This document shows, one piece after another, positions 1 to 64,000 of a DNA stretch of 64,000 nucleotides. Positions within the stretch are counted from its first letter, which is position 1, and the number at the start of each line of letters is the position of its first letter. The notes beneath the pieces were generated by a model. That model was not told the DNA's origin. It made no database searches and saw only the letters and a program-made list of their open reading frames with translations. This stretch comes from Phytophthora quininea (Eukaryota > Oomycota > Peronosporomycetes > Peronosporales > Peronosporaceae), in the NCBI GenBank assembly GCA_011947345.1, contig JAAVTG010000568.1, positions 620,001 to 684,000 on the forward strand, read 5' to 3'. Made by a program: the position numbers and the translations under genes.

Positions 1-1098
1 GCGGAGATGACGACGGTGGTGCACGCACCACGGCGTCTCGAAAGGAGAAGGCGCGTTTCGGCTGCGCAGTGGCCGCGGTGGGGGCGGATTGGAGCGACTT
101 GCGCGTGGCGACGCTGCTGCTGTTGTGACGCATCACCAGATTCGAGGGGGGCAAACTGCTGCTGCTACTGAGGGTCCCGAGACTTTGGTCGTCGCCGTTT
201 CAAGTCGCTAACAAGTCGACAGGTCTCTCGATTCTCTCAAACTGTTCTCGCAAACGGCGCAAAATTGAGTTGGCAAACGCGTCTGGACCGGAAACTGTTC
301 GCTGGTACGCACCCACAGGAGTCAATCGATGCGCAGAGAGGGAGGGCAGACGGTGGGGAGGCTGCGCGCGGACGAGGGCGACAACCGAACGCTGCCGCGG
401 CCTGGAGTCTGCTGCTGCCGAGCCTGTGGACGACGTGAAGGAAGGCGAGTAGTGAGGAGGGATGGGTTTCGCCTTGGCCGTTTGGACGTCCGTGCTAAGT
501 ACGAATGGGTCCGCAAAGAGACAGATCTATACTGGAGCCAAGTGTGATTTTGGGTATCTTGGACGAAACTGGGCAAGTGTCCGGAGCCGTGTCGCTAAAC
601 TGATCTGATGGCGTTCGAGAAGGCGAGCGGTGATGCCGTCGAGTGCCCACGGCTTTTCCTCCGCGCCTGCAGTGCGCATACTGGTAGTCGTTCGGTGTCT
701 CCAGCAGAAGCAACGAGCGGCTCGGGAGGCCCAAGGGCCAGCTGCAGCTGGGGATCAGACCGTAAACGCAAGACACCCGCAGGAAAAGTATCTAACGCTC
801 AGTATGCTTTGGGGGCGCATTTGAGACACTCATCCGACCGCTGTATCGGTTTGCGCGGGGACTCGTCGCCACAACGGCGGCACGACTTCAACTGCTGGTG
901 CTCTTGCTCTTGCTCTTGCTGCTCGCCGTGGCTTTGGAAGGCGCTGGCTTGCCTATGAAAATGGGCATCCATGCCAATGACAGGCTGCGGTCACCAGCAG
1001 CCCAAAGAGCAAGTCACTTGCGGCGTGAAAGCGATCGCTTTTGCCGTGTTGCCGCCAGAGTTTGCGAACCATGACCCCATGACCGCCCTCCACGGTGC
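1..1098. other. No recognised gene
   Basis: Both strands carry short open frames of about 60-160 codons, none with a recognisable domain or codon pattern. A short CTCTTG-type run lies near 900-925. The 3' end of the large IQ/WW gene on the minus strand reaches to 1101. I see no RNA gene or repeat of note here. It may hold the promoter or 5' end of a gene lying off the left edge. Confidence 0.5.
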
Positions 1099-1100
1099 CT

Positions 1101-4100
1101 TTAGGACGGGATCTGCCACGCCGTCTCGTTCGTGAGGCGGTTCACGTAGTAGACCTGGCTCGTGTTGGGGTCGAACACTTCTTCCCACGGCGACTGCGCT
1201 CCGTACGCAGCTTGGTCGGGATAGGATGTGCCATCCGCACCGATCGCTGCAGGCGTCATATTGCTGGACGTATTGTAGTCGTTGTCCCCTTGGTAGCTGT
1301 ACGCATTGGTAGATTGGACGTCGTTGGCATTTCCCCACTGGTCGTAGCTGTAGTAGTTGTCGGTCGCTGCGGTGTAATTGCCACTGGCCTCGTAGTCGGG
1401 GTAGGCGCCGGGGTATCGTTGCTGCCCAGCGCGTAGTTGTCGCTCGGCGCCGGATTGTAGCCCGACATGTCGTAGGCACTGTATTCGGACCCGTACCAGT
1501 TCGACGTGTTGCCTTCCGCAGCGTAGTCTCCGTTGGAGTAATAGCTAGTGCTATCGACGAGCCCCGACGGGTCTGCAGTCATTGCAGCAGGCGTCGTCGG
1601 GTAGGCTTCGTATCCCGTCGAACTTGCTGCAGCTTCCTCCGCTGGGTTGCTCGGGTAGTAGTAGTTGTAGTACGGGTCGGGGTTCTCAACGTTTACCGTC
1701 TCGGTTGTCGGCCATTGCGACTCTGCATTTTCTTGGCTTGGTGCAGGATCGACTGCGGTGAGAGTTTGTATTTCCCCAGTTCTTTAGTAGCGTTGTCAGC
1801 GTTTAGCAGTGCCTCTTCCGCTTTTCGCTTCGCCTCGCGTTCTCCCTCTTGTTTCTTGTACTCCTTCGCACGCTGCTGTTGCTCTGCGCGGTTCCTCCGA
1901 GCCAGCAGCTTCAGCCGCTTCCACTCCCAGAACTGCTCGGCACTACACGACAGATAGTAAATTAGAAGTCAAAGCAAAGCAGTTCGTTTGCCTTGCCACG
2001 TACAGTGAATGATTGATCCACACGGTTCGCTTCGGGTCGAGCGAAATCTCCACGAGGAACATCGCTACCGGAACGTCCTCGTTCGGTTCTTCTCCTCCTC
2101 TCCTTCGCTGTTTCGTGGGTACCGGTGCCTCGTACGGCAAGGCCATTGGCACGATGCCTTCCGTTATACTTTGCTTCAGGTGGATCTCTGCGAACCACGT
2201 ACTATGACGCTCAGGCTCGTCCGCACCAGGATCACCGCCAGATTTCTCCCATCTCTCAAGTTGTCGCCACGCGGCAAGCGGTCGCTCCCTTGGCTGGGAT
2301 TCTTCCGCCGTCAACTTCTTCAAATGCAGCGTTTGTCGATTCCTCACCCACCCGCGCTGATCTTCCGTAGTCCAAAGCTCGTTGGACCCCGGTCGAAGAA
2401 ACCCGATGCCCGGCAACGGGATCCCCACCGTCACGTATTCATCAACGAGCAGCCCAAAGAACCTGGCTCGGATACTCAACTGCCGCCGTGCTAGCGCGTG
2501 CAAACTTCGAAGTCGCCGCTGAACAGGAGAATCCGTGCTCAACGATGGCGCCATGCCTAGCGCGTCTTTTGCTCGAAATCCAATTCGCTTCGCTATGCGT
2601 TTGTCTTCCACGTAACGCAGCCACTGGTCGCTCTTCTCCTTGCGTCGAGCTTCCGCAATACGCCTGGCTCTGAGAATAGGGCCGTGCGAGCGCCAGAAGG
2701 CCTGAATCTTGCGAGCACACCGCTCCTGTCGAGCGCGCAACGCCCTAGCGCGCATTTTGTCCAAATCGGCACGATCTCGCACCTCCTGCTCTTCTTGCAG
2801 TCGCTCGGCACGCTCGCGTCGACCGAGTGTTTGCAGCGGAACAGAGTGGAGTTCGCCGCAACTTTCTACCGGGTGCGATCGAAGCGCACAACGACCACAG
2901 ACGCGACGAGGTGGGTCGCCGCAGACCTCGCATTCCCATTGCACAGCGTCACCGGCACCAAACCTGTGAAGGGGTGGTTGCTCTGAGCTTGGGGCAGTGC
3001 TTTCGTCGTCGGGATTGCACATCGTACAAAGCTCCATCAGTGGTTCTGTCCGGTGCACTTTCAAGCCGCCTCGACGGTGCAGAAACTCAAAGCATACGTC
3101 GCAAAAGAGCGATTCGCTGTTGCTGCGTTCACCTTCGTCTTTCTCCTCGCCCTCGGTGAGTTTTGCCTTCTCTTGATGTCTGCGTTCGCTCGGTTTTGTT
3201 GGGGTGGGCACCACTTTGAATTTCGCCTTGATTGGGAGCTTTGGCATGCAGTCGAGGCAGCGTCGCGATGCAAGTTGAAATTGACAGAGACCACAGAGCA
3301 GAAGACGCTCCAGCTCGTGGTCTCGCTTGGCATCCGTCTGCTTATCTTCACGTTTGTCCGTGTCGTCCTTTTCGACGTCTTCTTCGAGCAGTGCGATCGA
3401 TTTCATTCCTGACTCTGCTCCACTCGTAGGCACAGCCTTGGCCTTGTGATATTTCTCAATGCAATCAAGACAAAAGAATTCGTCGCAGTCGTAGCAAACC
3501 CACTGGGCGCAACGCTCGCAGTTTTCGCGTCCATTGCATCGAGCCTTAAGTGTGCGCTCAGGTGGGGGAATGGTACAGGTTCACCCTTAACATCTTCAGC
3601 TCCAAGAATGCGTGGCTTCAGCCATGTCGAGTAACCCGAACGCGGATTCATCCAGTATGGCAACCCCACGTTGGATCCAGGAACTTTTCATACATTTCTT
3701 GTACTCGCAGTCGCAATGCACGGCGCCCTAGCAACCTTCGGGCGTGTTTTTGGAGAATGATAGCAGCGCGGACAAACTCCTGGTTCCGTAAGTTACGGCG
3801 TTTTTCATCGAGCAAGGCTGCTCCCTTTACCTTGTCGCGATGCCGACCGAAGCACCTCTGCAGATATGTAACATGTCGAGCTAGCGCGTCCGTGATGACC
3901 GCTTCGAATTGCAGCGAAAGCGGTTGCATCGTCCCTTGGGGAATAGCGAACACCACAACAAAGCGAGGACTCGAGCTTCCGTGCCATCGTAGCGACCCCA
4001 CATAAGATTAGAGGCGGGGATTGCTGCGCCAGGGTGATCTCGCCCAAGCGCTCGAGAACACGGACAAACGTTGCGAAATCTAGGGCTCCCTTCGCACCTC

Positions 4101-6789
4101 CTGTGGCCCTCGCAATAGCCACATCCACTTCCACCGACGAAAACAGATCGGCTGCTGCTGTCCCTCTAGTTCCTTTGACAGAGCCCTTGGGATCCCGGCG
4201 ACTCGGAGACAAGGAAGCGGTGATGGAGTTTGCTGATTGCCGGCTATGAGCTGCACCGCTACCCACGGGCTTACCTTTCTTGCTGAGCAAACGAAAAAAG
4301 AGACGGCTTTGGCGCGCTCCAACTTGGTCTGACCGAGAGTCTTGCCATCCAACTCATGCCACACGAACGGTGTCTTCCAGCCACATGCCACCAAAAACAT
4401 CATCTGCAAGACAGGAAATGCCACGGCACCGGGGAGTGTTTGCCACTGCTAGCATCTATCACCTTAACCTTAGATGGCGATCTTTTCGATTTTGATGGCG
4501 ACCGTGTGGATCCATCGGACAAAAGCGGCCGCAACGCATCTTGGAGACTTGCGTGAAGCGATTGCACTGCGAAGGCATCAGCCACGTGCTGTCTACATAG
4601 GCGAAGGCTCTGTTCGCAAAATGCCAGCGTTTCATCGCGTTTTCGAGCAAGTTTCAGTAAGTGCTTCAATCGCGTCTGAATGACGTAGCGATACCGAAAC
4701 CAGCGCTGTATCCAGCATGTAGCTGCAAGCTGACGTTGCCGTTCCAACCGCCAGCGTCTTGCTCGTTGTTGAGTTCGCTTGTGTTTGAACCACCGACTGA
4801 GTTTCCGTGCAGCGAGGTGCCGCTTTCGGACGCGTCTCCATTTCCACCGAAGAATGAAATGCACAAGAAGCCGTTCTGCACGACGCTGTCGAGCCTTACG
4901 CCGTCCAATAATTCCACGAACGCGACGCTGAATTTGTGTTGCTGCTTTGTGTCTCTGAATTACGCGAATTTCCACAGTATGTGCCGCTTTCATCCAAATG
5001 CGAACTTGGATACGTTTCCTCACTCGGAATCGTCTGTAGCAACACTGCAGAGTTCTCGCTGCAAGAACGTCAGTCCTTTGGGTCATTTGTGAGGGGCCGT
5101 CTTTAACAAATTTGAGTGCTGACACTAGACGTACAGGCTTAGGACCTGGAGTGTAGCTTGAAGAGGGAGATACTTTACGCTCTGCAGATGAGGTTGCTGC
5201 TGATTTTCGATCGCGGTTAAACCAACCTGGTTCTTTGCGATGTTGCATCTCCCTAAGTCGTCGCGACTTTTCTGCAAGTCGAGCTCGTCTTGTAAGTTTC
5301 ATGCGTCGCGCCTCGGCCATCAGAAATTGGCGTTGCTGCATCCAGCGGCGGAGGTGCTTTTGAATCGTCACTGCGGCCGAACTTGATCGCTCATTCTCTC
5401 GCTGAACAAGATCCAGCCACTCCCGAATTTGCTTCGCTCGATCGGCTTCGCGTCGCTCTAGAATGCCAAACCATTTGCAGACAGCTCGGGCAATTCTTTT
5501 GGCCGCGTGATGACGACGTAGCTGATAAAGGATTCGGCGCCATTTCGATCGCATCGCATAGGGAGAATCGCTCGGTGGGCGATGAGGTAGCCTGCCCCAC
5601 GTCTTGCGATCATCCACTGTGCACGCGCTTGCTTGGACATACTTCGCAGCAGCGCGAGCTGTACTCGTTCCTCTTGTCGCTGCCGGCGTCGACTTTCAGC
5701 TATCATGCGTCGTATCCGATGCCCGCGATAAATCTTTTGCATGCCAACTGCTGCAAACAATTTTCTTGCGTTCGCAAGTGCGTTCACCAGTGACTGACTA
5801 CGCCATTGGCGCGTGTGAAATGCTCGCTGCAATTTAGTGGCAGCAGTCTGCCTCGCTTGACGATGTTTTATCGCCTTCTTTCTTAGAAAGCGACGCCACG
5901 CCATTTGCAACTTGATCGCTTGGCTCACTCGATATTTGATACGGAAAACTAAAAACTGGCGTTTTTATCCTCCATGACACGAAGTTCACGCCGCAGCTTC
6001 CTTGCTTTCAGTCGAGCTCTGTGGCCTCGATAAACGCGGATGAGTTCCGACACAGCTCGATGCTGAGCTTGCAGCCGCAGTGATAGCGTCACATCCCACC
6101 AGAGTCGAAAGTAGAGCTTGTAGAATCGGTGCTGGAATCGGATCAACACATTTCGTGCAGCTTCTAGTGCTCGATCATTTTCAATGTTGCGTTCAAACAG
6201 AAACTTGGCTGGGAGGATCTTCTCGGCTCGGTTGATCTCCTCTCGAAGCAAGTGGCCCGCACGTTCCACATTCTTCTCGGAGTGTTTTAGCTCTCGCTTC
6301 CGAGTAGCCAACGCCATTTTCATCGATTTGGCGATCTGTTCTGTGTCCACTTGTAAATGATCAACTGCGACTTCCACTGCATCGATCTTGGTGTAGCGAT
6401 CTGGCGAGCGAAGACTATCCGATTGAGTGGCAACAGAAGCCGCATAACTCTGACTATTCGCCGAGTTTTTCTTCGATGACCGAGAAAGCGTCGCCTTTGA
6501 CGAGTGGTTTGTCTCGACTGCATCTCTCAGCTTGGGTTTCTGTTCGGTTTTGGCTTTGCGGTGGGCCAGCAACTCTCGATAAAGCTTCTTAGCATCAGGC
6601 TCCTGTGTTTTGTCGCGCTGCACCCGGGTTGCAGTAGAACCTGTCGTACGAGCACTCCATCTACCGATTCAAGGCGTTGGCCATTTTCAATGGCTCGAAG
6701 GGCTGCTTGCAACTGCACCAACTTGTCCATGGTCTCAGCAACGTCTCTTCAAGATCATCGCATCCAAAGATGGCTACATACTCAAGCAT
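1101..6789 (-). CDS. Giant IQ-motif, zinc-finger, WW-domain protein
   Basis: A product of roughly 1,870 residues, probably a calmodulin-binding scaffold. The start is the ATG at 6789. At least nine IQ-like motifs are visible (for example IQRHKAATQIQRRVRG and CARKIQAFWRSH), spread from about 6.1 to 2.7 kb. An EF-hand/TPPP-like segment (LDFATFVRVLERLGEI) lies near 4.05 kb. A WW domain (DPTWGLPYWMNPRSGYSTWLKP type) lies at about 3.6 kb, followed by Cys/His-rich B-box-like zinc sites at 2.9-3.5 kb. A Tyr/Asn-rich tail ends in a second WW domain (PWEEVFD..YYVN..TNETAW) just before the TAA at 1101. One good intron (GTACGT...TAG, 1943-2003) is seen. About eleven further frame changes sit in homopolymers and are treated as undercalls. 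The cell role is unknown; flagellar or cytoskeletal use is only a guess. Confidence 0.75.
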
Positions 6790-6882
6790 GAACTCAGTCA
6801 AAGAATTGTGCTCTCAACGCAATGAAAAGGCTTTGTTCACCAGTTCTTACATATATCTCGTCTCAATGTTAAGTCGGGCGCT

Positions 6883-7764
6883 TTAGTACTGGCCCGGATT
6901 GCCGTTCGGGTGCACGACACCCACCGTCTGCTGCTTCTCGCGCTGCTCGGTCTGCGTGTTGCTGCCTTCCACGAGGTGGATGTCGCTCATCTTGTATTGG
7001 CATGCGGGGTCCTTGGGGCCGTTGCTCACAATGAGCGGCTTCTCGCCCTTCTTGACGCCGATCGACGTTGCGCACTCGGTGTAGTTCTCGGCGCCGGGCT
7101 TGACGTAGATGTTTTCCAGAATGGCCTCGTCGCCAAAGTTCTCGTTCATCATGACGATACTCACATTCGGGTCCACGCGCTGCGCCTGGATGACCGTCAG
7201 ATCTGCGTACACGTTGCTCATCTTGAGGAAGCGCTGGACCGGGTTGTTCTTGCACGAACCACAAGCGCGGAAGAGCTTGCCAAAGTCCTGCGCGAAGAAG
7301 CCGTCGACCACAACGGTGCCTTCGCCGTTATGCTGGATGATCTTGTCGTCGGCGTAGCGAGCACCACCACCGATCACCTTGGAGACACTCGAAGCGGTGC
7401 CGCCCTTGATGCTCAACGCGTCCTCGCACACGTCCTCCCACCAGACATTGAGGATGGTGCAGTCGTTGTCGTCGCAGTGCACGCCTTCCATCTGGTTGGT
7501 GCCGATGATGGCGTTCTTGAGCGTCGCACCAGCCTCCAGCAGGAACACGGCGGTGGAGTTGCCGCTCTCCTCCTGGCCTTGGCACGTGATGTTGGTACGG
7601 TCGTACGTCTTCATCTTGCCGTCGAAAGTCTCGCCGGCCTTGATGGTGTACGCCTCCTCGAAGCTGACATTGCCCTTGCTTTCGGGCCAGCTGCCGTCGG
7701 GCACGGGGTCGCCGAGGACCATGGCGGCGCCGAGCACAAGAGCCGTAATCGATGCCTGCAGCAT
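6883..7764 (-). CDS. Secreted pectate lyase, family PL3 (copy 1)
   Basis: A 293-residue protein starting at the ATG at 7764 with a clear N-terminal signal peptide (MLQASITALVLGAAMVLG). The rest is the compact PL3 parallel beta-helix: the [10 protein letters not shown] entry, the [12 protein letters not shown] strand, the VWWEDVCEDALSIKG turn and IQHNGEGTVVVDGF are all present. PL3 enzymes cleave de-esterified pectate by calcium-dependent beta-elimination, and in oomycetes they are secreted plant-wall-degrading enzymes. The Asp-rich strands and the later Lys/Arg sites (the RACGSCKNNP.QRF region) look intact, so I expect activity. It has a Gln-rich C-terminal tail that copy 2 lacks. It is the first of three tandem copies on the same strand. 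Confidence 0.9.
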   Translation of the reverse strand: MLQASITALVLGAAMVLGDPVPDGSWPESKGNVSFEEAYTIKAGETFDGKMKTYDRTNITCQGQEESGNSTAVFLLEAGATLKNAIIGTNQMEGVHCDDNDCTILNVWWEDVCEDALSIKGGTASSVSKVIGGGARYADDKIIQHNGEGTVVVDGFFAQDFGKLFRACGSCKNNPVQRFLKMSNVYADLTVIQAQRVDPNVSIVMMNENFGDEAILENIYVKPGAENYTECATSIGVKKGEKPLIVSNGPKDPACQYKMSDIHLVEGSNTQTEQREKQQTVGVVHPNGNPGQY

Positions 7765-8637
7765 ATTAAATCGACTGAGAAGGGTGGAAGGAGGTGCTTG
7801 AGCTCGGTGACGAAAGTGAAAGTGAAAAGACTCTCAAAGACTCAGTAAGAGAGGTCGCCAAAGTTTGGGCCAAACCAGCTCGTGAATTCCGACAACCACA
7901 CGTTTGAGACCGAAAGCAATGCACGTCATCATGTCGGACATGATGCTGCGTCAAAGCGATGGGGGCTTGTGTGTCGACGGGGACGGCAGGCCAATCCATT
8001 TTTATGCCATCACGTCAGGAACACAACCTGCGTACTTCCAGCGGAACGGTTGTGGCTTAAGAGGTGAGAGATTGTGTCGAGTGGATATTAAACCGTAAAC
8101 GCTGCCTCCTCTCTCTTTCCCGTAAATGAACGAGCAGATCAGCAGGCTAATCGCTGGATCTGCCGGGTTTCAATTGACGAAAGCATTGCTGGAGTCGATT
8201 AATTGATTTTACTTCAGGCGAATTGTCCTTGCACCAGGGGTAGAAAACCCATGCTGTAGACGGTCGGGTCTTCCAAAGCAGCATTTGGGCTGATGGAATC
8301 CAAGACAGCAAGTGAAGCACACTCTTGTGGCAATCACGGTTCGCGTTAATTAAATTAATCCCGAGAAAATCCTTGAGATCTGCCCATACGGTCGATCTTC
8401 GTGAGATCAAACCTTTACCGGCACAGATCGGGATGGTCACCGAGTGTTTCTTCGCTTCCATTCGGCGAGGAAACGCAGATCTGCTGCTCGCGGCACATCT
8501 TACAGGTCATAAACATTCCGCTCAGCTAGAACATCGGTATATTGTGAAGCTTATTCACCCTTGTCTTCCTCCGTGTCAACCAGGAACACAGTTCCAGGTG
8601 CCTTTGCTCTCGATTAACTGGAGAACTCCCCGGACAT
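7765..8637. other. Intergenic spacer between pectate lyase copies
   Basis: This holds the upstream region of copy 1, with pyrimidine-rich TTTTCACTTTCACTTTC sequence on the minus strand about 60 bases before the ATG, and the downstream region of copy 2. Short open frames occur but none resembles a protein family. I see no transposon signature. Confidence 0.5.
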
Positions 8638-9501
8638 CTAAACGAACTGGCAAAGCGCAGGTAGTCCTTGCTTTTGGCCCTGCGTTTGATCATTGTCGTA
8701 GAGAATGTGAATGTCGCTGTACGCGTACTGGCACACCGGGTGCTTGGGGCCATTGCTCAGAACCACAGGCTTGGATCCGCTGACGTTCGTGCCTCTCGAC
8801 GCGGCGCACTCGGTGAAGTTTTCGGTGCTTGGCTTCACGAACATGTTGCGGATAATCGCTTGATCGCCGAAGTTCTCGTTCATCATGACGATACTCACGT
8901 TGCCGTCGCGTTCGGTCTGGATGACTTCCAGGTCGACGAGGACGTTGGTCACATTGAGGAACCGCTGGCGGGGATTGCTCTTGCAATTGCCGCACGATCG
9001 ATACAACTTCCCAAAGTCCAGCGCGTAAAAGCCGTCGATCACAACGGTGCCGTATCCGTTGTGCTGGATGACCTTGTCGTCGGCGTAGCGAGCGCCACCG
9101 CCAATGACAATCGACACACTCGAGGCGTTGCCGCCCTTGATACTCAGCGCGTCCTCGCACACATCGTCCCACCAAACGTTCTCGATCCTGCAGTCGCTGT
9201 TGTCACAGTGCACGCCTTCCATCTGGTTGGTGCCGATGATGGCGTTCTTGAGCGTTGCACCAGCCTCCAGCAGGAACACGGCGGTGGAGTTGCCGCTCTC
9301 TTCTTGACCACGGCACGTAATGTCGGATCGGTCGTATGTCTTCATCTTGCCGTCGAAAGTCTCGCCGGCTTTGATGAGGTAGGCCTCCCCGAATCTGACA
9401 TTGCCCTTGCTTTCGGGCCAGCTGCCGTCGGGCACTGGGGCACTGAGGACCATGGCGCCACCGACGAGAAGAACGGCAATTGAACCAAGAGGTTGCAGCA
9501 T
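8638..9501 (-). CDS. Secreted pectate lyase, family PL3 (copy 2)
   Basis: A 287-residue protein. I chose the ATG at 9501 because it begins a signal peptide (MLQPLGSIAVLLVGGAMVLS); an upstream in-frame extension to 9648 lacks signal character. It carries the same PL3 core as copy 1 (VWWDDVCEDALSIKGG, GGGARYADDKVIQHNG, YALDFGKLYRSCGNCKSNP). The C-terminus differs from copy 1 and ends LPALCQFV. The central and 3' sequence is nearly identical to copy 3, while the 5' half is closer to copy 1. This suggests local duplication with some sequence exchange. It probably acts outside the cell on host pectate. Confidence 0.9.
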   Translation of the reverse strand: MLQPLGSIAVLLVGGAMVLSAPVPDGSWPESKGNVRFGEAYLIKAGETFDGKMKTYDRSDITCRGQEESGNSTAVFLLEAGATLKNAIIGTNQMEGVHCDNSDCRIENVWWDDVCEDALSIKGGNASSVSIVIGGGARYADDKVIQHNGYGTVVIDGFYALDFGKLYRSCGNCKSNPRQRFLNVTNVLVDLEVIQTERDGNVSIVMMNENFGDQAIIRNMFVKPSTENFTECAASRGTNVSGSKPVVLSNGPKHPVCQYAYSDIHILYDNDQTQGQKQGLPALCQFV

Positions 9502-9804
9502 CTTAGTGTCGCTTAGTTGTGGTGCCAAAGCCAAACTGGAAAGAAGTGAAGCTTGTAGCGACAAGTGCATGGTGACAACAGTGAACAAGCGAGTTGCTCT
9601 GCGATGATCCGAAAGAAAAGGGAAACGTTGTGCGATCGCACTCATCATCCGCCGATGCCTCTCCAGCTCACCACGGGATTGCGTCCTGCCACTTGTTTAC
9701 TGTGTCTGACCGTACTCATTGCCGTGACAATGATGAATGTCGCTGTTTTGTTTGCTGCACGATTTCGCTGCTCACGGACCGTTGCTCAAAATTAAGGCCG
9801 AGGA

Positions 9805-10530
9805 TCAGCAGACGTTCTTGCCGCTGGACGAGGCAGCCTCCGTGTAGTTCTCGGCGCTAGGCTTAACGAACATGTTGTGAATGACCGCTTCATCGCCAAA
9901 ATTCTCGTTCATCATGATAATGCTGACGTTCGGATCCACGCGCTGCGCTTGGATGATCGTCAGATCTACGAGGACGTTGGTCACATTGAGGAACCGCTGG
10001 CGGGGATTGCTCTTGCAATTGCCGCACGATCGATACAACTTCCCAAAGTCCAGCGCGTAAAAGCCGTCGATCACAACGGTGCCGTATCCGTTGTGCTGGA
10101 TGACCTCGTCGCGGCGTAGCGAGCCACAATGACAATCGCCGATGACATTTGCGGACACGAGCTTCAGATACAGCCGTGCGCGCACGACACATCGTCCCAC
10201 CAAACGTTCTCGATCCTGCAGTCGGACATTTCGCAGTGCACGCCTTCCATTTGGTTGGTGCCGATAATGACGTTCTTGAGAGTGGCGCCTGGCTCGACCT
10301 CAAATACGGCCTTGGAGGTTCCATTGGACTCGGTTTGGCCGAGACAAGTGATGTCCGATCGATCATATGTCTTCATCTCGCCATCGAAAACTTCCCCGAC
10401 TTGACCACGTACACTTCGGTGAAGTTGACGTTGCCCTTGCTTTCGGGCCAGCTGCCGTCGGGCACGGGGCGCCAAATACTGCTGCAGCATAAAGGGTAAG
10501 TGCCACAATTGAACCGAGTTGCGGAGTCAT
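9805..10530 (-). pseudogene. Decayed PL3 pectate lyase (copy 3)
   Basis: The start ATG (10530) and signal peptide ([20 protein letters not shown]) survive, and most of the core can be followed to 9805. Two frame changes near the start (CCCC and GGGG runs) are probably undercalls. True damage remains: the stretch that should read CEDALSIKGG...GGGARYAD is scrambled around 10110-10190, with an in-frame TGA in the natural frame. The protein also ends early at GKNVC, losing the last 40 or so residues. From about 9950 to 10105 it is almost identical to copy 2, so the copies separated, or were homogenised, recently. Confidence 0.75.
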
Positions 10531-10798
10531 GTCGGGTCGATGGTCTTGCGTCAAAGCCAGGGAAATAAGAAGTGGCGGAGCTTGGGGACAGGCAACGTGG
10601 TGCCTATGGCACAAAATCACGTCGAGAGCAAGCGAGTTGCTCTGCGATGAATACCGAAAGAAAAGGCTCGAAAGCTGCAGATCGCACAATTACAATCACT
10701 GCCGCCGATCGCCGTCTGGCCGAGCTCAAAACCATCGGGGATTGCGTCCTTGTTTGCATCTTGTCGCCGCTGCTCGCTCGTGGGCTTATTTGTTTGAC

Positions 10799-12219
10799 TT
10801 AGAATGGAATGTTATTCTGCTGCATGAAGGCTATCAACATCTGCCGCTCGTTAGGGGCAGCATATCCAATTTCTGTGGGGTCATGTCGCGCGCGAGCTCA
10901 GCGATGGCGTCGAATTCGCCAGGCGGTGCAACACTAAAGCCGCTCGGCCTCGCTCGCTTCGAGGGGTCATTCCCTGATGGCGATGGTGCCATCGGTGCTG
11001 GCTCAGCCGAGAGCGGTCTCTTGGCCAGACGTGGATCCCTGCCTGCACGTCGAGGGTCGCGATTAGCCACGCTGCTGCTCGTCGAGGATTGCGGAGGTCC
11101 TGTAGGAGTGGGCATCAAACCCGTCTGCGGCGGCCCAGTTGGAGTCGGCATCAGTCCTAGTTGAGATTGCATCGCATTGGAAGGCGAAGGACCTGATGGT
11201 GGTGCACCAAGCACACCCGTAGTCGCTTGAGTGGACAGTGGTCCAGGACGCGCGCTCCATCTCGTGCCACCAGACTTTGTCGACGCAGGTGCAGGAGCGT
11301 GGGCATTCATCATAGTCGGCGCAGCGCCGGGAGGGGCCATGCCCAAGATGCCAGCACCCATCGCCGCGCGCGGCGGAGGCGGCATCATCCGCGCGCCCAT
11401 CGGCGGCTGATGCATCACTGGGGGTGCCAGCAACACTGGCTGCGTCTCGGTGGACGACGGGATGGGGATCTGCAGCGTCTTGAAGCTCTGCACGATGGCG
11501 TGTGTCAGTGCTGGGTTGGCCATCAAGATGCCCTTGGTGACTTCTGGCTTTTGTCGCGCGTGCTCCTTGAGCTGCACCAGCATGTCGTAGAGCTTCACGG
11601 GTCCCAGTCTCGAGATGGCCGACTCGATGGCGTTGATCGCCATCTCGCCCGTCACGATGGTCGGGGGCCCGCTATCGGCGCCGTTCCTGGCGCCAGCTCC
11701 GTGACGAGTGTGGCTGACCGTGTGCTCTCTCTTCCTCTCTGCGCTGCCGCCAGACTTGTCGCCGCCGTCCGCAAAATCCACGCGGAGGTTGCGGCCGTTG
11801 ATCTCGTAGCCGTTGAGGTTCCTCATGGCGCTGAGCGCCGTCGCGCCATCCGCGTATTCACAGAAGCCGTAGCCCTTGGGCTTGCCGGTCTCTCGGTCTG
11901 TGACGAGGCTGCCCATGTAGCAAAGCAGAGCAGACGTAAGCAATATGACCCTGCTGGATATCTATCAAGGGATTATCCGGAAGAGATAACGCACCGGAAG
12001 TTCATGACGGAGCCAGCCTCCGAGAAGATTTCCTTGAGCATGTCTTCAGTCACATCGTACGGGATGTTTCCGACTGAGAGGAGCCACGGGGAAACAAGGA
12101 GACATGGTCAGTCAAGCGCTTGAAGGGCAGAGGAGTAAGAGGCGGTGGACGGATCCACAGCGGGGTCACACACCGAAGACGCTGCGCTCCTTGGCGGAGC
12201 TGGCGCGGGACTTGCTCAT
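10799..12219 (-). CDS. Cleavage stimulation factor 64 kDa subunit-like protein (CstF64)
   Basis: Three exons: 12219-12174, 12073-11995 and 11908-10799, with GTGTGT/CAG and GTGCGT/CAG introns in the right phases. They rebuild a complete N-terminal RRM: RNP2 is SVFVGNIPYD and RNP1 is KGYGFCEY. After it come the CSTF2 hinge helices ([22 protein letters not shown]), a Pro/Gly/Met-rich linker, and the C-terminal three-helix domain (TPQKLDMLP...[11 protein letters not shown]). The family binds the GU-rich element downstream of poly(A) sites in nuclear 3'-end processing. The frame breaks at a four-base G run (10854-10857, plus strand). Adding one base restores the conserved tail and moves the stop from about 10834 to the TAA at 10799. 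Confidence 0.9.
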
Positions 12220-13332
12220 GGTCGACGCCCAGCGATTGAGGGCGGCGGTTGTTTGGTACCGTGTACCACAGTTTACAGAATAGGGTGGTGGTTCCCACCT
12301 TGTTTTGAGAATATAGTACATACTAGCAAGGTGGACGGAAGAGGACTAGCAAGGTGGACGGAAGAGGACTGGATTTCAGTAGCGACTGCCTTGCTGCTGT
12401 TGCGTTGGCGTTCCTGCAGATTTGAGCACCGATGGCTCGGACTGGAAGCGGGGACGCGAGCTGTGATCACCCGACTGTATTCTCCGCCCAAGTCTCCGCA
12501 TTTAACAGCTCCCTCCGGTCGTTGGATTGCGGCGCTCCCTGCCAGCCCCGAGCTCGGACCGCCGTGAAAATCTCGTCGTCGTCGGCATTATAAATGTCGC
12601 GAGATCATGGCGTTGTGGCAAGATGTAGCGCTCCGGGTTCGAGACCGCCCCAGCACCGGCCGCATGCCAGCCAACCCAGCTGCCACTCTATCGGCGGAAA
12701 TCGGCCGTGGCCGGGCCCCGGTCGATGGATCGGAATCGTACGACGGACACTTGGCCTGGCGTAAGTAACTCGACGACACCTCCGCGTTGCCATCAGCGTG
12801 AACGTTACTCCAGACGCAGCGAGCAGCTACAAATGCCGCCGAGCCTTGGGGAAATGATCCTCGCTGCTGGCCCGAGCGCGGTGGAGGCCGCGCTGCGTTA
12901 GGCTTTCGGTGAGGAAAGGCCCCGCAGTCACGCTGGGGACTCCCTGGACACTAAGCTGCTTGCAGCATGGACAGCCGCTAGCGATTCCCTCAGCGAAAGC
13001 AAAGGAGCGGCCTTGGGCGAAACTTTCTGCAATCGAGACCGCCACGGTTTACCAGCCCCCGATCGAGAGGCAATCGCCCGCAGATCCGACGCATCGTCGA
13101 TGCGTAGTAGCCAGTTCTGGAAGTCGGTCCACCCTGGTTGTCAATCGTGCGGTGATTAGCATCCGAGAGTGGGATGCGCACTTGTCCTCGTTGCACGATG
13201 CTCGACGCCCGCTCTTGGCGCTCGTCGCCGGTCCACTCTCCGTCTCGCTCTCTTTCGGTCTCCAGGACACGGGGCTCATTTCTAGACGGACACGCTCGCT
13301 CGCAGTTGAGACGAGCGACTAGGACGCACACC
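12220..13332. other. Divergent promoter region between CstF64 and the OTU gene
   Basis: About 1.1 kb between two diverging genes. It holds a perfect 23-bp tandem duplication at 12322-12367 (unit begins ACTAGCAAGG) and no recognisable coding sequence. The open frames that cross it show no domain. Core promoters of both genes probably lie here, but I cannot place them. Confidence 0.5.
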
Positions 13333-15085
13333 ATGTCGCTCGCGTGGCTGAGGAGCCACGCCCGCAACCGAGATCGACGCTCCCGCAGTCGCTCCAACAG
13401 CCTTCGCCAGGCGGCGCAGCGCGCCCACCGCCAGTTCGCGGGCGCCGAGGCCTACGCGCCCCGCATCGAGTACGACAACTCGTTCGTGCCCGACAGCAGC
13501 GTCAAGTCCCAGGACGCCAACTGGCTCACGGACGAGCAGTACAAGCGGCAGTACACGCGTCTCGGCTGGGACGTGGCCCCGATCCGCAAGGACGGCAACT
13601 GCCTCTTCCGGGCGCTCAGCGACCAGCTCTACGGCCACGAGCGCCGCCACCTGGAGCTGCGCCGCCGCCTCGTGGACTTTATCGACCTGGAGCAGGCCTT
13701 CTTCGAGCCCTTCGTGGCTGGGGAGGGGTCGTCGAGTACTGCGCGCGCCTGCGTGAGGCGGGCGCCTGGGGAGGCCACCCGGAGCTCGTGGCGGCCTCGA
13801 GGCTGCTGGGCATCAACATCATTGTCCACACTGGCCCCGTCAAGCGACTGCGCGTCGACACAGACAAGTATGCCAGGCACAAGGAAGGCAAGGGCAAGAC
13901 CATCAACCTGCTGCTCAAGCACGACCACTACAGCAGTCTCCGTAAGCGGGAGATCCCCATCTCGCAGCAGCACGGATGCTCCGACATGTGTCTGTGCAGG
14001 CGCATCGTGGCCCCGTCCCGAGGCTCGTCGATGAGCTCGCGGGCGTCGCTCGGCACGCGTCCCTCAGACTTGAGTTCGCTGGGAGCTCGTCCGTCGGACG
14101 TGGGTCGACACTCGCTGGGCGCTCGTCCTACGGACTTGGACTTCTCTCGTGATTCGTTTGGCGACCGCTCTTCCGACCTCGGCTTGGGGTCCGATAAGCG
14201 CGCCCGATCTCCGAAGAAGGCTGAACGTAAGCCGGTTCCCCCTCCCGAGCAAAAGAACCAGGGCGAACGCAGTCCTCTGCGCAAGAAGCAGCAGAGAGCT
14301 CCAGTAAAGCCACGATCGCAGGCTCCAGCACCGCCTGCGAAGGCTAAAACTCCAGCGCCACCAACGCAGCAGAAAGTACCGGCAAAGCCGAAAACTCCGG
14401 CACCTGCCCCTCCTGCCAAGTCCTCGTCAGCACCACCTGCTAGACCGCAGCAGCCAGCGCCTGCACCTCCTGCCAAGCAACCTCAGACGCGAGCTCCTGC
14501 GCCGCAAGCCAAGCCGAAGGTTGCTGCTCCTGAGCCCCCAGTGAAACCCAAGGCGGCGTCTCCCCGTCAGAAGGCGATCCCAACACCATCGACCAAACCC
14601 AAGAGTGCTGGCGTGGTGTTGTTCCAACCAGAATCGTTGGCGCCGGTTGTGAAGCCGAAAGCCCCGCTCGTCGTGCTCTTCGAGCCTGAGCAGACCCCGG
14701 TGACGAAATCAGCGCCGACCTCTGTATCGAAGAAAGCCTCCGCCATGAACACGGCGACACCCGCGAAGCCAAAGTCCGCGGTGGTGATGGAGGTGGAGAT
14801 CGAAGAGCCCGAGGCGGTCTCCGGTCAGCACGAGGAACTTCCTGAGTGCGGCGTTCACATCCCTCGCCGCGCCGTGTTCAACGGTGGTCGTCGTCGCTCC
14901 AGCGGCGCTGCCTTCTCGTTGATGCAGGAAGTGTCGGTCAGCTTGAGCAGCAACCGCCCTGCAGCCCCGACGCCACCCCTGCTGCTGCGACGAAGCCCAA
15001 AGCGCCGAGTATGCGCAACGTGGAGGTGAAGAAGTCGAGCAAGAAGGTTTTCCGCCAGGGTCGTCCCGTGACCGCCGCGTGCTGA
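13333..15085 (+). CDS. OTU-family cysteine peptidase with long Pro/Ala/Lys-rich tail
   Basis: The start ATG at 13333 gives MSLAWLRSHARNRDRRSRSRS, an Arg-rich N-terminus. The OTU domain (about residues 50-205) has the catalytic loop KDGNCLFRALSDQLYG with the nucleophile Cys, the WGGHPELVAASRLL strand-helix and the histidine motif LLLKHDHYSSL. OTU peptidases remove ubiquitin or ubiquitin-like chains. The rest is low complexity: four or so SLGxRPSDL repeats, then PAPPAK/KPKTPAP repeats. The frame breaks at a GGGG run (13725-13728) inside the domain and at a CCCC run near 14967. One added base at each joins well-conserved sequence on both sides, so I treat both as undercalls and place the stop at the TGA ending at 15085. 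Confidence 0.85.
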
Positions 15086-15282
15086 GTGAAAGCTACGCTG
15101 CAGTGGGAAGCTTTGTAAGATATAGAGACGCATACGCCTTTAAGAGAGGACGAGCAGAAATCCTGCACTCCACCTTCGCCATCGATCGAAGAGGGCGAAC
15201 ACAACCGAGTGCAGGTAGACATTATAAATCTCAATAGAGGAATGACAGCAACCTTTTGAAACTCCCCGCCTGCTCGAGTCCG
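15086..15282. other. Short spacer
   Basis: About 200 bases between two same-strand genes. It must hold the 3' end of the OTU transcript and the promoter of the coiled-coil gene. No other feature is seen. Confidence 0.4.
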
Positions 15283-17446
15283 ATGGCCATGAGCGGAGAC
15301 CAACCAGAGACCGATGGCGACACGAGTACTGACGCCGTGAGTCGGCTCCTGAGCACCAATACGACCTTCGGAATCATTGCCGGGCTGACGCTAGCGGCTG
15401 TGAGCGATACCCACCATGGCGACGACGGCGACATTCCGGAAGCTCCGACGTTGCCTGAATTCAGCCGAACGCGACGGAAAAGTCTGCTCAATACCTTGGG
15501 ATCTACGCAGACTGAGTTTGCAGCTTCCAGTCCTGCGAAAAGAGCAAACTCCAGTCAGTCGGCGGCGTTTTCGGTGCAGGCACCTCGGGAGACCATCGAG
15601 CGGCTGCAGAACCAGAACAAGTTGCTCAAGCAGGAGCTGTCCATTGAAGCGAGAGCAGCGCGTGAATTGCTCGGACAGGAGAAACGCACTCGAGTCGATC
15701 AGCTGCGCTCGACGCTGGCCACGTTCGCGAGTAAACTAGCCAAGACGCAGCGTCAACTCGATCGAACCGAGCAAATTACGCTTCGGAAGACACAGGAACT
15801 GGCAGCCTTACGACTGGCTCTGCAGCCGATTCCAGCCCACGAGGTCGCTGCGGCGATCGCAGAAGGCGAGTCAGGAACGCCAGGAAAACCATTAGCTGCT
15901 GCAGCTGCAGCCGCTGCTGCCTCCGGAAGACTTCGGGTTGCGGAAAATCGACTGGAGCTTGCACTCGTTCGGAAGAATGAGGTCGACTCGGCCAACAAGC
16001 ACCTGCTTGCTCGCGTAGACGCCGCTCGCCGGGATCGAATCATCTTTGACGGCATTTACAAGAAACTCGAGCGCGAGACGAGCACATGGAAGTCACGTCA
16101 TGACCAAGCGAAAGGTGAATTGGCTCGAGCGATTCAGGCTCGCGACGAGGTGGGCCGCGAAGTCGTGAGTTTGCAAGAAGCGGCTGAGCGCGAACAACTC
16201 GAGTATGAACATCAATTCCAGGAGCTGAAACACAGTATTGAGCACTGGCGCAATGAAACTGGAGCGCGACTTGCAGCCAGCGACCAGGGAGGTATCTCCG
16301 ATGCGCGTGACGTCACATTGGAACAAGGCAAACCCAAGGACGGAGCGCTAAAGCGAGTGTCGGCACTATCGTCCTGGAAAATTGGCATGGAGCGAGCTTT
16401 GATTGCAGGGCCGGACAACCTCGTTGCCAAATACGATCAAGCGTTCGCTGCCATTCGCGAGCGTACAGGACACCAGGACGCCTCTGCACTCGCAGGAGAA
16501 CTTTTGACACGTGACGCAGCAAACTTTCAGCGATTCAAACGTGTGGAGGAGCTAAGCCGCGAAGAAGTCGCTCTGAAGACTCAAGTTGCTACACTTACTG
16601 CTCAGATTGAGGCGTTCAAGGCTCGCGAGGGAATAGCAAGTCGAGCATCGCAGAAACAACAGTGTCGACGAGTGGAAGCAGCTTTGCGCGAGACGCAACA
16701 GGCATCGGATGTCTTTGACGCTGAAATTGAAGAGCGAGACGCTGTGCTGGGGCGCATTAAGGCATCCGTACACTCCGTACACAATACCTTAGCCCACGCT
16801 GCGTCGGGGGCTCTACGACCGGGAACACAACAGCACTTGGCCAAGGAATCACGGACGCGAACGTCGTCGAGTTCTTGCAGGCCATCGAGATGTACACGAC
16901 CCAACTGCTGCAAAACAAAGCAAGAGGGGAGACTAACGATACTTTGCATGGCAAGACGCGAGCAGCTCACAACCATCATGCACCAACTCAACCTCAACAC
17001 GAAGCTATTTCGTCGACATTACCAGTCGGTCACGGACCACCAACACTGCCATCCGATCCACGCCAGAAGCTGCACGTCCACGTCCCATCGTTTGGCGGTG
17101 TCGACGGAGTCATTGAGTTACCCCTAGTCAGTTGACAGATCGAAATTCGTCGACGCCAAAGTCGCGTTCGTCGAACAAACAGCACCAACAGGGCCGCCGT
17201 CTATCAACCCGAAATTCATCCACCCAACGACAGTTTGCTGCAGCGTTAGCAATAGCAAGCTCATTTCATCCTCCGAGGGAGAAGAAAGGATCTCGAGCGG
17301 GGAGCGCTATCAGAGACGGTCACGGAGGAGAAGAACTGGGTGAAGACGAGGAAGAGGAACGAGCTCTAACGTACGAGGAACTCAAAACTTTTGCAGCGAA
17401 AAACACCAAGAGTAAGCGACGTAGCGCTAATAAATCGCAACGCTAG
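15283..17446 (+). CDS. Outer dynein arm docking complex coiled-coil protein (DC1/CCDC63/CCDC114-like)
   Basis: About 720 residues from the ATG at 15283. Apart from a disordered head and tail it is coiled coil. The diagnostic part is near residue 210: ENRLELALVRKNEVDSANKH followed by a D..R.IFDGIYKKLERE segment. This matches the ENRL...LR.ER..F..IY.KLE pattern of ODA docking proteins (Chlamydomonas DC1, human CCDC114/CCDC63). A later segment, YEHQFQELKHSIEHWRNE, also fits. The family anchors outer dynein arms to axonemal doublet microtubules, in keeping with flagellate zoospores. Frame changes near 16841 and at the CCCC run 17121-17124 are treated as undercalls; the latter joins a Ser-rich and then acidic tail to the main frame. 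Confidence 0.7.
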
Positions 17447-17509
17447 CAGATTCAACCAACAAGTTCATGAATTTGAGCGCTGTTCACCTCCAGCGGTTTG
17501 CGTTTTCTT

Positions 17510-19225
17510 TCAGACAAGTGCAGGTTTGCGCAGTGCAGTCGTCGGAGAGAATCCTGACTGGGGCTGCTCCTTTCCGGACGAGGGCGGTATGAGCGATGCT
17601 GGTAGTTCGGATGGGATAGCTTCGCCATTCCTAGCGCGACTGCAAAGGTGCATGGCGACGGCAAATTCGTCGGCGTCCAGACTGCCTGCCTTGGTCTGGT
17701 CGGCGAGATCCCAAATAACACGCAGCACTTCCATGGAGACTGTGGAGGTGGCTTGCTTCTGCAGCGGCGCCATGCAGCTCCCTCCAGCGGCTCGACCGGA
17801 AGCGTCTTTGATCAGCGTGTCGAATATGGCGTCGTACTCTGACTTGTGTCCGAGTAGCTGCTCTTCCCATTGCAGTCTTGCAATTGGGGTGACCGCCGCA
17901 GCGAAAGGGTTGCTGCTCACAGCAGAACTCGGGGCTTCGTCTCCTGCTCGCGACAGTTTCGGCAGCATGGACATCAGAGCTGGAATGTCCTTCGTAAGCA
18001 TTTCGTCAATGTCCTGCAGCTCACGAGCCTTGAGCGATGGGAATTTGGTAAACTTCCGCTCGCTACACTGCCGCACGAAGGCATCGATCGGGGGAAATCG
18101 CCTGGAGGCAGGTGATATTTGCGCTGCACTTCCCGGAAGTTCTCGGGCATGTTTTCCAGCAGCTCCTTCTGCTTCTTGTCCATCCCGAACACGGCCGGCA
18201 TCTTGTCTCGCAAGTGTCCAATCAAGCAAGCGTGGACTTTGGCGAGGCGAGCGCGTTTCACGAGCTCATTGACCTTGCGAACGGCCGCTTGTTGCGGCAG
18301 CGACCGCAGTTCATCAAGTAAATCGCCCTCCTCGGCGTCGAAAGAGCTTCTGGTGTGCTGCCCACACCTTCGTCGCCGTGCTTCTGCCGCGGCTGGGCCC
18401 AGAACGACCCCAAGTACACGCGCATGACTTCGGGGGTCTTGAGAACTTTGCCCAGTGACCACATCAATGCGCCATACACTCGGAGAAGCCGCTGCTGGTC
18501 GACCTGGTCGGCCTTATTGAGCACACAGCGCACCTTGTCGCTCTGGCCCTGCAGCACCTCGATCACTCGTTGAAACTCGTCCGAAATGTCGAGCTTGTGC
18601 GCGTCAAACAGCAGCAAAATGAGATCGGATCGCTCAGCGAACCAGCGAGCGACCTGCGTGAAGTCGTAGCCGCGCGCAATGCGCTGCTTCTCGCCGCTCA
18701 AAATACCGGGGTGTCCACGATCGTGAGCTGCTTTAGCAATGGGGCCGGGAGCTGAGCAGCCTCAAACTTGTTGAGGAATGCCGTGCCAAACATCGACAAA
18801 CCGCCGTACGGGAGGTCGGGCGCCACGGCTGCAGCGTTGCCCGGCACCGTGCGCTCTTCTTCGCCGTGCATGACGGCGACGAAGCGATCGGTTGTAGGTT
18901 CCGGCCCGACGCGTTGCCCAGGGAACGGTCGGCCCAGCAGGTACTCGATGAAGGAAGTTTTGCCGACAGAATACTGGCCGATCATGAGCACCTGTGGCTT
19001 GGCTTCAAAGTCCGAGTCGCTCAGCAGAGGCGAGTGGAAGTCGCCGAACTCGTAGCGCTTCTCTAGCGGCTTGAGTTTGGTCGCGTAGAGTTTCTTGAGT
19101 CCGTCGATGACCTCTCGGCTCTTGGCGGCGATCTCGGCGCCCTCGCCACCACCGTGGAGCTCCGTGCCGCCCTTGCCGGTGGAGGCTGCCGAGCGCAGCC
19201 CGCGAGGGCTCGTGATCTTGGACAT
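17510..19225 (-). CDS. EHD-type dynamin-like ATPase/GTPase with C-terminal EH domain
   Basis: The ATG at 19225 (MSKITSPRGLRS) starts a protein of about 570 residues. The nucleotide-binding domain has the P-loop GQYSVGKTS, the switch motif DTPGILSGEKQR and the NKADQVD specificity loop. The helical region (NELVKRARLAKVHA) and a C-terminal EH domain (EVLRVIWDLADQTKAGSLDADEFAVAMHL, with its EF-hand loop) follow. EHD proteins oligomerise on membranes and drive endocytic recycling through NPF-containing partners. The EH fold has an insert rich in Gly/Ala/Ser just before the loop. Three frame breaks occur: a GGGG run at 18709-18712, a CCC run near 18360 and a GGGGG run at 18090-18094. All are repaired by one base and join canonical EHD sequence. 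Confidence 0.9.
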
Positions 19226-20725
19226 GTTGGGGCTTCGTGAAGAGTTGTGCGGCTGGCACGAAGCGTCGGGAGTCGCCGAAACCACCCCATTCGGACTCGC
19301 AACGGCGCCTTCGTAGCAGCAGAATACAAGTCATCGCCGCTGCTGCCCGTAGTTGCTTGGCATCTTATAAGCTGCCTTGTAATGCCTCAGTCCTCCAAGC
19401 CCCCCACTCCAATCGGCCTGTCATTTCCACAACGACAACTCGAAGCAGTTGTGCATTCGTCACGCAGAGCCACTCGGCGGAGATCGACGCCACCAATATC
19501 GAAATGCGCTGCCACCGCAGGCTCCGATGCTGCACCGAGCAAAGTGCAATATTGAAGTCCGCCCTTGGAAGATCGCGCTCGACTAATGATAACGTGGCAG
19601 GAGCCATTTCTTGAGCTCAGTCGGACCGCACTCGTGTCGTTCGTGTGTGCATTTCCCAGTACTCGGCGCTTGAGCAGCGGGGCGGCCTTGGGCGAGACGG
19701 GGTTTGCTTGGCTGCCGCCTGCCGCCTGCAGTCGCTTGTCGGCGGTGGAGGTTGGCGTTGTGACCTGCCGGCGTCTTGTGATGGCCACGCAGATGCAGAC
19801 TATGCCGTCAAGGACAAAACCCCATCGCCGCCACCGCCACCCATTGCTCCTCAGGTGAGCGAGACCAGGTCGGAGCACCGCTGCGAGTCTCGCCGACCAA
19901 CAATTCCGGAGTCGATGCTGCGTTGCCCCCAGACGGGCTCACACTTCTCTGCTGCGCTTTCAAAAGAGAGTGGGACCATCAACTTGAACTACGGGAGCCA
20001 ATCATTTCGCTTAGCCATCTCCGACATTTTACAGTGTATTTTGGCGCAAACTGAAGTTCAAACGGCGTGGCCACCTCGAGCATCTCGCCGTTCACAATGT
20101 GCTTTCCAGCAGCGATGCAATGTGGAGCGAGCTACGGCCAAAGCAAAAGAAATCAACGACATCGCTCTGGAACACTCTGAATCGACGACGCACGTGCGTC
20201 GACGAACAGCGGACCTGGCCAAAGCCGTCCGGAAGATTGGTTGCAAGGCGAGATCGGTGGCGGAGCCAAGCCAGCGTCTCAGCCTCCGCCGTCTTGCTTG
20301 GATTCGCGATGACTCGTTCCCCTGGGTTGAACTAGGGGCGGCGATCGTGTCGGAGAGCGGCCAGCGCCTCCTGCCGCATCACATTGTCAGCAACGACAGT
20401 GCAAAAGCACATGCGAGTCGTCGAGTAGATTTGAAAATGGCGATTAGTTTTCGGCCGCAGTGGGCACCAGCGACCTTGGCTAGCGCGTTATTAGCGTTCG
20501 ACAGAGTTCGCACTCGACGTTGTCGCGGCGACACCGTTTCCAACTGATCTCTTTAGCGCGAAACCGGCCTTTTGAAGTGTACTGGTTGATTCAGCATTTG
20601 TGCCAAAAACTGTACCAGAATTTTGGCGGTCAAAACAGCGCTCGGCGGGACCAGCTGGACATTTTCTCTTCTGGAACGTATCGGCCAAGGCCTCGAGCGC
20701 ACGGCAACTCGCGCAGCGCCGGACC
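19226..20725. other. 1.5 kb without a supported gene
   Basis: Lies between the divergent EHD and RING genes. A 300-codon open frame (19645-20547, +) exists, but its composition is erratic and it has no domain, signal or repeat. In this GC-rich DNA such frames also occur by chance opposite real genes. I leave it unannotated but cannot exclude a lineage-specific gene. Confidence 0.4.
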
Positions 20726-23137
20726 ATGGGAACCGGAGAAGCCATCAACCTGCCCGCGCCCATGAGCAGCTACCTGCCCCGAGCAGCGGCGCCATGGGCT
20801 TCCAGGGCGCCGGCGGCAGCAACCCGGAACAGCCGCAATACATGGGGCCGCCGCCCCCGGCACGTGCCTGGCCTGCTACAATCCGCAGGCCGACGTGCTG
20901 CTGGAGCCCTGCCGCCACACCTTCCACGGCGCCTGCGTGGAGCGCGCGCTGCAGGCCAAGGACAAGGTCTGCCCCACGTGCTGGACGCCCATTCAGACGC
21001 CCCGGAGGCTCGTGCCGCAGCAGTACGCGGCCATGCCGAGCATGGGACCGGTCGACGGCTACCCCGTGGACAGCAAGGCCCACGTGCTGGACGGCACGTC
21101 GCACAACGCGGCGGCCGCAGCTGCAGCGGCCAACGCGTCCCCCAACGCCGCCGACGCAGGACAGCAGCAAACCCCGCAGCCAGCTATGCGCAAGGGCAAG
21201 TGGACGGCTGAAGAGAGCGCCTACTGCGACCGCCTCATTGAGGAGTTCAAGAAAGGGAACCTGCCCCTTGCAGAGGGCACGACACTGCGCACGTTCCTGT
21301 CCAAGCTGCTGAACTGCGACCCCATGCGCATCTCCAAGAAGTATACGGGCGACCAGTGCATCGGCAAGATCATCTTCCGGCGACGAGAGGAGGAGGCCAC
21401 GGACGACCTGGAGAACATCCGGAAGGAGCTGGCTGAGCTGGAGAAGACGTACCTGGAGAGGGAGCAGTACAACCAGAGGAGGCGCGAAAAGAGACTCGAG
21501 TCGGAGCTGTCAAGAGATAAGAATCGCTTCGCGGCAGCCAGGCAGATGGGGTACCCTGCAGCAGCTAATGGGCCCCCGGCAAGGCCTCCCCACCCGCAGC
21601 AGCAGCAACAGCAGCACCACCAGCAAGGAGGCTATCCGACCACGACTGCTGCAGTACAACAGGCACTGAGGAAGCCCGACCCAGGCGCGGTTGCCGCCGC
21701 CCAACAGGCGGCAGGATATGGAGCTGCCGGTCGTCCGGCGGGCATGCCGATTCAGCCGCCGCTGCATCCTCCACAGCAAAACAGTTCCATGTCTTCCCAC
21801 ATGTACAATGGAGACCACAGCAACGTGGCCATGCTCGGCATTGCAGGTGCGCAGAACCAGAGTCAAGCTCCACCCCAGCCAGGACAGGACGTCAAGCCAC
21901 CTACCAGCTCGGCCATGGAAAATGGAGCCTCGGGCGATGGGTTCCCACGCGTGTCATCGATTGATAGCTTCTCGTGCCTCTTTCCCCGCGTGGCAAGTAT
22001 CGAAAACTTCCAGCATTCTGCATCGTCAAGCTTTGGTGGAATGAACCCTTCCGGATCGTACGCATCGACCGAGACGCAGAGTACGTCTACAAGCACCGCA
22101 ACTGAGAACCTGCCTGGTGGTCTCCCCAAGCCAATGTCCATTGGCGAGGGCCTAAACGCGTACTTCCCGCGTATTCAATCATTGGAACAATTATCCAAGC
22201 TGTTGCAGGACCCTCCATCCAACAGTCCGCGGGGAGGAGCGTCGGGCCCCGTTATGCCGACTACGGAGAGCTCTACTGAGAGCAACGGGCAGTCAATCAA
22301 GGAAGGACATCCCGTCGAAGGCATCCGAAGGAGGCTTGGAGAGGACACGATCAAAGTGGAGCAGCAGCGCGAGCCAGATGTCGATGCTCCAAGCAGCGAC
22401 AAGAGTGACAAGAACACAGCTAACAGCAGCGTCCAGTCCAGTGCACCGAGTGTGACAACCAGCTCAAGCAGCAACAGCGCTCCGAAGCGCTTGAGCCCCA
22501 GCCATAACCCGCCTACACCTTCGGGTTTAGGCAACCAGATTCAAATCCCAAAGCCGCTTAGCAAGATGCCGCGCAGCTCGTCGGGTATTTTCCCGCGCGT
22601 GCCTTCCATGGACAAGATGCCGCGTGTGCCTTCGATTGACAAAATCCCTCGGGTGGCATCGCTGGATAAACTGCCGCGAATCCCGTCGATGGACAAGCTC
22701 CACACGATGGGCGGGGGTCCACAGAGCAGCGCATTCCGAGGGTGCCGTCTATTGACAAGATGGCTCGTATTCCGAGCTCGGACATGCTCTCGCGCTTTGG
22801 CTCGAGCGACCACTTGAGCAGCTTCCCTTCCTTCTCCAACCTGAGCTCGTTATCGACAAGTGCCTCGTACGACAAGCTGAGCTCGTTGGGCGGCGGAGCT
22901 GGATTCAGGTCGGGCTTCCCACGAAACTCCTCCATCGAAGATATTTTGTCGCTGGTGGCTTCGTCCGAGTCGACGGGAATGCCATCGAACGGGTCGACTC
23001 TGCAGCTGAGCGCGCTGGCTGCTGTGGCTGGGGAGGAATCGTCACACCTTGCTGGTGAGCGGAAACGCCGGTTGGAAGGCTCGCAGCAGGACTCATCATT
23101 GCCAACTGAGAACAAGAAGGGCCGCTTGTCGGCGTGA
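20726..23137 (+). CDS. RING-finger protein with Myb-like helical domain and repeated PRVPSIDK-type peptides
   Basis: About 803 residues from the ATG at 20726. A RING finger lies at about residues 45-90 (CLACYNPQ..VLLEPCRHTF then CVERALQAKDKVCPTCW), typical of E3 ubiquitin ligases. Next, at about 160-240, comes a helical domain starting KGKWTAEESAYCDRLIEEF and ending ISKKYTGDQCIGKIIFRR. I recognise this type from stramenopile proteins with a Myb/SANT-like start; its function is not known. After a Gln/His-rich linker, a short peptide of the form (F)PR(V/I)xS(I/M/L)(D/E)(K/N) recurs at least nine times, four of them back to back near 22.6 kb. Frame breaks at CCCC (20777-20780), CCCCC (20854-20858) and GGGGG (22713-22717) are treated as undercalls because every segment continues the pattern. 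Confidence 0.75.
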
Positions 23138-23502
23138 GGGCGCAGCAAGTCTGTCGCTTTCCAACGCAACGGAGCTTCTTCACTTCGGCTGGCTGGCTTA
23201 GAAGTCGCCGATCCAACGAGATTGAGCAGGATCGCCCAGGTGGTCCTCCTAACTAGCGCTGTTTCTCACCTCCCGACTCGCCAGACACGCAGCGACCGGG
23301 ATACAAGGGCGACTACGCCATCAGCACTCTGCTACGAGCTTCTCATCTTTTCCTTTTTGCCGCTCGCGCACGGGGCGGACCAGTAGTTGTAATAAGTGCG
23401 TGCCCTATTATCATAAAGGAAGCCGTTCATCTCGCCATCTTCCTGCCTTCCGATCAGGTGATCACTTTCGATCCCGCGCAGAACCTCACACTTCACGACT
23501 CC

Positions 23503-24269
23503 ATGAGTGGCAAGACGGTCTTCATCACTGGCAGCAACCGCGGCATCGGGTTGGCCTTCGCGCGCCATTACGTGGGCAACGGCTGGAAGGTCATTGCAGC
23601 TCGCGACGTCGAAGGCGCTTTGGATGTGGGTGGGGCTCAGAACTGCGTGGCTGGTGTTGATGCATTTACATGGTACAGCTGACTCGTCCTGCATTACAAC
23701 AGCTCAAGGAGCTGGCAGTGTCCAAGATCGTCCAGCTGGACATCACCGACGAGAAGTCGGTCGAGAAGGTCGCGGAGCAGCTCAAAGGCGAGCCCATCGA
23801 CCTGCTGATCAACAATGCTGGCAAGAGCGGCGCTGGCACTCTGGCTGAGACCACCAAGAGCGAACTCATGACGCTCTTCGAGGTGAACGCTGTTGGCCCC
23901 TTCCTCGTGACGAAAGCGCTGCTGCCAAATCTCAAGCTGGCGGTAGCGCAGTACGGCGGGGCGACGGTGGCGCAGATCTCGTCCCAGCGAGGGAGTATCA
24001 CACAGAACGACACGGGAGGCAAGTACGGCTACCGCTCGACGAAGGCGGCGCTCAACATGATTAACACCAGCCTGGCCATCGACCTCAAGGCCGATAAAAT
24101 CACCACCCTGGCACTGCACCCTGGCTACGTGGTGACTCGCATGACGGGCCACAAGGGCGAAATCTCGCCGGAGGAGAGCGTCTCTGGACTCGCCAAGATC
24201 ATCGCCGAAGTCAAGCCAGAGGACAGCGGCAAATTCTTTGAGTTCCGCGGCAGCGCCATGCCGTGGTAA
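23503..24269 (+). CDS. Short-chain dehydrogenase/reductase
   Basis: A classical SDR of about 230 residues in two exons. Exon 1 starts at the ATG at 23503 (MSGKTVFITGSNRGIGLAFA) and carries the TGxxxGIG dinucleotide-binding motif. Exon 2 begins after a TACAG acceptor at about 23680 and carries LLINNAG, SSQRGS and the catalytic YxxxK (YRSTKAALNM). The donor is unclear: GTCGAA near 23612 and GTGGGT near 23627 both keep the phase. The C-terminal HPGYVVTRMTG is typical of the CsgA/sniffer-like group, which act on carbonyl substrates with NAD(P)H. The substrate cannot be told from sequence. Confidence 0.9.
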
Positions 24270-24314
24270 AGCTCCGCAGTAATGGAAAGGAGAAAAGTGT
24301 CATGAGCTTTAGTG

Positions 24315-24773
24315 TTAGTCTACAGGCCTTCTGTCTACGGGACACTCTCGACTGTACAGCATCCACTGGGCAATACACCGAGCATGGAAGACGTGGCCAC
24401 AGGGCAGAGCCTCCGCTTCCTGCACGCTGTCGGCGATGTCTCCATCCAAGCAAATGACGCACACACAGTCGTCTTGGCTGGGTGAACAGGGGCATCTCTC
24501 CATCAGTTGCGTTGCAGCGGCATTCTGTGCCTGTCTTCTCTGCAGATACGCTGCCATGTTGGACGCGTTCCTGGTCGCCACTCGCAGCGTCGAAGCCAGT
24601 TGGCCGTGTCTCCCTCTGGGGGCAGCGGTTGCAGCTCTTCCGAGGCCAATTTCGAGGCAACTTCGCTGCAATGAGAGCGCCACCACGCGGGCGACTTGAT
24701 GCACCAGTAGATTCTTGGGCGGAGCTTCGAGACCGAGCTGGCGGGGCCGTCTTCCGATGCGTCCGCGCTCCAT
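24315..24773 (-). CDS. RING-H2 finger protein
   Basis: A 152-residue protein from the ATG at 24773. The C-terminal RING reads CVICLDGD...LPCGHVFHARCIAQW...CPVDRR. It is a C3H2C2 pattern in which the eighth zinc ligand position is Asp instead of Cys, as known for RBX1-type fingers. The N-terminal 95 residues are Arg/Ala/Gln-rich with no clear domain or membrane segment. A role as a ubiquitin ligase is inferred from the family. It is convergent with the SDR gene, with only about 45 bases between stop codons. Confidence 0.75.
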   Translation of the reverse strand: MERGRIGRRPRQLGLEAPPKNLLVHQVARVVALSLQRSCLEIGLGRAATAAPRGRHGQLASTLRVATRNASNMAAYLQRRQAQNAAATQLMERCPCSPSQDDCVCVICLDGDIADSVQEAEALPCGHVFHARCIAQWMLYSRECPVDRRPVD

Positions 24774-24897
24774 GTCGACGAGGTCAGTAACGACTGAAAA
24801 GTACAGCCAGATGGCTACACTACTACAACAACAGCACCAGCAAAGCTAAACCAAAGTGTATTAACCATCCAACTCCTGCAATTGCTCCACCTTGCAG

Positions 24898-26495
24898 CTA
24901 CTCTGCGGACTTGTGCTTCTTGTGAGATTTCTTCTTCTTTTTCTTCTTCTCCTTCTTGCCCGAAGACTCGCCTTCCTCAGCCACGTCCGAGTCCTGACCG
25001 CTGAGCTCCTCGTCGCTAAAGTCACTGGACGATTCGCCTGAGGCGTCGCCAGGGCCAAAGTCCGAGTCTTCCTCGTCCTCGTCGTCCTCAATCTCTCCTT
25101 CCTCGGGGCCAAGCTCCTCTAAATACTCGTTAAAGTCGCGCTTCTTGGAGCCTGTCTGGGCCGCGCCGTGCGACTCCTTGAGGTTGCGGATGCGCAGCTT
25201 CTTGGACGTCAGGAATTGGCTCAACTCTGGGAATTCGCGTCGGTCGATGGCCGAGAAAATGTACTCGCGGGCAGCTTCCCCACCGACGGATTTGCAGCTC
25301 ACCAGCAGGTCAAAGTTGCGACTCGCGGACGAGCCACTTTGGCCAGCGTAGCGCTGGAACTCAATGTAGTCGATCTCCTCGTAGCGGATGAACGTCGTGG
25401 GCTTGTGGATAAACATGAACGACTTCTCGAGCGGGAACAGCACGCCGCTCTGGGCCTTCACGGCGCACTTGACGGCTCGGTCGCCGCTGTGGGTCTTGAA
25501 CTTACCCGACGTGTAGACCTTCTTGCCGATGATGAACTTGAACAGCGTGGCGACGATCTGGGGCAGCGCGCCCGACATGCGCTCGTGGATGTTTCCGTTG
25601 TACTTTTTGATCTCCTCGGCCGACATGTTGACGTCAATGTGGACGTCGTTCTTGCTCAGCTGCAACACCAAGTGCGGGTACCCTTGCTTGCCCTGTCGAA
25701 TGGGCTCCTCCAGACTGATGACAAAGGCCGTGTTGATGCCGTTGGGCAGGTCCAGCAGGAAGCAGCGATTGATGTTGGAGTACATGATCTTGTAGTCGAA
25801 CGTCTTGCCGTGCATGCGCAGGAACGAGCCGTAGATCTCGACGCCGTAGCGGCCGCGAGGGGTGAGGAAGGTGCCGATGGTCTCGTCCAGGTCCACGATG
25901 CTCTTGCCCATGACGCTGCGGATGTTGGCCTTCTCCAGCACCTCCTGCCGGAACTCCTCGGCCGTCACCACCTCCTCCTCGCCGTCCCCTGGGGGCAGGT
26001 ACAGCCGCATTTCCACCAGCGTCTCCTCGTCGCCCGCCACCGTGTCATCCTCGTGGAACTGCAGCTCCACCTCGTTCTTGCCGGGCAGCGCGCACTGGGA
26101 AATCTGCTCCAGCGGCAGCTCCATGAGACTGGCGTTGGCGTCCCGAAAGTTGAGGTTGGGGCCCTCAAACTTCATGTCCCCCAGTTGCCGCCGCTGGCCG
26201 CCACCTTCTCCTGCTCCAGCTCGCGGTCGAAGTGGCTCTCCACGTGGCTCTTGAGCTGCGCCACATCCGCCGCCTTGAGCCCCGTGAAGCGCACGTACTT
26301 GCCGCCCTTCTGGTACACCTTGAGGTGGTGCGACTTGGGCCCCACGGGCGTCCACAGCAGCGTCACGATGTCGTCCTTCAGCAGCTTCTTCTGCGACTCA
26401 GTGGTGCGGCTGCGCCACAGCAGGCCCGAGGCCGACAGCACCAGCACACCCGCGCTGTGGCCCCAGAAGACGTTGCTCAGCGTCGCGTCCGACAT
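24898..26495 (-). CDS. FACT complex subunit Pob3/SSRP1
   Basis: About 532 residues from the ATG at 26495 (MSDATLSNVFWGHS). It shows the N-terminal dimerisation PH-like domain (LLKDDIVTLLWTPVG), the SSRP1 domain (GRYGVEIYGSFLRMHGKTFD, FLLDLPNG), the middle tandem PH domain (SFMFIHKPTTFIRYEEIDYI, REFPELSQFLTSKKLRI) and an acidic stretch followed by a Lys-rich tail. FACT is a nuclear histone chaperone that destabilises and rebuilds nucleosomes during transcription and replication. The HMG box of animal and plant SSRP1 is absent, as in fungal Pob3. One frame break at a CCCCC run (26178-26182, plus strand) is repaired by one base. Confidence 0.93.
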
Positions 26496-27706
26496 CTCCA
26501 GCGAGTATTGGCGGGCGTTCGCGGGCTTTTGGCGTCTGTTGGTCGGTGGCGATAGACAGGAAGGCTCGTGTGACCGATCCATGGACGAAAAATGACTTCA
26601 ACGGCAACAAGTTTGATCACTGCCATGAAACCCATGAACAAAGCGCAAATTCTGACACTGGAACGCGGTCCTTACTGCGCGAGATACGGAAGAGCTCAGT
26701 GTCTCGACAGTCGAAGAACTCCGACGCATATTTCGTGCCCAAAAACACCGGTATTTGGCTCAGTCAAGGATGGCCATTATCCGGGTCACGAGGACGATTC
26801 CCAAGACTGCTTCGACCAGACACAACATAGAACAGGATCCTCGAAAAGGTCTGCTGCTGTCTCGGTAGCATTCGCGACTATGAAGGAGGAGGAACTTGCT
26901 GCAGATTACCAGCGGAGACCTGCCGCACACCGAAAGTAGTCGATCGCTGCATTGTGAAAGTGGATCAGCCCCGACGGATGCGCTTTGCCTCGGTCCCGAG
27001 CCTCCAGGCCTCTACTGGCAGCATAAAGTACCAGTGCTAGCAACACTACGTTGCCAGCTTGCGTACTGGATGAGAGATTGCAATGGAATTGGGCGACCCG
27101 GATGTATGTGTCCGCGCTGTGGAAATTTTACTTTGGGCCTAGCCTCCTTTACGGGTTTTGAGCCGCGCGAAGGCAATGAAAGACGCAGCACACCGAGTGG
27201 ATATTTGACGCAGGAAGGGACTTGGACGCATGGAAGTCCATAGCACTGTAGTGTCCAGGATACCGAGCGTATGGCGACGTAGAGAGGCGTTTCGCCAGCA
27301 GAACGAGATTGAAGGAAACCATCCGGAAAACGCTGCGTTAGACTTTGCTTCACCGACAAGGCGGCGAGTGCGTCGTGGCGAATTCAGTGGCTGCACAGCG
27401 CGCCACCGTGATGACCCGGCAACAGCTAACGTAGCGGCTCGGCTCAACTGCAGTCTCATTTACCCGACAGATGTCGAGCTCCGCGCATATCACCGAAAAG
27501 GATGTCCGCAACGAATTGAACCGCATCTCGGTATCTTGGCACGACGAGTGCAGGCGGCAGCACCATGTCAAGGCCCATAAGCAGCACCAGGCATGGACTC
27601 ATTCTCCAATTTGCTTTGTCCTGTTCACAAGCACAGCACCAACTCCAGCACCTGAGCCTGCTACTTTTGCCACCTACTCCGCAAAGCAGTACCCGATCCA
27701 AGCAAG
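26496..27706. other. 1.2 kb without a recognised gene
   Basis: Short open frames on both strands, none with a domain or signal peptide. The last part must contain the promoter and 5' leader of the mucin-like gene, and the first part the promoter of the FACT gene. No repeat or transposon end was noticed. Confidence 0.45.
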
Positions 27707-29272
27707 ATGAACCTCAGCAAGATCCTCGCGCACCTCGCACTGCTCTCACTGGCCGTGGGGTCTTTCACAGAGGCCTCAAACTCGGTCGTCGCTACCAACA
27801 TGAACTCGCCGCTTCGTGCGCATGGTGGTGCGCGTAACCTTAAGGTTGCTGGCACGGGCACCGGAGTCACCACCTCCACGTCGAGCGGCGACTCCTACAC
27901 GAGTACGAGTGGCACCGCGCAGCAAAGTACGACGGCCGCCGCCGCGAGCACTACGAGCGACACCGCACAACAGAGCACGACGGGCACGTCGACCACCCAG
28001 GGACGGACACGGGCGCCACTACCACGAGCGGCGGTGACACCACGTCGACCGGAACCACGTCCACTGGAACCACGTCAAACTGGGGAACCTCAGGAACCGA
28101 CACCACTCAGCAGACCAGCGGCGGAGACACTACTACAACCGGAACTGACACGACTACGGGCTGGGGAACGACTGGCACTGGCACCACCGCCGAAGCCCCG
28201 TGCTCGAGCGACTCGGACACGACGTCGCAGCAGACAACGACCGGCACCTCGGGCTGGGGCACCACGGGCACTTACTCTGGTACCGACACGTCGGCTCAAC
28301 AGACCAGCGGGACGGACACGACCTCCGGGTGGGGACCACAACCGGCACCGATACGACTACGGGCTGGGGAACAACTGGCACTGGCACCACCGCCGAAGCC
28401 CCGTGCTCGAGCGACTCGGACACGACGTCGCAGCAGACAACGACCGGCACCTCGGGCTGGGGCACCACGGGCACTTACTCTGGTACCGACACGTCGGCTC
28501 AGCAGACCACCGGAAGTGCGACGAGCACTGGGACGACGGATACGACGCAGCAATCTACGACATCCAGCACCACTACCCAGGCCGGGACCACATCGGGCGC
28601 GATTTCGTGGGGACTACCGGCACGGAGCAAGCCGGCACGGTGAATGCTGCTGGATCGAGCACTACCACGGGCTCCTGGGGAACCAGCACGGGGGCCGAGA
28701 CGCCTTGCTCCGGCTCGGCGGACACCACCACCGCCCAAACGGATACCACCACGCAAACTGGCACAGCCACCCAGACTGGGGCGGCTACCCAGACTGACAC
28801 TACCACTCAAACTGGTACCGCCACGAGCACGTGGATTGAAGTGACCAACAGCCCGAGCACGGAAACGACGGAGACAACGGCACCAACCACTGATACGACT
28901 TCCTCGGCTACGTCGTCGACGTCCACGACTGCGGTAACGGAGGCCCCAGTTGCCACGACAGAAGCTCCTGTTGCTACAACGGAGGCCCCTGTTGCCACGA
29001 CTGCTGCCCCTGTTGCAACGACCGCCGCTCCTGTTGCCACGACGGAGGCTCCCGCAGCCACCACCACCGCTCCTGCTGCCACCACAGCCGCGCCTTCGAC
29101 CACGTCGACGGGATCTACGTCCACGTCCACCTCCACGACGACGTCCGCCACGAAGTCGGGCAAAACTGGTGTGTCTACCACCACCTCGGCGTCTTCGGGC
29201 ACTTCCTCGGCGGATTCGTACACCGCGGCGCAGCAGACGGCCACGCAGTCTCGTCGTGCGCTTCGCCACTAA
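27707..29272 (+). CDS. Secreted Thr-rich mucin-like protein
   Basis: The ATG at 27707 starts a signal peptide (MNLSKILAHLALLSLAVGS), followed by a short mature head and then about 450 residues dominated by Thr, Ser and Gly. Repeat types include TTTGWGTTGTGTT, CSSDSDTTSQQTT and APVATTEAPVATT. A block of about 157 bases is duplicated (28150-28306 and 28353-28509). Three frame breaks at GGG/GGGG runs (near 28002, 28333 and 28610) are repaired by one base each and return to the same Thr-rich pattern. Such proteins are heavily O-glycosylated. Oomycetes make mucin-like proteins on cysts and hyphae, so a surface coat or adhesive role is likely but not shown. No clear GPI signal is seen; the end is SRRALRH. 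Confidence 0.75.
   Translation: MNLSKILAHLALLSLAVGSFTEASNSVVATNMNSPLRAHGGARNLKVAGTGTGVTTSTSSGDSYTSTSGTAQQSTTAAAASTTSDTAQQSTTGTSTTQGRTRAPLPRAAVTPRRPEPRPLEPRQTGEPQEPTPLSRPAAETLLQPELTRLRAGERLALAPPPKPRARATRTRRRSRQRPAPRAGAPRALTLVPTRRLNRPAGRTRPPGGDHNRHRYDYGLGNNWHWHHRRSPVLERLGHDVAADNDRHLGLGHHGHLLWYRHVGSADHRKCDEHWDDGYDAAIYDIQHHYPGRDHIGRDFVGTTGTEQAGTVNAAGSSTTTGSWGTSTGAETPCSGSADTTTAQTDTTTQTGTATQTGAATQTDTTTQTGTATSTWIEVTNSPSTETTETTAPTTDTTSSATSSTSTTAVTEAPVATTEAPVATTEAPVATTAAPVATTAAPVATTEAPAATTTAPAATTAAPSTTSTGSTSTSTSTTTSATKSGKTGVSTTTSASSGTSSADSYTAAQQTATQSRRALRH
28150..28509 (+). repeat. Direct repeat inside the mucin-like gene
   Basis: Two near-identical blocks of about 157 bases begin at 28150 and 28353. 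The spacing is 203 bases; allowing for one missing base in the GGGG run between them it becomes 204, exactly 68 codons. Each copy encodes the GWGTTGTGTTAEAPCSSDSD module. Unequal crossing over could change the copy number. Confidence 0.8.
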
Positions 29273-30229
29273 GCGACGACCTTTTCAGCGGGCAGGAAGG
29301 TGCCGACGACCCATGTAGCAACCCCGTAGGATAGCTACTTTTGTTCTCTCATCGTGAATGTGTTGTAGTACATCGTTCAATGGATTTCGTTCCTCTAGTT
29401 AACCATCTTGGTGTCAGTTGCCGGGCCAAGGACACAATCCGAGGATCGGGCAAGTTGAAGCCGCCCCAGCGTGATTAAGCAGTTGCCAGCATCGGCGATG
29501 CCAGCATATTGTTTCCCGGCACCAGAAACCATAGAGCACAGAGGACCTCTGTGCTCTGAGAGAAGGCCTTGTGATCTGAATGCAGTGCAAGTGGCCCGGG
29601 GTCTGCCGGGCCATTGAGGGCCGAAAACCGTGGCGAATGTCGCTGACAAAGTGTCTGTTGCGTGAAGACAGCCGGTGATCCGCAGCAGCGAAGAACGGAC
29701 CCCATTGCTTGGCTGCTCGTTCACTGTTGCCTTTGTTCGTGGGCACCGAGCTCTCACTTCTCCGCTGCCGTCGTTGCGGTGCATTTGGTGCTTGGTGCTC
29801 CACACGTCATGATAGTAGCACTGCTTGATCACTTTCGCCATGTAGATTTTTACAGTAGCCAGCGCTGTCGACGAGCGAGATCAACGATCTCCATTTGCAC
29901 GGCGATCAAAAGCTATTGCATGCGCTTTGCCCGCGCAAGGAGACCGACACGCTGCCGACTTGACAGCGAGCCATCCGCGTCATGCCCATCGAGCAGGTGA
30001 CGCCGCCCCGAAATGCCGTCGGCTTTTCGCTGGTGCCGTGGAAGCGTGTCAACGGAGCCCTGCGCTTGATCGGCGCGAGCGTGTGCAAGACAGTGCAAGG
30101 CGGGGTCTCAGCCGGCTTCCTGCGCAGGACCGGGTCTGCGGGTTGCTGGCCATTCCACCGCGGTCTTCTTGACGAGCTGCTCCTCACTTGCGCTTTCGCT
30201 TCTCAGCGGCCGAATCGAACCAAATCGCT
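29273..30229. other. Intergenic, nothing recognised
   Basis: About 950 bases between two same-strand genes for secreted proteins. Short frames only. The sequence just before the esterase gene (CTCACTTGCGCTTTCGCTTC, about 45 bases before the ATG) resembles the pyrimidine-rich oomycete start region, but this is a weak match. Confidence 0.4.
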
Positions 30230-31655
30230 ATGTGGAAGCTTGCTCTCATCGGATCGCTGGCGCTGCTGGGCGCGCTCACGCAGGCCCAGATCCGCGATGG
30301 CGACGAGATTTGCGTCATGAGCGACTCGAACTCGTGCGCGCTAGACGACCTCACCACTTCGGAGCTGGACAGCAGCACGGTCATCTACCCCGGCGGCGAC
30401 ACGCGCTGCGCCTTCGACGACTTCTCCAACTCGAGTGTCGAATTCACCACCAACGCGACCTATTTCTTCCAGGTGTTCCCGGCGCCAGACCAGAACAAGA
30501 ACAAGCTCGTGCTGTACCTCCAGGGCGGCGGCGCCTGCATCGACGACCTCACGTGCGCGTTCGGGCTGCAATGCATGTACGAGACCTTCAGCCCCAACGC
30601 CAAGCCGCTCAGCACGGGCATCCTTAACCGCTCCAACGACGAGAACCTGTTCAACGACTACAACATTGTGCACCTGCCCTATTGCACGGGCGACCTGCAC
30701 ATTGGGAGCCGCGTCGATGAGATCGCAGACAGCGCCCTTTACTCGCTGCTGGACATGCCCCAATGTCTGGGCCACAACATGACGCTACACCAAGTGGGCT
30801 ACAACAACTCCAAGGCGGTGCTCGACTGGACGCTCGAGAACTTCCCCAACCCGGAAGAAATCATCATCAGCGGCTCGAGTGCCGGCGCTCTGGGCGCCCA
30901 AGCGCTCAGTGCGCTGGTCGCCGATATGTGGCAGGTCCGTGACAACAATATTCGATACTCGGTGCTGGCCGACAGCTACGTGGGCGTGTTGCCCGGCGAC
31001 TACACGGCCGGTAAGCTCATCTCATACTACGGCACGTGCGACTTGGACCTCAAGATGCCGTCCAAGATCATGGACGAGTGCGAGGACGACAAGCTGACCG
31101 CGGCCGAGATGATGACGTACATGATTGAGGACGTCCCGACCGCGCAGTGGCTCTTCCTGGACAGCAAATACGACATGACCCAGCGGTACTTCTACGCTCT
31201 AGTGGACGAAGGAATTCTGGGTTACCCGTTCACGGACCTCATCAGCGGCGAGGACTTTTTCTCGGTGCGTGACTTGCCATTGTGCTGCTGTCGCCTAGTA
31301 AACGCTAACTCGTTGGTATTTGTGTGAAATGCAGAACATGACCGCCATCATCGACGTGTACTTGAACATCAGTGACGAGGTCTCAACGTTCTACGTGGAC
31401 GGCACCCAGCACGTGTTCCTCACGGTGAATGACTACTACCACAACGCCACCCGCAGTCCTGGTGGTGAGAAGCTGGGCGACTTCCTGAAGGAATGGCTGG
31501 TGACCAACCAGTCGCTCAATGAAGAGGCCTCGGCCGGGTCGCTTGCTGCCAGCGGCAGCACCGCTGGGTCTTCGGCGGACTCTGCTGCAGTGAGACTTAG
31601 TGGTGCTCTGCCTTTTTCCCTGTTGACGATAGCCGCCTCGACGTTCTTCATGTAG
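30230..31655 (+). CDS. Secreted Notum/pectin acetylesterase-like esterase (CE13-like), copy 1
   Basis: Two exons, 30230-31264 and 31335-31655, give 451 residues. The 70-base intron has a GTGCGT donor, a CTAAC branch site and a CAG acceptor. A signal peptide (MWKLALIGSLALLGALTQA) leads into the family core: YPGGDTRCAFDD, LYLQGGGACID (oxyanion loop), HLPYCTGDLHIG and the nucleophile elbow SGSSAGALGAQ. The acid is in VLADSYVG and the histidine in DGTQHVFL. Plant relatives deacetylate pectin. Several NxS/T sites are present. The C-terminus is Ser/Ala/Gly-rich and ends in a hydrophobic stretch (FSLLTIAASTFFM), a probable GPI-anchor signal. The substrate is inferred. Confidence 0.85.
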
Positions 31656-31768
31656 GGCGTTCAAGTATGAACTAATAGATATACCAATGAACAGGAAACA
31701 TCTATTGCTCGTTGATCCACTGTTGGCATCCCGATGCCATCGAGCACGTACTGCCTCGATCAAAGCTG

Positions 31769-32847
31769 CTAAGCATAATAATAGTGCATGGATATGTGTG
31801 CAAAGTTGATCTGTGCGCCGAACACGGCCTGCAGCACCACCGTCGAGATGAAGAGCGCCAGGACTAGAATGAGCGGGAAGAGAAACTGCTCGGTCCGGTG
31901 GAGGAACGGGAGCGCTAACGATCACAGCAGCATTTCAACAGCGTCACTCACAACTATTCAGCCCACCAGCCCTCCAACGACGTCACGTACCCATGTATCC
32001 GAGGAAGGTAATGTACGTGTAGAAGCCCCAGCCCAGCGAGTACAGCAAGTTCCCCGCCAACAAACTCACGAACGAGTCCGATGCCAACATCGGCGCCAGC
32101 AGAAACTAATCACAACAATCGCCCACAGCATTAAATTCTCCATCTGCTGCAGAACCAATTCCCATGATTGCTCCCGCTCTCACCTGCAGCACGTAGAGGA
32201 ACAGGAACAGGATGAAGAACGAGTTGCAGTGAATGTCGAACGCAAACTGCCACTCCACTCGCTGCTCAACGTACAGCGCGTCTCCCATGCCATGGCTGCA
32301 ACAAAAGACACCAAGTATCAGCATCGATCTCTCCAGTCTCACTAAAAGTATCCGCTCACTTTCTCAGTCGCAAGTGATGATTAGCGATCCACCAGCACGC
32401 GGTGGAGATCACGAGTCCGAAGGCGAGCCACTCGATCACCACTGCATGGAATAGCAGCGACAAGTACTTGGCGGCGCTGTCCACGCGGAAGGCGACGGCC
32501 CAGGCGACGGTGGCCACTAACAGGAAGGCGAACTGGATGGCGGCGAAGGCCGGGTCGTCTCTGGCCCAGCGATTCTTGGTCTGCTTGCGGTAGTAGGCGC
32601 TCTTGTAGACTTTGGAGGGCTGCACGCAGAGCGTGACCATCTGGTAGAAGGTGGCGTCCAGGTCCATCTGACGGTAGTCCAGCACGCGGGCAAAGTACTC
32701 GGGGAAGGCCGAGCACGAGCGGAACACGTCGGCGCCGGTCTTGCGGGGCTTCTTCTTGCTGCGGCGAGCGCCTCCCAGTGCGTCCGAGGCCACGAACTTC
32801 ATGTCGATGCTGGTGTTGGGCTGCAGCAGCTCCTCCGACGACAGCAT
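31769..32847 (-). CDS. UNC-50 family Golgi membrane protein
   Basis: Four exons: 32847-32360, 32295-32184, 32105-31991 and 31914-31769. All have GT...AG introns in matching phases (GTGAGC, GTGAGA and GTACGT donors). The conserved core is unmistakable: YFARVLDYRQMDLDATFYQM, VYKSAYYRKQTKNRWARDDP, VEWQFAFDIHCNSFF and LLYSLGWGFYTYITFLGYM. Five to six transmembrane helices follow a basic cytosolic head. UNC-50 (yeast Gmh1) is a Golgi membrane protein linked to ARF-GEF function and receptor trafficking. It lies on the opposite strand between the two esterase genes. The end is HISMHYYYA. Confidence 0.9.
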
Positions 32848-33438
32848 CGTGATGGCTCGGGGAAGCTCTTGGTGTTATAGTGTGGGAAAATGGGCATGTT
32901 TATTGTTTTTACAGTTTTAGCCGCAAATGAAGAAACAGTAGGAAGAAGTTGTTGTCGCTCGGAAGGAGCTCGAACATCGGCCCACGTGACGCCCAAGAAG
33001 ATTGCTGCTGTGGAGCGTGGAGAAGACCTGCGCGATGCTGGACTCTAGCCAAGGCGGGAGGGTGGCAGGCTCTGGACGCTCTCGTGAGGAAGCCACGCGA
33101 GTTGAAATGAAGAGCACTTCAGCTACTCTGCACTTGTTGCGCCTCCACAAGATTTTATAAAGGTACTCGAGCTGCTTGGGGCATGCCATCTCGAACGAGT
33201 CGCTCGCACTCCACCGAGATTCAATGTCGACGGCGACAAACACACTTCAACTAGCAGTTGAAGTAGTTGGCACCAGCGGCACCGTGTGGGACGCAACGGG
33301 AAGACATATCGTTTAACATGGGCTAGTATAGCCTTGCAGCTCGACTACGGATTGCAAGCCTCCAATACACTCGACACAAGCTGGTCATTTCGGAATTTGC
33401 TTCGCCCGCCACACACTCGAGTCCCAAGAGTCCAACCA
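32848..33438. other. Divergent promoter region between UNC-50 and esterase copy 2
   Basis: About 590 bases between two genes that point away from each other. No supported coding sequence; promoters for both are expected here. Confidence 0.45.
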
Positions 33439-34773
33439 ATGGTTTCTCCACTCGCGATCCTGTTTGCCGCGACGATTCTGGTTTCGGTGCAAGGCAAATC
33501 GATCTGCACGCTCAGCGATACCGAAAGCTGCGCCGTCGAAACCCTCACGCCCTCTGTGGACGATGACAGCATCCTCATCTACCCCGGAGGCAACACACGC
33601 TGCGCTTTCGACGACTACCAAGACAATGTGACTACGTTCACGACCAATTCGACGTACTTCTTTCAAGTGTTTCCGCATCTTTCGGACAAGTCGAAGTTAA
33701 TGATCTTCTTTCAAGGTGGAGGCGCTTGTGCGGGCCAAGACACTTGCGCTTTCGGGATCCAGTGTTCGCTCGGAGCTAGCGCTACACTCACCACCGTCGC
33801 GACGTCCAGCAGCGCCGGAGTGTTGAACCGCTCGCTAGACAACAACATGTTCAACGACTGGAACATCGTGTTTGTTCCGTACTGCACGGGTGACACTCAC
33901 ATCGGCAACCGAGTTGTGGCTCCGTACGAAAGCGGAGTCGAAGAGATGCTTGGAAATCCGCAATGCCTCGGGCTGGACTACTCCATGTACATGAACGGGT
34001 ACAACAACACCAAGGCGGTGCTCGATTGGGCTGTGCAAAACTTCCCACATGTCGACAACCTCATTGTGGGTGGCGAAAGCGCCGGGTCACTTGCTGCTCA
34101 AATGCACAGCGCACACATTGCAAAGCTGTGGGATATCGAAGGCAAAGGAGGAAGGTTCTCCGTGCTCCCCGACAGCTACGCTGGGGTTGTACCAAAGGAC
34201 CATCCAGGATCGGAGTCGCTGTCGTATTACGGCGCTTGTGGAAACGATTTCGACTGGTCTGATGATATCGCCGCTGCGTGTGAGGCCGGCACTGCCACAA
34301 CCACGGAGATGGTAGAAGCGCTGATCGAGGCTCAGCCGGAAGGCAATTGGCTGTTCATCAACAGCAAGGGCGATCTGACACAGCGATACTTTTACGCCGT
34401 GGTGGAGGAAGGGATTGCGGGCTACCCGTACACCGATCTGATCTCGGAAGCCGACTTCTACAGCAACCTGACCGCAATCTTGGATGCGTATGAGACTGTG
34501 AGCTCTCGCATCACCACATTTTACGTCGAAGGCACGAAGCACGTCTTTCTCGCCGACTCGAACTTTTCAAGATACGAAAGCGACGAGGGATTGCTGCTGG
34601 GGGACGTGATTAACGCGTGGTTAGTCTCGAATTCGAGCTTGAATTCCAACGCGACAACGCCTTCGTATTCTTCAAGTTTGCCAACTTCGACTACTGGATC
34701 AACATCAACAACACCATCAGTAACGCCAGCAACAAAATCAACCACCACCAGTCCGACACCAAACTCCTGCTAA
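33439..34773 (+). CDS. Secreted Notum/pectin acetylesterase-like esterase, copy 2
   Basis: A single-exon paralogue of copy 1, 444 residues. The ATG at 33439 was chosen because it begins a signal peptide (MVSPLAILFAATILVSVQG). The same landmarks are present: YPGGNTRCAFDDY, IFFQGGGACAGQDTC, VPYCTGDTHIGNR, nucleophile GGESAGSLAAQ, acid in VLPDSYAGV and histidine in EGTKHVFLAD. It lacks the intron of copy 1, at the position after EADFYS. The tail is a Ser/Thr/Pro linker without the hydrophobic end of copy 1, so this copy should be freely secreted and not GPI-anchored. Predicted function is ester hydrolysis on an extracellular glycan. Confidence 0.87.
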   Translation: MVSPLAILFAATILVSVQGKSICTLSDTESCAVETLTPSVDDDSILIYPGGNTRCAFDDYQDNVTTFTTNSTYFFQVFPHLSDKSKLMIFFQGGGACAGQDTCAFGIQCSLGASATLTTVATSSSAGVLNRSLDNNMFNDWNIVFVPYCTGDTHIGNRVVAPYESGVEEMLGNPQCLGLDYSMYMNGYNNTKAVLDWAVQNFPHVDNLIVGGESAGSLAAQMHSAHIAKLWDIEGKGGRFSVLPDSYAGVVPKDHPGSESLSYYGACGNDFDWSDDIAAACEAGTATTTEMVEALIEAQPEGNWLFINSKGDLTQRYFYAVVEEGIAGYPYTDLISEADFYSNLTAILDAYETVSSRITTFYVEGTKHVFLADSNFSRYESDEGLLLGDVINAWLVSNSSLNSNATTPSYSSSLPTSTTGSTSTTPSVTPATKSTTTSPTPNSC

Positions 34774-34951
34774 ATGCGCGTAGGTGTCGATCCGAAAACA
34801 ACTATGCACAGACGCCAGTCAACAAGAGGCACTAGGAAATCAACCTCATCGTGGGTTTCTTCTCAGGCAACTTCGACGCCTCCAACAGTATTAAATATAT
34901 GGTCATCTCGACTGGTAAAAGCTGCTGGAGCCACTAACCAAGTCATTTCAC

Positions 34952-36612
34952 TTATAGCCACACACCACCATCATCATCTTCCTCCACGTCTCCCTCGCCC
35001 AGATCATCTGGTTGCGTGGCAACCCTGTTATTGGTGGGAGTGTGGCGCGGCGATTCATGCGAGTATGAAGTACGTTGTACTGACCCGCGACCGCTACTCG
35101 CTTCGCTATGACAATCTTCGCGTCCACGAAACACTTTGTGTAGCGACGACCGAAGCTGATTCATCACACTGGTGTCTTCAAATTCCTCCGAGTCCGGATC
35201 CGACGCTACCGAAGATCGCCAACTGGCTGTCCCGCTCTGCAAAGACGCAGATCTCCTCCGCTCGTTCTCTAGCTCCTCACGCACTCGCTCCAACTCATCC
35301 TGCACTTGGGCAAACTCTTGCGCCTTCTGTTGCTCTTGTTTGATCGACCGCTGCTTCTGGTGCTGGGCGGCAAGCCGCAGACATTCCTCCATCTCCTGGA
35401 CAGCCTCGCGGAGCTTATCTGCTTCCAGCTTTGCGGCTTCCAACTCTGCCTGGAGCTCTTCTTGCTTGCTGTCTGCTGTTGGGTCGTCTGTTAGTGGCTG
35501 GAACTTGCGCAGGTGGTCAATTTGCGGTAGACCAATTCGTGTGTGTAGCTCATTGATAAGGTTAACCTTTTGGTCTTCGCGTGACGATCCTCCCGGTGCT
35601 TGGGTTGGTTTGGCACGAGGGAACAATTCCGTGTACTCGTCATCTTCATCAGACCCCGTGACGTCGTTCTGACCGCCACGTTGTTCTTTATTTCCCTCTT
35701 CGTACTCGATCTCCCCGTCACATCGTTGAAGGCCGTGCCGCCACGTCCAGACATGATCTCTCTTGTTGCTTCCGCCGCTGCTTGAAACTCCACCTGCGCT
35801 CGAGCTTTTGCTTCTGCCGCCTTCCGAGCTCGTCGGTTGCTCACCACGCGCTTCATGCGGCCTTTGATCTTGGTCATCAGCGCCAACTGGTTCAGTCTGT
35901 CCTTCATCTCTTGGTTGTCCTGCTGCATCTTGAACACGAGCTGTCTCTTCTCGGCCATGGCCGTGTATCTGTCTTGCCACGACTGCTGATAGGCTTGTGC
36001 CAGCGCCTGCCGACTCGAGTCTTTTGCCAACACAGCGCTCGTCCACTCGGACAAACCCTCAGCTCGCTGTAGCAGTGCCAACGCTTTGGTCTTGACAATC
36101 TCCTGCAGATGAGGAGCTGCTTGTCGCCTGCCGATCTCGATGAGCAGCTGTCCTGCTTTGATATACAGGTCAATGGCAGTGTGCGGCATCTGCCTGCGCT
36201 CGCTATCAATCGCTGACTGTGCCAATCTCACAGCGTCCTCATAGTCGGGGCCTAGAAGCTGCGCCGGCGTGAGTTTGATCACTTCGGGCGGCTCTTCCTG
36301 TTGCTGCAGCTGGGGATCAAAAGACGCAGAACCTTCGGAGCTCGACCGACTGATGATCATCACGGGAGGTGCTGCGGACAGCCTCCTGCTGGAGCTAGAG
36401 CGTTGAGAAGTCTGATATTCGTCTCCAACGGCCACTGGGACTCGTTCGGGCACTGCTGCGGCGCTCTGCACGGGGCTGGAGGGAACGTCGGGCCACGAGA
36501 ACGAGGCAGCAGCAGGAGTAGACGCAGAGGAAGAAGTCGGAGCAGACACGGGCTGCTTGTCGGCGCGCAGCGCTCGCAGACGCGCCTCCAGGTCGAGGCG
36601 AGCAGCGGCCAT
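34952..36612 (-). CDS. MIT-domain and coiled-coil protein
   Basis: About 553 residues from the ATG at 36612 (MAAARLDLEARLRAL). After a Ser/Pro-rich head comes an MIT domain (DYEDAVRLAQSAIDSERRQM, TAIDLYIKAGQLLIEIGR, KALALLQRAEGL), the three-helix bundle that binds ESCRT-III tails. A basic helix with KGRMKRVVSNRRARKA and a long Glu/Gln-rich coiled coil follow; the acidic end is GDVEEDDDGGVWL. The frame breaks at a CCCC run (35713-35716, plus strand); one added base joins FNDVTG to EIEYEEGN. The role is probably in membrane traffic, inferred from the MIT domain only. Confidence 0.75.
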
Positions 36613-36687
36613 CTCGATGCGCTGGATTCTCAGAAAGTGATGGCTATCTAATAGTAACAGTCTTTTCCACACAAATTACTTGGCACC

Positions 36688-37699
36688 ATGGCTGCGAAGG
36701 CCTCAACTGCAGCCGCAAGACTCCCGGAGCTCACGGTCAAGACGCTGGGGAGCTGGAAGATGCGATCGATGTAGGCTCTGAGAAGGCGCCGAGCAACGAC
36801 GGTTTTGCCACGTGTACGCGGACGTGTGCTCCAAGCTGGAGCAGAATTGCTGCAGGAAAAGCCTGGTGAAAACATCCGCGAGAGTTGACGGGTTGGTCTA
36901 CCAACTGCTGGAGGGACCAGAGCCCTGGGAGATTGTGGCGGGCTCGTTCCCAACGAAGGAGACAGCAAGTAAAGAGATTTGGCAGCAACAAGGTTGGGCT
37001 GGAGGAACCACGAAGACTTGGAAAACTGCAAGGAACTCATTGTCGGCAGTGATATCTTCAGGCTTTGGCGTGCCTCGCAAAATTGGCACGAGAAGTTCTA
37101 TGTGTGTCAACCGATTGTGGTAAAAGGGCCCTTTCAGACCTCGACGGAGGCGAAAGAGCGAAGGTCAAAGTGCACCCGGTTCGCCACGTCTTCCTCCGGC
37201 GATGTTAGCGAGAACTCGATAAGAAGAGAAGCGATTGGATGAACGATATAGGGCTTTGAGAAGATGAAGCAGCGTAAAATCAGCACCTGTCGATTCCTCG
37301 GAGTACTGCGCCGTTGAAACTGCAACCATATACAAATGCATCAAAATGCTGCTCAATGCTCGCCAGAATATTGCTGGTAGTGTTGAATTTGTGGATCCAT
37401 CTGAAGTCCCGGACGAGGTGAGCTGGGAAGCATTACGCGCTCTTGTCGAGTCCACAGGATCTCGACTGGAATCTGCCGCTAAGGACCCGATTGTCTCGAA
37501 GTTCTTTTGGCTAGTGAAAGTCAAACTGAAAGTACTGAATGAAACTCTGGCTGCTCGTGCTCAGGGTGTCCTTGATCTTCGCGCTAAAGGGTGAGACGCC
37601 GACGCTGTGAAGGCCAAGAAAGCGTGCACTGAAATTGCCGAAGCTGTTCGGACCAAGAAGAAAAGATACTACCAGCGGTATCATTCGCCACCAACGTAA
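36688..37699 (+). pseudogene. Decayed MIF4G (eIF4G-like) gene
   Basis: Collinear with the intact gene that follows it. Segments such as HVYADVCSKLEQNC, VKGPFQTSTEAKERR, VHPVRHVFLRRC, CRFLGVLRR and MLLNARQNIAGSVEFVDPSE align with it. Two breaks near the start (GGGG and TTTT runs) may be undercalls. Others are real: a TAG follows VFLRRC where the neighbour has Glu, the frame is lost after CRFLGVLRR, and LRAKG is followed by TGA where the neighbour has a Trp codon. I therefore call it a pseudogene arising from a tandem duplication. Confidence 0.75.
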
Positions 37700-37899
37700 G
37701 AAGATTGCTGCGACGCATATCGCTTCTCGACTATGATACTTGCTGCAGTTGAATTGGCTTTCTATCCATTTTTCAGGACGAGGCGATGGCGCTATTCGTT
37801 TGTTGTCGTACGGGAGATACTTGTCGCTTCTCGGGACCGGGCACGATTTGTCGGTTAAATCACTTTGCTGGCTGCGTTCTTTGAAGCAAGCGCTTTGAC

Positions 37900-38850
37900 A
37901 TGGACGAGCTAAGCGTCAAGACGCTGCAAGAGCTGCAGGGTGCTGTGAGCACCATTTTCGAGAATGCGCTGCGCCATGGCCACTTTGTTCACGTGTACGC
38001 CGAGATGTGTGCGAAGCTGGAGATTCGTTGCTGGCTGCGGGATATGGTCAAGACATTCAGCTGCGACGGCTTGTTTCACTCTTCTCTGGAGGAAGAACCG
38101 CCCCGCAAGGTCGCTGGCCCATTCGAGTCGGAAAATACGGCCCTGGATAAACTGACGATGGAGCTGCACGAAGCTCCGTCGAGCTTGGTCGACTGCGGAC
38201 TGACGTTTGTGGATGGAATGATTGCCCGGCTGTGGCAAGACCAGGAACGCAAGAAGTATTACTTCTCTGGGCCGATTGACATTGGCGGTTCTTTCAATAA
38301 TCCCTCCCAAGCCACCAGAAGCGCCAAGATGATGCACCCCGTTCGCCATGCTCTGCTGAGATGCTGCGAGCGAGAACTCGAAGTGGACACGAGCGAAGCG
38401 TTAAACCGCGACGTCAGCCTTTCGAAGAAGCGAAAGGTGGGGGCGTGCCGCTTTCTTGGGGCGCTGTATCGACGCAAACTCGTGAACGAGGACACGATCC
38501 ACGCGTGTATCGAGATGTTGCTGGATATCCGTCAAAACGTGGCTGGAGACTTCCAACTGCTGAAGCCGACCGAAATGTCTGATGAAGGCAATCTGGAAGC
38601 AGTGTGCGAGTTGCTCGAAGCTGTGGGTAGTCTCCTGGAGACGGTGGATAGCGACTCGCGCCTATCTAAGTACATTTGGGTGCTAAAGCACAAAGTGAAC
38701 GCTGGAGCTGTTTCGGAGGTTGTTCAATCTCGCGTGAAATTCCTCGTTGACCTCCGTGCGAAGGGATGGGATCTGGACGCGATGGAAGAACAGAAAGTGT
38801 ACACGGAGATCACTGCGACTGTCAAGGGCAAGACACCGCCAACATCGTAA
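37900..38850 (+). CDS. Short eIF4G-like protein with only a MIF4G domain
   Basis: 316 residues, intact. It starts MDELSVKTLQELQGAVSTIF and matches the MIF4G region of the eIF4G gene at the right end of this window (HVYAEMCAKLE; CRFLGALYRRKLVNEDTIHACI; VQSRVKFLVDLRAKGWDLDAM). Between the first helix pair and the rest it carries an insert with two related modules of the form FYxxG...GPFxxxxxA (VAGPFESENTALDKL and YYFSGPIDIGGSFNNPSQA), also found in the full eIF4G. It lacks the RNA-binding linker and MA3 domain. MIF4G domains bind eIF4A or RNA; this one could be a regulator or competitor of eIF4G, which is inference. Confidence 0.75.
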   Translation: MDELSVKTLQELQGAVSTIFENALRHGHFVHVYAEMCAKLEIRCWLRDMVKTFSCDGLFHSSLEEEPPRKVAGPFESENTALDKLTMELHEAPSSLVDCGLTFVDGMIARLWQDQERKKYYFSGPIDIGGSFNNPSQATRSAKMMHPVRHALLRCCERELEVDTSEALNRDVSLSKKRKVGACRFLGALYRRKLVNEDTIHACIEMLLDIRQNVAGDFQLLKPTEMSDEGNLEAVCELLEAVGSLLETVDSDSRLSKYIWVLKHKVNAGAVSEVVQSRVKFLVDLRAKGWDLDAMEEQKVYTEITATVKGKTPPTS

Positions 38851-38957
38851 GCATCTGCCGAAGATCGACGCGAGCCGCCTTGTGAATTTGTCTTGTAGCG
38901 TGAGCATTTTAATCAACGGTGGCCCCCAAAATCACCATTACTAGTAGTTCGCCTACA

Positions 38958-39864
38958 CTACACTCCAGTACATCCGTCGAGGTCCGTCCTCAGAGCTGTA
39001 ATCCCCTCAGCAACACGCGCTCCCAAGGCCTTGACAAGGTCCTGCACACTGATGCGTAGCTTGACCGTCTCAGCACCCCTCCGAGCCACAGGAACGCCGG
39101 CTTTAACTTGGCAATATCTCCAGCCACGATCACCTACGCACAACAAGCGAATCAGTCAGCACCTTGTTAGCCTCTCTTCTTCGCTCGACGCACCGGAATG
39201 GGCGTCTTCATGCCGAACGTCGACACCCCGTTGTGTCCGAACCCTGTCAGCTCCTCCGATACCTGCATACCAGTCTTCTTTCAGCACAACTTCCCTCTAA
39301 TACAGCCGCCACCGCCACTAGCCCTACCTCTCCGGGAGCATGCTGGAAGTTGAATTTCTTGCGGGACGGACGCTCCGCCTCGGGAATACTGTCACGCACA
39401 AAGCGCCTTAGCTGCTCCGCATCCAGCTTCGAGTTGTACTGCAGAACCACGCAGTAGTAGCTGCAAATGACACGCCCCATTACTGCAAGTCCTCTCACAA
39501 TGCTCATCTGGTCTCCACCCACCGACTGTTGAGCGGGTCCTCGACGCCGTTGTTAATACACGCCACGTTCTCCACGACGATGCTCTTGCACAGGTGCGGG
39601 ATCTCGCAGCCCAGCAGCTCCCTACCCATGAAAACCCTACGTCATGAAAGCTCTTTGCCATTCAAAACCGCGTGCACCTCACCCTCGCTGGGCCAACGAC
39701 CACTGGTAGTAGTCTCCGGGGGCGGTTTTGAGCGCGGCACTGGCCAGTTTCTCTCTCTGCAGATGCCTCTTCACTCGGTTCACCCCTTCCAAGTCCTCCA
39801 GAGCGCGCTCTATCGCTGCTAGCCGCTTCTGCGCTGTCGCCAGCCGCGCCCCCACCTCGTCCAT
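38958..39864 (-). CDS. YbaK/aminoacyl-tRNA deacylase-domain protein
   Basis: A small multi-exon gene, start ATG at 39864 (MDEVGARLATAQKRLAAIER, a coiled-coil head). Exon pieces read DYYQWSLAQR, then ELLGCEIPHLCKSIVVENVA, YYCVVLQYNSKLDAEQLRRF, KKFNFQHAPGEV, VSEELTGFGHNGVSTFGMKT and LRISVQDLVKAL near the stop. Order and content fit the eukaryotic YbaK-domain family, whose bacterial relatives deacylate mischarged tRNAs. Introns have GTGAGG, GTGCGT and CAG/TAG borders. I resolve the exons only roughly; the segment around 39140-39250 is the least certain, and the usual FFWLGGGEVD motif is not seen. Confidence 0.65.
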
Positions 39865-39999
39865 CGCTGATGATAGATGGGTTATATCACTAGTTATACG
39901 GTTATATCCCAAGCTCAAGCGTATATATAACCGATCTCCCATGAAAATGATTGCAGCAGGCGCAGCATGTGCGCTGAAACTCCGAAGCGGTGAAGCGCC
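39865..39999. promoter_or_regulatory. Upstream region with repeated GGTTATAT motif
   Basis: Just upstream of the YbaK-domain gene, GGTTATATC-type octamers occur twice on the plus strand (near 39880 and 39901) and once inverted (TATATAACCG near 39923) within 55 bases. They could be protein-binding sites for the divergent or minus-strand promoter. No function is shown. Confidence 0.25.
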
Positions 40000-41091
40000 A
40001 TGCTCCCGCTTGTCGAGTTTGCATTGACCAATGCAGTGCATGCCTCTACCGGCTTCACTCCGTTCTACATGAACGGCTAAGCGCACCTGCGCGTCCCTCT
40101 TCCCCGCCACTTCGTGGCCACGGGCTTGGCGGGGAGGGATAGCTCCCGAGTTTGCTGATGTCAGCCCTCTTGCGGTGCGCAACCAAGTCGAGGGCTTCCT
40201 CTCGGCGAGGTTGAGCGTCTTACGCAGTGTGCGTGACGAGATGGCTGAAAGCCAAGATGTTCTGAAGGAACAAGCTGATGCAAAAGGCAGAGGCAATGTG
40301 GTGGAATTCCAGGTCGGTGACCTTGTTTTATAGACGCTAAGAACCTGCCTACACATGCAGTACCTGCTGTCTTCAAGACGAAACTCCGACCACGGTTCAT
40401 CGGACCGTTCAAGGTCGTGGCCAAGAAGGGCCTCGCGTACACGCTGAACCTCCCAGCGAAGTGTTCTACGTGGGCTTGCTGAAGCCATACCAGGACCCCG
40501 TGGGGTGAGTGCAGAGGCGCTGACGCCGCCGACAACGCTGAGTAGACGAACTGCTGCAGCCCGGTCAGTTGACCCCGAAGCTACGCGAGCCCTAGCTCCT
40601 GAGTGCGAAGACGATCGGCGATCTATTGTGGGGCCTCGAACCACTCTACCCGCTGCTGCAGACCGTTTAGATCTTGATCATAGCGATCAAACGTCTCCCA
40701 GACGTCTCGCGACCGGCGAGCGGGCTCACCCCGCAGCGAGCGAACACGGTGCAGCATGGATGACACCTCCGACTGACGCGCCCAGCGCGAGCCAGGAATC
40801 GGATTCCCATGGTCATCGACCATCCGACCATCGCCCACCCCCGGCGCTGCTCGATGAGCACAAAGACCTCCACTATCACGTGGAGCGTCTTCTAGCACGT
40901 CGCCGACGTAAGGGTCATACCCAGTATCTGGTGAAGTGGAGGGGTTACCCTCACTCCCAGAACTCGTGGGAATACGAGGTGCCTCTAAGGCAAGACCACC
41001 CTGACGTCGTGGACGCTTTTAATCGGGCTGATCAGGGGCACCCTGGGGGCCCACGGTCGACTCGTCGATCGAGCCGCGCTTCCCGCCACTA
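40000..41091 (+). pseudogene. Ty3/gypsy integrase tail with chromodomain, fragment
   Basis: Starts with LPLVEFALTNAVHASTGFTP, the end of a retroviral-type integrase core, soon interrupted by a TAA. The integrase C-terminal beta-barrel region follows in broken frames (RFIGPFKVVAKKGLAYTLNL). The final open frame carries a chromodomain near 40.87-41.03 kb (YHVERLLARRRRKGHTQYLV, then WRGYPHSQNSWEYE). Chromodomains direct chromovirus integration to marked chromatin. No gag, protease or RT remains, so this is a 3' fragment of a dead element. Confidence 0.75.
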
Positions 41092-42164
41092 GTGCGGGGC
41101 GCGTCCGGGCCAGAAGCAGAGCTCATGCTCTGGTCCGGGGCTGGTTCAGCCAGCGAAGCCTCTCCCTGAGAGGCAGGAGCGAAATGGGGCGCACCCGTGC
41201 CGGTTGCACGCGCAGAGCGCGAACGAGGAGGTCTCATACGGGACTTAGCATAGTCAAAGTACAGACGTCGTTCGACGCGAACGTCCGCTTCGCTGAAGTT
41301 TGCATGCAGGTTGTCGAACGACTGAAGCTTTCGGCCGCATTCGGCCCAAGCCTGGAAGGCCGAGAGATACTCGGCGACGGCCTCTCCCAGCTTGAGAGCG
41401 ATGGGATAGGTCCGCATCTGCGGCACCAAGCCGCTGCTCGCTTGAGCGTGAAGACGTTGGCGATATTCCGCCACGTTCGTCACCTGCGGCGTCAGGAACC
41501 GCTCGTGGAGCGCCTGACGAGCCGCCACCTCAGCGTCCGTGCGGGCTGGAGGCCCCACGACATAGCTGGCGAGCGAAGGCTGTGCGGCAGCAGCTCGGGC
41601 CCGCTCGCCTGCATCGCGCGGCTCAAATCCGTAGTCGCGTCGCGACGGAGTCAGCAATGGCTATGGCACCGGACGGTGCGAGCTCGTGAACGCCTGATTC
41701 GCGAGGGCGCGGTCCTGAGCCTCTTTGAAGTCATTCGTGATGACACGCTCGCTGGAGCGGTCGTCTCCATCGCGAGGAGGTAGCGGCGGGGCCGTGCGCA
41801 AGGCGCTCAACACGAAGGCCGAGGGCCTGGCTTCAGGAAATCGACACGGCGTCCGCAGCGGTGGTCGCTGACCGGGAGGTGTGCGTGGATCACGCGGAGA
41901 GCGTGGCGTACACGGAGGAGATCGCGGCGCTGGGCTTTCAGCCCTCGGCGAAGCGCCTGATCGATCAGCGTGCTCGTCACGAGCCGGTGTACCGCCGCCT
42001 TGGTCATCCGACTCGTCGTAGTCGACCTCGCCATCCTCTTGGGGCGAGCGAGGGCGCCGTATCGGCGACGGAGAACGTGTCGGCGACGAGAGCGGGATCC
42101 CGCCTCGGTACGAGGTCACGTCGCTGTCAGCCTGGCTGTCGGAACTGCCCGTGGGGCTGCGCAT
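41019..42164 (-). pseudogene. Gag-like open frame with one in-frame stop
   Basis: From the ATG at 42164 (MRSPTGSSDSQADSD) the frame is open to 41019 except for one TAG at 41661-41663. The N-terminal half is Ser/Pro/Asp-rich and disordered; the C-terminal half is helical and Ala/Arg-rich (EYRQRLHAQASSGLVPQMRT). Its position just inside a candidate LTR and primer-binding site (42393-42662) fits a gag polyprotein of a minus-strand retroelement. No zinc knuckle is seen. Its 3' end overlaps the end of the plus-strand chromodomain fragment by about 70 bases. The name rests on context, not on a recognised domain. Confidence 0.4.
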
Positions 42165-42392
42165 GGCGCAATCCCCGTAGATTCGGCGATGCGCCGCGAA
42201 GTACTCCGCAACGGAGAGCGTGAGAGCGGCCTGGGGCCGGCTTGTGGTCGCGCACGAGCGCTGGGGAGCTGGGGACAGCCTGCAAGTGATCGTCACTTGA
42301 GGCACGCGAGGAATAGGCTCGTCGAGCCAACGGCGGCCTCGTTGAGGCGTAGCGACCAGCGGAAGTAAGAGATGTGACCTTGACAAGGCAGT

Positions 42393-42662
42393 TGTGGATC
42401 CGGTGTATCCACTGTTTGGAAGGTGTAACGGGGTTACACGAAAGTCATAACCGTGCGTTGACTTTGGAGGTTACGTGAAACTCTTAACCGTGCGTAGAGT
42501 TTCGACTCTGTAGCCATCTGGATCTCCACCACTCGTTTACATATCTCTTAGATTAACTATGCCACATAGTTTAGTCTATACATTTACACCAGGGTCAGAT
42601 AAAACAATTCAATTCAGTTCTATTTTTGCAGTTAATTAATGTTGTCCTTGTTTTAAGGGACA
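42393..42662 (-). repeat. Candidate LTR and primer-binding site
   Basis: On the minus strand a stretch from TGTCCC (42662) to AAACA (42413) has TG...CA ends, about 250 bases. One base further on is TGGATACACCGGATCCACA (42411-42393), which has the TGG start expected of a tRNA-primed primer-binding site. It lies upstream of the gag-like frame in the right orientation. The partner LTR is not in sight, so the borders are tentative. Confidence 0.35.
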
Positions 42663-42707
42663 CTGACTCTGCGAGTCCTAGTTACGAGACTGTACTTGGT
42701 TCTAGTA

Positions 42708-43913
42708 CTAGCCGAGCGCCGCTACGCGGCGGTGGGTTATGGTTGGATGCAGCTGTGTGGACCGCCCGCCTCCGCTACGCTCCGGCGGGATGATGTAGCT
42801 TTCCACACGAATTACTAAGTAGTGCAATCTAAAACGTACGGGCTTAAAAAATGTTTTATAAAACCCATGAAAATTGCCAGGTGCCATTTGTCCAACATAA
42901 AGTTAGGTTCTAGTTCGCAGTGGCAAACTGCTACATCTAGCCTAGAAATGCACCTCGACTCCTAATCGAAAACCTGCGTGTACACGATGTTTCTCGTGCA
43001 CACTCCTCCGTCCGGGTCTACGAACTCTGGATACTCAATCAATGCCTTGAACTTGCTTCGGGAGGTCACGCAAGACAACGCCACATACAACTGGCCACGG
43101 GAAAAGCACGGGAAGCCAAGTACAGCCCCAAGTTTAACACCGTCTGACCTTGGGCCTTGTTAATCGTCATGGCGAATGCTGGTTGCACGGGGAACTGCTT
43201 TCGTCGTAGCCGGAAGGGGAAATCGGAGCTGTCGTCGTCGCTCACGAACATAATTCTCGGGATGAGTACTTCTTGGCCTGTTCGTTCTCCAGTCATAATT
43301 GTTGCTCTAATGACGTGGTCCTTCAAGTCGACGATTCGCAGACGCGTTCCGTTGCACAGTCCAAGATCCTGGTTCAGATTTCTCATCATCATGATGGGGA
43401 TGCCCTTCTTGAGCAGTAGTCTGTGAGGTGGAATCCCGTTCATGTTCACCGAGTGGAGGAACTCCTGCTCGAAAAACGTTCCGTCATCATCCTCCACCGA
43501 GTCCACCGACAAATACTCCCGCGCTGTCTCCGGAAGTCAAGCTGCGACTGCCTCGTTGATTCTCCGTACCGTCTCGTTCGTAGTCGTCAAAATCGTACGA
43601 CTGGCACAATATTCATCTGTCGCAACCTCCGGATTCGCAACGTCGGCATACATTGCGTCAATGATGCGGGTCATACCCTTGGTATTGCCCCTGGAGCTAT
43701 TTCCTCGTCCTCGTCGTCTTCTACAGGAGGATTCGGGATCAGCATATCAGCTGGAATCTTGATGTAGTCATTGCCAAGATCCGCATGTTTTTCGTGCCGA
43801 CCCTCTCCAACGGCAAGCACAAAATCAGAGAAAGAGAGGATATCCTCATCGTTTGGTTCCTCGCGCGGGCGGGCCAACGGACGACTATCACCTAGAACGA
43901 CCACAATCGTCAT
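42708..43913 (-). mobile_element. Helitron remnant: PIF1-like helicase 3' part and candidate 3' end
   Basis: On the minus strand, a frame from about 43.7 to 43.07 kb carries the C-terminal part of a Helitron Rep/Hel helicase: SRTILTTTNETVRRINEAV, then SVDSVEDDDG, GIPPHRLLLKKGIPIMMMRN, LCNGTRLRIVDLKDHVI and FAMTINKAQGQT (helicase motif VI region). A TGA after NEAVAA interrupts it, so it is dead. Downstream, a GC-rich palindrome (42713-42733, CGCCGCGTAGCGGCG) is followed within five bases by CTAG and then T. This is the hairpin-plus-CTRR arrangement of a Helitron 3' terminus. No rolling-circle Rep domain is left. Confidence 0.65.
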
Positions 43914-44274
43914 CCCGGTCCTATCCGAACGTTACGCTGTTGCCCGTTTCACCACTGTTTCTGTAGCAATACACAATAAAACACAAATTTAACCGACTTG
44001 GCCGATGGTGACCGCCACCGAGCAGCCGCTGCCGCCGGTCCAACCGTGGCAGCGGCTGCTCGGTGGCGGTGCTGTGCCAGAAGCGGCACTGGCCGTCGCA
44101 CACTTGGCACCGCCGCGATGCGCTCCTGGCGCGTGGCCTCTCGAAGGCATGCCACTCGAGGAGCTCCTCGCAGCAAACGCAGCGGAGGCATTGGTGGCCG
44201 AGGCCGTCGAGGTCGAGCGGCGCACGCGTGAACTCGGCAGAGCAGCGAGCGCAGGTAACGTTCCCACGCTCCAT
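43914..44274 (-). CDS. Small Cys-rich zinc-binding-like protein, probably truncated
   Basis: From the ATG at 44274 (MERGNVTCARCSAEF) a frame of about 118 residues carries CxxC, CLRCVCC and RRCQVCDGQCRFWH. Spacing and the EELLEWHAFERPR...RRCQVC stretch recall the Stc1-like or similar treble-clef domains, but the match is weak. The coding sequence runs into a perfect inverted repeat (44011-44070) and then loses character, so the 3' end is probably altered. It is next to the Helitron helicase and may be captured host sequence. Confidence 0.35.
44011..44070. repeat. Perfect 23-bp inverted repeat
   Basis: Arms 44011-44033 and 44048-44070 are exact reverse complements (ACCGCCACCGAGCAGCCGCT start), separated by a 14-base loop that itself has some pairing. 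It can form a very stable GC-rich hairpin or cruciform. It lies inside the 3' part of the Cys-rich frame. Confidence 0.95.
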
Positions 44275-44343
44275 CGCGTTTGGCTTTGGTGTTGGTTGAG
44301 GGGGAGGAGGGGGGACTACTATCGACCTCTTCATTAAGTACGT

Positions 44344-44400
44344 TTGGTGTGGACCACCCTACTATTGGTGTGGACCACCCTACTATTGGTGTGGTCCACG
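44344..44400. repeat. 21-bp iteron-like tandem repeat
   Basis: Two perfect 21-base units (TTGGTGTGGACCACCCTACTA) start at 44344 and 44365, and a third partial unit starts at 44386, where the core changes from GTGGACCAC to GTGGTCCAC. The core is a near-palindrome. It lies just upstream of the minus-strand Cys-rich frame and could hold binding sites. Confidence 0.85.
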
Positions 44401-44579
44401 TCTCGGGCCGCCTTCGCTCCGCTCGGCAGCGATTGGCCGAAACTCTTTTGGCGAATGGGCGCCGCCGTCGCTGGCGCTCGGCAGCCAATGGCAGCGCCGG
44501 ATCTTGTCCATCGAAACTCGGCGACGGACCGACCGACCGACAGACAAACGGACAGACAGCAAGTCTCTAGTAGTAGTCT

Positions 44580-45586
44580 AAGATAGAACCGAAGGCGGGA
44601 CGCCTAAAGACACAGACTCGGGGAGTTCTACGTCTTCCTCTGTGCACGTGCACTACTACGCAGCCCCACTACACAAGATCCCGATGCGTGGGCTACGTTT
44701 GAAACCCTCGAGGAAACCCAGGACCCAGATGAAGTATCAGCTGAAGTGGACATGCAAGCCGTACATGAGGAAGACCAAAAGCTGTCCACGACGACAATCA
44801 CCGAGCCGCCCGCTCCCAAGACACAGAAATCGGAAAAGCCTCGACGACAAACGTCCGTTGGGACGATCGCAGAGGGAGCTTTCAAAAAGGGAAGGGCTAT
44901 AACATTGTTGTTTGTCGGCTGGAGATAATTTGTTCGGATACTATTCTTCGCGACGAGATCCAGCAAACTGCTCACGCAATGAAGCGGATCCGGCTCGAAA
45001 CGTAGCACCTCGTCAACTTGCACATGCTGCAATGTCTGAAGAACGATCTCTCCTTTCTGACTACGACAACACGTTCTTTGATCATTGCTGCTCTGGTGTC
45101 TGCCCGACCGGTGAAACGCATCGTATCGCTGTAAAATGCCCCGCATTATGGGAGTCTATTCAATTCTACGAATCGCACCGGGGCCGTGCTGGTCTCGCAC
45201 CGGTTAAACATTAGACTGGATATGGCAACCTCAAGAAGGAACTTACAGTTGTAAATGCCGCCGTGATGATACGTGAGCTGTTCTACAGACGTTTGAGGCT
45301 CTACGTCCGCGTCACCTTCGGTGGTCTCGACAGCAAGCTCACGTAGCGGCAGAGGAAGAAAAAATGATCTCGGAAAGACGATTATGCGTGCCTGCTGCAA
45401 CACCGGGAAGACGGAAGTCCCGAAAGCGCTCCAAATGCGCGATACCCTCACGTCGGCGGATACCGCTTCGAGTGAGCAATGGATCCCTTCCCAGCCACAT
45501 AAAAGAAAACGGAATGGGATTTATATACGACTGATTTGGGAGTTCCAAGGGGTCGTTGAGAGATGAATGGCATTCGTCTAAGCTTA
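44580..45586. other. Unassigned remnant coding-like sequence
   Basis: On the plus strand, a stretch from about 44670 to 44925 reads as an acidic, Thr/Pro-rich protein piece (DPDAWATFETLEETQDPDEV, then EKPRRQTSVGTIAEGAFKKG) with no recognised family. The next 600 bases hold only short frames. It may be the edge of a transposon or of a captured gene. Confidence 0.3.
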
Positions 45587-46320
45587 TTACTCCTCCACGA
45601 CTGATGATTCGTAATGGAAAGATGGTAGTCTTCGCACTCGCAGCCACGGGTAGCGGTCGTTTCTTATCTGCTGCCCATCTTCACTCACGACTGCCAGCTT
45701 CCGGAGAAGACGACTAGTGTCAACCATCTTTCTCATGACGTGTCGTTTGACATTTGCATTGTATATTTTGCACGGATTGTTGGTTGTTGCAAAGCCGGTC
45801 GGAGAATGAAATCGCTGCCACCTCCAGTACCGGCTGTCTAGCCACGGCTCTTGAAAGTACTGAGCAAATGCACCGAGGCCTAGATTGTACGTCCGGTTTG
45901 CCAAAACTCCATCACGAACGACACTAAACTCCACCAGAGGAGCTGTGTAGTGCATTTCGATGATAGCCTTGTAGATAGAGCGCCAGCACGGCTGTCAAGC
46001 TGTTTTGTGGGCTTTCGGACGTTATACAGCACGTGAAAGAAACACATGAGAAATTTTGCTTCGCCAAACCCATCAACATGCTGTAGTCTATTGTACTGCA
46101 CATCCTCAGCGTCTCCAACAACTGCGTCAATTTTCAGTCTCAATCTGAAACGTTTTCGATACATTTAAATCAAAGCTAAGAGCTCTTGGGCTCGGTGCGT
46201 CAACTGACAACAAACTCACACAAGAGGTGATACTGAAGGGACCGATCGCTCAACCAACCACAAGTCAAAACAGGGTAGCCCAGTTCACTCAGCTTAAATG
46301 TTGCGTCGATGTGAAACATA
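45587..46320 (-). pseudogene. MULE transposase, catalytic part, broken
   Basis: On the minus strand a first acidic segment, MFHIDATFKLSELGYPVLTC (near 46.3 kb), matches the first Asp region of Mutator-like transposases. Next comes VGDAEDVQYNRLQHVDGFGE...LMCFFHVLYNVRKP with the second Asp and CxxH-type motif, then DSRYWRWQRFHSPTGFATTN and KRHVMRKM near 45.7 kb. These are typical of Phytophthora MULEs. Several frames are needed and stops intervene, so it is inactive. The N-terminal zinc-finger region of a similar element lies at 48.15-48.6 kb on the same strand. Confidence 0.75.
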
Positions 46321-47417
46321 GCAAATATGCCTTCTGGTTCGAACCGCTTTGTCAAGAAGTCTTACTGTCGTGATACCAACGACGAACGAATCATTATCAT
46401 CACCGGTGCCGAAATGTGGGAAGCCTTCGTGGTCATAGGTTGGACCGAAAAAAACGCCTTGTCGTAGTCAATGCTGGACTGGTACGGGGACTCCGCACGA
46501 TACCTTTATATGACGATGTGAATTGCGTTTTCTCTATGGATCGCACTGTGGAAAGTTTACATATGGAGTTTACTATGGAGCTTGTGTTGGATATTACTTT
46601 CAAGAGATGAAGAAGTGTGCGACAAAACGAGCCGCTTGGGAGAAGGCAATGGTGTGCTGTCCTATCAAGGATGCGCCCTCAAGACTAGGAAGTGCACCCA
46701 AGAAAGTGTTCTTGAAAGGCACGCCCAATAAATGGCGCGCTCTAGGAATGCGCGCTGAAGGAATCTCCGCTCTTGAAATGTACGCCCAAGGGCACATTGC
46801 CTTGAGAGTGAGTGCACGTTACGTCCCGGTCACCCCTCGCTCTTAAACGGGTCGCCAAGAACTAAGGTATATATTGCCACAGTGGAAGGTATTCCTGTGT
46901 GCAACCCGTCTCGCCTTGGCTAACCTCACGGTGTGTGAGGGAAGGACCTGTAAACCCCAAGCTGCCCAAGTGGCTCGAGAAGCACAGGTACCGCCCAAGA
47001 CCAGGAAGGTTTTGGATGAACATTCCAATGACGTATTCCTTGGGCGGACGCTCCTTCGACTGAGATTTTCTTCGACGGAAATTCTCTTGGATGGAGATTT
47101 TTGATGCAAGTTTCTGCAACATAGATCCCGTCGATGGAGATCCTCTCTTGGACGTGGATTCTGGCACTTAGCGAATATTTGCATTCACCATGAATCCAGT
47201 GGTTTGTACCCAGAATGCTTACGCTACAGATGATTTGAAGAGCGACGAACCCACGATAAGTGGCCGTCATCAAGTCAAGCATACTAAGATCAAGACTAAT
47301 TCGTATCCTAATGACTGCACCCAAGATCTGCGGAAGAGCTGCAGATCTACTAGCTATAAGAGATATCAATCAGAGAGTTCTTTTTGCCCTGTACTGCACA
47401 AGCGCCAGTCGGTGCTC
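46321..47417. other. Low-information remnant sequence
   Basis: Short frames only. Between about 46660 and 46810, and again near 47030-47160, there are loosely repeated words (GCGCGCT/ACGCCCAA and TTCGACGGA/GATGGAGAT) that look like old tandem repeats. I recognise no gene. Confidence 0.3.
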
Positions 47418-47423
47418 TTTGCG

Positions 47424-47778
47424 TGTTAGTGCTAGGTGACCTGCTGCTCCCCACCTGTTTGTTAAGTCCAATTGGGAGGGAGTCTAGGCGCCCCGACCAT
47501 TTCGTTTACTAGTTGGGCGTCTGTCTTGCAGGCCAACCCATTTCATTATAAAACTACGCTCAAGCGGCTGGATAGCAGTCAACGCCTGAGTTTGCTTTGA
47601 GACTGCGTCTTACAATGTTCTGTATTGGGATTTGTATTGACTGATCTGTGTGTCCCTTCGATTGAAGGTGGTGCGCGTTCGCTGAACCAAGTCCTAGACT
47701 TTTCGGGTGTTTTGGGCGTTGGATCGAACCTGTTGTGACCCCGGCCAAGGATCTATAAGAATAAGTGTCGGCTGTATA
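47424..47778 (+). repeat. Candidate solo LTR or small insertion with 6-bp duplication
   Basis: A 355-base segment beginning TGTTAGTGCTAGG is flanked on both sides by TTTGCG (47418-47423 and 47779-47784). It contains a TATA-like CATTATAAAAC near 47545. Length and 5' end suit an LTR, but the 3' end (GCTGTATA) is not CA. It lies between the two parts of the broken MULE. Confidence 0.3.
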
Positions 47779-48150
47779 TTTGCGTAAGGATCTCTCTGTA
47801 TTGATTATCTGTGATTGCTAGTTCTTCTTGAATTTGCAGTCCAAGAACCCCGTCTCTTCAACTGCCGCCCAAGGAAAGTGGACTGCAGGGGAACGAATTG
47901 CGGGCAAACTAATCCATCTAACACTTTTTGTGTCTTTGACTGTGAAAGGCCATCCAGTAGATTAAACACGAAATCCAAGGGTCGAACCTATAGGGATTCA
48001 CGAGGTGCACACGCCAATCCTTCAACGTCAGTTCCAAGAACCGCCGCTGAAGGAGTACACGACGGATCTCGGTTCCCTAGATCCTAGCACGGCTCGCGCT
48101 GTACGACGATACACTACCCAGCAACCCCTGGACGGGAAACATCACCAGAC

Positions 48151-48600
48151 TCAACATTTAATAGACTCCACAGAATTTCTCATGCCAGCTGTTCCACGAA
48201 GATATTTCACACATCCGGCTACTTGAAAATACGACAGCATTCCATTAACAGGTTCGGTGTCTTGTGAACGGCGAAGGCCCGACCAAATATGTCGAGGCGC
48301 CAACCCCGTTTCACCCATGTCCCTTATATACTCTTTCATTGCTGTCGTCACTCTTGCTTTGTGTTCTCAAGCACACGCAGCTGACCCTCGCGCGTGATCA
48401 CACTCTTTCCATGACCAAGTGAATATATGTTGTTGAGCACATCCACACTTTCCACTTGACGGGACACATCTGCTCGCCATGACCGTCGCCGAAACGCACG
48501 TGATGCTTGTGCACTTCATCCGGCACTCGAGCATGTCGTGATCTCCAGGACAAACGCGGCATATTTGTGTCTTTGTGGCGTACACAGCAGAGCATCAACG
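48151..48600 (-). pseudogene. MULE transposase, N-terminal zinc-binding part
   Basis: On the minus strand: a Cys/His-rich stretch near 48.5 kb (CRVCPGDHDMLECRMKC) followed by VTTAMKEYIRDMGETGLAPR HIW-type sequence at 48.35-48.15 kb. This is the order seen in N-terminal regions of oomycete MULE transposases, before the catalytic core. Frames are short and broken. It may have belonged to the same element as the catalytic piece at 45.6-46.3 kb, separated by later insertions. Confidence 0.5.
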
Positions 48601-49807
48601 TTTGGCCGCACGCTTCATCGCAAACTCTTTATTGTACGAAGCCGTGAATGCAAGGTGCCAGCCGTCCACAGGCGGGTCGGCCTCGTCCAGGGGGCTCATG
48701 TAAAGACTGAAGCTCGTTATGGAAAGTCTGGGGGCACGTGACCAGCCTAAATGGCTTTACTGTCATAGCAAATTCCTACTTTTGTAAAACAATTCGTTGA
48801 TGGACTAATTGACAAGAGAAATAAATTGACGTACCATTTTCCTCGAACAACTACTGCATTTCTGCCTGCCTTGAACTTGTCGTCGGGACGGGTAGGAGAT
48901 TTCGTTTGTGGTAGCTGGCTCCGTCGAGAGAGCTGTACGAAACTGCCAGCGTCTTGCACAAATCATGAAGCCAACGCTAACATTGTGCGGCGTCAAAGTT
49001 GCCGCGATAGTCACCTTCGCTTTCCTTACGGTTGGCTACCCAATGCGTAAAAGAATTTGGCACAAATTGTCCCTTCAAGATACCCCCTTGCCGGTATATA
49101 ATACCAGCAGCTACAATACAAATTCTTATCATACAATTTAAGAAAATTTAATTTGTGGAAGTAAAATATACATCTGTACCTTGACCACTCGCGGCGTATC
49201 GCTTCGTATCTGGCGGAAGCCATGTCGTCCCATGAATCATCTGGAGCAGCAACTTATCGAGTTGATATGGGGGAGATGAAGGGAATCATTGCTAGACGTC
49301 CTGCTCACAACATCTCTGAGCTAGACACCAAGGTGTGAAGGAAACCGAGGCAAAAATCATACAGAAGAGCTGGTTGAAAAATATAAACGTATACAAAAAG
49401 TGGAGGACATGTACATACCTCAAGGCGATGAAGACAGTGGAAATTGTGAGTCGGAGGACGAAAACGAGAAGAGGATGATCAGGAATAAATCTAACCTTTC
49501 ACATGTAACAGGCACAACTCGATCTGAACGACGTTTGCAGCACTTTGACCCTAAACTACCATATGATTTTGCATATGGTTCAGCTGCTTCTCAAATTATT
49601 GATCAGTGTCTCGATGAATCACAGGCTAGCCGTAATGGAGCCCTTTCCCAAAACTTTTGAGCGTCTGAGGCATGTTTCTCAAGACGAAGTTTGGAGTGGA
49701 AGGAGGTCGACTTTGGCAAATCCGACTGCAGAATCAGAATTTAAAGTTGCGCTTTACCCTACATATGTGTAATCGTATATGGAAAGTTTTCAACTTATAG
49801 GAGACAA
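48601..49807. other. Unassigned, with divergent short frames
   Basis: Two ATGs face away from each other at 49223 (-) and 49221 (+). The plus frame begins MSSHESSGAATYRVDMGEMK and, after a frame break, continues as an acidic piece near 49.40-49.66 kb (KVEDMYIPQGDEDSGNCESE). It may be the decayed N-terminal region of the Fanzor gene or a separate remnant; I cannot decide. Confidence 0.3.
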
Positions 49808-50708
49808 ATGAGGCTAAATTTTAGTCCGAACTATTTTGGCCAGCACAACGCGTTATCAGGGTTTTATTCGCGCATCAAGAAACGCGTACACGACTACGAT
49901 GGCAACCTTCCTGACATTCCGCTGTCAACACCCATCTACCAAGCCAAGTGATGGGGGATCATGCGAGATGCGTTCGACATTACGCGCTTTGAAACCAGGA
50001 CAGAAGACTGTCCCCTGATGAAGAACGAGTTCCTGCCGGTGAAAGAGAAGTACGATCACGCCAGCAGCCTCTTTCCTTACCAAGTCACGACAGATGGGTA
50101 CAGCGCCTCGGTTTTACTGTTCCGACGGAAGACGGAGAAAGAGATGACGTCGGACAAGAAGGAAGGCCCAGTCGTTCCTGCTGGATATAACCTGACGTCG
50201 TCATCGGACTTGATCCCGGGATGCGGGCTTTGGCCACTGCGGTGCGAGAGGACTTGCGATCCGACACAAGGCGTAGACGACCCCGGTGTGGATCAAAGCA
50301 AAACGATCACCCTCGCTGGATTCATAGAGCCAAACCTCCCAACCATCGCAACGACCGGGATATTGTGCAGGTGACCACGCGCGAGTATCATCACTTGGCT
50401 GGTTTCAATCGCTTCCGGGCGTGGAATGAAGGGCAGCGACGGTCGCACCCAGAGTACCAAACGATAATTGCAGCGGTGTCGTCCTTTAAAACCTCAAGCT
50501 ACGCTACCTACCTGGGAAATTTGCATTATTTCTGGTCTCACGTGGAGTTTGTGATGCAGTTTGCTGTGGACCGGCCATTCCGCAAGTGGAAGTTCTTCCG
50601 GAAACGCATGACTCGCGTGGCAGTCGACGCGATCGCCAAGCGCATTGCCCCCCTGTCAGTCGATTGACGTACGTGGTGTACGGCTACTGTAGCAGACGCA
50701 AAGGTGTC
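49808..50708 (+). pseudogene. Fanzor (TnpB-like) nuclease, upstream part, split by a retroelement
   Basis: From about 49808 the frame reads ...NALSGFYSRIKKRV, with one in-frame TGA at 49949. It continues with FDITRFETR and VTTDGYSASVLLFRR, the region before the nuclease core in Fanzor proteins (DGxxVS motif). After a frame step near 50200 comes RuvC-I: IGLDPGMRALATAV, with the catalytic Asp codon at 50212-50214. Then follow TTREYHHLAGFNRF and, after a CCCCCC run (50648-50653, one base short), YVVYGYCSRRKGVKG up to the insertion at 50713. The missing C-terminal part is at 58913-59267. Fanzors are eukaryotic relatives of TnpB and Cas12, RNA-guided DNA nucleases carried in transposons. The N-terminus is uncertain, and the TGA and the break near 50200 suggest it was already decaying. 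Confidence 0.8.
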
Positions 50709-50713
50709 AAGGG
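50709..50713 (+). repeat. Target-site duplication, left copy (AAGGG)
   Basis: AAGGG immediately precedes the LTR end TGTAACG and is repeated exactly at 58908-58912 after the other end TTACA. Five bases is the normal size for Ty3/gypsy integration. Confidence 0.9.
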
Positions 50714-51197
50714 TGTAACGTGGTAGACGGGCGCAATTGGAAGTTGAAGCTGCCCGAAGAGAGTACCAAATTCCTGGCACACTCGGGCGTAGTAGGCGCT
50801 GGCGGTCGGTGGCGAGACGAAGCGGAGGGTAGACGACCACTTGATGGATGCGAAGTAAATTCGAAAGTGATATTGTTTTGATTTTGGCTTTTGTTTGGGA
50901 GCTACAGGGAAGCCTGTAGCTCCTGACTACTTGATTTACTACTATGCATTTCACTATACTGATTCTCTACGCCCTTTGGAGTGAATCTTATGTGGGCGCA
51001 TTCCTTTAGCACGGCTCCTCCGAGCCTTCAGGGCCTATAGTGAGACTAAGTGATGGTGAATGATTGTCGTTACAGTGCTCAGTGTGCGTGCAATCTTTGC
51101 TATGCTTCAACATGTAGTTAACAGACATTGGCGGTTAGCGCGCCAGTGCTCGCGATGTCACAGCTCGAGCCTCGCTCGTGACATTGGCGACGTTACA
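50714..51197 (-). repeat. 3' LTR of the gypsy element (484 bp)
   Basis: Runs TGTAACGTGG...CGACGTTACA with short inverted ends. Its first 45 bases match 56710-56756, its middle matches 58755-58860, and its last 20 match 58888-58907. The other LTR has an internal deletion as well as the LINE. LTR divergence is clear, so the insertion is not very recent. Confidence 0.88.
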
Positions 51198-52581
51198 TCC
51201 TCCGGGGCTTGACTTCTCGTTGACGCTTCTTGAATTCCTCAACGAGAATATTCCAATGCGAAACGCGTTTGCTGTCCTTCACGTTCCCACGTAGATTCGT
51301 GGTCTGGCAATCCATGCCGTTTAACGAGTCACTCCGGTTTGGGATTGAATTGACGTTTGCGGAGTAGTTTCTCCATGATGTACTTGGTTTCACCGGACTC
51401 GTCATCGACAATGATACGCGAAGCCTTAGGAATTTCAAAATGAAAAGGTTTTCCTCGTAGTGCCTGAGCACATCTACGTTAAACGTAGAGATCAGAAATC
51501 TCATACTTTTCGGCATGATGAGCTTAGTGACATTCGGATTGATCATACGCTCAATATCGTATGGTCCGACCTTGCGGGCGGTAAGCTTTGCGCGTTTTTT
51601 TTCCGAAATGTCTTGAGTCACATGTCCGACAGGGATGCGACGTGTATCTAGCATAACGATATCTCCAGCCTTGAATGAGATACCAGTCCTCTTTTGGTCA
51701 TAATACTTCTTCTGACGTTCTTGGGTTTGGATGAGGTGCTTCTTAGCAAGCTCGATGATCTCTTGGCGACGTTCTTGAAATTGTTTGGCATATTTGACGA
51801 CGCCGTGTTGCCTCTGTGTCACGATGGTGGGATTGTTCAACGGATCCATAGGATTGCGTTCCTTACGACCAGTGTCCACTTCAAACGGCGATCTACCAGT
51901 AGATGCGCTGACCAGCGCAGCATGGGCATACTCAATAGTTCCCAAATGTTCCGACCAATTGCTACCGTGGTACGATATCATGCAGCGAAGTGCGGCTTCC
52001 AGAATCAAGTTCTGGTGTTCAGTCTGTCCGGCAGCTTGAGCACGGTAGGAAGTAGTCATGTGAAGATGAATTCCCGCCAGCTTAGCCAGCTACGACTAAA
52101 GTGGGAGTCGATTTTGAGACATGATCGCTGATGGTAGACCATGGCGGCGTACGAAAGAGTCGAAGAAATGATGCGCGGTCTTTTCAGCATCATCGGCACG
52201 GTTGCACACTCTATACTTCGGACGTATCGATAACTTATCACCAACAGTCATGATAGCATCATAGTTGCTGGATTCCGGTAGTCCCGTAACAAAATTCGTA
52301 GAGACAACAGACAAGCATTCGTCTGGAATGGGAACAGGATTCATTTTCCTATTCTTGCGGGCGTTGCTGTGTTTCCAACGACTACAGGTTCCACAGCTTT
52401 GCACATAGTCATGAACGTCTTGAACCAACTAGGCCAGTAGTACCACTGTGATAGGCGAAGATAGATACGATGCGACCCAAGATGAGCGACGATGTTGGAG
52501 TCATGAAAGCATTCAATGACCGACGTGCGAAGACGATACGCATACTCGCATCAGTGTTATATCTGTCTTCGACACGAAGAC
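51198..52581 (-). pseudogene. Gypsy integrase with chromodomain, degenerate
   Basis: From about 52.58 kb leftwards: the HHCC zinc-binding region (YVQSCGTCSRWKHSNARKN), the catalytic core, then AAGQTEHQNLILEAALRCMI and GTIEYAHAALVSASTGRSPFEVD, the C-terminal GPYDIERMINPNVTKL domain and, in another frame, a chromodomain piece (DDESGETKYIMEKLLRKR; LPDHESTWERE). The first core Asp appears as Asn in STNFVTGLP, and the second acidic motif is lost, so it cannot be active. Several frames are needed. Confidence 0.8.
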
Positions 52582-52649
52582 AAGCAAGAGTATGAAGAAG
52601 TCTATCGTGTTCAAACCTTGACACGATAGACTTCTTCATACTCTTGCTT
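52582..52649. repeat. Perfect 29-bp foldback at the RT deletion
   Basis: Arms 52582-52610 and 52621-52649 (AAGCAAGAGTATGAAGAAGT start) are exact reverse complements around a 10-base loop. The foldback sits where the protease-side sequence meets the integrase side, at the position where about 2 kb of reverse transcriptase and RNase H should be. Confidence 0.93.
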
Positions 52650-54005
52650 TCGAGTTTGCGTTTGAAGTCCGCGGCGGCTACATCCAAAGTCGCGCGTGTG
52701 CTTTGTAGTGTTGTTGGATGACTAGGAAACGTAATTCACGCGAACGCCAGTTTATGGTTGACAGGAACTTTGTAAACCATGGTTTTCCCAAAAAGACATC
52801 ATGGGCAGAACGCAGTGGCCATTCCATAACCGTAAACTTGCGGAAACAGCGACCAAAGGTAATGATGGCCGTTCCTTTCTTCACGGAGCAAGTTCGGGTG
52901 GAACTACCATCGAACCGAGTCTGTGGTAACTCCAGCAGTCTTCATGTTGGCGACTAAGCCAGGACGAACGACGTTGCAAGTGGCCCCATTGTCAAACATA
53001 ATGATGACATGTGTGCTATCGTAAGTTCCTTCTTTGTGAATCACCTCGTTTTCACGATTGTCCGCCAACAACGTGGATGCGGAAATTTCTTGCACTTCAA
53101 CAACAGTGTCTGTCTCATCGTTTTCTGAATGATGAGCAGATGGGTTTGCTCCACTCGCGTTCAGGTTGCTGATAAACGAACGCTGTGGATTGTTGGGACG
53201 GGCGCATCTATCCTTGTTCATGCGCTCAGTGTGTTGCACTAGCGACATTTCTTCTTCTTCTGCGGACCGGATCGTCTGTTCCTTGTATACCCAGAATCAA
53301 CTTTCATGGGTTCGGGTTCATTCTCTCGAGCTCGAACAGGTGCAGGTTGCGAATGCTGTTGAGCATGAGGCGGCTGTCGCGAATGGCTATGATCCGAGGC
53401 AAGATGTGCTGGATGATGGCCTTTGTTCTGCACATGATACGAGCGAGCATATTCCAGTGCAACTCTCATTGCACGACCAACCGTTTTACAGCGGCGATAT
53501 TACACTTCTTCACCAGTTGGGCTGACCAGGCAACGTGTGAAGTACGTGACCTTGTCGATTTCAGTCAGGTCCGTGATCTGAACAATGATTGAGCGAAAGC
53601 GAGTAATGTACTCTTCCAAGTTAGGGCAACGTTTCTGTTTCAAGTTGTAGAGTTGATCCCGAAGACGCTCTTGTAGATCAGGCGGCGTAAATTCTTTCTT
53701 CAGCCAGTCCTTCAAAGATTCCACAGTTTTAATCTCCTTTTTGCTCAGGATGTATCAAGCAGCAGCATTCCGTTTGGAGTTGGAGGTAATCATGGCCAGA
53801 TAGCGTGAACTTTGATCCTCATTCTGCCAATCCAAACTTTTTGCCTTGAAGTACTGGTCAAGTTGTTCCCAATACAATTTAACAGATTCGCCGAATTTCC
53901 CATGAAACTCAGGCAGTCGCATACCTTCCACCTTGGTTCCACGGTTGCTCATGGCATCGAGCGTTTTTCCATCGTCTCAATGATTTTCTGAGTGATGGTC
54001 TCCAT
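52650..54005 (-). pseudogene. Gypsy gag and protease, degenerate
   Basis: The gag start is the ATG at 54005 (METITQKIIETMEK), followed by LPEFHGKFGESVKLYWEQLD and, after an in-frame TGA where the family has Trp (RNAAA-stop-YIL), by SLKDWLKKEFTPPDLQERLR and CPNLEEYITRFRSII, the classic retrotransposon gag region. Near 53.0 kb a protease-like IIMFDNGATCNVVRPGLV appears, with Asn where the catalytic triad has Ser or Thr. Further pieces (HDVFLGKPWFTKF) belong to the region between protease and RT. Dead. Confidence 0.8.
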
Positions 54006-54768
54006 TGACCATCTCCCGGATTTAACGAAGTCATTTTGACGGAGAAGTGTTCTATACTTTTTTGTTTACTCCGACTCGATGCGAGCCTTTTTATACTCTA
54101 TTTCCGTTTGTTTGAGACGTAGGATATGTTTCTGGAACTCAACGATGCTATCCTCGAAGGCCAGGCGAAGATCTTACAGTTTGACTTGAAGAGTATCGGA
54201 TTCGGCGTGCTCCACGCAGTCGCGGAAGAAATTTTCAACTATATCGCTCTGCTGGCGAGTCGGATCGAGAAGCTCACCGGCGAACCGGTGTACGTTTTTT
54301 CTGCAAGCACACAGTAGATTTCGTTGTGCGGAAAATCGAATCCGTCGTCCCAGTCGCGTTCTGTGCGTTCGCGTCGGCTGTGTCGGGGATTAGGTTACGG
54401 AGAGCTTTGACGAACCGGAACTGTCGGTCCACGCTGAATGCGAATGTGCTCTGAAGTGAGATAACCGAGAAGCGGCTCTGCAGCTTGTCGAAGAGGCCGC
54501 CAATCGAGTGGCGAAACGAGTAAGCCTGCTGTTTACACTTGGGCATCCAGTGGTTCACAGACGGCGACGGAGTGTGCAAGATCGGCACAGATCCGGCATG
54601 AGGCAGGGGATTAATAAGCGCAACCCCCATCAGAACAGACGCTGGGTACCAACTCTCGCGGCAGCGACGTAGACAAGGCGACAGCACGCACTCACGGAGT
54701 GACTTTCCGTGTGTCGATCACCGAGATGCGCGAAAGCAGGCGCGTAGAGAAGTCCCCCTGTTGCAATA
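54006..54768. other. Retroelement leader, left of the pogo-like insertion
   Basis: Lies between gag and the pogo-like element. It includes A/T-rich sequence near 54050-54110 and a short plus-strand frame (54126-54317) with no known domain. It probably represents 5' leader of the gypsy element. Confidence 0.4.
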
Positions 54769-56472
54769 CAAACAACGACGGAATTAGCCGGCAACGCAAA
54801 AGCCGGCATTGAAGCTAACATAGGAGCCAATAGAAAACGCTCAAATAACAAATTTTAACCAATCATAGATATTAAGATTTGACTGGCTTACAGCAAATTG
54901 CTGTGAGTTACAAACTAATTTTCAGCTAATTTTGCGAGATGCCACAGAGGCAACGCAGCTGCACCATTAAGGAAAAGCGGCAGGTGATACAAGAAATCGC
55001 CGTCGTTGGTGTTTCCACCATCGCACTCGATCTGGACTACCCGCGCGGAACTGTGGACGGCTGGTGGAGACAGCGGGACGAGATTTTAGCGTATAAAGGG
55101 TGCGCAAAATCAAAAACGCTGAAGGATTAAGGGCGAAAGGAGCTGTATCCGTACGTTCCAGCCCTGGTAACTTACATGAAGATAAACGACGGGAGGAGAA
55201 GGTTGGTTTTCGCTTTTTTTTCGATGAAATGCTAACTTTTACTACGATGTAGCAAAATCACTAAGCTTTGCCTTATTTTTTGTGAACAATAGGCATTGAA
55301 AACGAACGGTATGATAGACTTCATGTGCCAAATCAGCCAGCGCTGGGTCACGTTGTATCTCCAGGGTAAAAAGAGTGGACGAGCTGCTCTAGAGCGCCTC
55401 TGTCAACGTCTTGCAGAGCGGTGAGGTGTAATCAATCTATTTTTTGTCTGAAATATTATTAAAATACTAAATTTTACTTTGATTTTTTTACTTTAGCCAC
55501 GGATTTTCCTCACAGAAGCCGCAGCTTGCCAAGCTGGGCTCCGAGGCCTTGGAAGGGACCAGGGCAGAGTTTGCGATGGAGTTGTGGCAGGAATACGAGG
55601 CGTTCGCGGGTGGTGGCATGTACAATCTTGATGAAACGGCCATAAACTCTGAAATGCCACCAACCCCGAATCTGGGCCATGAAAGGTCGCCGCGATCCAG
55701 CTCATAATGTAGAGACCACCAAGCACATTGGTAGGATGACAGCAGTTCTCACAATTTGTAACGACGGTAAGCTGAAATCTCATTTTCCTAGCATTTACGT
55801 GATTTGGGGCTAAAATGCTAAATGTTATGGCACATTTTAGGTAAAAAGTTGCCGATTCTTTTTATTGTACGCGGCAAACTAGGAGGTTTGATCGGCAAGC
55901 GCGAGCTTCGAGAATACCCCAAGGCCACTGATACGCAGTGCTGGAAAGCGCGTGGGTGGATGTCGTGGGGTGGGGATTTTACGTAGAAAACGTCTTGCAA
56001 CATAAAATATCTGATTCGTCAATCCTCCTCCTTGACAATTTTGAGAGTCATGTCTCGGAGGAGGGCCAGCGCATTGTTGCTGAACTTGCAAGCACCACAG
56101 TGGTCCCATTACCACCAACCAGCACTTCGGTGTGCCAGCCGCTTGATGTTGGTGTAATGGGACCACTAAAAGCAAAACTTAGGTCAACATTTAGTGGAAT
56201 TACGGGAGGTACTGCAAAATAAAAGCGCGTACGCGCTATCAAATCCACCATTGCTGTCTGGGAGGATATCTCCGCGGACACGGCCATTCGTAGCTTCGAG
56301 AAAGCTATTCCTAGGTACCCAGAAGTAACGAATTGACAATAAACCCCATTTCTGTCAACCGTCTGTTTTTTGTCAAGGTATTACGTTCGAACTTTAGCGA
56401 ATCAATGAACATGCCGGGTTTTTCGTTGCCGTATTTTGTATGCAACGCGCCGCCTAATTCCGTCGTTGTCTG
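54769..56472 (+). mobile_element. Pogo/Tigger-like DNA transposon (1.7 kb) with TIRs
   Basis: Terminal inverted repeats start CAAACAACGACGGAATTAG on the left and CAGACAACGACGGAATTAG on the right, one mismatch in 19. Both ends are flanked by TA (54767-54768 and 56473-56474), the target choice of the Tc1/mariner-pogo superfamily. It encodes a broken transposase. It sits in the leader of the gypsy element, so it arrived after that element had formed, unless it was already carried there. Confidence 0.85.
54939..56336 (+). pseudogene. Pogo-like transposase, broken
   Basis: The start is MPQRQRSCTIKEKRQVIQEI, a psq/CENP-B-type helix-turn-helix (ALDLDYPRGTVDGWWRQRD). Further pieces are a second HTH (ISQRWVTLYLQGKKSGRAAL), the first catalytic Asp in YNLDETAINS, the second in ILLLDNFESHVSEEG, and LPPTSTSVCQPLDVGVMGPL. 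These are separated by frame changes and stops. Domain order is right for a DDE transposase of the pogo group. Confidence 0.8.
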
Positions 56473-56687
56473 TATGCCTCTTCCCATCCCAGGAGTGATA
56501 AACCCTCTAAGGCGATATCTCTAATATTCACTAGTCATACTGAACTGTGGTGTAGATGTGGCCGAACCAGCCATTCGGCCTCACCTTCTGCTTTCTCTAA
56601 ATGAATCACTTCGGCTTTTGCCTTATCCTTAATAACAACATCGTCTACACGCTCCAACGTCTACATCTACCTCGTCATACCACCAGG

Positions 56688-56707
56688 ACCAGAGCCAAGT
56701 ACTACCA
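56688..56707 (-). other. Primer-binding site of the gypsy element
   Basis: On the minus strand, two bases after the 5' LTR end, the sequence reads TGGTAGTACTTGGCTCTGGT. It begins with TGG, complementary to a tRNA CCA end, as expected for a tRNA primer. The tRNA identity is not determined. Confidence 0.65.
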
Positions 56708-56709
56708 GA

Positions 56710-58907
56710 TGTAACAGTAGTAGACAGGCGCAATAGGAAGTTGAAGCTACCGATGATTTTTGGTGGGTTGGGGTGACGCCCTCCCGGACCACCGACGAGC
56801 ATGATGCTCTCGGGCATCTGCCGGTCTCTAACAAATCTAACTCTCACATGTTCTCCTACATCCCCCCCACGAGACCCCTCTCCCCTGCCTCCTTCGCTTA
56901 GGTACGTTCAATGTTAATTCCATTGGTTCTGAGCGCAAGAAGCGCGACACGCATCCTGCAGGATTCGCAGCATACCGTGTTGACATCGTTGCTCTCCAAG
57001 AAACGAAGATATGCACTGACGCCACGCAGCTAATAGGTAACTACTCCCTGACCACCCTGAAATGCACTAACCCCCACTGCGGCGTTGGGGTTGCGGTGGC
57101 ACCTCATTTGCGCCGCTACGTAACCAGGGCTTGGGCTGTGTCTGATCGAATCGGTGTCCTAAAACTACGCGGTCCTGACGATATACCAGCAGAATTACCC
57201 AAGTATGGCGCCGATGCCCCTCGTTCAACCGCTTGCCGAGCTCATCAACCAAGGTTTCGCCATAGGTCAACATATCCAGTTCGGTGCCGGCCTCCTGACC
57301 TGTCTGCCCAAGCCCAACAAGCCCTGAGGTGACTGCGCCAGTCTCCATTCGATTGTCTTGCTCAACTGCATCCGCAAAGCTTTGTCAGTCGTCGTGCTCC
57401 GCCGCATCTCCGGCAAAGTCGCAGAATATCTATCGCCGCGCCAGAGCGGTTTCCGCCCAGGCCGTAGCACCGCCGATGCCGTTTGGGCTCACCGCTGGAT
57501 CGCTGCTCGAGCGCAACGCTACCGCGAAGTCTACCATCTTCTCGGTATCGACCTGTCGAAAGCCTTCGATACGATTGACCTCTCCAAGCTCGCAACTGTG
57601 CTGCGGACGTTCCTCGATGAAGACGAAGTGCGCCTCATCCAACTACTGCTAACGGACATGACGCAGGTCCTCCGATCCGGATCAGCCACGCTACACCCGT
57701 TCACGGGCAACCTTGGCACGCCCCAAGGCGATTCAATCTCTCCCGTTCTGTTCATTGTTTACCTGGAAGCTGCTCTACGCGATTTTGCCACTCCCTCGAC
57801 GTTGAACGCACGTTCCTGGACGACATGATCGTCTACGCAGACGACGCCGATTTTGTGTGCCGCAGCATTACGTCCAAGGCAGGCTCCCGCGATCCTGGCA
57901 CGTTGGTCGTTGACCATGAGCCTATCGAAGACCGAGCTCACGACCGTCGCCCGTACGACTACTAGTGCTACCAGACGCCACACCCACGCTCTCGAGGAAG
58001 CATGGCGCAATACCTAGAAACTCAGCTCGCTACTGGGAGATGCCGAAGACATATCGCGCCGCAAACAGCTCGCGCGTGCCTCCCTCAACGGGATGTGGAC
58101 GCTATGGCTGCGAACCTCGCAGACTTCCGAACGGACACGAGTTCGCCTGTATAAGTGCTATGTTCTACCGATCCTGCTGTACAACTGTAGTACATGGGCA
58201 CCCACGATGGGAGACATCCTTGGCCTCGAGAGCTTTCACCGCCGTCAACTTCGCCAGGTGCTCGATATCAACTACCCCAGGCGAATCTCGAACGCTGCGC
58301 TCTACAAACGTTGCAACGCTCGACCGCTGCGCTACCGCATCACCAAAGCGCGGTGGGCGCTCTTTGGACAGATTCTCCGCGGATCGGAGAGAAACCCAGC
58401 ATTCCTGCAGATGGCTCACTACTTCGACAGCTCTGAAGCAAGTGGCTGGCGAGGATGTCCTCGTGCCACGCTGCCGACGATCCTGGACCACGACCTCCGC
58501 AGTATCAAGCGAGGATGCCGGCTCCGTACCAAAACGGACCTACTCAACATTCGTACCCGAGCGCAAGACGCGACTGAATGGAAGAAACTTGTCGGAGACA
58601 TAATCGCATGGATGCCGTGTGAGGACGACTTGACGTATGCGGATACTACCCTACACCGGAGACTAGCTAGTTTAAACCTAGACTCCCAGTAAGAAGATTG
58701 ACGCGAAGACGTAAGACAACAACAACAACAACAACAACAAGAACAACTAGCTGTCGATGAGTGTACCAAATTTCTGGTACACTTTGCCGTAGTAGCCGCT
58801 GGCGGTTGGTGGCGGCGAGACGAAGCGGAGGGTAGACGACAACTTGATGGCTTTTGTACAGGCTTCCTGTAGCTCCCGTGCGAGCACGTGACGTTGGCGA
58901 TGTTACA
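56710..58907 (-). repeat. 5' LTR of the gypsy element, split by a LINE
   Basis: Left piece 56710-56756 (TGTAACAGTAGTAGACAGGC) matches the start of the other LTR. Right piece 58761-58907 (GTGTACCAAATTTCTGG...GATGTTACA) matches its middle and end, with an internal deletion of about 300 bases. Between them is a LINE. Confidence 0.82.
56757..58748 (+). mobile_element. APE-type LINE (non-LTR retrotransposon), internally deleted
   Basis: An N-terminal endonuclease piece (VDIVALQETKICTDATQL; CGVGVAVAPHLRR) runs directly into the RT domain at GPDDIPAELPKYG, so the region between them is lost. RT motifs follow: LGIDLSKAFDTIDLSKL, GTPQGDSISPVLFIVYL and VYADDADFV (catalytic YADD). Then come LYKCYVLPILLYNCSTWAP and a C-terminal region ending LASLNLDSQ. 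An (ACA)n tail lies at about 58716-58747. Flanks AGCTACCGATGA and AGCTGTCGATGA (56745-56756, 58749-58760) look like a 12-bp target duplication with two differences. The frames are broken. Confidence 0.85.
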
Positions 58908-58912
58908 AAGGG
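58908..58912 (+). repeat. Target-site duplication, right copy (AAGGG)
   Basis: Exact repeat of 50709-50713, directly after the LTR end TTACA. The Fanzor coding sequence resumes at 58913. Confidence 0.9.
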
Positions 58913-59267
58913 CCACGCGTCGAGTCCGGTGAAGCAGGCGCTGCGGAAGCGCGCAACAGTGGTTTCTAGGGATGAATTCATGATGAGCAAGCCCTGCTCG
59001 CAATGCCATCAACCGCTCTCACCCGTCAACTACACTGTAGACACCAAGCTTTCGAAGAAAAAGAAGCGCAAGGGTGTCGTGCTGGCCCGTGATCGAGCCG
59101 AAGTGCAGTTCGAGGAGAACGAATGCTTTGGGGTGCGGCACTGCGACAACGCCTGCTGCAACGCCCGCTACTGGGATCGAGACGTGAACGCTGCAATCAA
59201 CATGCTTGAGCTGCTCAAGAGCGAGCTGCTAGGTCAAGGACGCATGGAAGCCCTCAAGCGAACGTAG
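58913..59267 (+). pseudogene. Fanzor nuclease, C-terminal part with zinc finger and RuvC-III
   Basis: Directly after the duplicated AAGGG the frame continues that of the upstream part (..KGVKG then HASSPVKQALRKRAT). It carries VVSRDEFMMSKPCSQCHQPL, the Fanzor (D)EFxxSKxCSxC motif with a conserved acidic residue and the first zinc CxxC (58995-59006). A Lys-rich loop, CDNACCNARYWDRD and RDVNAAINMLELL follow, with the RuvC-III Asp codon at 59181-59183. It ends at the TAG at 59267. This 3' exon-like piece has no internal stop and looks better kept than the upstream part. Confidence 0.88.
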
Positions 59268-59277
59268 GCAAACAACC

Positions 59278-59299
59278 GTGGAGATGAGAAAGTCTCCAC
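59278..59299 (+). ncRNA. Hairpin after the Fanzor stop, possible guide-RNA scaffold element
   Basis: GTGGAGA, an 8-base loop and TCTCCAC form a perfect 7-bp stem 11 bases after the Fanzor stop codon. In Fanzor and TnpB loci the guide (omega) RNA overlaps the 3' end of the gene and its UTR. Position and shape fit, but one short hairpin is weak evidence. Confidence 0.3.
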
Positions 59300-59406
59300 C
59301 TTGGCTCAGACCTGGATATTGTTAGCATAGCTAGCAAAAACGATAGCGCAGCTAAAACTAGCGATCATTCGACTTCCTGCCGCTGCAGACTACTCGACCA
59401 GTTGGC

Positions 59407-61146
59407 ATGATCGGCAAGCCCATGACGCGAGCAAGCAGCTCGAGAGCCTCGGACGTGCAGTCGGTGGTCTCTGTGAGCTCCGTGAGAACGGTAGACCGCA
59501 CTCGCCTGAGGGACAAGGCGCGGCAGATGCAGATGAAGGACAATCTGCGACTGGCCATGTGCGCACGACTGCAGCAGCAGCTGAGGAAGAGTCCCAAGGT
59601 GGCGGAGGAGATGGCTTCTGAGGTCTTGAGAGCTATCAGACTACGGGGCCTCTCGCCAGACCTGACAGACGCTGAGCTGGAAGAGATCGTGAACGAGCTG
59701 GCCTCCAAGCGACAGCAGCAGTTAGCGATAGCTTCTCGAGGAGCACAAAACCAGGAGGAGGCCGTGGAGAGCACTCGACACAAACTGCAGTTGCCAGAAG
59801 GCCGCTCGTCAGGGAGGAGGTCGTCCAAGAGCAAGGAGAAGGCCAACAATTCTGGACGGCAGCACAAAACGGGGTCCAGAGGTCGAGAGGTGATGGTCAC
59901 AACCAGAACTATTGCCGACGACGACCGATATCTGACAGAGGCGCAGCTCCAGCAGAAGAGTGTGGGCTTCGCTCTGCCTCCGCGCGTCTCGCCAAAGAAG
60001 GAGCGAGACAATGGCATTTGGGAGGAAATCGTCAAGTTCAGCTCCGTGGAGGAGCAGATCGAGGCCCAAAGAATAAAAGAGCGCAAGGCTCGTGAGCGTA
60101 ACGAATACACTGCCAAGCTAGAAGCTCAGGTCTCGCACAAACGGCAAGCGACAAAGCAGGAGCAAGACAGCAATGCCGCGTTTCACCGCCAGACCGTCGA
60201 GAAAATCCGCCACGCAGAAGATGAAGAGCGTCGCAAAGAGCAGCAGCGACTGGAGCGCGAGTATCAGCTGATTGCGATCCAAACGCAGCAGCGTCTAGCT
60301 AAGCAGCAGCAGTTGGAACGAGAACGCACAATCAAGAAGGCTCAGGAGCAGCAGGCAGCAGAGATGCTCGAGAAGCAACGGAAGGACGACTTGGCGCGCG
60401 AGAAAGCTCGCAAAGAGGCCGAGAAGCGGCGTGTGGAGCAAGTCTTTCATGAGAACGAGGCCCAGCTTGAGCAAAAGCGACAGCAACGAGCACTGGACCA
60501 GGAGCTCGAGATGAAGCTGGCAGAGGAGTACATTGCGATGGAGAAGCGCAAGGACGATGCTCGCAAGCAGCAGATCGAGACGATGGCCGACAACATCAGA
60601 AAGAAGATGAAGATCTTCGACGATACTGCGAAAGCCAGCAATGACGCGAAAGCTCGAGAGGAAGACGAACGAGTGCGGCGATACCAGCAGGAATACAACC
60701 GAAAGCAGGTCGAGGACGAGAAAAAGCGCCGCTCCGATGCAGAGGCCCGAAGCCTTGCGCAGCAGGAGTATCTGCGCATTCAGATGCACGAGAAGCGCGA
60801 GCGCGAAGAGGCCCACAAGAGAGACTTGGACAAGCAAGCCGACCTGTGGCGACAAGAGCGAGTTGAGGCTGATCGGCGCGAGAAGCTCGTCAAGCAGCAG
60901 CGAGCCATGCGGAATCGATCCCAACAAGATGTGTTGCTTCAGCAAATGCGAGAACGCGAGATGCGCAGTCTGCAGGCGGACCAGACACACTTGGAAGTGC
61001 AGCTAAATGCTAGGCTCTTGGAAAAGATTCACCAACAAGCAGGAGCTGCCCAGAGTCAAGCCGAGGACGTCGTCTCGGAGACCCAGAACCGATCGAGAGA
61101 GCTGCAAGAGCAGGAACGTCGATCACAGCTGACGCTCAAGTTTTAG
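59407..61146 (+). CDS. Long coiled-coil protein, TPH-like
   Basis: 579 residues, intact, single exon from the ATG at 59407. The first 110 residues contain a helical piece (MKDNLRLAMCARLQQQL; LSPDLTDAELEEIVNELASK), then a basic Ser/Lys-rich linker. From about residue 205 to the end it is an unbroken Glu/Arg/Gln/Lys coiled coil of trichohyalin/plectin-homology type (REKARKEAEKRRVEQVFHEN; EEDERVRRYQQEYNRKQVED). Such proteins are frequent in cilia (CFAP45, MNS1 and relatives), so an axonemal role is possible here but not shown by a specific motif. Confidence 0.65.
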   Translation: MIGKPMTRASSSRASDVQSVVSVSSVRTVDRTRLRDKARQMQMKDNLRLAMCARLQQQLRKSPKVAEEMASEVLRAIRLRGLSPDLTDAELEEIVNELASKRQQQLAIASRGAQNQEEAVESTRHKLQLPEGRSSGRRSSKSKEKANNSGRQHKTGSRGREVMVTTRTIADDDRYLTEAQLQQKSVGFALPPRVSPKKERDNGIWEEIVKFSSVEEQIEAQRIKERKARERNEYTAKLEAQVSHKRQATKQEQDSNAAFHRQTVEKIRHAEDEERRKEQQRLEREYQLIAIQTQQRLAKQQQLERERTIKKAQEQQAAEMLEKQRKDDLAREKARKEAEKRRVEQVFHENEAQLEQKRQQRALDQELEMKLAEEYIAMEKRKDDARKQQIETMADNIRKKMKIFDDTAKASNDAKAREEDERVRRYQQEYNRKQVEDEKKRRSDAEARSLAQQEYLRIQMHEKREREEAHKRDLDKQADLWRQERVEADRREKLVKQQRAMRNRSQQDVLLQQMREREMRSLQADQTHLEVQLNARLLEKIHQQAGAAQSQAEDVVSETQNRSRELQEQERRSQLTLKF

Positions 61147-61422
61147 TGCTAAGGCTTTGATATCGCAAGTCTTGCCTCATCATTTCATTGTTTTTGTTCT
61201 GTTATGCTAACTAGCTAGCGATATCCTCGTGCAATGACCCACAACGTGCAGAGCAGCGTCCAAGAGCGAAGCGCCAGTGGCTTTCGGCGCTCCCATCTCG
61301 ATGCGCTACCCGCACGCGGCCGTGCCGCGCCGTCGTCACACGGGCACGAGGGAGCGGGCGACTCGCGCGGCTTCTCTTCGGCTCCTCTACTTGATCGTGG
61401 GTAATGACCTCGCTCCGGATCA
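61147..61422. other. Convergent spacer
   Basis: About 275 bases between the 3' ends of two convergent genes. No features seen beyond expected 3' UTRs. Confidence 0.4.
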
Positions 61423-64000
61423 TCACTTTGTGCGGGACAGTTCCTCTAAGAACGGGCCGAGCTCCTCCTGCACCTGTTTCCTATTCACGGTATTGTCGTC
61501 CTTTAACTCCAGCCACTTTGTGAAAGCGGGAGCCATCACTGCACTTTCCTTCACCAAATGCTTCAGCAGCTTCTTCACTTGGTCTGGAACAAACACACAA
61601 AAACAATTAGCAATTCGCAACCATGGGTAAGACATTTCAAGATTTGAAAAGCACACACCGTTTTCAGTTCGCGTCTGCAAGATGGATGAAACCAGACGCA
61701 CTTGGGTGTCAATGCTGCCGCAAAAGCCCGTCAATAGCATGCATCGTTCCGCCGACGGCAGCTCGTCGTTTTGTGACAAGTTGACGATGAGCAGGCAGGT
61801 ATATGACGCAAATACAGGGTCGGCCCGCAATGCCTCGGGGATGCTGTCCTCAATGTACTTGATCAGCTTCTCATACGGCGCATCACTGTCCACAAGCTCC
61901 ACGAGTCCAAAGCCAAGCTGCAAGGGCAGCACATCTTCAATACTGTACTGCTCAAGCCACTCCTTCAAGTCCTTCATCGATCGCTTGTATGATGGGAACA
62001 GGCTCAGAAGTGTCGTGTACGTCGCCCGCATCTCCTGCTTGACCTTCTCAGCATCGACTGCCTTCAATTGCTTCAAAGTCTCTCCCGATACAGCAGACAA
62101 AAACCGCCATCTACAAGTTCCTCCAACGCGTCCTTGTCTGCCGACTGTAAGCAGCTACCTACCACCCAGTCCAAGGACACTCCAGTGGTAGCAGAATCCT
62201 TCATGAAGCGCACCAGGAAATTGGCCATGTGCTCATGAAGCTTCGGTACATCGCACCAGAGATCGCCGCACAGCTCAATTGTCTTCTCGATAGCATAGCG
62301 GAGGCCCACGAAGGATAGCGTCTTTGTCTCGAGAGCTAACTTTTCCAGCAACTCCATCATCTTTGTACGCTCCTCCTCCTTCGCGTCACTCGCCCCCTTG
62401 AGCACTTCAAACGCAAATACACGATTCACATCTTCGTGGTTCTTGTACTCCTTTGCAAATCCGCCAGACAGTTTTCCGCTTCCTTCAGATCCACGATCGA
62501 AACGTATTCAGCAGCAGTTGACTTGGACGTTTTGGCGATCTTTTCCTGTGCTTCGTCGTCGAGAGGAGGAATAACTTTTCGAGCAGGTGATTGCGGTTTC
62601 TTAGCGCCAGCTGCTGCCCCACGGCGATTGGGGAAGCTCGCAGGCGCTCCAGCAGTGCCGCGTCCTGCTCGAGCACCAACACCAAACGCAGCAGGTCGTC
62701 CAGACGGACCTGTCTTCACAGAATCATCGCGCTGAACCCCACGCATACGATCCAGAGGCAACGTCATGCGGCTGGAGTTGCTGCGACCGCCCATAGAGTT
62801 GGAGTGATAAACGGGAGCCATAGTCGAACGTCCACTGTTAAATCCGTCGCGAGATGAGTTTGAGCGGCGGTCGCCGCGGAAATGGTCCCGATCACGGTCA
62901 CGACCTCCTCCGCTCGGTGCACTGCTTGGAGGAGCACGAGCCTCACGCTCGGCCTCCTTTCGGATCTCATTCAACGTCTTCTGCTTCAACTCCTTTCGGC
63001 GCGGCTCCCAGCGGTGTTGGCGCAGTTCAATGACATCTCGGATCATAAATTTAATGCGAGACGACAGACGTTTATCCTTCACCAACTTATTCTCCAGGTA
63101 GTGGAAATACGACGGCATGAAGCCCTGCGCTCCATGCTTGTCCAGGTCCTTACCCATTGTTGTCAGCAACTTGGCCAGCGACTCGATGTTCTCCTCGTCG
63201 GGAGCGTCCTCCGGGTGGACACATACCATCATCCCGTCACTGTTTGGACGAATGTCCATCAGTTTCATGATGCACTCGTGCATGATGCGCTCCTGAAGCA
63301 TGCCCTTCCGGTACAGCTCTCCAATGAATCGAATGTTACCCAGCATGCGCAGCTTCATGATCAAACGTTTCTCCTCGTAGTCTGCTTCCATTTGCGGAGT
63401 GATCTTCCCTGCCTCCTTGTCTTTCTTAAAGCTTTGCTCCAGTTCCTCGTAAATATTATCCTTTCAAATTCCTCCTGGCAGGCATTCAGCAAAATGCGCT
63501 TAAAAGAGCACGCCTTCAGGGCGTGGCGGCTTGCCATCTCGTGATTCTCATAGGGACCGTTCAACACTTGATCATCCCCCAAGTCGTCCAAATCCTGGCC
63601 GGACCAGTAGTATTGAGGATTGCTTGGGTCTTCTTCAACCCACACCTTGATGAACTTGTGGTTCTGGATGCGAACTTCGCTTAGCTTCATATTCGAAGGA
63701 GCCGGCACTGGTTCGAAGTCGTCGCCTCCAGCAGATGCCAACGCATCGCTCGGCGATTCAAACGGGCCAACCACTTCCGAGTCCGAGTCCGACATGGCCG
63801 TCCAGTAGAACTTTTGTCGTCGTCGTTCTGCACGATCTTCAGGAATGACCATACCTTCCAGTTGGTCTCCAGGTGGACACACAAATCCGCATACATATCA
63901 CAAAAGTTGGGCTCGCCGACAGCCTTGTCGAAGATGATCTTAATGACTGCCTGCAGCATCTCGAGACTCTCCATGTTGATGCTGGTCAGCTGATTGGCTA
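61423..64000 (-). CDS. Translation initiation factor eIF4G-like, 3' part (window edge)
   Basis: The gene enters from the right edge (NQLTSINMESLEMLQAVIKI) and ends at the TGA at 61423. It shows the MIF4G domain (KRLIMKLRMLGNIRFIGELY; RIKFMIRDVIELRQHRWEPR), split near its start by an insert of about 120 residues with two FYW-type modules (KFYWTAMSDSDSEVVGPFES and YYWSGQDLDDL..NGPYENHEMA). An Arg/Ser/Gly-rich RNA-binding-like linker and an MA3-type helical domain (VFAFEVLKGA; DWVVGSCLQSADKDALEEL) follow. A 75-base intron lies at 61584-61658 (GTGTGT...CAG). eIF4G bridges the cap-binding factor and eIF4A. Frame breaks at about 63866, 63462, 62470 and 62099-62103 each fit one missing base in a short homopolymer. 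Confidence 0.85.

What the first reader, a model, noticed from the sequence alone, without database searches (positions are those of the whole stretch)
49808..59267. A Fanzor RNA-guided nuclease gene split by an LTR retroelement with an exact AAGGG target duplication
Upstream of 50713 the plus strand encodes the pre-core DGYSAS motif and RuvC-I (GLDPG). Downstream of 58912 it encodes the EFMMSKPCSQC zinc motif and RuvC-III (RDVNAAINM). The 8.2 kb between them has TG...CA ends, two related LTRs, a primer-binding site and AAGGG on both sides. Taking the insertion and one AAGGG out joins VKG directly to HASSP in frame. So a TnpB-like nuclease gene was present here and was disrupted by a later insertion. 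Family knowledge: Fanzors are RNA-guided DNA nucleases carried by eukaryotic transposons. Inference: intact copies should exist elsewhere in this genome or in relatives.
Basis: partly seen in the sequence, partly recalled or inferred. Interest (0 to 1): 0.88.

Follow-up and report, generated by a model that had tools for sequence, protein, structure and literature searches.

The report
Dead Fanzor gene split by transposons
In what is likely a Phytophthora genome, a decayed copy of a gene from a known family predicted to cut DNA with an RNA guide (Fanzor) is split into three pieces by two inserted clusters of transposons, so it most likely makes no working enzyme and is an ordinary fossil, while relatives uninterrupted at the same site lie elsewhere in that genome.

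Summary
AAGGG at 50709-50713 and 58908-58912 flanks an 8,194-bp element with TGTAAC...GTTACA LTRs and gag and integrase domains. Four sibling copies in the same genome run straight through this site (one AAGGG in three, AGGGG in the fourth), so it is a true insertion. The split gene is a Fanzor1: it keeps the DPG, the relocated glutamate six residues before the zinc ribbon, the RuvC-III aspartate and four zinc cysteines, and a profile of its relatives matches the solved Fanzor1 proteins (E 3e-35 to 7e-32), Fanzor2 only at 0.0014.

A further Fanzor piece lies at 44671-45572, beyond a second insertion (45573-49850). The LTR element itself contains a pogo-like transposon and a LINE, and no reverse transcriptase of its own was found. 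The Fanzor also has frame-breaking indels, stops and a changed signature residue. LTR divergence (17 of 158 sites) resembles that between Fanzor siblings, so the insertion is old; whether it killed the gene is open. None of the five family copies is open over its full length; one keeps 527 codons. Gypsy/Ty3 insertion in a Fanzor gene was reported before, in Spizellomyces. Ordinary but well-preserved.

The parts
44671..45572 (+). Fanzor piece 1 (N-terminal part), broken by indels
   Evidence: 80-85% DNA identity to four siblings; P0007 residues 27-309 by tblastn; 5 indels not divisible by three against C366
45573..49850 (.).
   Evidence: Interrupts sibling homology, with about 90 bp of Fanzor missing and no clean duplication; none of 5 ORFs tried reaches a Pfam cut-off
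46508..48149 (.). High-copy repeat of about 1.6 kb nested in the second insertion
   Evidence: 39 further matches at 85-90% identity, a lower bound
49851..50713 (+). Fanzor piece 2: pre-core and RuvC-I (DPG codon from 50212)
   Evidence: 85-87% DNA identity to four siblings; motif position; frame changes and stops
50709..50713 (.). Target site duplication AAGGG, left
   Evidence: single copy in siblings
50714..58907 (-). Gypsy-like LTR element, oriented on the minus strand, with two guests
   Evidence: LTRs, gag PF03732 1e-8, integrase H2C2 9.2e-10, Tf2-type SH3 5.5e-12
50714..51197 (-). Left LTR (3' LTR of the element), 484 bp
54769..56472 (+). Pogo-like DNA transposon, TA on both sides
   Evidence: Inverted repeats 27 nt, 93%; flanks; DDE_1 1.1e-10
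56710..56756 (-). Right LTR, first part
   Evidence: 37 of 42 identical to the left LTR
56757..58748 (+). LINE inserted in the right LTR, between 12-mers alike at 10 of 12
   Evidence: RVT_1 4e-19; (CAA)n tail and flanks
58749..58907 (-). Right LTR, second part, with an internal deletion
   Evidence: 83 of 96 and 21 of 24 identical to the left LTR
58908..58912 (.). Target site duplication AAGGG, right
   Evidence: single copy in siblings
58908..59267 (+). Fanzor piece 3: relocated glutamate (codon 58974), zinc ribbon, RuvC-III aspartate (codon 59181)
   Evidence: no frame-breaking indel against C366, one 9-bp gap
59268..59318 (+). Right end with two hairpins, predicted omega-RNA scaffold; second hairpin damaged here
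   Evidence: Shared by 5 of the 8 right-end matches, after which flanks differ; folds

Best explanation
This is a decayed Fanzor1 gene, likely brought in by a transposon, that is broken into three pieces by two insertions, one of them a Gypsy-like LTR element flanked by an AAGGG duplication. Shown: the pieces, the duplication, the uninterrupted site in siblings and the guests inside the LTR element. Inferred: the ancestral copy likely made one Fanzor protein that bound an RNA transcribed from its own right end and cut DNA matching the flank, as reported for Spizellomyces Fanzor. The LTR element would have entered by ordinary integrase action, staggered by 5 bp, while it or a relative still supplied the enzymes; its LTRs then diverged, and a pogo-like transposon and a LINE landed inside it. 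The window copy most likely makes no nuclease today.
For: AAGGG on both sides of TGTAAC...GTTACA; sibling C366, C557 and C691 have one AAGGG there, C146 AGGGG. Third piece and second insertion. DPG, relocated Glu, RuvC-III Asp and zinc cysteines present. Sibling protein P0001 matches SpuFz1 at 2.7e-7 and PpFz1 at 1.9e-5; family profile matches SpuFz1 3.2e-35, PpFz1 4.2e-33, GtFz1 7.4e-32 and the mimivirus Fanzor2 at 0.0014; the first seven structure matches of the P0001 model are these three Fanzor1 proteins. Indels not divisible by three against C366: 5, 2 and 0 in pieces 1, 2 and 3; stops.
Against: The window pieces alone do not reach the Pfam cut-off. The structure matches have modest TM-scores (0.41-0.48 by query), from a model with mean pLDDT 74.5. 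The element's left end is missing in the window, and no terminal inverted repeats joined the ends among the 25 longest pairs shown for each of two siblings, so 'transposon' rests on the shared right end and repeated copies. The three truncated relatives end differently on the right.
Confidence: 0.93

Rival explanations
1. The Fanzor was already a pseudogene when the LTR element arrived, so the element was a bystander. This is a rival to the reader's word 'disrupted', not to the anatomy.
For: Pieces 1 and 2 carry 5 and 2 frame-breaking length differences against C366, and a second insertion lies in piece order before it. All four siblings are broken somewhere without any LTR insertion at this site.
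Against: Piece 3 has no frame-breaking indel, and LTR divergence (17 of 158) is as large as the divergence between siblings (K80 0.083-0.154), which leaves time for the lesions to have come afterwards.
Confidence: 0.5
2. The split is an assembly chimera rather than an insertion.
For: The region is rich in repeats and the assembly has 993 contigs; no reads could be examined.
Against: A 5-bp duplication exactly at LTR termini, with the single site in siblings, is what integration leaves and a misjoin does not.
Confidence: 0.02
3. The gene is alive because the insertions are spliced out as introns.
For: The reading frame is locally continuous across the AAGGG site in siblings.
Against: Stops and frame changes within pieces 1 and 2 remain; about 90 bp are missing at the second insertion; Thr412, the same in 32 of 32 aligned proteins, is Met here.
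Confidence: 0.01

Closest known systems
Fanzor1 loci of Spizellomyces punctatus (SpuFz1; PMC10432273, section 7 read in full, other passages seen)
   Same: Single-gene Fanzor1 element, several copies in one genome, conserved 3' end after the stop; that paper reports 11 loci with further genes between the inverted repeats, including Gypsy/Ty3 'upstream or downstream of or in the Fz gene'
   Different: Spizellomyces elements have 30-nt inverted repeats and 19 full-length copies; here no inverted repeats were found among the pairs shown and 0 of 5 close copies is open over full length
Phytophthora Fanzor1 (PMC3627910 and PMC10711439, passages seen)
   Same: Same genus in the 2013 table (P. sojae, P. 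capsici, P. ramorum) and a modelled P. cactorum Fanzor; DPG and relocated glutamate
   Different: The window copy is in three pieces; the passages seen describe no split copy in Phytophthora
Ty3/Gypsy LTR retrotransposons
   Same: LTRs, 5-bp duplication, gag, H2C2 integrase and Tf2-type SH3 domains
   Different: No reverse transcriptase found in 13 ORFs scanned; two other transposons inside; LTR nearly unique in this genome

Membership tests
Fanzor1 | RuvC-I with DPG | tested here: met
   Codons from 50212; criterion from PMC10711439
Fanzor1 | Relocated glutamate six residues before the zinc motif (ExxxxxxCxxC) | tested here: met
   Codon 58974, first zinc Cys codon 58995; by the numbering this is SpuFz1 E541 (inferred)
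Fanzor1 | RuvC-III aspartate (RD) and four zinc cysteines | tested here: met
   Codon 59181; Cys codons 58995, 59004, 59142, 59157
Fanzor1 | [TS][TS] pair before the zinc finger (motif of PMC3627910) | tested here: not met
   Met-Ser in the window; the Thr is the same in 32 of 32 aligned relatives. A lesion of this copy, not of the family
Fanzor1 | Closer to Fanzor1 than to Fanzor2 or TnpB | tested here: met
   Through relatives: profile of 32 proteins and fold of P0001; no tree was built
Fanzor1 | Lies in a transposon with definable ends | tested here: inconclusive
   Shared right end with differing flanks; left end missing in the window; no inverted repeats among those shown
Fanzor1 | Right-end RNA and RNA-guided cleavage | not testable with these tools
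   Hairpins only; the open reading frame needed for a protein is absent in this copy
Ty3/Gypsy LTR retrotransposon | LTRs and short target duplication at an empty site | tested here: met
Ty3/Gypsy LTR retrotransposon | gag and integrase | tested here: met
Ty3/Gypsy LTR retrotransposon | Reverse transcriptase | tested here: not met
   None in the 13 minus-strand ORFs of 60 aa or more from 51190 to 54766; the RT at 57358-57828 belongs to the LINE, on the plus strand. So: a broken derivative
Ty3/Gypsy LTR retrotransposon | tRNA primer-binding site | tested here: inconclusive
   TGG two bases inside the 5' LTR; the one tRNA found in held DNA matches 6 of 18

The most novel reading that the evidence does not exclude
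The dead gene's right end survives as a stand-alone guide-RNA cassette: its hairpins plus the flank after 59318 are transcribed and loaded in trans by Fanzor proteins from other copies, so that pseudogene loci serve the genome's Fanzors as a pool of guide RNAs.
Probability: 0.03. Interest if true: 0.65.

Novelty: new member of a known kind. Interest (0 to 1): 0.22.

Why it matters
Small on its own: one more decayed Fanzor1. Its use is as a nested, roughly dated record of how a Fanzor element dies in an oomycete, in a genome with about 63 Fanzor-like loci. That set would let one test whether Fanzor right ends outlast Fanzor genes, which bears on what these nucleases do for their transposons.

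Tried and rejected
Pfam and NCBIfam on the window pieces: no Fanzor or TnpB model above its cut-off; the NCBIfam ferredoxin-like hits (best 0.00084, far below cut-off) were taken for chance cysteine matches. Terminal inverted repeats of the Fanzor element: 65 and 59 pairs in two siblings, of which the 25 longest of each were shown and none joined the two ends. Intron as the reason why sibling C366 has its N-terminal part in another frame: rejected, because the two homology stretches overlap on the DNA. Short copies C151, C691:529194 and C386: first taken for 'ghost' elements with the same right end; their last stretch differs, and C151 and C691b share 99% of 4,575 flanking bases, so they count as one event. 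Class of the second insertion: 5 ORFs tried, none above a Pfam cut-off. Folds of 3' regions of two other Fanzor families (three loci): z -1.74, -0.72 and -1.38, not convincing. In one search a first, strict pattern for the uninterrupted site matched 29 of 60 held proteins with the zinc signature; the looser one 28 of the 32 aligned. No tree with labelled Fanzor2 proteins was built; I held no labelled set. Papers: section 7 of PMC10432273 read in full; passages of PMC10432273, PMC10711439 and PMC3627910; the rest seen only as search listings.

Full report
Setting. The window lies in contig C558 (620001-684000) of an 87-Mb assembly of 993 contigs.

Observation. AAGGG occurs at 50709-50713 and 58908-58912, directly outside TGTAAC...GTTACA. 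The left LTR is 50714-51197. The right LTR is in two parts, 56710-56756 and 58749-58907, because a LINE with a reverse-transcriptase domain (RVT_1, 4e-19) and a (CAA)n tail sits in it. The interior carries, on the minus strand, gag (PF03732, 1e-8), integrase zinc-binding (9.2e-10) and Tf2-type SH3 (5.5e-12) domains. It also holds a pogo-like transposon with 27-nt inverted repeats, TA on both sides and a DDE_1 domain (1.1e-10). No reverse transcriptase of the LTR element itself was found in the 13 minus-strand ORFs scanned.

The empty site. Four sibling Fanzor copies in the same genome (C366, C557, C691, C146; 85-87% DNA identity to piece 2) run straight through the site. C366, C557 and C691 have one AAGGG and C146 has AGGGG. 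Among 32 aligned proteins (P0001 plus 31 chosen from the 120 listed of 131 hits), a loose pattern found the stretch uninterrupted in 28; the other four are P0012, which has a deletion there, and P0048, P0082 and P0093, whose letters differ from the pattern.

A third piece. Searching the genome with the sibling protein brought up window 45384-45572 as its residues 1-64. DNA and protein comparison extend this to 44671-45572. Between 45573 and 49850 lies a second insertion, with about 90 bp of Fanzor missing and no clean duplication. It holds a 1.6-kb repeat with 39 further matches, a lower bound. The element's left 450 bp were not found in the window. So the gene is in three pieces, not two.

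What the gene was. P0001 (527 codons open, C366) matches SpuFz1 at 2.7e-7 and PpFz1 at 1.9e-5. The profile of the 32 proteins matches SpuFz1, PpFz1 and GtFz1 at 3.2e-35, 4.2e-33 and 7.4e-32, and the mimivirus Fanzor2 at 0.0014. The predicted fold of P0001 (mean pLDDT 74.5) finds chains of the same three Fanzor1 proteins in its first seven places, then Fanzor2 and Cas12 proteins; TM-scores by query length are modest, 0.41-0.48. The window keeps the DPG, the relocated Glu, the RuvC-III Asp and the zinc cysteines, but has Met where all 32 have Thr412.

How dead. The left pieces change frame and carry stops. Against C366 there are 5, 2 and 0 length differences not divisible by three in pieces 1, 2 and 3. 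C366 itself has its N-terminal part in another frame, and C557, C146 and C691 have stops, so 0 of 5 is open over the full length. Third codon positions differ more than first and second in 6 of 6 comparisons, siblings included, which fits past purifying selection; the counts are small.

Age. The LTRs differ at 17 of 158 columns (about 0.12 substitutions per site; standard error about 0.03 by my arithmetic). K80 is 0.154, 0.136 and 0.083 between window pieces 1-3 and C366, and 0.095 between C366 and C557. The insertion is thus about as old as the spread of this family. The order of lesions is not resolved, and I give even odds that the gene was already dead.

Right end. Eight places in the genome match the right end, window included. 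Five of them share two hairpins ending GGATA, after which flanks differ, except that C691 and C146 share theirs; the three truncated copies lack the hairpins. The 75-76-nt end folds better than shuffles in C366 and C557 (z -2.67, -2.84). In the window the second hairpin is damaged, and the fold is no better than shuffles (z -0.55; for the last 51 nt, -1.81); an upstream control gave 0.42. By position this matches the omega-RNA of Spizellomyces Fanzor, a 75-nt scaffold with a 14-15-nt guide from the flank (PMC10432273 section 7). Transcription is not shown.

Known or new. Phytophthora species appear in the 2013 Fanzor table (PMC3627910), and a P. cactorum Fanzor was modelled in 2023 (PMC10711439). 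Gypsy/Ty3 'in the Fz gene' was reported in Spizellomyces. Searches for Fanzor with oomycete and with Phytophthora listed 8 of 9 and 7 of 8 papers; no listed title concerns a split oomycete Fanzor. This is a new member of a known kind.

Noticed in passing
G000 genome-wide: 92 Fanzor-like matches on 52 contigs, about 63 loci when merged at 10 kb; a lower bound, since 82 of 238 candidates were scored.
   Followed up: partly
L046, L047, L049, L050, L051, L052, L053: A second Fanzor family (RDDNASRN motif, 7 of the 33 loci examined) has about 134 nt conserved after the stop that end near AAAGGGGTTAA, after which flanks differ (L051 departs earlier): a candidate right-end RNA. Two folds were not convincing.
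   Followed up: partly
C151:24340-24852 and C691:528504-529305 (L019, L020): Internally deleted relatives of the Fanzor element that keep left and right parts but almost none of the gene; the two share 99% flanks and are one duplication.
   Followed up: partly
window 46508-48149: A 1.6-kb repeat with at least 39 other copies; several lie 12-30 kb apart in pairs on one contig, so it may be the LTR of a large retrotransposon.
   Followed up: no
window 52582-52649: Two 29-nt arms, 100% complementary, 10 nt apart, inside the LTR element between its integrase and gag parts; may mark a rearrangement.
   Followed up: no
window 6883-10203 and 30188-34773: Repeated ORFs that look by eye like pectate lyases and pectin acetylesterases (recalled, not tested; ORFs).
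   Followed up: no
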